Below are positions 1 through 37,926 of a DNA stretch of 37,926 bases, piece by piece (positions within the stretch are counted from its first letter, which is position 1; the number at the start of each line of letters is the position of its first letter). Origin of the DNA: Rhodospirillaceae bacterium (GTDB lineage: Bacteria > Pseudomonadota > Alphaproteobacteria > UBA7887); the NCBI GenBank assembly GCA_002728255.1, contig PBWV01000001.1, positions 1 to 37,926 of the forward strand, in the 5' to 3' direction. The notes under the pieces are model-generated. The model ran no database searches and was not told the DNA's origin. It worked only from the letters and a program-made list of their open reading frames with translations. The position numbers and the translations under genes were made by a program.

Positions 1-508
1 AATGCGTTACAGGAACATAAACTATTAAAACCCAAAGACTTAAAAAGATTAGCATTGCTGAAAACTTAATTCTTTCTACAAACGCTCCAATCATTAGCGC
101 AGGAGTAATAATTGCGAATGTCATTTGAAACATAAAGAATACAGTTTCCGGTATATCTCCTGACATTGACATTAGGCCGACGCCGGCTAAAAAGGCTTTG
201 CCAAGTCCCCCTACATAATCGTTTCCGTTACTGAAGGCTAAACTGTATGTGCAAACAAACCACAACACAGAGGCAAGGCAGCAGATAGCAAAACAATGCA
301 TCAAAACAGATACGACGTTTTGAGCACGCACCAGCCCTGCATAAAAGAGCGCCAGTCCAGGCATTGTCATAAATAGGACCAAGGCCGTACAGGTCAGAAT
401 CCATGCGGTGTTTGCGCCCGATAAGGCATCTTGTGCAAGGGCCGGTCCTGCAATGAGAGACAGTCCCATTGTTAACGTGGGACCATATACGTAATTCATT
501 AGTCTCAT
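1..508 (-). CDS. amtB: Ammonium transporter AmtB, N-terminal part (runs off the left edge)
   Basis: I translated this myself from the minus strand; 169 codons are present before the window ends. Amt/MEP/Rh proteins are trimeric inner-membrane channels that conduct ammonium or ammonia. The protein starts with a signal-like stretch ending ALAQDA. It then has the Amt first helix motif FMTMPGLALFYAGLVR near residues 49-64, further hydrophobic helices, and VYVPVTH at the edge, matching the conserved YVPxxHW of the family. The ATG at 508 is preceded on the minus strand by AGAGGGTAAAAAAACC, a usable ribosome binding site. An ATG at 499 is also in frame but farther from it. In many proteobacteria a P-II gene (glnK) lies immediately upstream of amtB. 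Here the upstream neighbour is an amidase instead. I am confident of the family; the C-terminal half is not visible. Confidence 0.93.
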   Translation of the reverse strand, partial: MRLMNYVYGPTLTMGLSLIAGPALAQDALSGANTAWILTCTALVLFMTMPGLALFYAGLVRAQNVVSVLMHCFAICCLASVLWFVCTYSLAFSNGNDYVGGLGKAFLAGVGLMSMSGDIPETVFFMFQMTFAIITPALMIGAFVERIKFSAMLIFLSLWVLIVYVPVTH

Positions 509-592
509 GGTTTTTTTACCCTCTATCTTTGTACCACTCAATAATTTGTGCTGATTGCACCAGAACGGCTTGAAACCCAAAGCCAACTTTCC

Positions 593-619
593 GAGCATAA
601 GACTATGGCATTTATGCTC
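593..619. repeat. Perfect 8-bp inverted repeat upstream of amtB
   Basis: GAGCATAA at 593-600 and TTATGCTC at 612-619 are exact reverse complements separated by 11 bases. The repeat sits in the 158-bp gap between the amidase stop and the amtB start, about 85 bp before the amtB ATG. No run of T follows on either strand, so it does not look like an intrinsic terminator. A regulator binding site or an mRNA hairpin are the options; the sequence alone cannot choose. Confidence 0.4.
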
Positions 620-666
620 AAATTTCTACCATTAATCTCTGGGCCGTTTGTACAACCGCACAAATA

Positions 667-2055
667 TTAGTCAAGAGCCTTTGTGTTGGTTGATTCCTGG
701 GCAGAGCCCAAGGCATTTTCGACCGTTGCGGCTATTCGCAGTAGCCTGTTGTCATGTCCGGCTGGTGCCATCACCATAAGGCCACATGGGATTTCTGCCG
801 GTATTGGAAGGGTTACGGCGCAGCATGGGAGTATGTTGCCGAGTGTTGTGTTGCGGAGCGCTAACATGTTTGCGATACGATAGGCTTCTGGATCTCGATC
901 GACGCTCTCAAGCGTTGGTGGAAGTATTGGTACCGTTGGCATTACCATCGCATCGAAACCTGCAAGCTTCGCATAGAGAGCTGGTGCCTGTTTCCGGACC
1001 TCGGCCCGAACTATTTCCACATCAGGCGCTGACATCTCTCGACCTTGGTGAAAACGTGCTAAGACATTTGGATCTATGGCCGCGCCTTTGGTGTCTACCA
1101 AATGGCGCCAAGTTGTGTAGGCCTCTGCCGTAGCAATACCACCGTGTTTTATTATTGCGTCGGTAATTTCATCGAACGCCTGCACGGTGTCGTGCACCAC
1201 CGCGGCTCCTAAGTTGTCGAGGGCGTCGAGGGCTTTGCGAGTGTTTGACTCGACTTTCGGATCAGCCTGATCCCAAACTATATTGGTTGGGCATAGGAGG
1301 CGGAGCCGATTAACCGGGTTACGGCCTTCTAAGTCCACGGGAATACGGGCCCCCAAGATTCCAAATATTTCGGCGGCATCAGCTACACTCTTAGTTAGCG
1401 GTCCAACGGTGTCTAGGGTTGGAGATAGTGGCAGGACCCCATCGAGTGGGAGTGCACCATATGAAGTTTTGAGACCCACGAGACAATTCCATGCTGCTGG
1501 CACTCGCACTGATCCACCAGTGTCGGATCCTATTGCCGCAGCGGCCAGCCCGCTGGCAACTGAGACCGCTGCTCCACAAGAGGAACCTCCGGGAGCGCGA
1601 GGTGCATCCTTCATAACAGCATTCGGCGGGGTGCCGGTATGAGGATTGCTGCCAATTCCACCCAGCGCGAATTGGACGGTATTGGTTTTACCTAGGCAGA
1701 CTAGGCCAGCCATTGTAGCTCGCTTAAGCACTAGGGCATCTGTCGTGGGTGTTCGCCCTACCAGCAAAGGAGAGCCCCCTTCGGTGGGAATATTGGCAGT
1801 ATCGTATAGGTCTTTCCAAGATATTGGTACACCATCGAGTCGGCTCCGGGTCATTCCTGCCTTAGCCCGTTGTCTTGCAGCCTCAGCTTCTTGAAAAGCC
1901 CGGGCTCTCGTGTGGCGTACATAAATTGAGCCGGCCCTGTCATGATGTTTCATGCGCTCAAGAAAATATTCGGTCAATTCCACAGGGTTGATGAAGTTTT
2001 CTGCTATTTTTTGTCCTAGCTCAAGTGCTGTCATCGTGTCCCAGTTATGTTGCAT
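667..2055 (-). CDS. Amidase-signature family hydrolase
   Basis: Amidase-signature enzymes hydrolyse carboxamides with a Ser-cisSer-Lys triad. Counting from the longer ATG at 2064, all three residues are visible: Lys84 in SWKDLYD, the cis-Ser at 161 in GGSSCGAA, and the nucleophile Ser185 in GSDTGGSVRVPA. The full length of about 462 residues is normal for the family. GatA, the Glu-tRNA(Gln) amidotransferase subunit, belongs here too. No gatB or gatC is adjacent and the protein has a family-typical but not GatA-specific C-terminus, so a catabolic or detoxifying amidase is likelier; the substrate is unknown. I prefer the ATG at 2055 because AAGGA lies nine bases upstream, whereas it would almost touch the ATG at 2064. 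The gene is divergent from the ubiquinone hydroxylase and in line with amtB, which might hint at ammonium release and uptake, but this is inference. Confidence 0.88.
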   Translation of the reverse strand: MQHNWDTMTALELGQKIAENFINPVELTEYFLERMKHHDRAGSIYVRHTRARAFQEAEAARQRAKAGMTRSRLDGVPISWKDLYDTANIPTEGGSPLLVGRTPTTDALVLKRATMAGLVCLGKTNTVQFALGGIGSNPHTGTPPNAVMKDAPRAPGGSSCGAAVSVASGLAAAAIGSDTGGSVRVPAAWNCLVGLKTSYGALPLDGVLPLSPTLDTVGPLTKSVADAAEIFGILGARIPVDLEGRNPVNRLRLLCPTNIVWDQADPKVESNTRKALDALDNLGAAVVHDTVQAFDEITDAIIKHGGIATAEAYTTWRHLVDTKGAAIDPNVLARFHQGREMSAPDVEIVRAEVRKQAPALYAKLAGFDAMVMPTVPILPPTLESVDRDPEAYRIANMLALRNTTLGNILPCCAVTLPIPAEIPCGLMVMAPAGHDNRLLRIAATVENALGSAQESTNTKALD

Positions 2056-2151
2056 TGTCAGCATTTCCTTCAGGTGCGTGGAGCAAATGTAAAACGGCTA
2101 GTGCGAGGACCTTGGAATAGTTTAATATTTCCCATACTCTCCTGTTGAGAA

Positions 2152-3420
2152 GTGAGTGGTGTATTATACGGATCGGTAGAGTGGTGTAACGAATTGAGCC
2201 CGATTGATGATAGTCTAATCGCAGACATTTTGGTAGTTGGCGGTGGGTTAGTTGGGCTTACCTTAGCCATTTCCGCTGCCCAGTCGGGTTTCCGTGTGGT
2301 GGTGATTGATCGAGACACACCAGAAAATTCGACAGGTGCAGAATTCGATGGTCGCGTTTCGTCGGTCGCAGCAGGATCGGCCAACTTGTTTAAGGCGCTA
2401 GGGTTGTGGGGGATGGTCTCATCCGAAGCCCAGCCCATTTACCAAATCCGGGTTTCTGACGGGGAGGCGCCGAGGTTTCTGCACTATGATAGTGATGACC
2501 TTGGCGGAGAGCCAATGGGCTATATTGTGGAGAACCGAATTCTGCGCTGTGCCCTCTATCTAGCGGCCAAGCGTGAAGAGAGAATAACTCTGAAAAACGG
2601 AACCTTCCTGGAAAAACTAGAGACGGATGCTTTTCGAGTTTCAGCACTTTTCTCTGATGGGACTTTCGTGCGGGCGCCATTGGTCATCGCAGCTGATGGT
2701 CGGGTGTCTTCCGTAAGGGCTTGTGTTGGCATTGGCACGACGTACAAAGATTATGGGCAGATGGGAATAGTTTGCACGGTGACGCATGAACTTGACCATG
2801 AAGGAATCGCCCACGAGCGTTTTCTGCGTGGAGGCCCCTTCGCAATATTGCCTATGAGAGGAAAGAGGTCGTCTCTGGTCTGGACCGAAAGAACAGAACT
2901 CGCACGGGAATTGCTTAAAGTGAAGGCGGAGATTTTCCTAGATGAGTTGAGGTGGCGTTTGGGCGATTTTCTCGGAGATTTAGGCCTGGCTGGAAGGGTC
3001 TGGTCTTATCCTCTTAGCCTTACCATGGCCAAAGACCTAGTGGCCCAACGAACCGCCTTGGTTGGTGATGCTGCTCACGCAATCCACCCCATTGCCGGTC
3101 AGGGTTTGAATTTAGGGCTACGGGATGCGGCGGTGTTAGTGGAGGTGATAGCTGATGCTCGACGCCTTGGTCTCGATATCGGAGACCAGGGGACCCTGAG
3201 CCGGTATAGCCGTTGGAGGAGGTTCGATGCATTGACTATGGCTGCGGTTACGGATGGCTTGAATAGGCTATTTGCTCACGACAGTGAGGTCTTTCGGGTT
3301 ATGCGAAATGTTGGGCTAACTGCGGTGAATAGCAATAGGCCACTAAAGGCCCTTTTTCGAAAACACGCGATGGGCCTTTTGGGTAAGCTTCCAAAACTTT
3401 TAGAGGGGGAGCCTTCGTGA
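2152..3420 (+). CDS. ubiH: UbiH/UbiF/COQ6-family FAD-dependent ubiquinone hydroxylase
   Basis: These flavin monooxygenases hydroxylate the aromatic ring during ubiquinone synthesis, working at the inner face of the membrane. The protein has the expected three FAD motifs: VVGGGLVG at residues 28-35 (dinucleotide-binding fold), the DG motif IAADGRVSSVR at 179-189, and VGDAAHAIHPIAGQGLN at 304-320. At 422 residues its length is usual, with a slightly long N-terminus. The first start is GTG at 2152, with only a weak GAGAA just before it. A TTG at 2194 would also leave the FAD fold intact, so the start is uncertain. Alphaproteobacteria often use one family member for more than one ring position (UbiL), so the symbol indicates family rather than the position hydroxylated. 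The gene converges on the DUF971 gene with five bases between their stops. Confidence 0.9.
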   Translation: MSGVLYGSVEWCNELSPIDDSLIADILVVGGGLVGLTLAISAAQSGFRVVVIDRDTPENSTGAEFDGRVSSVAAGSANLFKALGLWGMVSSEAQPIYQIRVSDGEAPRFLHYDSDDLGGEPMGYIVENRILRCALYLAAKREERITLKNGTFLEKLETDAFRVSALFSDGTFVRAPLVIAADGRVSSVRACVGIGTTYKDYGQMGIVCTVTHELDHEGIAHERFLRGGPFAILPMRGKRSSLVWTERTELARELLKVKAEIFLDELRWRLGDFLGDLGLAGRVWSYPLSLTMAKDLVAQRTALVGDAAHAIHPIAGQGLNLGLRDAAVLVEVIADARRLGLDIGDQGTLSRYSRWRRFDALTMAAVTDGLNRLFAHDSEVFRVMRNVGLTAVNSNRPLKALFRKHAMGLLGKLPKLLEGEPS

Positions 3421-3425
3421 GGGTC

Positions 3426-3791
3426 CTATGGGTCCCTGCTAAGACCCGTATCCGTTAGACATTTTAAATACTTAGCCCAGATATCTCCGGCGTTTTCTCC
3501 AAGAAATTTGAGGTACTCCCACGAATATATTCCAGAATCGTGAAAATCGTCGAAGCGTATACGGATCGCATAGTTGCCCACGTTTTCGACTCCCAGAAAA
3601 CCGACGTGGCGTCTTTGGGAAACGAGTTTTTTTTCTTTCGCACTGTGACCCTGAACTTCTGCGGAAGGGCTCTCGACCCTTAAGAGCTCCGCCGGAAGCG
3701 TATAAGATTTTCCATCATTAAAATCTATTTCTAATATTTTTTCCTTTGTTTTAACCCGAATTCCAGTCGGTATAGGTGGAGATAAGTTCAC
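3426..3791 (-). CDS. DUF971 domain protein (GBBH-like N-terminal domain)
   Basis: This 121-residue protein is a stand-alone DUF971 domain, the same fold as the N-terminal domain of gamma-butyrobetaine hydroxylase. Family features visible are [14 protein letters not shown] in the first half, [15 protein letters not shown] in the middle and [15 protein letters not shown] towards the end. The biochemical role of stand-alone DUF971 proteins is not settled; a link to Fe-S or iron handling has been discussed. It overlaps the upstream Trm112-like gene by four bases (3788-3791), so the two are probably translationally coupled. Linkage of DUF971, Trm112-like and UbiH genes is common in alphaproteobacteria and supports the reading. 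Family identity is firm; function is open. Confidence 0.88.
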
Positions 3792-4015
3792 TCTCTCGTT
3801 CCTGGTTCAAGTGGGCGAGCTTCTTCGGCAAGCATGATAGGTATGCCCTCACGGATCGGAAATGCCAGCCCAGCTTTCTTACTTATGAGTTCCTGAGCCT
3901 GTTCGTCGTATTGCAATGGGCCATGGGTTACCGGACACACAAGCACTTCGAGTAGTTTGGAATTCAATTTCGGACCTGTTTGCTGAGTTCTAGGTGGTTT
4001 GGGATTCTGTTCCAT
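3788..4015 (-). CDS. Trm112-like small protein (YcaR/UPF0434 type)
   Basis: A 75-residue protein whose core [17 protein letters not shown] followed by [13 protein letters not shown] is diagnostic of the bacterial Trm112-like family. Eukaryotic and archaeal Trm112 proteins are small zinc-binding partners of methyltransferases. The bacterial proteins have lost most zinc ligands; only one cysteine (CP motif) is present here. The first 15 or so residues are polar and proline-rich. The gene is followed by the DUF971 gene with a four-base overlap and lies 62 bases downstream of the LON-domain gene. The exact role in bacteria is not established. Confidence 0.85.
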
Positions 4016-4035
4016 CAGAAGTGTTTCTCCCTGTT

Positions 4036-4068
4036 AAAAATTGTGCGCCCATCTTGTTTGCGTGGCGC
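4036..4068 (-). terminator. Weak hairpin plus T-run between the LON-domain and Trm112-like genes
   Basis: On the minus strand, GCGCC (4068-4064) can pair with GGCGC (4049-4045), and after four more bases there is TTTTT (4040-4036). The stem is only five pairs with a 14-base loop, so this would be a poor intrinsic terminator, at best an attenuating one between two genes that read in the same direction. Confidence 0.22.
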
Positions 4069-4077
4069 TCTAACGAT

Positions 4078-4725
4078 TTAATGCTGAGCGGTCGAAGACG
4101 TTGCATTACTGTCGGTAGCCATAGTTAATAAAGACGTTATGAGACTGGTCAACTCTCCTAGGTTCTGAGTTTCAAGCAAAGCTTGTTTTTCTTCCACTGT
4201 AAAAGGGCATTGCATGGCTAGGGAGGTTAATAGTGAGGAGCTGGGTGTCTTTGTTATTTCTTCCCATTTTGCCGGAATATTTTTTGATTCTAAATATTGC
4301 CGCAACACTCTTTCCAAATTGTTGCGATCAATTTCGCCTTCGGAGGCAGGTTGAAGGTCAGCCCGAAATGGTTCCCAGTCAATTTGAAATGTGCGATAAT
4401 CGTTCTGCGGCGGCAGTTCTTCTGTAGTCTTAAATCTTATTAATCCGCTTAGTGTTATTAGCAAACGATTGTCTTCAGTTTCGGAAAACGACACGACTTT
4501 CCCAGCGCAACCGACCTCGTATAGATGGTCGCCTTTTTCGGTGCCTTTACGTTTTGGCTGTATCATGCCAATGAGCCAATTTGTTTTGAGGGCATCTCGC
4601 ACCATGCTGAGGTATCGAGCCTCAAAAATGTTAAGGGGTAACTTACCGGAGGGTAAAAGAATTGCACCCGGTAAGGGAAAAACGGGAAGTGTTTCGGGCA
4701 GATGCTCAATTTGATATGGTTGCAT
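4078..4725 (-). CDS. LON substrate-binding domain protein (no protease domain)
   Basis: This 215-residue protein consists of the N-terminal substrate-binding domain of Lon proteases without the AAA+ and protease parts. Near its start it has LPVFPLPGAILLPSGKLPLNIFE, split here as LPVFPLPGAILLP then GKLPLNIFEARYLSMV. This is followed by LIGMIQP and a beta-rich core ending in a helical bundle (residues about 130-200). Stand-alone LON-domain proteins are widespread in alphaproteobacteria and their function is not defined; substrate or chaperone-linked roles are guesses. The start at 4725 is four bases downstream of the thioredoxin gene's stop, so the two are almost certainly cotranscribed, which fits a protein quality-control theme. 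Confidence 0.88.
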   Translation of the reverse strand: MQPYQIEHLPETLPVFPLPGAILLPSGKLPLNIFEARYLSMVRDALKTNWLIGMIQPKRKGTEKGDHLYEVGCAGKVVSFSETEDNRLLITLSGLIRFKTTEELPPQNDYRTFQIDWEPFRADLQPASEGEIDRNNLERVLRQYLESKNIPAKWEEITKTPSSSLLTSLAMQCPFTVEEKQALLETQNLGELTSLITSLLTMATDSNATSSTAQH

Positions 4726-4729
4726 CTCT

Positions 4730-5644
4730 TTAAGAGAACAGAAGGGATGAAAGTTGACTGCGGGCCTCCATGGTTAACGGGTCGGTGGGGCCCATTGCCT
4801 CAAAATATTTTAGTAGCTGTTTACGGGCGGCGTCTTCATTCCAACTCTGATTTTGGCGAATAATCTCAAGCAACTCATCCACGGATTTGGCTCGTTCGCC
4901 TATAGCCCACAAAGCGCAAGCTAGATCATATCTTGCCTGGTGATCGGAAGGTGAAGCCTCAAGTTTCATCTTTAAGGGCTCCAGGTCCGCATCGGTGTTG
5001 GTTAATTCGGAGGCTTCCTCGGCCAACTCCAGAGCGGCAATCGCCCCAGAAATTTCTGCTTGCTGGTGAAGCGCTGGATCTAGCGAGTTTAGCAAGTCGC
5101 GTCCCTCAGATAACTGTCCCATGCTAACATGGCAGCGAAGAGCGCCGGCAATGGCAGCAGTATTGGCTGGGTCATGTGCAATGACTTGTTCGAAGATAGT
5201 TTGCGCTTGGGCGTGGTTATTTTGAGAAACAAGGGACTCGGCCTCCTCCAGAGCAAGGTCTATAGGTGACGGCCCCGAATCTCCAGCCAATCGGTCAATG
5301 AAGGCTTTAATTTGACTTTCGGGTTGGGCTCCCACGAAACCATCCACCGGCCTGCCATCCTTAAAGGCAAAGACCGCTGGTATCGACTGCACTTGCAACT
5401 GCGCTGCTATTTCTTGGTTTTCATCCACGTTGATTTTAACCAGTTTTACCTGGCCGTTTTTTCCTGTCACCGCCTTTTCTATTTGAGGACCAAGTTGTTT
5501 GCAGGGTTCGCACCAAGGTGCCCAGAAGTCCACCACCACAGGTGTTTCGCGGGATGCCTCGATCACATCAGAAATAAAATTCGCTGCGTCGCTGTCCTTT
5601 ACAACGTCGTCAGGTACAGCCTGACCACCTATAATGGGTTCCAT
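4730..5644 (-). CDS. cnoX: Thioredoxin-TPR protein (CnoX/YbbN type)
   Basis: The 304-residue protein has an N-terminal thioredoxin domain with active site WAPWCEPCK (Cys45 and Cys48) and the cis-proline loop SIPAVFAF (Pro89). A C-terminal half of helical TPR-like repeats runs from about residue 127 (ALEEAESLV, AQTIFEQVIAHDP, LACALWAIGERAKSVDELLEII). This architecture is that of CnoX, a cytosolic chaperedoxin that protects proteins from oxidation and hands them to GroEL or DnaK. E. coli YbbN lacks a complete CxxC, whereas alphaproteobacterial members such as that of Caulobacter keep it, as here. It is the first gene of the small series trx-TPR, LON, Trm112-like, DUF971. A ribosome-binding GGAG lies upstream of the ATG. 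The symbol reflects architecture and not a test. Confidence 0.85.
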   Translation of the reverse strand: MEPIIGGQAVPDDVVKDSDAANFISDVIEASRETPVVVDFWAPWCEPCKQLGPQIEKAVTGKNGQVKLVKINVDENQEIAAQLQVQSIPAVFAFKDGRPVDGFVGAQPESQIKAFIDRLAGDSGPSPIDLALEEAESLVSQNNHAQAQTIFEQVIAHDPANTAAIAGALRCHVSMGQLSEGRDLLNSLDPALHQQAEISGAIAALELAEEASELTNTDADLEPLKMKLEASPSDHQARYDLACALWAIGERAKSVDELLEIIRQNQSWNEDAARKQLLKYFEAMGPTDPLTMEARSQLSSLLFS

Positions 5645-5934
5645 TTCAATGTGCTCCGTGGTTCCTGACCATTATTTGATTCATAACCTGGCTCTTAAAG
5701 GCCCGTAAATAAATAGTTTGCTTCCGTAGTCCCAATTATATTTAGGCGCGATTTATCCTCAATTTGCGAAATAATACACCGATTTTGGGGTTATTCCATT
5801 GTTATTACTAGGCCTAATGCTTATGCCATGGGTAAAATGAAGAAAAGTCTCCGTGGACTTCGGCGTGCGGGTCTGATATGAGCGTGCCTGTGGTCTTCTC
5901 ACCTGGTCGTGTTGGAAAGGTGTGGAGTTTTTAT
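5645..5934. other. Intergenic region before the tRNA gene
   Basis: The 290 bases lie between the divergent starts of the thioredoxin-TPR gene (minus) and the tRNA gene (plus), so promoters for both should be here. I see AT-rich stretches around 5705-5830 but no -35/-10 pair good enough to call. No coding region is supported. Confidence 0.5.
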
Positions 5935-6009
5935 GCGGGCGTAGCTCAGGGGTAGAGCGCAACCTTGCCAAGGTTGAAGTCGTGAGTTCGAATCTCATCG
6001 CCCGCTCCA
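5935..6009 (+). tRNA. tRNA-Gly (anticodon GCC)
   Basis: A complete cloverleaf can be drawn. The acceptor stem GCGGGCG (5935-5941) pairs with CGCCCGC (5999-6005). The D arm contains GCTCAGGGGTAGAGC. The anticodon arm AACCTTGCCAAGGTT reads GCC, and the T arm is GTGAG-TTCGAAT-CTCAT with one G-T pair. The discriminator base is T, and CCA at 6007-6009 is encoded in the gene. The gene ends eight bases before the pyrE stop, on the opposite strand. No integrase or duplicated 3' end is seen nearby. Confidence 0.95.
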
Positions 6010-6016
6010 CTATTAC

Positions 6017-6580
6017 TTAGGCGGCGGATACGTCAAAGTCTGAAGCGCTGAATAATGCATGGAATGGGAGGTTTCGGCTGGCAAAGGCTTCTGTAGCACC
6101 CTCCTGTCTGTCAACCAGAGTAATGATAACGGAGACCTTACAACCTGCTGCCTCAAGCGCGTCCACGGCTTGCAAGGCTGAAGCGCCAGTGGTGGTAACA
6201 TCTTCAATAATAGCAACCTTTGTTCCCGCCGGTTGGTTGGGCTCAATCAAAGATTTGGTGCCGTGACCTTTTGTTTGTTTTCTGACAAAAAACCCGGCAA
6301 TAGGCAGGTCTGTCTGAAAGCTTCGGCATGTTACGGCGGCTGCAATAGGGACTGCACCCATTTCAAGGCCTCCTATGCTATCTACTCTGTATGGTTCCAG
6401 TAGCTCTAAGATAAGGTCGGATAAGAGCAGGGAGCCCTCCGGGTGAAAGGTTGTATTTTTCATATTAAAGTAATATTGGCTCGTCTCGCCGGAGGCCAGG
6501 GTGAAATTAGCGCCACATAATAGAGACTTTTCTCTTACTAGGTTTTTGAGTTTTTCCTTAATGTTCGTGCAGCTTGTCAT
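6017..6580 (-). CDS. pyrE: Orotate phosphoribosyltransferase
   Basis: PyrE makes orotidine 5'-phosphate from orotate and PRPP, the fifth step of pyrimidine synthesis, in the cytosol as a dimer. The 187-residue protein shows the PRPP-binding loop VAIIEDVTTTGAS at residues 122-134. It also has the mobile catalytic loop FVRKQTKGHGT at 98-108 and an early SGETSQYYFNMK substrate region at 30-41. The length is slightly short but within the range of the compact family members. The gene lies 59 bases downstream of purH on the same strand, so pyrimidine and purine synthesis genes may be cotranscribed here. Confidence 0.93.
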   Translation of the reverse strand: MTSCTNIKEKLKNLVREKSLLCGANFTLASGETSQYYFNMKNTTFHPEGSLLLSDLILELLEPYRVDSIGGLEMGAVPIAAAVTCRSFQTDLPIAGFFVRKQTKGHGTKSLIEPNQPAGTKVAIIEDVTTTGASALQAVDALEAAGCKVSVIITLVDRQEGATEAFASRNLPFHALFSASDFDVSAA

Positions 6581-6639
6581 GTGTTTCTCTCCATTGCCTC
6601 GGCGCTCTGCGCCTTCCTGTTTATAAAAGAAGTGCAGTA

Positions 6640-8226
6640 TTAGTGTCGGAAATTACGCACGCCCGTAAATACCATTGCGAGATTGTGATCGTTTGCGGTT
6701 TGTATAACTTCCTCATCACGTATGGACCCGCCTGGTTGAATAATAGCCTTTGCACCCGCCTTAACCAGCGCCAAGATTCCATCCGCGAAGGGAAAAAAAG
6801 CATCAGACGCGGCCACAGAGTTGGCAGTAGGGATGAGGGTCGCATTTTCCTCTTCACTGTTTTCGGATGCTTTCCACGCAGCTATTCGGGCGGAGTCCAC
6901 CCTGCTCATTTGTCCTGCTCCTATGCCTATTGTCATTCCGTCTTTTGCATATACTATGGCGTTCGACTTAACGTGTTTACATACACGAAAAGCAAACAGA
7001 AGATCATCCAATTGCTTATCCGTGGGCCTTTTCTTCGTTACGACTTTAAGGTCGGATGCGGTAACCTGCGAGTTGTCACTTTCTTGGACCAGCAAACCAC
7101 CAGTTATTGATTTTATGTTTAAGATCTTTTCATGAGATGCGGGCATCGTTTCCGTCAAAAGAAGCCGGAGGTTCTTTTTTGTTGAAAACACAACTTTTGC
7201 TTCTTCAGTCGCGTTGGGAGCAATAATCACTTCCGAAAATTTCTTGACAACTTCGGAAGCTACGTTTTTATCTATCGGGCAATTGAAGGCGACAATCCCG
7301 CCAAATGCGCTGGTTGGATCGCATTTAAGCGCGTTTTTATAGGCCTCTACAGCGTTCGCCCCTAGTGCAACACCGCATGGGTTTGCGTGTTTGATAATGG
7401 CTGCCGCGGGGCTATCAAATTCCCGAATTAACTCAAATGCGGCATCGGTATCATTAAGATTATTATAACTGAGTTCCTTGCCCTGAATTTGTTTGGCGTT
7501 TCCCACACCTGTACGACCATGGTCTAAAGGGAAAAAAGCGGCCTTTTGGTGCGGGTTTTCCCCATAACGCAAAGGTATGAGGGTGTTGGCTGAGAGCAAA
7601 AGCCTGGAGGGAATTGTATCTCCGAGGTCTTCGCTAAACCAGTTGGCAATCGCGACGTCGTAACTAGCGGTTCTTGCAAATGCAAGGCGGGCAAGTTTCT
7701 TGCGGAGCTTAAGCGATGTTGCACCCTGATTTTCTTTAATCTCTTTAGCCACCATCTCATAGTCATTTACGTTGGTAACTATGACAACCCTCTCATGGTT
7801 TTTCGCCGCTGACCGGATCATAGCGGGTCCGCCAATATCTATTTTTTCAATACAATCTGGCCGACTGTTCCCCTTTTTAACGGTTTCTTGGAATGGGTAT
7901 AAGTTAATTACAACCAGGTCTATTGGTTTTATTCCATGGCGGCTCATATCTTCAGCATCGTTTTGATTGTTATGACGCGCGAGAATACCCCCGTGTATTT
8001 TGGGGTGAAGTGTTTTAACCCGCCCCCCCATCATCTCTGGCAGGTCCGTCAAACTAGCTACCTCCGTGACGGGAATGCCTGCATTTTGCAGAGTTAGTGC
8101 CGTGCCGCCGGTGGATAATATTTCTACGCCGTAATCGTGTAGGTCTTGGCCAAAAGAAACAAGGTTAGTTTTGTCAGATACGGAAATTAGGGCCCGCCGG
8201 AGTTTTAGGGTTTTTGGATTAGTCAT
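6640..8226 (-). CDS. purH: Bifunctional AICAR transformylase / IMP cyclohydrolase
   Basis: PurH carries out the last two steps of IMP synthesis. The N-terminal MGS-like cyclohydrolase domain begins RALISVSDKT (residues 11-20) and contains STGGTALTLQ and GGRVKTLHPKIHGGIL (67-82). The C-terminal transformylase domain contains RYGENPHQKAAF (220-231), the catalytic Lys-His pair in AAIIKHANPCGVA (279-280) and SAFGGIVAFN (306-315). The protein ends in IQPGGSIRDEEVI and MVFTGVRNFRH, the standard PurH terminus. At 528 residues it is full length. The ATG at 8226 has GAGGA seven bases upstream. It is followed by pyrE on the same strand. Confidence 0.97.
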   Translation of the reverse strand: MTNPKTLKLRRALISVSDKTNLVSFGQDLHDYGVEILSTGGTALTLQNAGIPVTEVASLTDLPEMMGGRVKTLHPKIHGGILARHNNQNDAEDMSRHGIKPIDLVVINLYPFQETVKKGNSRPDCIEKIDIGGPAMIRSAAKNHERVVIVTNVNDYEMVAKEIKENQGATSLKLRKKLARLAFARTASYDVAIANWFSEDLGDTIPSRLLLSANTLIPLRYGENPHQKAAFFPLDHGRTGVGNAKQIQGKELSYNNLNDTDAAFELIREFDSPAAAIIKHANPCGVALGANAVEAYKNALKCDPTSAFGGIVAFNCPIDKNVASEVVKKFSEVIIAPNATEEAKVVFSTKKNLRLLLTETMPASHEKILNIKSITGGLLVQESDNSQVTASDLKVVTKKRPTDKQLDDLLFAFRVCKHVKSNAIVYAKDGMTIGIGAGQMSRVDSARIAAWKASENSEEENATLIPTANSVAASDAFFPFADGILALVKAGAKAIIQPGGSIRDEEVIQTANDHNLAMVFTGVRNFRH

Positions 8227-8312
8227 GCAGGTATCCTCGTAATTGGAGTTGTCTAAAAAATGTAGTGGCCGACCAGCCTTTGACAGTTCTAGTGCCCTGA
8301 TAAAAAACGATT

Positions 8313-10241
8313 TTACTCGGGATCTCCAGTGGTTCTAGTCCGGCTAAATTCTGGCACTAATTGGTGTAGGAACTCAAGCGTTGGCCCCTCTTCCCTTGCA
8401 CTGGCCAACGAGGAAAGTTTTGAAAGAGTTATTTGCAATGTATCTATAGCAGTCGGTTGAGTGACGGCAAGGCGGATTGCTTCGTGGTCGGTGGGAATCA
8501 AGGTTTCCCAGTCATGAAAGAGCTCCTCCGAGAGCTTTTCACCTCCTCTAAGGCCAATATATTTTATGGAGATATCTTCATCGGGCCTTAGTCCGGAAAG
8601 ACGAATAATCTGTTTTGCTAGATCTTGGATACGGATTGGTTCCCCCATATCCAGTACATAGAGACTCCCCAAAGGTTCAGAGGCGGTGTTAGCTTTTTTG
8701 CCTGGGGAGAGCGCTAATACACAGGCTTGCAATACTAGTTCTACAGACTCGCTCACCGTCATAAAATACCGCTGGATATCCGGGTGCGTCACTGTAAGAG
8801 GCCCCCCGTTAGCAAGCTGTTCCTGGAATAGCGGCACTACGGAACCTGTTGAACCCAAAACATTGCCAAATCGGACTGTCATAAAACGGGTACCACTATT
8901 TGGGTTCAGCGTGTTCAGAGCCTGGCAGTAGTTCTCCGCAAGCCATTTGGTTGCCCCCATTACGCTGCTAGGCTTGACTGCCTTATCGGTGGAAATTTGA
9001 ACCATAGCAGAAACATGGAATGCTTTGCAGACGTCGGCAACGTTCACGGTACCCTGTACATTAGTGAGGATAGCCTCACAAGGATTGGACTCAGCGAGAG
9101 GAACGTGCTTTAGGGCTGCGGCGTGAAAGACCAAATCAGGCCTTTCTGCCTCGAACAATTGGGACAAAAAGTTTTTGTCTCGGATATCGCCTAAAACAGC
9201 ACATTTATCCAAAGATGGAGCCTGTTTGGCCAGCTCTTTTTCTATGCAATATAGGTTATATTCGCCGTGGTCTAAGAGAATGAGCCGATGAGGTTGTTTT
9301 GCGGCAACTTGGCGGGAGAGCTCGCTGCCTATCGATCCGCCGGCACCGGTGATCAACACTTTGCGACCGCGTACCAGAGATGTCATCGCCGCTCGATCGA
9401 GCCGGGATTGAGGTCTTCCAAGAAGATCTTCAATGGCAATGGGGCGGGATTCGGTTACATTAGAGCTTTCCATTTTGAAGTCAGTAAGACGGGGGAGCCT
9501 CGCAAGTGTCATGCCGTGACTATCAGCTAATTCCAATAAGCTACGAATTTGCACACCGGTTACCGGTGCCCCTGCAATAAGTATTCGCTGAGGTCTCACG
9601 CTCGCCTGATTGAGGTCTTTCAGCACTCCTTCAAGGGTTGTCAAATCGCCAAGAATGGGTATGCCGTGGATGTACCTTCCTATAGCATCTCCGTTGGTTC
9701 CGATTAAACCAAGAATGCGGTATTGCTCCCCCGGTCTTTTTTGCTGGCGCAGAAAAGCATCAGCGATATCGTCCGTGCCAACTACTATGACGGGAATTCG
9801 GCTAAGGCCGCTGCTATCTAATAGTCCAACAACACCCCTGTCCTTAAAGATCCTATAGAAGAGCCGCGGACCTCCTAAAAGACCGATGAGTAGAAGCCAC
9901 GTAATTACTAATACCGACCTAGGGATAGACTCCAACCTAGTAAGAACAAACATTGCCAACGCAAAAATCAATATTGCTAGTGACACAGCCTTAGTAATGG
10001 CCAAAAAATCGTCCAGGGATGCGTAGCGCCAAATTCCCCGATAGAGGTGCATTTTGACGAATACAATCCCAGAGATGGTCGTAAAAATGATCGTGCCCTC
10101 TAGCAGAAATCCCTGAGCCTGGAGCCAAAAATCCGAGCCCATCCTAAGATATAAAGAGGAAATGAAAGCGACCCCTGCCATAATTATATCATGGCCGGCG
10201 GCTACGTAAGGGCGGTCTAATCTTAAGCGAAAGTGAGTCAT
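8313..10241 (-). CDS. WbpM/CapD-like membrane UDP-sugar 4,6-dehydratase
   Basis: This enzyme family converts UDP-GlcNAc to the 4-keto-6-deoxy sugar that feeds QuiNAc, FucNAc and related sugars. From the ATG at 10241 the protein has about 642 residues. Four membrane segments occupy roughly residues 20-125, followed by a CoA-binding-like Rossmann domain. The catalytic SDR domain has LITGAGGSIGSE near 296-307 and STDKAVKPSSVMGATK near 417-432. The Met-x3-Lys in place of Tyr-x3-Lys is typical of WbpM-type dehydratases. The open frame extends 45 codons further, but that would overlap the upstream gene by 124 bases and adds no conserved sequence, so I use the internal ATG, eleven bases after that gene's stop. 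Adjacent to a WbpL-like transferase, it marks the downstream end of the glycan locus. Confidence 0.9.
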   Translation of the reverse strand: MTHFRLRLDRPYVAAGHDIIMAGVAFISSLYLRMGSDFWLQAQGFLLEGTIIFTTISGIVFVKMHLYRGIWRYASLDDFLAITKAVSLAILIFALAMFVLTRLESIPRSVLVITWLLLIGLLGGPRLFYRIFKDRGVVGLLDSSGLSRIPVIVVGTDDIADAFLRQQKRPGEQYRILGLIGTNGDAIGRYIHGIPILGDLTTLEGVLKDLNQASVRPQRILIAGAPVTGVQIRSLLELADSHGMTLARLPRLTDFKMESSNVTESRPIAIEDLLGRPQSRLDRAAMTSLVRGRKVLITGAGGSIGSELSRQVAAKQPHRLILLDHGEYNLYCIEKELAKQAPSLDKCAVLGDIRDKNFLSQLFEAERPDLVFHAAALKHVPLAESNPCEAILTNVQGTVNVADVCKAFHVSAMVQISTDKAVKPSSVMGATKWLAENYCQALNTLNPNSGTRFMTVRFGNVLGSTGSVVPLFQEQLANGGPLTVTHPDIQRYFMTVSESVELVLQACVLALSPGKKANTASEPLGSLYVLDMGEPIRIQDLAKQIIRLSGLRPDEDISIKYIGLRGGEKLSEELFHDWETLIPTDHEAIRLAVTQPTAIDTLQITLSKLSSLASAREEGPTLEFLHQLVPEFSRTRTTGDPE

Positions 10242-10252
10242 TGGAGAAACAA

Positions 10253-11305
10253 CTAGGGTCCGACGGACTGAGATACTAGCCGAAAATAGCATAAAAGGGC
10301 TACTATCCCAAAAAAGGCCCCAATAAGACCCGGTAGGATTATAATGGTGCTTACCAACGCACAAGCAATCAGCCAAATGTTGGTTATTATGATTGCTCTA
10401 GTAGCTTGAGAATGGCTGAGTTGGCCAGCGACAGCCCTCTGATAGAAATGCTGCCTGTGGGCCTTCCAAACGGGCTCAAGTCTAATGGCCCGGTCAATTA
10501 GGGTCAGACTTGCGTCTACTAGGTAATAACTCGGTAAAATCAAAGCGGCGGCCCACTCTCCTTCCCGGGCTAGGCTGAAAAGTAGCCACCCGAGTAAGAA
10601 GCCTAAAGGTATACTGCCAACATCGCCCAGAAATAACTTTGCCGGATGCCAGTTCCAGGAAAGAAAACCCAAGGTTGAGGCGGCAACAATAATAGCGAGC
10701 GAGGAAATGTAACTTTCTGATCCAAGGAAGCCTAGCGTGAGGGCTATCCCCGCACATATTGAAATGGTTTCAACACCAGTTATGCCGTCGATGCCGTCCA
10801 TAAAGTTGAAGACATTCATAAACCAAATCCAACCTATACCGACTACTATCATTCCCAGGGGATGAGCTAGAAAACCCAACAACATAAAATCTGTTGGGAT
10901 TAGAAGCATACTTATTGTTACCACCACTGTTTGTGCAGATAAGCGGCTTATTACTGAAAGATTGCTGATATCATCAAACCAGCTGACTATAGCTATTAGT
11001 AGAGCCATTGAAGTTATCACACTAATTTGGCGCATATGATCTAACCCAAGTGCGCTGAGAGCCGCCCATCCAATTAATATCACGCTTACCAGGGCAATTC
11101 CTCCGCCCCTTGGTACCGAACCGCAATGACTTGATCGTGTGCCTGGGTTGTCCAGTATACGATGTCTTAACAGCAAGGAACGCGCGAATGCCGCGCATAA
11201 CCATGTTGAGCCGGCGGCAATCCCGGCTGACACAGCTAGTATCATGATGTCTAGAGGCACAACGGGCCTAAGGCCGATGTGGCAACTTTTAGAAAGGGGC
11301 GGCAC
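10253..11305 (-). CDS. WbpL/WecA-like polyprenyl-phosphate sugar-1-phosphate transferase
   Basis: Family members attach the first N-acetyl sugar phosphate from a UDP-sugar to undecaprenyl phosphate at the inner membrane, starting lipid-linked glycan assembly. The 350-residue, highly hydrophobic protein has the catalytic Asp pair in SWFDDISNLS (111-112). It also has NVFNFMDGIDGITG (164-177), LFLGDVGSIPLG (224-235) and the C-terminal loop KAHRQHFYQRAV (281-292), which resembles the AHRxHxYQ of WbpL rather than the loop of WecA or MraY. GTG at 11305 is the first start; GTG near 11260 or ATG at 11245 would remove an unusual short hydrophilic leader and may be correct. Placement just before the WbpM-like gene suggests the dehydratase product is its substrate sugar. 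Confidence 0.88.
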   Translation of the reverse strand: MPPLSKSCHIGLRPVVPLDIMILAVSAGIAAGSTWLCAAFARSLLLRHRILDNPGTRSSHCGSVPRGGGIALVSVILIGWAALSALGLDHMRQISVITSMALLIAIVSWFDDISNLSVISRLSAQTVVVTISMLLIPTDFMLLGFLAHPLGMIVVGIGWIWFMNVFNFMDGIDGITGVETISICAGIALTLGFLGSESYISSLAIIVAASTLGFLSWNWHPAKLFLGDVGSIPLGFLLGWLLFSLAREGEWAAALILPSYYLVDASLTLIDRAIRLEPVWKAHRQHFYQRAVAGQLSHSQATRAIIITNIWLIACALVSTIIILPGLIGAFFGIVALLCYFRLVSQSVGP

Positions 11306-11397
11306 GGCATGAATCCCGACGTGGACTTTGGTCCTACTTCGAGCCCAACATTGGTTACTTTTGTTTTGTGGAAAATTAATTTTGCAAGGTACATACG

Positions 11398-12864
11398 CTA
11401 TATGGCTTTCAATTTACGCCATGCGAATGTGATCATCCGCACTAGTAACCATCCGTCCCGAAAGCGAGAAATTTGGGTTACTCCATAGGTCCGCGCGGCA
11501 TAACGAATCGGTATTTCTGCTATTTTTAGGTTGAGTTTTGCGGCGCCAAAGAGGAGGTCATAATCTCCGAACGGGTCAAATTCTCCAAAATAGGAACGAT
11601 TTTCCGCTATTTTCTTATAATCCTCCCTCGAAAGTACCTTGGTGCCACAGAGGGTGTCGGTGAGCCTCTGATCTAGTAACCATGAAAATAAAATTGAAAA
11701 ACCCCTATTTGCCACAAGATTAAGAAAACGCATCGCCTTTGGGTCAAGGGGATAGATGAGCCGACTTCCATTTATAAATTCCCCCTTACCTTGGACGTAG
11801 GCATTATAGAATTTGGGTAAGGCCTCGGGCACTACAGTGAGATCGGCATCCAATATCATGAGGAGGTCGTTTTTAGCTTCGGCAAAACCTTTACGAACGG
11901 CATCACCTTTTCCAATGCCCTCTTGTACATAACTCCGTATATCCCAATCTGGATATGTGCGGATAACCCTATCAATTTGCTGAAGGGTATTATCGTCAGA
12001 GTGACCCTCAACAAATATCACTTCCATAGTTTGACAAAATCGGGGCATGCGAGATATCGCGTTTTCAATATTACCCTCTTCATTACGGCAGGGGATAATT
12101 ATGGAAACAGACGGGTTGGCAAGTGGTTTACGAACCTCAGGTCGAGCAACGATATAGTGGCGAAGGCATAGACTTCTTATAGCGGGCCACCAAGAAAAAA
12201 CTTTATTGATCACTCGGCCCAACCCAAAAAGGTGTTTCGGAACTAGCTGTCGGTAATTCCGTTTTACCACTTCAAAATCAGCAAGTTCCAGCAGGTGAGC
12301 AATGTCTCGTGAGGAAAGCCAATTCGATGGTACCTGACGCTGCTTAAATCCAAAACGTTCAGCTAGTTTTAGCGCCGGGCTCCAAAGGAGAGAGTAATAA
12401 GATACTATTATCCGAGTGTGTGGCTTACATAGTGTCTTGAGAGAGGCAAGCGTGTCAGAGATATCTTCTAACATTCCAATAGTGTCAGAGAGAATGATTA
12501 TGTCAAAGGTGCCTCCTAGTTTTTTGAACGTGTCAGGGTTTTCTATATCGCCTACATAAAACCTGTATTGTGGAAGATTATCTGTCGCTATTTGAATAGA
12601 TTTCTCGCTCAGGTCGACCCCCACACCGCTTCTTGGAGAGAGTGCTTCTAACAGATCCCCAACGCCGCACCCTAAATCCAGTATCCGAGCATTGGATGGT
12701 GTTAAAAAACGCATAAATCTATAGTGATCATCGTAGTAAAATTGGTTGCGTGCAATCCACGTCGTTCTCTGGTCAGCTACCTGGTCAGCTAGTGCCTTTA
12801 TAGTTTGCTTCCGCAGTGATAATGGCGCGTTTGTAGGTGTAGTTTCTAGGCTATTTTTCATCAA
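11398..12864 (-). CDS. Fusion protein: SAM methyltransferase + GT2 glycosyltransferase
   Basis: The 488-residue protein joins two enzymes. Residues about 40-200 form a class I SAM-dependent methyltransferase with ARILDLGCGVGDLLEAL (59-75) and the acidic VGVDLSEKS (81-89). After a linker with HYIVARPEVRKP, residues about 250-480 form a GT2 domain with VSIIIPCRNEEGNIENAI (253-270) and the metal-binding motif MILDADL (337-343). GT2 enzymes transfer sugars from nucleotide sugars, often to a polyprenyl-linked acceptor. There is no strong transmembrane pair at the C-terminus. The fusion implies that methylation and sugar transfer act on the same glycan or lipid carrier, but acceptor and order are unknown. 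The frame is continuous with no sign of an assembly join. The next gene upstream (CysQ) is 88 bases away. Confidence 0.88.
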   Translation of the reverse strand: MMKNSLETTPTNAPLSLRKQTIKALADQVADQRTTWIARNQFYYDDHYRFMRFLTPSNARILDLGCGVGDLLEALSPRSGVGVDLSEKSIQIATDNLPQYRFYVGDIENPDTFKKLGGTFDIIILSDTIGMLEDISDTLASLKTLCKPHTRIIVSYYSLLWSPALKLAERFGFKQRQVPSNWLSSRDIAHLLELADFEVVKRNYRQLVPKHLFGLGRVINKVFSWWPAIRSLCLRHYIVARPEVRKPLANPSVSIIIPCRNEEGNIENAISRMPRFCQTMEVIFVEGHSDDNTLQQIDRVIRTYPDWDIRSYVQEGIGKGDAVRKGFAEAKNDLLMILDADLTVVPEALPKFYNAYVQGKGEFINGSRLIYPLDPKAMRFLNLVANRGFSILFSWLLDQRLTDTLCGTKVLSREDYKKIAENRSYFGEFDPFGDYDLLFGAAKLNLKIAEIPIRYAARTYGVTQISRFRDGWLLVRMITFAWRKLKAI

Positions 12865-12952
12865 TTTGGGCTGATTGGGATAAAAAAGGATAGTTCATTA
12901 GCAAAGGGGTTGGGACCCATCGTATTGGAGTGTCGGAGGATGTAAAGCGGGA

Positions 12953-13738
12953 TCAGCCTCCATCGGCGAGAAAATTGGGATTTTCAAAGCCAGGTTTTCC
13001 GTAGCGTAAGCGCTCACCGGTAATAGTCCTTATGCGCCCGCCCGCCGCCGCTAGGATCGCGTGACCGGCTGCGATGTCCCACTCCATGGTCCTTCCAAAA
13101 CGGGGATAAATGTCTGCACTGCCTTCCGCGACTTTGCAAAACTTCAAGGAGGAGCCAGCGGCTTGGAAATCCCTTATCTTTTTTTGAGAAAGCCATTCCT
13201 CGGTTGCCGCGTTGGAATGGGAGCGGCTGCCCACTGCGGTGGGACCGGCGGGAGGGATTGGCCTTGTGCTGATTTGAATAGGATTTTCCCCGCCAGATGC
13301 CCTAAACGCTCCAACGCCGTTTTCACCCCAATAAATGCAGTCTTGTGCCGGGAGATAAATGACGCCTAATTGCGGTTTTCGGTGGACGATTAGGGCAATA
13401 TTAACGGTAAATTCATCACGCCCAGCTATGAACTCCTTAGTGCCGTCTAGGGGGTCGACAAGCCAGAACGGCTCACTTACGTTTTTAATGGCCTCCATGC
13501 TCTCAACGCTTTCCTCGGCAACAATTACAGCGCCCGGTTGTATGCGCTTTAGGGCTGTCACAATATGGTCGTTGGCTGCCTTGTCGGCTTTAGTGACAGG
13601 TGACATATCATGCTTCAGGTCGTACTCAACCACTCCGCTAATTGGGACAAAGGAATTTATAATTGCACCAGCTTCTGCGGCGATGGAGCATACTTGATGA
13701 ATGAGTGTAGATCCTGTTGGTACGAGAGAACCCATCAC
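12953..13738 (-). CDS. cysQ: 3'(2'),5'-bisphosphate nucleotidase CysQ
   Basis: CysQ removes the 3'-phosphate of PAP (3'-phosphoadenosine 5'-phosphate), the by-product of sulfotransferases and PAPS reductase. The 261-residue protein belongs to the metal-dependent, lithium-sensitive phosphatase family. It has AEES (74-77), WLVDPLDGTKEFIAGRDEFTVNIAL split as WLVDPLDGTKEF (92-103) then GRDEFTVNIAL, and WDIAAGHAILAAAGG (220-234). The KEF and RDEFTVN segments favour CysQ over inositol monophosphatase or histidinol phosphatase. It lies within the glycan locus close to a sulfotransferase gene (15050-15922), which gives it an obvious local job. ATG codons at 13738 and 13735 are both usable. Confidence 0.88.
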   Translation of the reverse strand: MMGSLVPTGSTLIHQVCSIAAEAGAIINSFVPISGVVEYDLKHDMSPVTKADKAANDHIVTALKRIQPGAVIVAEESVESMEAIKNVSEPFWLVDPLDGTKEFIAGRDEFTVNIALIVHRKPQLGVIYLPAQDCIYWGENGVGAFRASGGENPIQISTRPIPPAGPTAVGSRSHSNAATEEWLSQKKIRDFQAAGSSLKFCKVAEGSADIYPRFGRTMEWDIAAGHAILAAAGGRIRTITGERLRYGKPGFENPNFLADGG

Positions 13739-13946
13739 GATTTTCCAATAGTTCTAGTGCATAGAGTAACGCTAAGGTCTACCATAACATGATCTATTTT
13801 AACGCCATGACCTCCACACGAGGGATTTTATTGGTAAAATGGAGTGTTTGCCATTATTAAACATTAACATGGGATTTATTTCCGGCCATTCATCTTTTAC
13901 TCGAGACCACCACAACACGCTGCAGGGGGTATTGGTGTCATTATTT

Positions 13947-13975
13947 TTGACGCCAGCTGGATGGATGTTTAATGT
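13947..13975 (+). promoter_or_regulatory. Sigma70-type promoter-like sequence before the FabH-like gene
   Basis: TTGACG at 13947-13952 and TAATGT at 13970-13975 are separated by exactly 17 bases. They lie 53 bases upstream of the ATG of the only plus-strand gene in the glycan locus. The hexamers match the consensus at five and four positions. The rest of the 290-base gap (13739-14028) is AT-rich with no other feature I can support. Confidence 0.42.
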
Positions 13976-14028
13976 CATAACAGAATTTTAAGAGCCTGGT
14001 AAGGGCTTAGGTACTTTAGGTAGAGAAA

Positions 14029-14976
14029 ATGCGGATCGAAGCTATAGAATTTCAGCTTGGCTCAAGAGTGGAGGGTCTTTCCGACTTATCTGACGATAAT
14101 CCCGAGTGGCAAATCGACCGCTTATTTGCCAAAACGGGCGTTGAGCGCCGACATCTTTTGGCATCTAACGAAACACCTTTGCAGTTAGCCGAAGGCGCGT
14201 GCAACCGCCTATTTCAGCGAACTGGAAAACGTAAGGTGGGTGGCTTGATTTATGTTACCCAGTCGCCTGAATCGACAATACCAACTACAGCGTGTCTTCT
14301 CCACGAGACTTTAGGGTTAGAGGAGGCATGTTTAGCCTTTGATCTTAACCAAGGTTGTTCTGGTTTTGTGTATGGTTTGTCAGTAGCTAGTGGGCTTATC
14401 AAAAGCCAAGCTATTGATAGTTGTTTGGTTGTCTGTGCGGAGGCCTATAGCAAGTATATTTCCCCTCACGACAGAACGTGCCGTCCCATATTTAGTGATG
14501 GCGCAAGCGCGGCTCTAGTGGTTAATGATGGTGAGGGTGATATTGGCCCGTTTGTATTCGCTACGGATGGTAGTGGTGCGCCTAACTTAACCCTTCTCCA
14601 TAAATCCGATAATGACGGATTGGGACGCCAGGTTCTTCATATGAATGGGCCTAAAGTCTTAGATTTCACCATGGAAGCAGTTCCTAAGTATGTCCACGAA
14701 CTGCTGAACAGATCATCTTTGTCGGTAGAGGAAGTTGATTTATTTATTTTTCATCAGGCGAGTAAGGTTGTATTAGATCGCATTGGATCCAAGTTAGCCT
14801 TGGACGAGGAAAAAATCTTTAGAAACTATAGGGAAGTAGGAAATACAGTTTCTGCTACTATACCCGTTGCAATGAAGGAGGCCCTGGGTGCCGACGTGCT
14901 CCGTTCGGGCATGACGGTGGTTCTGATGGGCTTTGGAGTTGGGTATTCTTTGGCAGGCTGCATTTTGCGCACGTGA
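14029..14976 (+). CDS. FabH-like 3-oxoacyl-ACP synthase III
   Basis: This is a thiolase-fold ketoacyl synthase of the KAS III type. The Cys-His-Asn triad is complete: Cys110 in DLNQGCSGFVYGL, His242 in FIFHQASKVVLD and Asn272 in REVGNTVSATIP. At 315 residues it has normal length, and the C-terminal GFGVGYSLAGCIL matches the family end. KAS III enzymes condense an acyl-CoA with malonyl-ACP. Members embedded in surface-glycan or natural-product loci often make special acyl chains rather than starting bulk fatty acid synthesis. No acyl carrier protein or ketoreductase gene is adjacent, and the Asn motif NTVSATIP departs from the usual NTSAAS. So a dedicated role, such as an acyl group for the glycan or lipid, is more likely than housekeeping FabH. 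An AGGTAGAG ribosome site precedes the ATG. Confidence 0.87.
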   Translation: MRIEAIEFQLGSRVEGLSDLSDDNPEWQIDRLFAKTGVERRHLLASNETPLQLAEGACNRLFQRTGKRKVGGLIYVTQSPESTIPTTACLLHETLGLEEACLAFDLNQGCSGFVYGLSVASGLIKSQAIDSCLVVCAEAYSKYISPHDRTCRPIFSDGASAALVVNDGEGDIGPFVFATDGSGAPNLTLLHKSDNDGLGRQVLHMNGPKVLDFTMEAVPKYVHELLNRSSLSVEEVDLFIFHQASKVVLDRIGSKLALDEEKIFRNYREVGNTVSATIPVAMKEALGADVLRSGMTVVLMGFGVGYSLAGCILRT

Positions 14977-15049
14977 ACAGGGCTTCAGGAGAGCACGGCA
15001 ACGTGGTTTAGGTATTGTGTGGAGCAGAACGATTTTCATTCTACTGACC

Positions 15050-15922
15050 TTACAGTTTGAAGCTCTTTGCTCCGCTTAAAAGCTGCATCATTCTAAGGTT
15101 GCTGAGATCGTAAAAACTTTGGACAAACCTCTTCTCCTCGGATGACAGCGTATATTTGCTCTTGGAACCCAGAAGGGGCACGAGCTGTTTGCCTAATTTT
15201 CTTAGGCTCGGAGTGTCCGGGGCCCATCTTGGTAAGTGTTTTAATATCTTGGCTGCCGTTTTTGAGCGTCCAGAGTTTTGTGGAGGGGCAGTAAAAGGCA
15301 TTGGACTGAGGTCGAAAAATTCACAGAGTTCTCTGAGAAAGTCAGTTCTATTTTCTGAGAGTTGAGTGAAACTTAATACTTTAACATTTTCAGGGCCAAA
15401 TTCATCAATGTAAGCTTGTATCGTGAGGTCATAGTGGCCGGCTCGTAATAACACTTTTCCTTTTGATGTGGAGCAAAAGTCTATGAAAGAGCGGTGTCCC
15501 GGTTGCAAGTGATCAAGGTAATAGCTGTATGCTGAACTTAACCATGTAACCTGATCTCTGACTACCATTAGAACCTTGCTGTTTGGAAAGCGGGTGCGCC
15601 ACGCAGAGGCGATTTTTCTTGGAGCTATGTCGATAGCTTTACTCAAATCATTCCATGGAACACTTTCCCATTTGAGTTGAGGCCATAACTCGGGCTTCTT
15701 ATATATTACAGATTCACAGAGACGCTCTTGCATGGAAATATACAACTTGGCTTGTCCGGCTTGCCTTCGTTCTTTCTCTGAGAAGGTTACTCGACTTGGC
15801 GAAAATAGGTGGCGAGCTGCAATTCGATCTATAAAAACTTGCGGATGGGTTTGAAAAAATTTCTGAAGGAATGTAGAGCCTGCCTTAGAATAGCCCATAA
15901 AAAGGACATCAGGCTGTTTCAT
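15050..15922 (-). CDS. Sulfotransferase (PAPS-dependent)
   Basis: Sulfotransferases move sulfate from PAPS to hydroxyls or amines of sugars, lipids or proteins. The 290-residue protein carries the 5'-phosphosulfate-binding loop VLFMGYSKAGSTFLQKFF (6-23), with Lys13 as the probable catalytic lysine. The 3'-phosphate-binding segment KVLMVVRDQVTWLSSAYSYY (116-135) has Arg122 and a following Ser. A conserved-type GHYD (about 162-165) and a C-terminal SSEEKRFVQSFYDLSNLRM fit the Sulfotransfer family used for surface glycans and nodulation factors. It is the last gene of the long minus-strand unit and overlaps the ligase/polymerase gene by 14 bases. It likely sulfates the locus's glycan; CysQ nearby would clear PAP. 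It converges on the FabH-like gene. Confidence 0.88.
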   Translation of the reverse strand: MKQPDVLFMGYSKAGSTFLQKFFQTHPQVFIDRIAARHLFSPSRVTFSEKERRQAGQAKLYISMQERLCESVIYKKPELWPQLKWESVPWNDLSKAIDIAPRKIASAWRTRFPNSKVLMVVRDQVTWLSSAYSYYLDHLQPGHRSFIDFCSTSKGKVLLRAGHYDLTIQAYIDEFGPENVKVLSFTQLSENRTDFLRELCEFFDLSPMPFTAPPQNSGRSKTAAKILKHLPRWAPDTPSLRKLGKQLVPLLGSKSKYTLSSEEKRFVQSFYDLSNLRMMQLLSGAKSFKL

Positions 15923-17180
15923 GATTCATACCTAAATTCGTTGTGCTAGAAGGCGGCGGTATATCATGTTTTCTAATTGCAATCATAAACATAGCAGTCA
16001 TACCCAGGGTCGCTAGCCACCATCCCTGCCAGATGCCAAAACAAAGGTGGGCAACCACCAGTGCGGAACTTAAGGTTCCTATAGTGGCGGCTGCATAAAG
16101 TCTGGTGTTTGCTCTTAGGTTACGAATGGTTAACAAGAATAAGGTGCCCCATAACAGTAAGCCAACTGCGCCTAACTCCAGCCAAATTTGTAGGGCCGCG
16201 TTATGAGTGTGCAGTGGTATAGCTGGCGCGGTAACAGCCACTCCCTCGGTAGTTGTGTTGACAAAGAGCTCTGTGTCACCACCTGGAAAGATGCGAGCTG
16301 TATCTAGGCCCCACCCGAGAAATGGGCGTTGCAACACGTGGTCCGCGGCAAACTGCCATATAACAAATCGGTGGATCTCGGCTGTATTGTCAGTGACGTT
16401 GGCTATTAGAAACTGGGTGGCCCAAGGAGAGAGCTGGGGAAAGAACGGGATCACTGCAATGGAGGCAACGAAAGACGCACACACTAATGTGGTTGCCACG
16501 CGGAGTTTGAGCCAGGCGACAAAAAATCCACAAGCTCCAAGTGCTAAGGCAAGAGAGGGAGCCGTGGGGCCGAGTAGAAGGATTGCGACGAAGGTTATTC
16601 CTAGGAAGGCTGCAGCCACCAGTAACCCAAAACTCTTGGTTAGGCAAAAAACAGAGGGCCATACTAAAATAGCGAGGATACTGGCAGTCCTATTTAAGGC
16701 AGTTAGCTTATGGGCCGCCATCTCCTCCTGGTTAATCCAAATGGTGATAGCCGTAATTGCGCCCGTTCGGAGTAGCGTGACCAGTACACCTAAAAGCATA
16801 CCAAATGCGAGAAACTTGCCAACGTTATGGCTGTCCTCAGGTTCAATATTCAATGCGGCACTAAGTAGCACAATAAGTACACAGCTAATTGCTAAGATGC
16901 GCAGTGCTGCCAGGAGGCTTTGTGTCTCATTTACTGACCAGAGAGCTGATGCGCAGCCCCATAGTGCTAAGCCTAACGCCGTCAATGCAAACGGGTGGGA
17001 TGGGGTCGGCAAAAGGCGCGTTCTGTGTAGAAACCTTTGCAATAAGATTATTGTGGCAGCGGCTATTCCAGGGACCCCGATTAAGAGAGGCGCGAGAGCT
17101 GCTGTGATTGGGGTTATTATGGCAAGTCCACAAAGCACACCGCCCTCGGAGGGTGCCCAGCTTGGATATTTAACCTGCAT
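15909..17180 (-). CDS. O-antigen ligase / Wzy-type polymerase membrane protein
   Basis: The protein (423 residues from the ATG at 17180) is almost wholly hydrophobic with about ten or more membrane segments. A large extracytoplasmic loop contains ENVTDNTAEIHRFVIWQFA-like sequence, here NVTDNTAEIHRFVIWQF, and then FLGWGLDTARIFPGG and HTHNAALQIWLELGAVGLLLW. The RxxxW and GxGxxxxxxxxxH-Nxxl(Q)xW(l)ELG pattern is that of the Wzy_C (O-antigen ligase/polymerase) family. Such proteins either polymerise lipid-linked repeats or transfer finished chains to lipid A or protein on the periplasmic side; sequence alone does not separate these. The frame opens 34 codons earlier, but those overlap the asparagine synthase gene and lack hydrophobic or conserved sequence, so I choose the ATG 14 bases after its stop. 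Confidence 0.85.
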   Translation of the reverse strand: MQVKYPSWAPSEGGVLCGLAIITPITAALAPLLIGVPGIAAATIILLQRFLHRTRLLPTPSHPFALTALGLALWGCASALWSVNETQSLLAALRILAISCVLIVLLSAALNIEPEDSHNVGKFLAFGMLLGVLVTLLRTGAITAITIWINQEEMAAHKLTALNRTASILAILVWPSVFCLTKSFGLLVAAAFLGITFVAILLLGPTAPSLALALGACGFFVAWLKLRVATTLVCASFVASIAVIPFFPQLSPWATQFLIANVTDNTAEIHRFVIWQFAADHVLQRPFLGWGLDTARIFPGGDTELFVNTTTEGVAVTAPAIPLHTHNAALQIWLELGAVGLLLWGTLFLLTIRNLRANTRLYAAATIGTLSSALVVAHLCFGIWQGWWLATLGMTAMFMIAIRKHDIPPPSSTTNLGMNHETA

Positions 17181-17194
17181 GGCACGATGTCCCG

Positions 17195-19153
17195 TTACTG
17201 AGCATGGAGCCACGCCTGAAACATTAGCACGGGCCACAGACGATGTTGGTGATTTCTGTTCTCTTTCAGGTGGTCTAGCCAAAGACGACGGACAGTACCA
17301 GCCTCGAAAAAACCACCCCGTTTTAGGTCATGTTCTGATAATAAATCCTCTGCCCAAGATCGGAGATCTCTTCTTAGCCAGTCTCCAATCGGGACACCGA
17401 ACCCCATTTTTGGTCGTTCGAAGAGGTGCCTGGGAATATACTTAGCTAAAACTTGTTTTAATATTCTCTTCCCTGAGTTCTTATAAATCTTTGTCTCTAT
17501 GGGCAAGCGCCAAGAAAATTCGAATACCCGATGGTCAAGGAAAGGTACGCGTGCCTCGAGGCCTACCGACATACTAGCCCTGTCTAGTTTTACCAGAATA
17601 TCGTCCGGTAGGTATGTAACTGTATCCATTAACATCATTTGGTGTTGGAAGTTACTAATGGAAGACCAGTTGTGTCTTTCACTTAAAAGGGTGGCAGGTT
17701 CTGTGCTCTTGAGAAGCGCGTTATGGGGGTTCTGCCACTGGGAAATTAACTTCCAGTAGATGTCTTCTTTATCCTTAGCATTCATAATCCCGGCCAACTT
17801 ATGAATTTTTTCACCATACTGTGCTTGACGTAGTGACTGAGGTATAAATGGGGAAACTCTTGTAAAGAAGGTATCCCATCTCTGTGATGGGATCGAGCAA
17901 ATAGCTTTTGAGATGTTTTGGCGTAGCCGTAGTGGTGTGTTTCCTATTATTTTTCCCATATTGCGCGACCAAACATAACGATTATAACCACCGAAAAGTT
18001 CGTCTCCGCCATCTCCCGATAGGGCGACCGTAACTTTTTCTCTCGCAAGATTTGATACTATATAGGTTGGAATTTGTGAAGAATCGGCAAAAGGCTCACT
18101 GTACATAGTAGGTAACTTTGGGATCACTGCTTGAGCTTCACTGGGCGTGACGTAGAGTTCCGTATGCTCGGTTCCCAGGTGTTGTGCAATGGATGCAGCA
18201 GCATCAGCCTCATTGTACGACGCCTCGGAGAAACCAATAGAGAAAGTTTTAACAGGGCGTGAGCTGCATTTCTGCATTAGGGCTACAATTGTTGAAGAAT
18301 CTATGCCGCCCGATAGAAAAGCTCCAAGGGGTGCATCAGATAGCATGCAGTCGGCGACAGCCCCTTGCAACACCGCATCTAGTTGTTTCGAAAGTTCTGG
18401 ATCGTTTGTTTTGAGGGGATTGCCAAGATTTTGTTCTGCACATTCCTTTGCAGACCAATAGAACTTCGGTTGAGGGACAGAGTGGCTGCGGAGTGTTTCG
18501 TAATCAACACTTAGGATAGCACCGGGGACTAACTTCCAGCAGTCTAAGTAAATTGTATGTGGTGCAGGCACGCTACTGTGTCGCAACAATAATGAAATAG
18601 CATCTCTGTTTATATTCGCGGGGAAATTTCTGAATTCCTTTATAGCGGCCAATTCCGAGCCGAACACGAGCGACTTTCCAGCCCAAGCATAATATATTGG
18701 CTTTTGGCCAAAGCGATCCCGAGCTAAATGAAGGCATCTATCTTTCCGGTCCCAGACAGCTAGAGCAAACATACCATTTAATGCCGTAAGGGTTTTGCGC
18801 AATCCCCAGTTGCTGATGGCTTCAACCAAAACCTCCGTATCCGACCGACTCTTGAATGTTATCCCCATCTGAGAGAGCGAGCCTTTTAGTGAGGGCGCAT
18901 TGTATACCTCACCATTGTAGCTTAACACGAACCGGCCGTCCCTCGAAATCATTGGTTGATGGCCTCGATGTGAGAGGTCTACAACTGAAAGCCTTCGGTG
19001 ACCTAGAGATATGCCGGCTCGCTGGTCCGACCATTCCCCAGAGTCGTCAGGACCGCGATGGGTTAGCGCTCTTACGGCGCTACGTAATTCTGCTATAGCA
19101 TCAGAAGATGAGCCATGATCCATTAGTCTGAAACTGCCAGCTATTCCACACAT
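17195..19153 (-). CDS. asnB: AsnB-like glutamine-dependent amidotransferase (copy 1)
   Basis: The protein has the class II glutaminase domain with nucleophile Cys2 (MCGIAGSF), HRGPDDSGEW (32-41) and SYNGEVYN (78-85). This is followed by the synthetase domain with pyrophosphate loop LSGGIDSS (280-287). GDGGDELFGGYNRYVW and LDRASMSVGLEARVPFLDHRV are further family blocks. At 652 residues it resembles the longer AsnB type found in glycan loci. True AsnB makes asparagine from aspartate. In O-antigen clusters such as that containing Pseudomonas WbpS, homologues are thought to amidate uronic acid carboxyls, and the context here favours this second role. It lies between a GT4 gene and the ligase/polymerase gene. 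Confidence 0.88.
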   Translation of the reverse strand: MCGIAGSFRLMDHGSSSDAIAELRSAVRALTHRGPDDSGEWSDQRAGISLGHRRLSVVDLSHRGHQPMISRDGRFVLSYNGEVYNAPSLKGSLSQMGITFKSRSDTEVLVEAISNWGLRKTLTALNGMFALAVWDRKDRCLHLARDRFGQKPIYYAWAGKSLVFGSELAAIKEFRNFPANINRDAISLLLRHSSVPAPHTIYLDCWKLVPGAILSVDYETLRSHSVPQPKFYWSAKECAEQNLGNPLKTNDPELSKQLDAVLQGAVADCMLSDAPLGAFLSGGIDSSTIVALMQKCSSRPVKTFSIGFSEASYNEADAAASIAQHLGTEHTELYVTPSEAQAVIPKLPTMYSEPFADSSQIPTYIVSNLAREKVTVALSGDGGDELFGGYNRYVWSRNMGKIIGNTPLRLRQNISKAICSIPSQRWDTFFTRVSPFIPQSLRQAQYGEKIHKLAGIMNAKDKEDIYWKLISQWQNPHNALLKSTEPATLLSERHNWSSISNFQHQMMLMDTVTYLPDDILVKLDRASMSVGLEARVPFLDHRVFEFSWRLPIETKIYKNSGKRILKQVLAKYIPRHLFERPKMGFGVPIGDWLRRDLRSWAEDLLSEHDLKRGGFFEAGTVRRLWLDHLKENRNHQHRLWPVLMFQAWLHAQ

Positions 19154-19172
19154 ATTCAGGCCTGCACCAAGT

Positions 19173-20333
19173 TTACCCTGGAGTGGTCAAGGAATTGTAC
19201 AATCGAAAATAGGAGCTAACGCATACCTCCATGGAAAATTTTGATAACGCCCGCCTCTTTCCTGCTTGTTTCATAGAATTTCTCAGCTCGGCATTTTGGG
19301 CGAGATACTCACAGGCCTCGCCTAGTAGGCTAGGGCTTCTTGCGGGAACAACTAGCCCGGTTTCCTGGTCGGTGATCAACTCGGTATTTCCGCCGACATC
19401 AGTCACTATCATAGGAATCCCCAAAGCCATTCCTTCCAGCACTGAATTAGACAAACCCTCTTCGTGAGAACTTGATATGCCAATATCTGATGCTTTCATC
19501 AAGTCGTAGATGTCCCTGCGTGAACTAAGCCAAATCACATTTTGACTTATTCCGAGGTGACTTGCGCTCTGTTCTAGGTTGTTGAGAATACCATCGTTTC
19601 GGCCGACACAAATTAATCGCCAAGGGTCTGGCAGTTTACCCTTAACCTTTGCTAGTGCCTTGAGAAGATCCTTGTGCCCCTTATAGGGAATGAAATTGGC
19701 CACAGTAATAAATACAAGTGCCTGAGCTGGAATGTTGAGTTCTCGTCGCACTTCATCAGGTTTTAGTTTTTCAACAAATTCATTGGGGTCGATGCCATTG
19801 TATATTAGTTGTATCCGGGCTTTTGAGTTGGCGCTTTCCTTCTCTAAGTCTCGTATAATGGCCTTGCTGTTCCCGACCAGCACGTCCATAGTTTTATGTA
19901 AATAGCGTTCAATCCAAGCGCCTAAAGGGTGTTTTTTTTGATAAAAATTTAGGCTCCGTCGGCTCATTATCCGAAAGGGAATTCCAAGAAAGAAAGACCA
20001 TACCCCCCCAAGGAGGTAGGCCTCGGGCAAAAAGAAATGGACAATATTGGGGCGTTCGCGGGCTAGGGTGAATCCTAGCCAAAAGACAATAAAGGTGCGT
20101 CTAATAAACCTTTGGCGCGCAATCCATTTGGTAGGTGGAGGAGACAGTACGGGCACATTTTTGCGTTCCATTTCATTAGCGAGAGCGCCCCGAGCCCGAA
20201 AAGCGATTATTGAAATCTCCAAGCCGTTACCTTGTAATTTAGGCATGACCCGAAGCAAATGATTTTCAGTGCCCCCAATGTCCAACGAACCAATAATCAC
20301 AAATAACTTTGAGGTGTCCCCATTTTTCATCAC
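19173..20333 (-). CDS. GT4-family glycosyltransferase
   Basis: A 386-residue GT-B fold glycosyltransferase. The N-terminus begins KLFVIIGSLDIGGTENHLLRV, shown here as FVIIGSLDIGGTENHL, the GGxE acceptor-side motif of family 4. The C-terminal donor domain has FITVANFIPYKGHKDLLKAL and the EX7E motif in SHEEGLSNSVLEGMALGIP, followed by TDVGGNTELI. These enzymes work at the cytoplasmic face of the membrane with UDP- or GDP-sugars and retain the anomeric configuration. The start is GTG at 20333, directly abutting the stop of the next GT4 gene, or ATG at 20330. The sugar and linkage cannot be told from the sequence. Confidence 0.88.
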   Translation of the reverse strand: MMKNGDTSKLFVIIGSLDIGGTENHLLRVMPKLQGNGLEISIIAFRARGALANEMERKNVPVLSPPPTKWIARQRFIRRTFIVFWLGFTLARERPNIVHFFLPEAYLLGGVWSFFLGIPFRIMSRRSLNFYQKKHPLGAWIERYLHKTMDVLVGNSKAIIRDLEKESANSKARIQLIYNGIDPNEFVEKLKPDEVRRELNIPAQALVFITVANFIPYKGHKDLLKALAKVKGKLPDPWRLICVGRNDGILNNLEQSASHLGISQNVIWLSSRRDIYDLMKASDIGISSSHEEGLSNSVLEGMALGIPMIVTDVGGNTELITDQETGLVVPARSPSLLGEACEYLAQNAELRNSMKQAGKRRALSKFSMEVCVSSYFRLYNSLTTPG

Positions 20334-21557
20334 TTACAATGCTTTCCGCCTAATTATTGTACGATAGGCCTCAAGGTATTGATTTACAATTGACCGCCAC
20401 GCAAACACTAATGCCCGTTCTCTTGAAATGTTAATGTATTTCTCCCTGAGATCCTTGTGGGACAAGAGTTGGTTCATTGCTTCCGCTAGCCCTTCATGGT
20501 CCTTTACGGGCACCATTATTCCATACTTTCCTTGGCCTATCACGTCCCGGCAGCCGGGTCCATCTGTAGTGATTATCGGAAGGCTTGCCGCCATTGCCTC
20601 AATAATGGCTATTCCAAAGGATTCGACATGCGATGGAAAGACGAACGCATCTGCACTTTTGTACAGTCCAACTAATTTATTACTTGGTGCCTCAAAGGGA
20701 CTTCCTTCGGCGTCTTGATCAGAAATTTCACCAAGCAGATGAACGTGTTCAGTCAGGCCTTGTTTTGCCACCTGGCTCTTGAGAGTTTCTGTGTGCTTAC
20801 CCGCAATAGCCAAACGGAACGGCCGACTAGCCTTTTTCCTTAACAAAGCGGCAGCCGATATTAGGTCGCTAAACCCCTTTTTTGGATGGTGCCGTCCTAC
20901 TGAGAGATAGAGAAAGGCATCGTTGTTTATTCCAAATTCTTTGCGAATAGAAACAGTGTCAAACGGGCGTTGAAATCGGGGTAGATCGACCCCATTCGGG
21001 ATGTTCCATACCTTTTCACTTATTATTTTAATATCGTCATACTCTCGAGCCATTGACTTCGTAATAGCAGACAGAGCATCAGCTCGCGGAAGCCACTTTC
21101 TAATAATTTGGTCGATACGGGGGTCGAGCCGCATGCCGTATCCAAGGTCATGGTTAACTTGGATGTCTTCGCCTGCGCATCTGATAATATGAGGAACATC
21201 CTTTTCAGCAAAGCGTGCCAAAGCTACGCCAATGGGGAATCCTACCGTGCCGTGCCAGATATCAAAACGATATTTCCACTGTAAAATTCTGAAAAAGCTT
21301 GCAAGTAGTAGAGTGGCGGTTTCTGGAAAGTTTTGGGTGAAAGAGATAGTTTTTGGAGGCATCGTGATGAGCTTGTATGCTAACCTGCGGCCAGTTTCTT
21401 GTATTTGTCGTACGTTGGTTGCTGGTGCAATAACGATTGGGGTATGTCCCTGCGCCAGTAGTCCAGAAGCGATGTTATGGAGACCTATCTCTACCCCCCC
21501 AATGGCAGGTAAAAAGGTTGAAGTCGGAAGTGCTATTACGAGCTTTTTACGTTGCAT
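20334..21557 (-). CDS. GT4-family glycosyltransferase
   Basis: This GT-B glycosyltransferase has an N-terminal acceptor domain starting KLVIALPTSTFLPAIGGVEIGLHNI. The key motif is AIGGVEIGLHNIASGLL. The donor domain has LYLSVGRHHPKKGFSDLISAA, with the core SVGRHHPKKGF, and the EX7E motif in HVESFGIAIIEAMAASLPII. The frame opens at 21602, but the ATG at 21557 starts just before the conserved sequence. It overlaps the upstream gene's stop by 11 bases, a usual form of coupling, so I take it as the start (407 residues). It is a paralogue-like partner of the GT4 gene just downstream, and together they would add two sugars of the repeat. Specificity is unknown. Confidence 0.87.
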   Translation of the reverse strand: MQRKKLVIALPTSTFLPAIGGVEIGLHNIASGLLAQGHTPIVIAPATNVRQIQETGRRLAYKLITMPPKTISFTQNFPETATLLLASFFRILQWKYRFDIWHGTVGFPIGVALARFAEKDVPHIIRCAGEDIQVNHDLGYGMRLDPRIDQIIRKWLPRADALSAITKSMAREYDDIKIISEKVWNIPNGVDLPRFQRPFDTVSIRKEFGINNDAFLYLSVGRHHPKKGFSDLISAAALLRKKASRPFRLAIAGKHTETLKSQVAKQGLTEHVHLLGEISDQDAEGSPFEAPSNKLVGLYKSADAFVFPSHVESFGIAIIEAMAASLPIITTDGPGCRDVIGQGKYGIMVPVKDHEGLAEAMNQLLSHKDLREKYINISRERALVFAWRSIVNQYLEAYRTIIRRKAL

Positions 21558-22659
21558 CGGGTTCGATAGTTGAGACTGTGTCGTGGACGATACTAACAAC
21601 ACGGTTGCAGAAGCCTATCTCGCTTGTTTTTTTTTCGAGCTCTTCCCGGTAGGTTTGTTGTGCACACTCAGCCAACGTTTTCAGTTGATGGGGACATGAA
21701 TAGGCCATGCTCAGCTTCTCCATGAAATCTGATAGGTCCCAGGAATGGGTTAAAATTGTTTTTCCATATACAAAAAGGTTAGGCCAGGTCTCCATATGGG
21801 ACATATCTGGTTTCAATAGGGTGGCTCCACAGAGGGTAGCCTCAAAATCCTTGAGTGTGATCTCCCCGAAACCAAATGGAGATATTACCAATCGTGTTTC
21901 CCGCATTTCCTGGTAGTAAGCCCGCCGGCTCAGCTTCCTGGTGCTGAGCCTATCTTTTAAGAGTGTTTGAATTTTCTTGCGCTGGTAGGAAACGGTTTCC
22001 CGTTCATACTTGGTTCCCATCCGGCAAGATAGGGCCACGGTCCTCTCGGAGTTAGATGGTACGAATTTTTTGGGTAGCCAAAAGAGTGCGTTGATCGGGA
22101 TAAACCTTCTTAATCCCATGATATGAGGGCCGTACATACTGTAGTTCGCCAGGCCTGAATTCCATGATAATCTGAGCTGGCCAAGGCGACTCGGATCGGT
22201 CAGCACTCGGTTCCGAGCAGGTGTAGAATCAGTTGCCCCAAAGGACTGGTGATAGTAGTCAGCCCAAAGTCGATTCCCGTATAATTTTTTCATGTATAGG
22301 GACTTATCTTTGAGTAATTGGCCTTTGCAGTACCAGCGGACAAACGGCAGGACTTGGGGCTGAAGCCAGCCACTGCTGTCCGAAATATCAAACCACACTA
22401 AGGGCACGCTCTCCGCTAGCCTTGATAAGTCCATCAAGACCGCCTGATCTCCCTCAACTTCCCATCGATGGCTAACGCTGCGACTTTCTATAAACAGCAC
22501 ATCGCAATCGCATAGCTTCGGGTGTGCAATGGACGTGAAAAATTTAGTTTGAATACCGCAATCCGCGAGTTCTTTTCGATACACAATGAATGGAAATAAG
22601 AATGCAATTCCGTTAGGAGACTGAAAGCCCTTAGTGAGAATGTGAATTTTATGCATCAT
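21547..22659 (-). CDS. Putative glycosyltransferase-like protein of unfamiliar family
   Basis: I do not recognise this 370-residue protein with certainty. It opens with a GT-B-like strand, IHILTKGFQSPNGIAFLFPF, and has DVLFIESRSVSHRW and a short SVPLVWFDISDSSGW segment. The C-terminal part, VISPFGFGEITLKDFEATLC, then GATLLKPDMSHMETWPNLF, resembles the donor side of GT1/CgeB-like or exostosin-like glycosyltransferases, where E-rich segments bind the nucleotide sugar. There is no signal peptide or membrane helix. It overlaps both neighbours by 11 bases: the GT4 start downstream and the second AsnB-like stop upstream. So it belongs to the same transcript. A role in adding a sugar to the glycan is inferred from fold hints and context only. 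Confidence 0.6.
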   Translation of the reverse strand: MMHKIHILTKGFQSPNGIAFLFPFIVYRKELADCGIQTKFFTSIAHPKLCDCDVLFIESRSVSHRWEVEGDQAVLMDLSRLAESVPLVWFDISDSSGWLQPQVLPFVRWYCKGQLLKDKSLYMKKLYGNRLWADYYHQSFGATDSTPARNRVLTDPSRLGQLRLSWNSGLANYSMYGPHIMGLRRFIPINALFWLPKKFVPSNSERTVALSCRMGTKYERETVSYQRKKIQTLLKDRLSTRKLSRRAYYQEMRETRLVISPFGFGEITLKDFEATLCGATLLKPDMSHMETWPNLFVYGKTILTHSWDLSDFMEKLSMAYSCPHQLKTLAECAQQTYREELEKKTSEIGFCNRVVSIVHDTVSTIEPDAT

Positions 22660-24496
22660 CTAACCGAGGTGCATTGGCATTACGTATATCAGCTACTGAC
22701 CTTAGCCAAAGCTCTAAGTTTATTAGGTGTTCCAACGGTATGGGTTTCTTGTTCCTTTTGTTTCGAAAGTCGTCCACTGCGGTGCGGACTTTTTTGGGGT
22801 CAGAATACGAAGCAAGCTGGCTATCGGGTTGTACTAGTAGATCTAAATATCTACCCAATCCGGTCTCATTTTCAAGCCAACTTCGAAGTGGCAATGCAAG
22901 ACCGACTTTGCGGCGATCCACTATCTCCGATGGGAGAAATTGCTTTGCAACCCTTTTGAGTATGGGTTTGGTATCACCACCCGGGGCCCGAAGTTGAACT
23001 GGTATTCGATTGATTTTCTTGGCCAGGGGGGCGTGGCTGAAGGGCACCCGTGCCTCTACGGAGGCCGCCATAGCCATTTTATCTTGTCTCATCAAAAGCG
23101 ATGATAAATATGAGGTTTGATCAACCGCAAACATCCTTTCCCGGAAATCCAAAAATCGGGAGGCAGTGTCTTCACGCTGGCCACCTCTGTGAATCAGGGG
23201 TGGGAAAAGTTCTTCTAATTCGAGAATATCATGATAAACGGCTCCGAAAATCGCTGCATCTCTGCCTGAGAACTTTTGGATTTCTCGCCAGCGTTGAAGA
23301 ATGGGCCAAAGAAAACCGGGGACTAGATCGGCAAATAGACCGTTCCTCTTTAGTTTTCGCCAGATGTCATATCGTTTGTATCCGCCAAATAGCTCATCGG
23401 CCCCCTCGCCCGTTAGGACCACTTTGTGTTTTTTACGAATGGTTTCGCACAATAGCATCAACATTACGCAGCCATAGTGTGGAACTGGACCCTCCATGTG
23501 TTTAATGGCCCGCGGCAGGGCATCGGCAAAATCGTTATTGTCCAGTGTTACTTCATGATGTTCTAGGTTTAAGCGTTTTTGGATAATGCGACGATAGGGT
23601 CGCTCGTCCTGTGGGTATCCTGGTATGTGAACGCCATATGATGTAAGTGTTCCGGCAGTTTCCTTTGCAGCTATCGCCGTCACAAGGCTAGAGTCGACAC
23701 CCCCCGAAAGTTGTACGGCATAGCCTACATCACTGACCAGGTGAGCCTTAACCGAGGCATATACTGTTTCCTTTGATAATTGTACCGCATCGTCTTGGCT
23801 CAAGGAGTTATCGGAGTTCAGGTGCTCCAAAGGGTCGTCAAATTGTTCAGGCTTTGTCCTGGCATCATTAATATTAGCAGTGCATGTATATCCTCCCGGA
23901 AGCAGCTCAATGTCTGAGATGTTACTTAATGTTCCTGAAGCATAGCGAAAAATTAGAAGTTCAGGCAAGGCGTTGGTATCTACCTCAAATGGAGTGATCC
24001 CAGCGAAGGAACGCATTTCTGTGGCAAAACCAATTAAATGACCTCTTTTGAGTATGTACAAAGGCTTTATTCCAAGGGTATCACGTGCCGCTATCACCTC
24101 GCACCTGTGTCGATCAAAAATTACAAGTGAAAACATTCCCTCAACTTTGGGAAATAGCTTTTTTTTCCAATGAGCGTAACCATGAAGAAGTACTTCTGTA
24201 TCTCCCTCGGTTTGGAACAGGTATCCTTTTTGCTCTAGTTCCCTTCGGAGCTCTCTGAAATTATAGATCTCACCATTGAATACTAAGGAGTAGCGGCCTG
24301 TGGGATCGGTCATGGGTTGGTCGGAGGTGGATCCAGGGTCCAGTATAGCCAGCCTTCGAAAAACCATGGCTATCCCGGGCTCGGCAATCATTCCTCCTGA
24401 GTCTGGCCCCCTATGTAGAATGTCTTTTTCTAGCCTCCGTAGCAGTGGGCTGGAGAAAAGGCGTTCCTTTTGGCATAAAACTACGAACCCACACAT
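22649..24496 (-). CDS. AsnB-like glutamine-dependent amidotransferase (copy 2)
   Basis: This 615-residue protein has the same two-domain plan as copy 1. Cys2 lies in MCGFVVLC, with HRGPDSGG (28-35), FNGEIYNFRELRREL and the synthetase loop VQLSGGVDSSLVTA (261-274). TGEGADELFGGYKRYDIWR and VEARVPFSHAPLAKKI follow. The copies differ throughout, including the glutaminase N-terminus and the region after the PP-loop, so they are old paralogues or independent acquisitions rather than a recent duplication. Two amidotransferases in one glycan locus suggest two amidated acidic sugars, or one amidated sugar plus another use. It sits downstream of the sugar dehydrogenase-cytochrome gene, six bases away. 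Confidence 0.87.
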   Translation of the reverse strand: MCGFVVLCQKERLFSSPLLRRLEKDILHRGPDSGGMIAEPGIAMVFRRLAILDPGSTSDQPMTDPTGRYSLVFNGEIYNFRELRRELEQKGYLFQTEGDTEVLLHGYAHWKKKLFPKVEGMFSLVIFDRHRCEVIAARDTLGIKPLYILKRGHLIGFATEMRSFAGITPFEVDTNALPELLIFRYASGTLSNISDIELLPGGYTCTANINDARTKPEQFDDPLEHLNSDNSLSQDDAVQLSKETVYASVKAHLVSDVGYAVQLSGGVDSSLVTAIAAKETAGTLTSYGVHIPGYPQDERPYRRIIQKRLNLEHHEVTLDNNDFADALPRAIKHMEGPVPHYGCVMLMLLCETIRKKHKVVLTGEGADELFGGYKRYDIWRKLKRNGLFADLVPGFLWPILQRWREIQKFSGRDAAIFGAVYHDILELEELFPPLIHRGGQREDTASRFLDFRERMFAVDQTSYLSSLLMRQDKMAMAASVEARVPFSHAPLAKKINRIPVQLRAPGGDTKPILKRVAKQFLPSEIVDRRKVGLALPLRSWLENETGLGRYLDLLVQPDSQLASYSDPKKVRTAVDDFRNKRNKKPIPLEHLINLELWLRSVADIRNANAPRLDDA

Positions 24497-24502
24497 ATTA
24501 AG

Positions 24503-26317
24503 CTATGAACTCTGCTTTTTCCTTCCATGGGAACGGCGGGACCATGGCATCCAAATACTAAGGGTGAAAATAATGGTTGCGACTGTGCCCATTGCAAATG
24601 CTACCAAAATATGTCGATATCGCAATTCTGGAAGGAGATACGCTATGAAAAACCTAAGCCGATCAAGGGAACTTATCGCTTTTTCTTGCTGGCTTTTTGG
24701 CTCGTTGATTTGGATCAAGTGGGTTGCAACGACGGCCGCGTGTTGTGGGGTGAGACCTAGGTTCGGCATCTGCGATTGCGGATTATCAAAGGCCGGTTCC
24801 TGAAGATAGTGGGTCAGCCAGACTAGGAGACGATCCTTTTCCGAAGAAGCAAGTACATTGTGTCTTGCATCGTAGGTTTCCACAAAGGGAGCACTTTCCA
24901 ATGTGTCGACGAGCGCCACTTGTTTGGCATAGTTTTGATTATTTATCCGAGCTTCAATTGAAGCAATTAGGGCGGAGTCTAAGGGAGGGCCAAAATTCCC
25001 CCCCATACCGGAAATCTGATGGCAGTCCCGGCAACCATAACGACTGAGCAAGGCGGTTGGCCGAGTGTCTTGTTCAATTATATGGGGATGCCCGATGGAA
25101 GGGTTGTAAGAGAGCTTTAAGATGGGGGTTGTTCCATCATTTTGGGGCATCATCGCAACCAAATACAGGCCGTCTGGCCCGAACTGGACGGAGACAGGGA
25201 GTTGGTAACCGTTGCCGCGGTAGGCTAAAAGCTGCTTAGGCGGTGTGGCGGCTCTATTATTGTCAAAGTCGTAGTCAAACACCACGACGGTTCTTTGTCC
25301 TCTCATGCTTGGTCCTTGGGCACCAGGTGTGCCGGCCAGGGCGATGAAGAACTTGTTTGTGTACGGATCGGGGAAAATATTGCTCTCAGATTCTAGAAAA
25401 TCCAGTTGGACTAAACCCACTGCTGGCCCAAATATATAGTTAGCTCTTGCGGCAAAAGACCAATCGTTCCCCTCCCACAAATAATTTTCACCTCTGTTGA
25501 TTTCAAGAAAACGATCTATAAATCCGCCGTTTTCTGTTGCAAATAGGCGGCTCTTAGCCAGTACAAGGCCAAAAATATTTCTGTGTCCGTAGGACCATAT
25601 AAAGTCCGTAGATGTTGTCTGACCATCATCAACGAAAAAGGGATTGTCAGCGTATGGTTCTAGGTCTAAGTCCATTCGCAATACCGATCCTAGCGCAGAG
25701 GCTAGGTTCTGGCTTTCGTGGCGTTCCTTTCCATAACCAACTGGCACAAAGAGCTGATGGCCATCGATGACACAGGGGCCTATTTGGTGGCTGGTATCAC
25801 TTCTTTCATTCGCAAATATATCAAGAAGAAATTTGGGGTCCTTTGCCTCCAAGCTGAAAGTACCAGGATTTGATTGGAATCTCACTAGGCCGTTTCGAAA
25901 CACCTGGGTTTTATCCAAATAGCCGAAGGAAATAAAAATGAAGCCATTGAGCGGATCCAAGCAAAGGCCTGCAGCTCCCAGTGTTTGAAATTCTTCTTTG
26001 AGTGGGACGGGTAAAAAGTTATCGGCGACTGTGTATACCTCCCGGTTTCGGGTTACCACTTTTAGAGCTCCCTTCAATTCTATGACGTAGTATAGAGGCG
26101 AAAGCGGCTCGTTTCCGGGGTTAGGGACAAACTCTATATCTGATGGAAATCGATATCCTGTTGAATCAATTTCCAATGAAAAACCCTGTGCCACAGCCCA
26201 GTCATCCTTCCAAATGTTGGCTCGGTCTTCTTCTGCCATGGAACCTGTTACGGAGAGGCTAACCCCTATGAAGGGGAGCGCGAGGAAACAAAGTTGCTTT
26301 GTAAAACCTGGCCACAT
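24503..26317 (-). CDS. Secreted PQQ-type sugar dehydrogenase fused to cytochrome c, membrane-anchored
   Basis: From the ATG at 26317, preceded by a strong AAAGGAGAG site, the 604-residue protein has five parts in order. A signal peptide (WPGFTKQLCFLALPFIGVSLSVTG, core LCFLALPFIGVSL) comes first. A beta-propeller of the glucose/sorbosone dehydrogenase (GSDH) type follows, with IWSYGHRNIFGL (about 240-251) and ENGGFIDRFLEINRGENYLW (262-281). Next is a single-haem cytochrome c domain with CRDCH (429-433) and a likely axial Met in MPNLG (517-521). One transmembrane helix (about 569-590) and a basic cytoplasmic tail RRSHGRKK close the protein. GSDH enzymes oxidise sugars with PQQ in the periplasm, and the attached haem would pass electrons to the respiratory chain. 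No PQQ synthesis genes are in the window. Its place inside a glycan operon is odd. Confidence 0.82.
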   Translation of the reverse strand: MWPGFTKQLCFLALPFIGVSLSVTGSMAEEDRANIWKDDWAVAQGFSLEIDSTGYRFPSDIEFVPNPGNEPLSPLYYVIELKGALKVVTRNREVYTVADNFLPVPLKEEFQTLGAAGLCLDPLNGFIFISFGYLDKTQVFRNGLVRFQSNPGTFSLEAKDPKFLLDIFANERSDTSHQIGPCVIDGHQLFVPVGYGKERHESQNLASALGSVLRMDLDLEPYADNPFFVDDGQTTSTDFIWSYGHRNIFGLVLAKSRLFATENGGFIDRFLEINRGENYLWEGNDWSFAARANYIFGPAVGLVQLDFLESESNIFPDPYTNKFFIALAGTPGAQGPSMRGQRTVVVFDYDFDNNRAATPPKQLLAYRGNGYQLPVSVQFGPDGLYLVAMMPQNDGTTPILKLSYNPSIGHPHIIEQDTRPTALLSRYGCRDCHQISGMGGNFGPPLDSALIASIEARINNQNYAKQVALVDTLESAPFVETYDARHNVLASSEKDRLLVWLTHYLQEPAFDNPQSQMPNLGLTPQHAAVVATHLIQINEPKSQQEKAISSLDRLRFFIAYLLPELRYRHILVAFAMGTVATIIFTLSIWMPWSRRSHGRKKQSS

Positions 26318-26331
26318 AGTCGGTCTCTCCT

Positions 26332-27108
26332 TTAGGGTTTTCGGCAGTAGAAGGTCATAAAGTTTCCATAAGCAGGTGGCGAAATGCGGTTTGTATTGAA
26401 ACATCTTAATAAATTAGTGCGATTGAACCACTTGGTAGAGAAAAAAGGATAATCTACTTTTAGTATTTGGAAGCCACAATCACGCAGACATCTATGCATA
26501 GAGTCATTAGAGAAGAGACTAATATGAGTAGGATCATTTAGTAACCGGTAGTTGTTTCCGAAACGCCGCGCACAACCTGAATCAAAATCAGGGGTTCCGA
26601 CAATTATTGTTCCACCTGGCCTTAAAAGGTCGCGAATTTTCCTGAGTGTAGTCACGGGGTCCTTCATGTGTTCGATAACATGGTAGGCGATTACAAGATC
26701 GAAAAAACTATCGTCATAGTCAACCGTCTCAAAAACCCCCTTATATATAATTCCATGCGGAGAAGCCTCTGTTGAGGCTTGGGCAGATGGTTCAACGCCA
26801 TACTTGGACCAGTGGTTATCAACACATGATAGAAGCCAGCCAGGACCACAACCAATATCCAGCAGCCTACCTGGTTTTAGACAGGAAATAAAATGTAGTT
26901 CAGTTTTCAGATTTTCCAAATACTGGTTTTTCTCATTCAACCTATTTCGCTGAATGCCATCGGGATCTGTGGATTCACCCCAATAGTCAGTTGTCAGGCC
27001 CTGTGACGTTTCAGGCCGCACTCTAACAAAATATTGGCCAGTGGTGTATAGGGATTCCATGGCATTAGTGAGGTCAAAGTTGGCAAGATTTCGTTTCATA
27101 GGAGTCAT
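26332..27108 (-). CDS. SAM-dependent methyltransferase
   Basis: A 258-residue class I methyltransferase. The SAM-binding motif I is GRLLDIGCGPGWLLSCV. It is followed by YGVEPSAQA (motif II acidic residue), FDLVIAYHVIEHMKDPVTTL (motif of the Methyltransf_11/23 group) and LLRPGGTIIVGTPD. An N-terminal stretch with YFVRVRPETSQGLTTDYWG and the C-terminal HISLFSNDSMHRCLRDCGF are as found in methyltransferases of O-antigen and capsule loci that act on sugars or lipid-linked intermediates. The gene is three bases after the ABC transporter stop and 14 bases before the sugar dehydrogenase start. The methyl acceptor is unknown. Confidence 0.87.
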   Translation of the reverse strand: MTPMKRNLANFDLTNAMESLYTTGQYFVRVRPETSQGLTTDYWGESTDPDGIQRNRLNEKNQYLENLKTELHFISCLKPGRLLDIGCGPGWLLSCVDNHWSKYGVEPSAQASTEASPHGIIYKGVFETVDYDDSFFDLVIAYHVIEHMKDPVTTLRKIRDLLRPGGTIIVGTPDFDSGCARRFGNNYRLLNDPTHISLFSNDSMHRCLRDCGFQILKVDYPFFSTKWFNRTNLLRCFNTNRISPPAYGNFMTFYCRKP

Positions 27109-27111
27109 TAC

Positions 27112-28914
27112 TTATTTCGTATCAGCAACTTGGTGATCCCACATTTTTCTAAAGAACGACCCCCTATTTTCGTAAAGGTTCTTAAAAGAACCACTTTCCA
27201 GTATTCTGCCAGCTGCCATAACGTAGATATGGTCACACTTGGCAACAGAAGACAAGCGATGGGCGATGACAACGATCGTTCTCTTTCCATGAAGTTTTTC
27301 TATGGATGCTTGCACGATTTTATCGGTTTCTGCATCAAGGGCATTGGTGGCTTCGTCAAAAATTAGAATATCGGGATCCTTGTACAGTTCTCTTGCAATG
27401 GCAATGCGTTGTCGTTCACCCCCTGAGAGAGAAGCGCCACGCTCACCTACTTGGGTCATGTATTTTTGGGGAAGCGCCTCGATAAAGTCGTGGCAGTGAG
27501 CGGCACGGGCAGCCTCCTTCATTTTTTCTATATTGTTCTCTTTTTGGTTAGGCCCTAACCGGAGGGTCAGGTTAGTCGCAATAGTGTCATTAAGAATCAT
27601 AGGGTCTTGCGTCACATAACCGAGGCGACTGCGGAATGCCTCGTTATTTAAATCCGAGAAGTTGTGCTCGCCGATTGTAATCGACCCCTCATCAGGGACT
27701 ATTAGGCGGGTCAACAAACGAAAGATCGTAGTTTTTCCAGCACCAGATTCTCCAACGATAGCAACAGATTTATGATACGGAATGGTAAGATTGATGCCCT
27801 TAAGAATATGATGTTTTTTCCTGTGCAGGCTTACATTCTGAAAAATGATATCGTCATTTAACGAGTCTATAACTATACTTCCGTTGCATTCGTGGGCCTT
27901 CCATATTTCTCGGGAAAAATTAGATATATAATGGACGCCTCCAATTAATTGGTGGAGCCGTTGTATGGCAAGAGGAAGAGTAAGGACATGGCTAAGAACT
28001 CGATACATTATTAGTGCTATCACTACCGTGCTCGCCATGGAGCTACTAAGCATTTCTACATTGTAGAATATGTATCCTAGCAAAGAGAGCACAGCCAGCG
28101 GCTCCTTAATGGCACCTAAAGCAGCTGTTCGTCGACCCATTCGGATTTGACGATCTGCAAGGTCATTGACGCGCTTAAGCACATGTTGTCTGACCCTACG
28201 AGAATTCGCGGTTGCCTTCAGGTAATCGAATGACTCCACAAATTGTACCATCTCGGAGGACAGCGAGGCTGTTTTATCGGACACATCCATGGACAAAGCC
28301 TTGGTATGGCGAATTAATGGTCGCGCTACAAGGAAGGCGAGCAGTCCAACCACAACAATTATAAGAGAAATTTCCATTTCTAGTACGATGATGGTTGGTA
28401 TGTATATAAGGGAATAAACTAGGGAAACAATAATGCGGCTGAAGATCCGGAGCGAGGCCGCAAAACGGGCGCTTTCTACCGTCATTAAATTAGCCAGATA
28501 TCCAGTCTTTTGTTCCAAATAAAATTCATATCGGGCCTGCTCTAATCCCCGAGCAAGAGAACTTTGGAGAGAGTGGCGAACCAAGGCGATGGTACGAATG
28601 GTCCAATAATTTTGGGCAAAAGAAACTAACGCCTTAAAGATAAAAATCGCCGAGATTATCAACGCTAGGCTTGCAAAAGAAGTGCTAAATCCGAGATTAG
28701 AGATTGTGGCCAAGACTTTTTGGGATATGGGGTTATTGAGATCTTCACCCAGGGAAAGTTGTAGAAGTGGGAGCAACGTGACTACCCCCAAAAGCTCCAT
28801 AAACGTTCCGATGAATATTAGAAATATTAAAAGAGCTAATCGCCATTGAGCAAACCTTATGAATAGCCCCATATAACTAAAGAAAATAGAGTTAGAGTTC
28901 GTTTCTAAGGCCAA
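27112..28914 (-). CDS. ABC transporter, lipid-linked oligosaccharide flippase type (PglK/MsbA-like)
   Basis: The 600-residue protein is a half-size ABC exporter with an N-terminal six-helix membrane domain (about residues 15-320) and a C-terminal ATPase. Walker A is VAIVGESGAGKTTIFRLL, the signature is SLSGGERQRIAIARELY and Walker B is ILIFDEATNALD, followed by the switch His in VVIAHRLSSVAKCD. It would act as a homodimer. PglK, which flips a lipid-linked oligosaccharide, and MsbA, which flips lipid A, are the closest functional models. In this context a flippase for the undecaprenyl-linked glycan is the natural inference, since I see no Wzx gene in the window. It lies between the radical SAM and methyltransferase genes with gaps of three to six bases. 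Confidence 0.88.
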   Translation of the reverse strand: MALETNSNSIFFSYMGLFIRFAQWRLALLIFLIFIGTFMELLGVVTLLPLLQLSLGEDLNNPISQKVLATISNLGFSTSFASLALIISAIFIFKALVSFAQNYWTIRTIALVRHSLQSSLARGLEQARYEFYLEQKTGYLANLMTVESARFAASLRIFSRIIVSLVYSLIYIPTIIVLEMEISLIIVVVGLLAFLVARPLIRHTKALSMDVSDKTASLSSEMVQFVESFDYLKATANSRRVRQHVLKRVNDLADRQIRMGRRTAALGAIKEPLAVLSLLGYIFYNVEMLSSSMASTVVIALIMYRVLSHVLTLPLAIQRLHQLIGGVHYISNFSREIWKAHECNGSIVIDSLNDDIIFQNVSLHRKKHHILKGINLTIPYHKSVAIVGESGAGKTTIFRLLTRLIVPDEGSITIGEHNFSDLNNEAFRSRLGYVTQDPMILNDTIATNLTLRLGPNQKENNIEKMKEAARAAHCHDFIEALPQKYMTQVGERGASLSGGERQRIAIARELYKDPDILIFDEATNALDAETDKIVQASIEKLHGKRTIVVIAHRLSSVAKCDHIYVMAAGRILESGSFKNLYENRGSFFRKMWDHQVADTK

Positions 28915-28920
28915 TTGGGT

Positions 28921-30000
28921 TTACCTAGTTAGTTGGTCTAACAATTTGGGAAATTGCCTTCTCATAAAATCTATGACCACCCTTTTTCGGTTCTTTTTTA
29001 TAAATGTATCTACCCCTTCATATCTGGTGCATGTTTGGCACACCTTCGGTAATTTTCCGGCGCGCCATTCTGTCCTGTATCGTCTAAGTGCAGGACCGCG
29101 CCATATATCTTGAAGGGTGTGAGTATTAAGGTTGCCCACTTTTATTTCGCTCTCTAGGTCTACACAGACACAGGCGCCAACGTTCCCATCGGCGAGGACA
29201 TGAAGACGCCGATAAAGCTCGAAGCATGGAGACACAATTTTTTCCTTCAGCGGCAAGGGCTCGTCCAGGAATGTTCCTTCAGGAACGTCATCTTTCTTTA
29301 TGAGGCCTCCCCATGCGTCATAAATATCAAGATAATCAATGTTTTCTTCGCCAATTAGCTTAGCAATTTTTTTGTATGTTTTTGTGCCTTGCCATAGTTT
29401 GCGGCTTCCTTCTACTCTTAGGTGAAGAGTTATTCTAACGGGACTCTCCAGTTTTAAGTTAGCCTGAGATATATCAAGGATGTTTTGTACAACTCTCTCG
29501 TATTTATCATTCCCATAATACTTTAAGTACCCCTCCCGACTTCCTATGAATGTTGATATAGCCAAGCGACTCAGGCCGGATTTCAGTAATGTTTCACAGC
29601 CAAATTTTTGAATTAGAATAGCATTGGTGTAGAGGAAGATATCACCAATTCGGGCTTGTGAGCGGGCATACTGTATCTTTTTCACTAAGTCCCGGTCTAC
29701 GAGGGGGTCTCCTACTGTTGGGGTAAAATTCAGATTTCCGCCACCACTATCAACAAAATCATCTACGGCCTTCTTGTATAGGTTCCAACTCATCTCGAGT
29801 TTTGGACGTTGCATGTAGCGATATCCGCAGAAAGAACAATTAGCGTTGCACAAGTTTGTGGTTTCGACGCCAAAGTTAATAAATGTGTGTTCCATTAAAC
29901 GGCGGAGAGCGAAAACTGGTAAAAAACTAGCGGCAACTTTAGCTATGCGAGAGCGGAGGCGTTGTCGTTGGTTTTGCATTATCAGAGAAACTTGGCGCAC
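28921..30000 (-). CDS. Radical SAM/SPASM-domain enzyme
   Basis: The 359-residue protein carries the radical SAM cluster motif CNANCSFC (Cys51, 55, 58) in ETTNLCNANCSFCGYRYM, and GGGNLNFTPTVGDPLVDRD as the SAM-binding turn. A C-terminal SPASM-type region has Cys259 (SPCFELYRRLHVLADG), Cys277 and 279 (GACVCVDLE), and Cys321 and 324 (VCQTCTRYE), which would hold one or more auxiliary clusters. SPASM enzymes mature peptides or modify sugars and cofactors. Family members in glycan loci are uncharacterised, with possible epimerisation, dehydration or C-C chemistry on sugars. GTG at 30000 has AGG seven bases upstream; ATG at 29979 is the alternative. No short precursor peptide gene is visible next to it. 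Confidence 0.85.
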   Translation of the reverse strand: MRQVSLIMQNQRQRLRSRIAKVAASFLPVFALRRLMEHTFINFGVETTNLCNANCSFCGYRYMQRPKLEMSWNLYKKAVDDFVDSGGGNLNFTPTVGDPLVDRDLVKKIQYARSQARIGDIFLYTNAILIQKFGCETLLKSGLSRLAISTFIGSREGYLKYYGNDKYERVVQNILDISQANLKLESPVRITLHLRVEGSRKLWQGTKTYKKIAKLIGEENIDYLDIYDAWGGLIKKDDVPEGTFLDEPLPLKEKIVSPCFELYRRLHVLADGNVGACVCVDLESEIKVGNLNTHTLQDIWRGPALRRYRTEWRAGKLPKVCQTCTRYEGVDTFIKKNRKRVVIDFMRRQFPKLLDQLTR

Positions 30001-30008
30001 GTGATTAC

Positions 30009-31595
30009 CTATTGGGCTATGTAGTTCTTATAAAAATCGGGCGGACAGCCCGTGTTATCTGATGTAGATTCAATTGCATTGCCCAAATCATCACGGGAAA
30101 CCCTAAATCTTCCCCGATCATCTTGAGAGGCGCTTACGATTTTGCACCTTTTTAGTAAATCCGGTTTGGTTGTTTTATCAAAGGCGCGAATGGTTGTGTC
30201 GGCAAGAATAATATTGTGGTGGGAAGCGAGGGCATCGAAGAAGGCGCTGCCAGCGAAATCGAAGATTAGAAAATCTACCTCGTGGTCGAGCGGGTCAAAA
30301 AACCCGGTTATTACCCTATCAGAATAGGGCTCCAAGAGCGATCTATTGGGCATTATCCCTCTGGGGTGGAGTTTGGTGGTTATGCGATAGCCAAGTGACC
30401 GCAACTCCTTGAGAAGTGAGACTTGCCAGTCTAGGTACAAAACATCGGGTGGCTTTCGACTTGCGAAGTCCGCCAACGCCTCTCCCAGATAGCCGCCAGC
30501 CACATATAATGCCTGTCTTGTTTTTGAACCGTGCCGTCGTTTTTGGCCATTTTCATAAATATGTCGGTGTCGACTTGATCCATTAGAAAGAAATTTTATT
30601 GTATTTGCTTGTGGGGATCCAGCGATCTCCCGATTTGCAATTCGTTTTTTTATAGCGTGGGCTTCTCCTGTGCTATGGGTATAGTACTTGTCGCAATTTA
30701 CTAGCTCGGCCACAGCCCACTCATTATCAACAAAAAAAGCCCGTTCGCCGCCGTGTGCGAAGCGAATGACTGGACGGGCATCCTGCTGGTACAAAAATGA
30801 CGTAAGACGACCAAGGTGCTTTGGTGTGCCACTGAGCAATCGGAGTCCTAGTGCCCTTCGGCGGGTGGATCTACTGATAATTGTATAATCTAGCCCTGCT
30901 TTCCCTAAGTGATAGTGTATTAAAAGATTCCCCAATTGTTTCAGCCGCTTCAGTAATAACGCTTTCACGGGCAGGTTTTCGGATACTAAAGAATTAAAAG
31001 TCTCTGTCAGACAGATAGTAAGATCATTAAACTTTGTTCTGCCTTGGCTAGGCTCTCTCCAACTAAATAGGTTGGCCGGCCAGTCAACTTGGCGACCCGG
31101 GTGCAATGTGAGATAGTCGCTAAGCAGGTAATTCCGATTAAGAATATCGTCGTGCTTAGCCACAGCAATTGCTTGTCCATGTGTAATCCATCGTTTGGCT
31201 GTTTTCTTTATCCGTGGCCAAATTGTACTATCAGGCGGGTGGTGCCAGACCCGAATCCTAGAAAGATTGTTTAGGGTGTTACCCGTATCTAGGAAGGCTA
31301 ATAAAGGACTTTCCCTTGGGCTATAGCGCGGTGTTGGGTTGTTATTAAGGTCTAACCCAAGTCTGCAAATGAAAGCAAGGTCGGTTATTATATCGTAGGC
31401 TTTTGCATCTCCCAGGATGCGGGGAAGAGTACTCTTCTGAAACTGAAGAATGGCCTGAAGAACGCGAGTAGTAATGGCATTAGATATGGCGCTATAGTCG
31501 TGGTAGTTGGTATGCCACGATAACTCATTTAGGGCCGCAGTTCCGTCTCCTAAGCTAGCTATATCAAGTGGGGTTGAGGACGAAACTTTATCCAT
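30009..31595 (-). CDS. Uncharacterised large protein, possible GT-B glycosyl- or sialyl-type transferase
   Basis: The 528-residue protein matches no family I can name confidently. Visible features are an N-terminal basic, helical region and a central FAHGGERAFFVDNEWAVAEL (279-298) followed by CDKYYTHS (301-308). The C-terminal half is Rossmann-like, with YVAGGYLGEALADF (364-377), VLYLDWQVSLLKELRSLGYR, an HP motif in TKLHPRG (407-413) and FDFAGSAFFDALA (445-457). The HGG plus D/H pattern and the later strand order recall the LIC12162-type transferases and other surface-carbohydrate GT-B enzymes. An HP motif followed by a Ser in a glycine-rich turn also occurs in bacterial sialyl- and Kdo-transferases. 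Two genes away from neuA/neuB, it could be the transferase for the CMP-nonulosonate. That is inference. Its ATG lies one base after the upstream stop. Confidence 0.55.
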   Translation of the reverse strand: MDKVSSSTPLDIASLGDGTAALNELSWHTNYHDYSAISNAITTRVLQAILQFQKSTLPRILGDAKAYDIITDLAFICRLGLDLNNNPTPRYSPRESPLLAFLDTGNTLNNLSRIRVWHHPPDSTIWPRIKKTAKRWITHGQAIAVAKHDDILNRNYLLSDYLTLHPGRQVDWPANLFSWREPSQGRTKFNDLTICLTETFNSLVSENLPVKALLLKRLKQLGNLLIHYHLGKAGLDYTIISRSTRRRALGLRLLSGTPKHLGRLTSFLYQQDARPVIRFAHGGERAFFVDNEWAVAELVNCDKYYTHSTGEAHAIKKRIANREIAGSPQANTIKFLSNGSSRHRHIYENGQKRRHGSKTRQALYVAGGYLGEALADFASRKPPDVLYLDWQVSLLKELRSLGYRITTKLHPRGIMPNRSLLEPYSDRVITGFFDPLDHEVDFLIFDFAGSAFFDALASHHNIILADTTIRAFDKTTKPDLLKRCKIVSASQDDRGRFRVSRDDLGNAIESTSDNTGCPPDFYKNYIAQ

Positions 31596-31596
31596 T

Positions 31597-33267
31597 TCAA
31601 TCTGGTTTCTTGCAGCGCAAAAATATTTTTATGTTAAGCGCAATTTCCTTAGCGACAGAGTGAGCATCCCTTTGATCAATGTGAATTACTTTAAGGAATG
31701 CATTATTCTTTTTTGTAGTTTCAAGTAGTAGTGTTTGGTAGCGATTTATTTCATTTTCCTCCAATTCTTGTTTACGATCGTATATGTTTTTGGGTGTGTC
31801 AATGAGTATGAAGCTCATGGCGGGCTGTGGTGTCAATCGGCAAAATATTGCTACGGCGCAAATATGGTACCAGGGGCGCTTGCGGATTTTTAGGTCGGTC
31901 AAACGATCATATATATAACGATCGGCAAGCGCTATTTGTCCCGATTCGGAGATATCAAAAAGCTTAGAAAAAATCGATGTAGCATAAGTATATTCATCTA
32001 TAAGTGCACGGAGGAGATATCGGACTGCGCTTGGTAAAAGATGCCAACAGGTACGGAGAACGCCCTTGCTGTTATATGGTCGTATCCTCTCAGGGTTGTT
32101 GCGCATCTTGTCGAGACGATGGTGAAAGCCCGTGGCGGGGATCCCCTCTTCCTGAAGTATATTGAGTGCTATACCTAGGGAGGTACTTTTGCCAACGCCA
32201 TGCGCCCCTGAAACAACAAAAAAATGCTGGGACAAGGAGTTAGTAGATGGGAAAGTGGCCTGGCGTTTCAGCCGCAGGCCGTGCCTAGTGTCGGTCCAGC
32301 ATTGTTTTACAGCGTTTAATTGTCTGATTAAGCTCTGCTTCGGGTAAAGGTAAAACTCCGATAATTTGCGGGCTGCAATTGGTCTTCGCCACCCAACTGC
32401 GATTATAGATTTGAGGTATATTCCTGTATGGTTTCCCAGTGTGGTTGAGCGAATTGTCTCCAGTTCACTTTTGGTTAATAGGTGCTCCCAAGTGCCACCT
32501 GGGGTGTAGAAACCTCGAGACTTCTCAAATCGGAAGTGTGGAGTAAAGTCAAAGTTTGAATAAAAATCTATTTTATCACTTTGAAAAAAATTAGCGGCGT
32601 TGCGTAATTCTTGATCATTTTTCTCACAAAGTAAATCAAGTGACATCGTGATTACATCATTGGGATTTGTTCGAGATAAATTGCGGGACACTTGCTGCGA
32701 AAGAGCTAAGAGGCCTAATATATTGCGGAAACGTGTATGTCGATCGCTGGGAGGCTGTGGCCAAGTTCGCCAGTACATGGCTGCGGCAACAGCTGATTCT
32801 GGCTGCCTTTGCATTACAGCTAATCTTAAATTAGGAATCTTTGAACGATATAATGTGTAGCGAAATTCGGGATGAAGATCAAAGGCTGCCCAGGTACGCT
32901 TATCATGTGAAAGTGCTATTTGTTGTAATATCCAGCTTAAAAGCGACACTTGGTTGTCTATTGTTTTTGGGACGTCGTTAAGCAGCTGACGGCCATGACT
33001 ATTGATAAATTCGGCCGGAGTTTTTATTGCACTGCGGGAACCATCTATATACCGAGGGCGGTTGATGTACTCTTCAACTATTTTGTGTAGCTGCTGTTCG
33101 AAAAATAGAAACACGCGTTTGTCATATACATGAAAGACGGCCTCTAGCGGAAACCCAAATACTGGGCCTCGACTATTAAACAAAGCATCAGCAAGTAAGG
33201 TCTTCCCAGATCTTCCGGCACCTCCTATAAGTGTAGGTCCCAGCGTTTGAGGTTTATCCGGTTTAAT
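31597..33267 (-). CDS. Dual P-loop protein: N-terminal Walker A domain + thymidylate-kinase-like domain, probable ATT start
   Basis: An automatic start (TTG at 33183) gives 528 residues, but the same frame is open upstream to a TGA at 33373-33375. The upstream part encodes a textbook Walker A, LIGGAGRSGKTLL, immediately before that TTG. No ATG, GTG or TTG exists in frame before the TTG. ATT at 33267 is preceded at five bases by GGGGG, and would give 556 residues. The N-terminal half continues with FDLHPEFRY and RLAVMQRQPESAVAAAMYWR, reminiscent of sulfotransferase or kinase domains. The C-terminal half has a second Walker A, VVSGAHGVGKSTS (351-363), LADRYIYDRL (447-456) and SFILIDTPKNIYDRKQELEE, as in dTMP-kinase-like proteins. 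The exact function is unknown; a sugar or nucleotide kinase coupled to modification is possible. It abuts the 30009-31595 gene. Confidence 0.7.
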   Translation of the reverse strand: MKPDKPQTLGPTLIGGAGRSGKTLLADALFNSRGPVFGFPLEAVFHVYDKRVFLFFEQQLHKIVEEYINRPRYIDGSRSAIKTPAEFINSHGRQLLNDVPKTIDNQVSLLSWILQQIALSHDKRTWAAFDLHPEFRYTLYRSKIPNLRLAVMQRQPESAVAAAMYWRTWPQPPSDRHTRFRNILGLLALSQQVSRNLSRTNPNDVITMSLDLLCEKNDQELRNAANFFQSDKIDFYSNFDFTPHFRFEKSRGFYTPGGTWEHLLTKSELETIRSTTLGNHTGIYLKSIIAVGWRRPIAARKLSEFYLYPKQSLIRQLNAVKQCWTDTRHGLRLKRQATFPSTNSLSQHFFVVSGAHGVGKSTSLGIALNILQEEGIPATGFHHRLDKMRNNPERIRPYNSKGVLRTCWHLLPSAVRYLLRALIDEYTYATSIFSKLFDISESGQIALADRYIYDRLTDLKIRKRPWYHICAVAIFCRLTPQPAMSFILIDTPKNIYDRKQELEENEINRYQTLLLETTKKNNAFLKVIHIDQRDAHSVAKEIALNIKIFLRCKKPD

Positions 33268-33271
33268 GATT

Positions 33272-33277
33272 TCCCCC
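33272..33277 (-). promoter_or_regulatory. Ribosome-binding-like site for the proposed ATT start
   Basis: On the minus strand the bases GGGGGA (33277-33272) lie five bases (counting from the last G) before ATT at 33267. This is the only purine-rich Shine-Dalgarno-like run between the neuA stop (33335) and the first Walker A codons, so it supports initiation near this point. Confidence 0.4.
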
Positions 33278-33334
33278 GAGTGTTTGGCAGAATAACGATT
33301 ATGTAATCTGATAGTGTTAATTAAGAGTGAGTTT

Positions 33335-34048
33335 TTATTTTGTGGAGCACCCTTCGTTGAGAAGGAAAGAGTTCATTAAGGCTTCGCAAAAAGTTAAATC
33401 GGAGGGTTCATCAATTTGAAAACTTTTCCAGAGTTCCATTTCCCATATGCCTATTTTACCACCTAGGCGGTTATTGTGGCTTTGGATGCAGTCCGGTGTG
33501 AAGATCCAAAAAGAACCGTTTTCTAGGAATTGGTCCGGCTTTTCTTGTCGCCGGCCACGGTTTTTGTAATCATAGGTATAACTAGAAAGTTGGCCGTCAG
33601 CGGACGGCTTCCAGATGTTGAAATCGGTAACCAAGCTTGCTGAGAACAACGAGTCTAAGTTTTGCTCAATGAAGTGTTGAATAGCTCCATCAAAGTCCAC
33701 GCTGCTTCGGACGGGAGACGTGCATTGTGGTCCTACAATTAACTTTACCGAGCGGCCTGTTTCTTGAATATATTTGAGGGCATGTAACCAACCACTTTCC
33801 GATGAAGCTGTATCACCAGATATGTGGGAAGGGCGTGGAATTACCTCCGCACCATACTCCTTAGCAACGTTAAGGATATTGGTATCGTCGGAACTCACCC
33901 AAACGCTGTCGATATGTTGTGCGTCAAGAGAGTGTTCAATGGTCCACGCAACCAGTGGTTTCCCGCAGAACGTGGCTATATTTTTTCCAGGAATACCTTG
34001 GGATCCGCCTCTGGCAAGAATTATAGCGATATTTTCAGCCATTTTCAT
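33335..34048 (-). CDS. neuA: CMP-nonulosonate (sialic acid type) cytidylyltransferase
   Basis: NeuA-type enzymes activate a nonulosonic acid with CTP to the CMP-sugar donor. The 237-residue protein has the nucleotide-binding ILARGGSQGIPGKNIATFCGKPL (main motif ILARGGSQGIPGKNI) and WVSSDDTNILNVAKEYGAEV. IVGPQCTSPVRSSVDFDGAI is next, and the C-terminal FQIDEPSDLTFCEALM holds the metal-binding Asp. The segment GSFWIFTPD is also family-typical. Whether the substrate is Neu5Ac, legionaminate, pseudaminate or Kdn-like cannot be read from these motifs. The gene is downstream of neuB with a 31-base gap, and its stop precedes the dual P-loop gene. ATG codons at 34048 and 34042 are both possible starts. 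Confidence 0.9.
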   Translation of the reverse strand: MKMAENIAIILARGGSQGIPGKNIATFCGKPLVAWTIEHSLDAQHIDSVWVSSDDTNILNVAKEYGAEVIPRPSHISGDTASSESGWLHALKYIQETGRSVKLIVGPQCTSPVRSSVDFDGAIQHFIEQNLDSLFSASLVTDFNIWKPSADGQLSSYTYDYKNRGRRQEKPDQFLENGSFWIFTPDCIQSHNNRLGGKIGIWEMELWKSFQIDEPSDLTFCEALMNSFLLNEGCSTK

Positions 34049-34079
34049 AACACCTTATTTGGGAAAACGACGATATGGG

Positions 34080-34940
34080 TTAGCCAGGGACATTTTTTCG
34101 GAGCTTCTCACGGGCGGATTGTTCTGATTCTTGTAGAGTTTTCTCGCCATTCCCAAGCACTTTGGGAAATACCCTCACGGCTGATGTAAAGCTTCGCAGT
34201 GCTTTTGTTTCTATAGATGCGGCTTGATCAGAGCCATACATAGTTCTGTCCAATGTCACATGCCTTTCAAGGGAAGTAGCCCCTAATGCGAGGGCAGCGA
34301 TGCAAACGGTGACTAGACTTGTTTCGTGACCAGAATATCCCACCGGAACGCCATAACGGCTTTTGAGTGCTGGGATCATTCGCAAATTAGCCTCTTCCAC
34401 ATTCATGGGATAAGTCGAATTACAGTGCATGAGTTCAAAGGGGCATTGGGCTTTACGAAAAAGACCCACAACTTGATCTATTTCCTCCAGAGTGGACATT
34501 CCAGTTGATATAAATGTCCGTTTTCCTTGTGCCGCTATGTCCCTGATTAGAGGGATATGCCCTAACATTGGAGAAGCTACTTTGTGAAAAGGCGGGTCAA
34601 ATTCTTGGAGGAACTGTAAGCTTTCTTGATCCCAACAGGATGCAGACCACGATATATTTTTACTCTGGCAATAGGCGTCTATTGTCTTGTATTCCTGCAA
34701 CCCAAATTCCAGACCTTCCTTCTGCTCACGCTGTGTATTTCCCCACGGGCTCTCTCTGTGGCTGTCCAAGTACTCTTCTGTATAAACAGCATTGATAGTG
34801 CGCTTTTGGAATTTTACGGCGTCGAAACCAGCGTCGGACGCTGCATCTATCATCTGTTTAGCGAGTTCCAATGAACCATTGTGGTTAATACCAACTTCAG
34901 CAATCAGAAAAATTGGTGTCTCTGAAAATTCTGATGACAC
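34080..34940 (-). CDS. neuB: Nonulosonate synthase NeuB family, short form without SAF domain
   Basis: NeuB-family enzymes condense phosphoenolpyruvate with a six-carbon amino sugar or mannose derivative to make a nine-carbon acid. The 286-residue protein has the TIM-barrel blocks FLIAEVGINHNGSLELAKQM (11-30), AVKFQKRTINAVYT, FHKVASPMLGHIPLI and TFISTGMSTLEEIDQVV. ELMHCNSTYPM and the metal-site GYSGHETSLVTVCIAALALGAT follow, the core being GYSGHE. The protein ends with ESEQSAREKLRKNVPG, just where longer members (about 340-350 residues) begin their C-terminal SAF/antifreeze-like domain. Short forms of this kind occur in other surface-glycan loci, so I read it as complete, not broken. It precedes neuA; precursors for both would be made by genes outside the window. 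Confidence 0.9.
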   Translation of the reverse strand: MSSEFSETPIFLIAEVGINHNGSLELAKQMIDAASDAGFDAVKFQKRTINAVYTEEYLDSHRESPWGNTQREQKEGLEFGLQEYKTIDAYCQSKNISWSASCWDQESLQFLQEFDPPFHKVASPMLGHIPLIRDIAAQGKRTFISTGMSTLEEIDQVVGLFRKAQCPFELMHCNSTYPMNVEEANLRMIPALKSRYGVPVGYSGHETSLVTVCIAALALGATSLERHVTLDRTMYGSDQAASIETKALRSFTSAVRVFPKVLGNGEKTLQESEQSAREKLRKNVPG

Positions 34941-34981
34941 GAATAATCTCCTTATATGTTACACTAGATGTGTCCGCCGAT

Positions 34982-35827
34982 TTATAAATCATGTTGTGGT
35001 AGCAATAACTGTTCGTCTATGAGACGATTTTTCAATGCAGTGGGAATAGTTTTACTGTAGGTGGGCCTTCTTAAAAAGAAAGTGCGGTGGTTAGCCGCGT
35101 GGGAATTGTTTGCTCCGTATGACATATAAATTGCGTACTTAGAAAGGGGTCCATGAAGATTTCCTCCAGCATGCATTACTCTTTGGTCAAAGATAAGACA
35201 ATCCCCCGGGTGTGTTTTCAGGCGAACGTAAGGCCGGCTAAGAAATATATGTGGGCAGGCGCCATTCACATTTCGGCGACGAGCGAACGAACGCAACTTG
35301 TTCCAAAACACATATTCCCGGCGGTTTATTGAGCTTTCTTGTCGATGACTGCCCGGCAACACTAGGAGTGAAGACCCGCTATTTGAGTAATCAGACAAGT
35401 AAATAGCGACGCGGACCACGCCGTAAGTCTCTGCATTCTCTTGCCAATCTGAACCACAGCCAAACTCTCTATATGCATTATCCCGATGCCATCTTCCTCC
35501 GGGAAGATTTATATGAATGTCAGAATGTTGAGTGTATCTGATATCGTTTCCCACCAGATGTCGCACGGTTACTAGGAGCTTTGAGTTAAAAATCAGGGGC
35601 CACAACTTACTATTTTTTGTTACACCATCGGCGATCGTCTGAGTCTGCTTGTGAGTTGACGGTAGTTTGTAGCTACCCTTAGGAAGGTCCATTATATCAT
35701 CTATAATTGAGAGATAGTTGCTGACTTCATGTGTGGCTAAAAAGCCTTTCATAAGGAAGAAACCATCTCTCTTAAAAGCTTCTTTGGTTTCTGGGATAAG
35801 TGAAGACAAATTTCTGTTATGTTCCAT
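34982..35827 (-). CDS. Phytanoyl-CoA dioxygenase (PhyH) family Fe(II)/2-oxoglutarate oxygenase
   Basis: PhyH-family enzymes hydroxylate or halogenate small molecules and sometimes sugars with Fe(II) and 2-oxoglutarate. The 281-residue protein shows the facial triad His114 and Asp116 in GGRWHRDNAYREFG, and His219 in IFDQRVMHAGGNL, with SKYAIYMSYGAN following. DGFFLMKGFL (21-30) is the usual N-terminal start, and SGSSLLVLPGSH (150-161) is a standard beta-strand turn of the fold. Located between the GT-C and neuB genes, it may hydroxylate a glycan sugar or its lipid carrier. The substrate is unknown. Confidence 0.83.
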   Translation of the reverse strand: MEHNRNLSSLIPETKEAFKRDGFFLMKGFLATHEVSNYLSIIDDIMDLPKGSYKLPSTHKQTQTIADGVTKNSKLWPLIFNSKLLVTVRHLVGNDIRYTQHSDIHINLPGGRWHRDNAYREFGCGSDWQENAETYGVVRVAIYLSDYSNSGSSLLVLPGSHRQESSINRREYVFWNKLRSFARRRNVNGACPHIFLSRPYVRLKTHPGDCLIFDQRVMHAGGNLHGPLSKYAIYMSYGANNSHAANHRTFFLRRPTYSKTIPTALKNRLIDEQLLLPQHDL

Positions 35828-35856
35828 ATTTTATAGGCTACTAGTAATTGTTGGGT

Positions 35857-37236
35857 CTAGTTCTCAACATGAATTTTTGTCTGTCGTTGGGCAAACTTCC
35901 TTAATGAAAATAATCCGCATGTAGTTAGGATTACTAATATAGGAGTCAGTGGCATCCCGTACCGTGGATTTCCAAAAGGGCCGTTCAGAGCAAGAAAGTA
36001 GACAGCTATGCATAGTAATATAAGGACATAGGGCCGATATGATGCGTTGCTAATCCCCGTTACTACTCCTAAGCACTGCACAACAAAAGTTGTAAGTGCA
36101 ACTGTCTGGGCTACCAGCCAGATAATTAAAAATTTATCTGTTTTAACAGTATTGAGGAAATTGGCAGCTTTAGTTTTTAGGTTTTTACCAGATACAGATG
36201 AGAAATAGGGAGGATCCCATCGCATCTGGTGACCTGTTTCATAAAGGCCGGTTTGGACCGAGGAGCGAAATGTGGCCGCAGCTGTTCCCAAAAAGATGGT
36301 AGATATGGGGATGTCTTTAAGAAACTCAAACGCAACAGACTTGCGGATTTGGTCAACGATAACAGGGTTCCGGCCATCATCCTCAGTGAGCTGTGCTAAT
36401 TGGTCAGCAAGGTGGCGGTGCATTCTGCTTTCGGTATCTAAGGAAACGCAGGCTGGGCAGAGTCGCAGAAATTGATCAACTACATCAAGGGCGTGATTCC
36501 CAGTTTGCGTCGTTACAACACCGGTCCCATAATCGCTGTTAATACTAATAATGCGAGGAATTAATACTAGGATCATGCATAGGGAAGGGATAGAAGCCAA
36601 CATAAGGGCCCGCGGCCATTTAACTCGGGCTACAGTTACCAATAGATAGGTCACCAGTGGTACAAGAGGGTATGGAAACAAAAGAAGCATTGGACGGGTC
36701 AGCAGGGCACAACTAAACGCAACCCCGGCTAAAGTGAGGAAAATAACAGGGCGATTCCTTTTTGGGGCCCACATACACGCACATAACCCCCAACAGAAAA
36801 ACGCAGTAAAAATTGTATCTGAGAGCACAAACGAGGAATAGATGATTAGGGTCATCCAAGCACACCCTAGGAGTGCTGCGGGTAAGGCCCAACGCTTATC
36901 AATAGCGGCGGCGGCTAGGGCAATCGCAATTACCGTAGATCCATCAATGAAAGCCTGAGCTACCCCTACAATCCAAAGGTTGTCTGCTCCTCCCAGCCCG
37001 AGTATTCCAGCTAGAAAGTATGGGTAGATCGGCATGCGAGCTGTGTCAGGGATCCAAATTCCGTAATGAAGGTAAACGATTTCCCCATGTTCCAGGAGGC
37101 TCAGTGCTCGTTTGATAAACTTGCCCGAGTCACTTCCATTCGCAAAATCACCACCGAGGAACGCTACCAGGGCAACATAGGTAAGCCGTATAAGTACCGC
37201 TACACAATACAACGTTGCCGCTTGCTGTTTATTCAT
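35857..37236 (-). CDS. GT-C membrane glycosyltransferase (PMT/ArnT/GT39-like)
   Basis: The 459-residue protein has about ten to eleven hydrophobic helices. A periplasmic first loop carries GGDFANGSDSGKFIKRALSLLE (key part GSDSGKFIKRA, with acidic residues) and the ARMPIYPYFLAG signature. This is the PMT_2/GT39-like arrangement in which an Asp or Glu near the first loop is catalytic. Such enzymes use polyprenyl-phosphate sugars as donors on the periplasmic side, glycosylating lipid A, proteins or glycans. A soluble-looking stretch RLCPACVSLDTESRMHRHLADQL (core CPACVSLDTESR) sits in the periplasmic part. The gene is 29 bases before the PhyH gene on the same strand and follows the partial PhyH gene, so all three are probably cotranscribed. 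Confidence 0.82.
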   Translation of the reverse strand: MNKQQAATLYCVAVLIRLTYVALVAFLGGDFANGSDSGKFIKRALSLLEHGEIVYLHYGIWIPDTARMPIYPYFLAGILGLGGADNLWIVGVAQAFIDGSTVIAIALAAAAIDKRWALPAALLGCAWMTLIIYSSFVLSDTIFTAFFCWGLCACMWAPKRNRPVIFLTLAGVAFSCALLTRPMLLLFPYPLVPLVTYLLVTVARVKWPRALMLASIPSLCMILVLIPRIISINSDYGTGVVTTQTGNHALDVVDQFLRLCPACVSLDTESRMHRHLADQLAQLTEDDGRNPVIVDQIRKSVAFEFLKDIPISTIFLGTAAATFRSSVQTGLYETGHQMRWDPPYFSSVSGKNLKTKAANFLNTVKTDKFLIIWLVAQTVALTTFVVQCLGVVTGISNASYRPYVLILLCIAVYFLALNGPFGNPRYGMPLTPILVILTTCGLFSLRKFAQRQTKIHVEN

Positions 37237-37319
37237 TAACTGATCTCAGTGTTCATCTCCACCAGAATTTGACTATCGCCAGTCGGGCAGCTCTTAGTAT
37301 TATTTGGGGGCGGGCTTTT

Positions 37320-37334
37320 TCACAAAAATTGTGA
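37320..37334. repeat. 15-bp palindrome between the two right-edge genes
   Basis: TCACAA at 37320-37325 and TTGTGA at 37329-37334 are exact reverse complements around a three-base AAA centre. The palindrome lies in the 117-bp gap between the partial PhyH gene and the GT-C gene. It could be an operator or a small hairpin; no T-run follows on either strand beyond the palindrome. Confidence 0.3.
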
Positions 37335-37353
37335 CAAGGAGCGGGAATACAGG

Positions 37354-37926
37354 TTATGTGATCCGGGCGATGAGGCGCTGTTCCATGGTTAAATTCTGTA
37401 TTATGGCGGGGTGCAAGGTCGGGACAGGATTAAGCTTTGCTGATAAGGGGTCGGCAGCACGAAACGAGAAGTTCCACGTGTCTCTCCGTGGGCCATTATT
37501 GCGATTGGCGCGGTGAGCACCATTTGTATCAATGATTGCGATAGATCCGGCCGGCCCGCTACACAACATGGTTTGTGCGTTTGCAGGCATGGCATCTTTG
37601 TCTAGTCTCGAGTTCACTAGGTCGTAATGATATTTCTTGTGACTACCAGATATGTACTTGGTGCACTGCCCATCCTTCGGAACATCGGTTAGGAATATGA
37701 ATACCCGCACTTGTTTACGTTTGCCATCGTGATGCCATTGGTTGGAACCCCTATCCTCTAACTGCGCGGGCTCATAACGGGTGCCACCTGTGCCATTTAG
37801 GACGACTGGCCGGCCCCAATAATATTGGACGAGCCGCAGCATGTTGGGTTCAAATAGTATTTTCCCAAAGACGGCCGTCTCATTAAATCGTGATGTGGAA
37901 ATATGAATACTATTTTCTTTTTGGGC
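37354..37926 (-). CDS. PhyH-family dioxygenase, C-terminal part (runs off the right edge)
   Basis: The ATG-initiated part is 162 residues, but the frame is open all the way to the edge. I added 28 residues (ending FNETAVFGKILFEPN before the internal Met), so the real start is outside. The fold is that of PhyH Fe(II)/2-oxoglutarate oxygenases. The facial-triad His and Asp are in NQWHHDGKRKQVRVFIF, and the distal His is in IDTNGAHRANRNNGPRRDTW, where the Arg would bind 2-oxoglutarate. CTKYISGSHKKYHY is the standard turn. It differs from the other PhyH protein in this window and is not a duplicate. It begins the visible part of the glycan unit. Confidence 0.8.
   Translation of the reverse strand, partial: AQKENSIHISTSRFNETAVFGKILFEPNMLRLVQYYWGRPVVLNGTGGTRYEPAQLEDRGSNQWHHDGKRKQVRVFIFLTDVPKDGQCTKYISGSHKKYHYDLVNSRLDKDAMPANAQTMLCSGPAGSIAIIDTNGAHRANRNNGPRRDTWNFSFRAADPLSAKLNPVPTLHPAIIQNLTMEQRLIARIT

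Follow-up and report, generated by a model that had tools for sequence, protein, structure and literature searches.

The window, by which we mean the whole stretch of 37,926 nucleotides from contig PBWV01000001.1 of a Rhodospirillaceae bacterium, carries on its minus strand a neuB-like synthase gene (34080..34940; PF03102, 1.2e-68) and, downstream of it, a neuA-like cytidylyltransferase gene (33335..34048; PF02348, 1.6e-23). Overlapping the last 38 nt of neuA is a minus-strand frame of 591 codons (33372..31597) that is open, with no internal stop, between a TGA at 33373-33375 and the TGA at 31597-31599. We propose that it holds a coding sequence of 556 codons plus stop (31597..33267, minus strand) that most likely begins with an ATT codon (33265..33267) and whose N-terminal and C-terminal parts are matched separately by homologues. 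One nucleotide past its stop lies the ATG of a further minus-strand gene (30009..31595), the product of which has 528 residues and no Pfam or NCBIfam match; homologues of this family-less protein are encoded in the cluster of relatives, near the gene for the N-terminal part, at loci L006, L013, L014, L015 and L017.

A script scan of positions 33334-33220 found no ATG, GTG or TTG in any minus-strand frame between the neuA stop (33335) and the sequence encoding a glycine-rich loop, GGAGRSGKT (33199..33225, minus strand). The first canonical start in frame is the TTG at 33181..33183, which the mechanical list of open reading frames uses as the start of the fused gene, giving 528 amino acids. An earlier, sequence-only reading of this DNA had described the open frame and the missing starts, and on both points the frame check and the scan found it to be exact; its expectation that a standard gene call would leave out the loop was borne out by the same list. 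Its view that half of the identity of the protein would thereby be hidden was too strong: a start at the TTG removes 28 residues (the loop, strand 1 before it and the greater part of helix 1), and Pfam has no match to the N-terminal domain of the window protein even at full length. The near-cognate codons in frame ahead of the loop are ATT 33321, ATC 33312, ATC 33270, ATT 33267, CTG 33243 and ATA 33228. By codon use, a run of 63 codons with no canonical start has an expectation of about 4%, which is unremarkable alone, so it was to homologues that we turned for a decision.

When the whole fused protein was used as the query against genome contigs there were zero matches. In the same-genus genome, G001, the N-terminal part is a separate gene of 338 amino acids, beginning MKTSDTNRISHPTLIGGAARSGKT, and a profile made from the two-sequence alignment of the N-terminal domain retrieved six loci from genome contigs; these belong to alphaproteobacterial MAGs and one single-cell genome, and one of them (L012) is apparently the contig of G001. 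A class-wide search of 385 genomes yielded no further homologues of the domain, and none was found on plasmids. All seven aligned sequences contain GGA(G/A)RSGKT, so the loop within the additional residues that the sequence-only reading had assigned to the protein is conserved in every homologue. The homologues start with ATG in five cases and with TTG in the sixth (L013), and the six starts sit 10-13 residues ahead of a conserved LIGG. In the window this distance is 12 residues from ATT 33267, 13 from ATC 33270 (as in G001), 4 from CTG 33243 and 27-30 from the upstream ATT and ATC codons. Since the homologues keep the loop and begin 10-13 residues before LIGG, the 28 disputed residues belong to the protein, and since the protein sequence is kept far upstream of TTG 33183 (38-42% identity), the start-less stretch is more than chance. 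Two marks of an AUU-type start are found here: coding sequence conserved upstream of every in-frame ATG, GTG and TTG, and a near-cognate codon at the homologous start accompanied by a Shine-Dalgarno element. On this comparison the gene almost certainly starts with a rare codon, at ATT 33267 or right beside it, and ATT is the most likely one.

The Shine-Dalgarno-like element is GGGGG (33273..33277, minus strand), 5 nt upstream of ATT 33267. With the canonical anti-Shine-Dalgarno sequence assumed, the 16S gene not having been found in the assembly, pairing with the 16S tail was -8.6 kcal/mol for ATT 33267, -4.5 for ATC 33270, -3.3 for CTG 33243 and 0.0 for TTG 33183, and +2.0 and +2.9 kcal/mol ahead of the upstream candidates ATT 33321 and ATC 33312. 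As good a value or better was obtained at 2.8% of random window positions; the pairing is the strongest among the window genes as listed, some of which have provisional starts, and it equals the value for infC of this genome. Homologue comparison does not separate ATT 33267 from ATC 33270, which is next best, and it is the distance and strength of the Shine-Dalgarno element alone that favour ATT. The preference for ATT 33267 in the sequence-only reading thus agrees with both homologue length and pairing strength, with ATC 33270 not firmly separated from it by the homologues, while by both measures its alternative, CTG 33243, does less well. No RNA element was found by Rfam around the start and the leader RNA folded no better than shuffles (z 0.35); for these reasons a structured regulator is not proposed.

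The N-terminal domain (32257..33267) is modelled as a sulfotransferase fold with putative activity (AlphaFold pLDDT 78). Foldseek searches with the model returned tyrosylprotein and other PAPS sulfotransferases with a probability of 1.00 and E values down to 1e-5, at TM scores of only about 0.4. Sulfotransfer_3 of Pfam is matched by four of the seven members (best 8e-5), the window member having no match, and a PDB sequence search with the domain profile gave no credible match. The phosphosulfate loop of sulfotransferases canonically reads RSGTT or KSGTT and their 3'-phosphate motif is R-x(7)-S. Here the loop, which connects strand 1 to helix 1 in the model, reads GRSGKT or ARSGKT in all members, and in 7/7 the Arg of the second motif is conserved and its Ser is replaced by A or E. 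What the sequence-only reading called the first Walker A motif of the protein is conserved in every homologue, and by fold model and Foldseek it is more likely a 5'-phosphosulfate loop than the Walker A of a kinase. The domain resembles the PAPS sulfotransferases (Sulfotransfer_3; TPST2, 3ap3; the curacin sulfotransferase, 4gbm) in predicted fold, in the position of the loop and in an R-x-P after the next strand; it differs from them in having GRSGKT rather than RSGTT, in the replacement of the Ser eight residues past the motif Arg and in the weakness of the family's sequence match. The same cluster contains an ordinary second sulfotransferase gene (15050-15922, minus strand; Sulfotransfer_1/3, 1e-9) in which the 3'-phosphate Ser is present, and its presence makes sulfation of a surface glycan plausible.

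The C-terminal domain (31600..32250) is predicted to have a thymidylate-kinase fold (model pLDDT 86; best Foldseek matches thymidylate kinases, 8e-8) and has the P-loop GAHGVGKST at 32208-32182 on the minus strand; five of six members match Thymidylate_kin of Pfam. By predicted fold, P-loop, DRY motif and nucleotide-kinase layout it qualifies as a thymidylate-kinase-like P-loop kinase. It shares with Tmk (TIGR00041) the fold, a GxxGxGKS/T loop and the DRY motif and differs in falling far under the cut-off of the dTMP-kinase model, the window protein being absent from the matches and a relative scoring 16.2 bits against 83.25. The same genome encodes a genuine, separate Tmk on contig C42. G001 has a second, more distant thymidylate-kinase-like domain, which is fused to a different N-terminal region, about 180 residues long, that precedes it (L006:16539-17876, minus strand). 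A joint alignment of the N- and C-terminal homologues was dropped since it misaligned the two P-loops.

The order PhyH-neuB-neuA followed by the N-terminal-type gene is conserved in L013-L017, and in L013, L014 and L016 the kinase-type gene comes next, its match beginning about 20 nt past the stop of the N-terminal-type gene. In G001 the two genes are about 8 kb apart and the N-terminal-type gene follows neuB instead of neuA. The fused form was seen in the window alone. In L013-L017 the neuA stop and the start of the N-terminal-type gene are at most a few bases apart, which suggests translational coupling; the spacer in the window is 67 nt. The proteins encoded at 667-11305 of the window are 83-92% identical to those of the same-genus genome and those at 12953-13738 60%; beyond 13738, in the polysaccharide cluster (15050-37236), identity is 35-73% and the genes are reordered, which suggests that the cluster is a swapped cassette. 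Among the other window genes with homologues in the retrieved loci, several were flagged because the homology reaches upstream past the first start. The one most similar to a second case, a glycosyl-phosphate-transferase-like gene (10253-11413), was rejected because the conservation is that of an untranslated leader, with an in-frame stop there in the same-genus relative; in the others the extension is short or shared with close relatives alone, or the gene is cut by the end of the window.

We consider it probable that this is an intact fused enzyme gene that starts at AUU 33267 (AUC 33270 being the second choice), with a stand-alone Shine-Dalgarno element and inefficient, IF3-sensitive initiation. 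It would be a real gene for a two-domain enzyme, part of a surface-polysaccharide cluster of the nonulosonate (sialic-acid) type, formed by fusion of two neighbouring genes of the sulfotransferase and thymidylate-kinase folds, although the catalytic roles are, like the exact start codon and the low level of expression, matters that we infer. Ribosomes would be positioned at the AUU by the GGGGG element and would insert fMet as usual, giving the predicted N-terminus (Met)KPDKPQTLGPTLIGGAGR. In most relatives the first gene of the pair, whose start coincides with the neuA stop or adjoins it, is probably translationally coupled; in the window the coupling and the old ATG may have disappeared, their role passing to an AUU close to a good Shine-Dalgarno element. 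The strong stand-alone ribosome-binding element would partly offset the weak codon, and by analogy with infC, pcnB and the AUU and AUA genes of S. aureus initiation would be inefficient and sensitive to IF3. The ATT is confined to one species, the same-genus G001 having ATG, and because all six homologues use ATG or TTG this appears to be a lineage-specific case, unlike a conserved regulatory start of the infC kind; a regulatory purpose for the AUU is unproven, since AUU is absent from the relatives.

A translationally crippled gene, one that lost its ATG recently and is now decaying or expressed at noise level with no functional start, is an unlikely alternative to an intact AUU-started gene. 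The canonical starts of the relatives speak for it, as does a local nucleotide alignment in which the ATG of G001 lies opposite GGAT..AAA at about 33257 and not opposite the ATT (shuffle P 0.015, one test, uncorrected); this is a hint that the former ATG was a few bases downstream of the ATT and that a small deletion, and not one substitution, may have removed it. About 35 kb of the window (41-35219) is present a second time at C19:176358-211533 with 99.7-99.8% identity, which looks like an overlap of two contig ends that represent the haplotypes of two strains, and three of the five haplotype differences in the fused gene are replacements and two silent, so that strong constraint is not evident. 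Over fourteen genes there are 21 silent to 16 replacement differences, and such small counts neither show nor exclude relaxed selection; against decay, all 591 codons are open in both haplotypes, the conserved residues are intact in both domains and a strong Shine-Dalgarno-like site is correctly placed. The sequence-only reading had also raised a sequencing error, and the assembly, which is fragmented and has duplicated haplotype contigs and 4.8% contamination, might seem to invite an ATG misread as ATT or an indel masking the true start. We think this very improbable: the C19 haplotype is identical to the window over 33164-33484, ATT included, an agreement that is not fully independent as reads may be shared across these 320 identical bases; substitution errors are rare in a multi-read consensus; and a simple indel would supply no start, there being no ATG, GTG or TTG in any intergenic frame.

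That another near-cognate codon is used is improbable. All the candidates are in frame and ATC 33270 matches G001 in its distance to LIGG, but Shine-Dalgarno pairing is weaker at each of them than at ATT 33267, and CTG 33243 and the upstream codons at 33321 and 33312 fall outside the 10-13 residues seen in the homologues. Ribosomes could in principle enter by frameshifting from neuA, whose end the frame overlaps, or begin without the loop at TTG 33183, the choice of the ORF finder; either is extremely improbable. We rejected the frameshift as the homologues start independently of neuA, the G001 gene following neuB, and the TTG lacks Shine-Dalgarno pairing, lies inside helix 1 and as a start would cost the protein the preceding strand 1 and loop and most of that helix, all of which the homologues keep, making it implausible for an intact fold.

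The intact AUU-started gene also allows a bolder reading, which we regard as doubtful: that the N-terminal domain is the first of a family descended from sulfotransferases, with the phosphosulfate loop turned into a true Walker A (GxxxxGKT), the 3'-phosphate site lost and another nucleotide donor in use, and that its fusion to the kinase is held at low, IF3-dependent output by the AUU. Were the Walker A reading and the AUU both correct, surface-sugar modification would respond to translation initiation capacity. As it stands, the finding is a well-supported further instance, drawn from comparative sequence data, of a known type of start, the near-cognate codon, and concerns a fused enzyme gene. 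It indicates that sequence alone, given homologues for comparison, is enough to recognise AUU-type starts, that standard gene calls drop a conserved loop, and that such a start may arise in a gene whose translational coupling has been lost. Attention is also drawn to an undescribed pair of sulfotransferase-fold and thymidylate-kinase-fold proteins, fused here, in the nonulosonate surface-polysaccharide clusters of marine Alphaproteobacteria.

To our knowledge, documented natural AUU starts are very few once infC is set aside, and nearly all of them come from model organisms. The infC gene of the same genome (L011:1495-2031, minus strand) has no ATG, GTG or TTG until codon 23; GAGGAG precedes the sequence TAA-ATA-GCT-AGA-ATT-CAG that leads into its conserved N-terminus, and for infC of this group AUA (or AUU) is the expected initiation codon. 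In most of the relatives read (L024-L042) infC likewise has an AGGAG-like site followed by ATA-GCN and no canonical start ahead of the conserved N-terminus, and an AUA start for IF3 looks to be conserved among these Alphaproteobacteria. With its own infC lacking a canonical start and ATA-GCN in most relatives, the lineage does use starts of this kind. Non-canonical starts of the IF3 gene are known elsewhere (PMC5472188, PMC13009471, PMC9410913), and natural AUU and AUA starts with strong Shine-Dalgarno sequences have been shown experimentally (PMC13009471). The known cases include infC and pcnB of E. coli (AUU), cvfC1 (AUU) and ccpN and infC (AUA) of S. aureus and sigR of Streptomyces (GUC) (PMC9410913, PMC13009471, PMC5472188). 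Those cases were shown by experiment, several are conserved across species and they concern regulatory genes, whereas the window case is read from sequence, is found in one species and concerns a biosynthetic gene. Like them, it lacks a canonical start for an N-terminal coding region that is conserved, and has a non-canonical codon in its place. In S. aureus such starts are reported to accompany strong, well-spaced Shine-Dalgarno sequences and lower output (PMC13009471), and it is this layout that the start of the window gene resembles.
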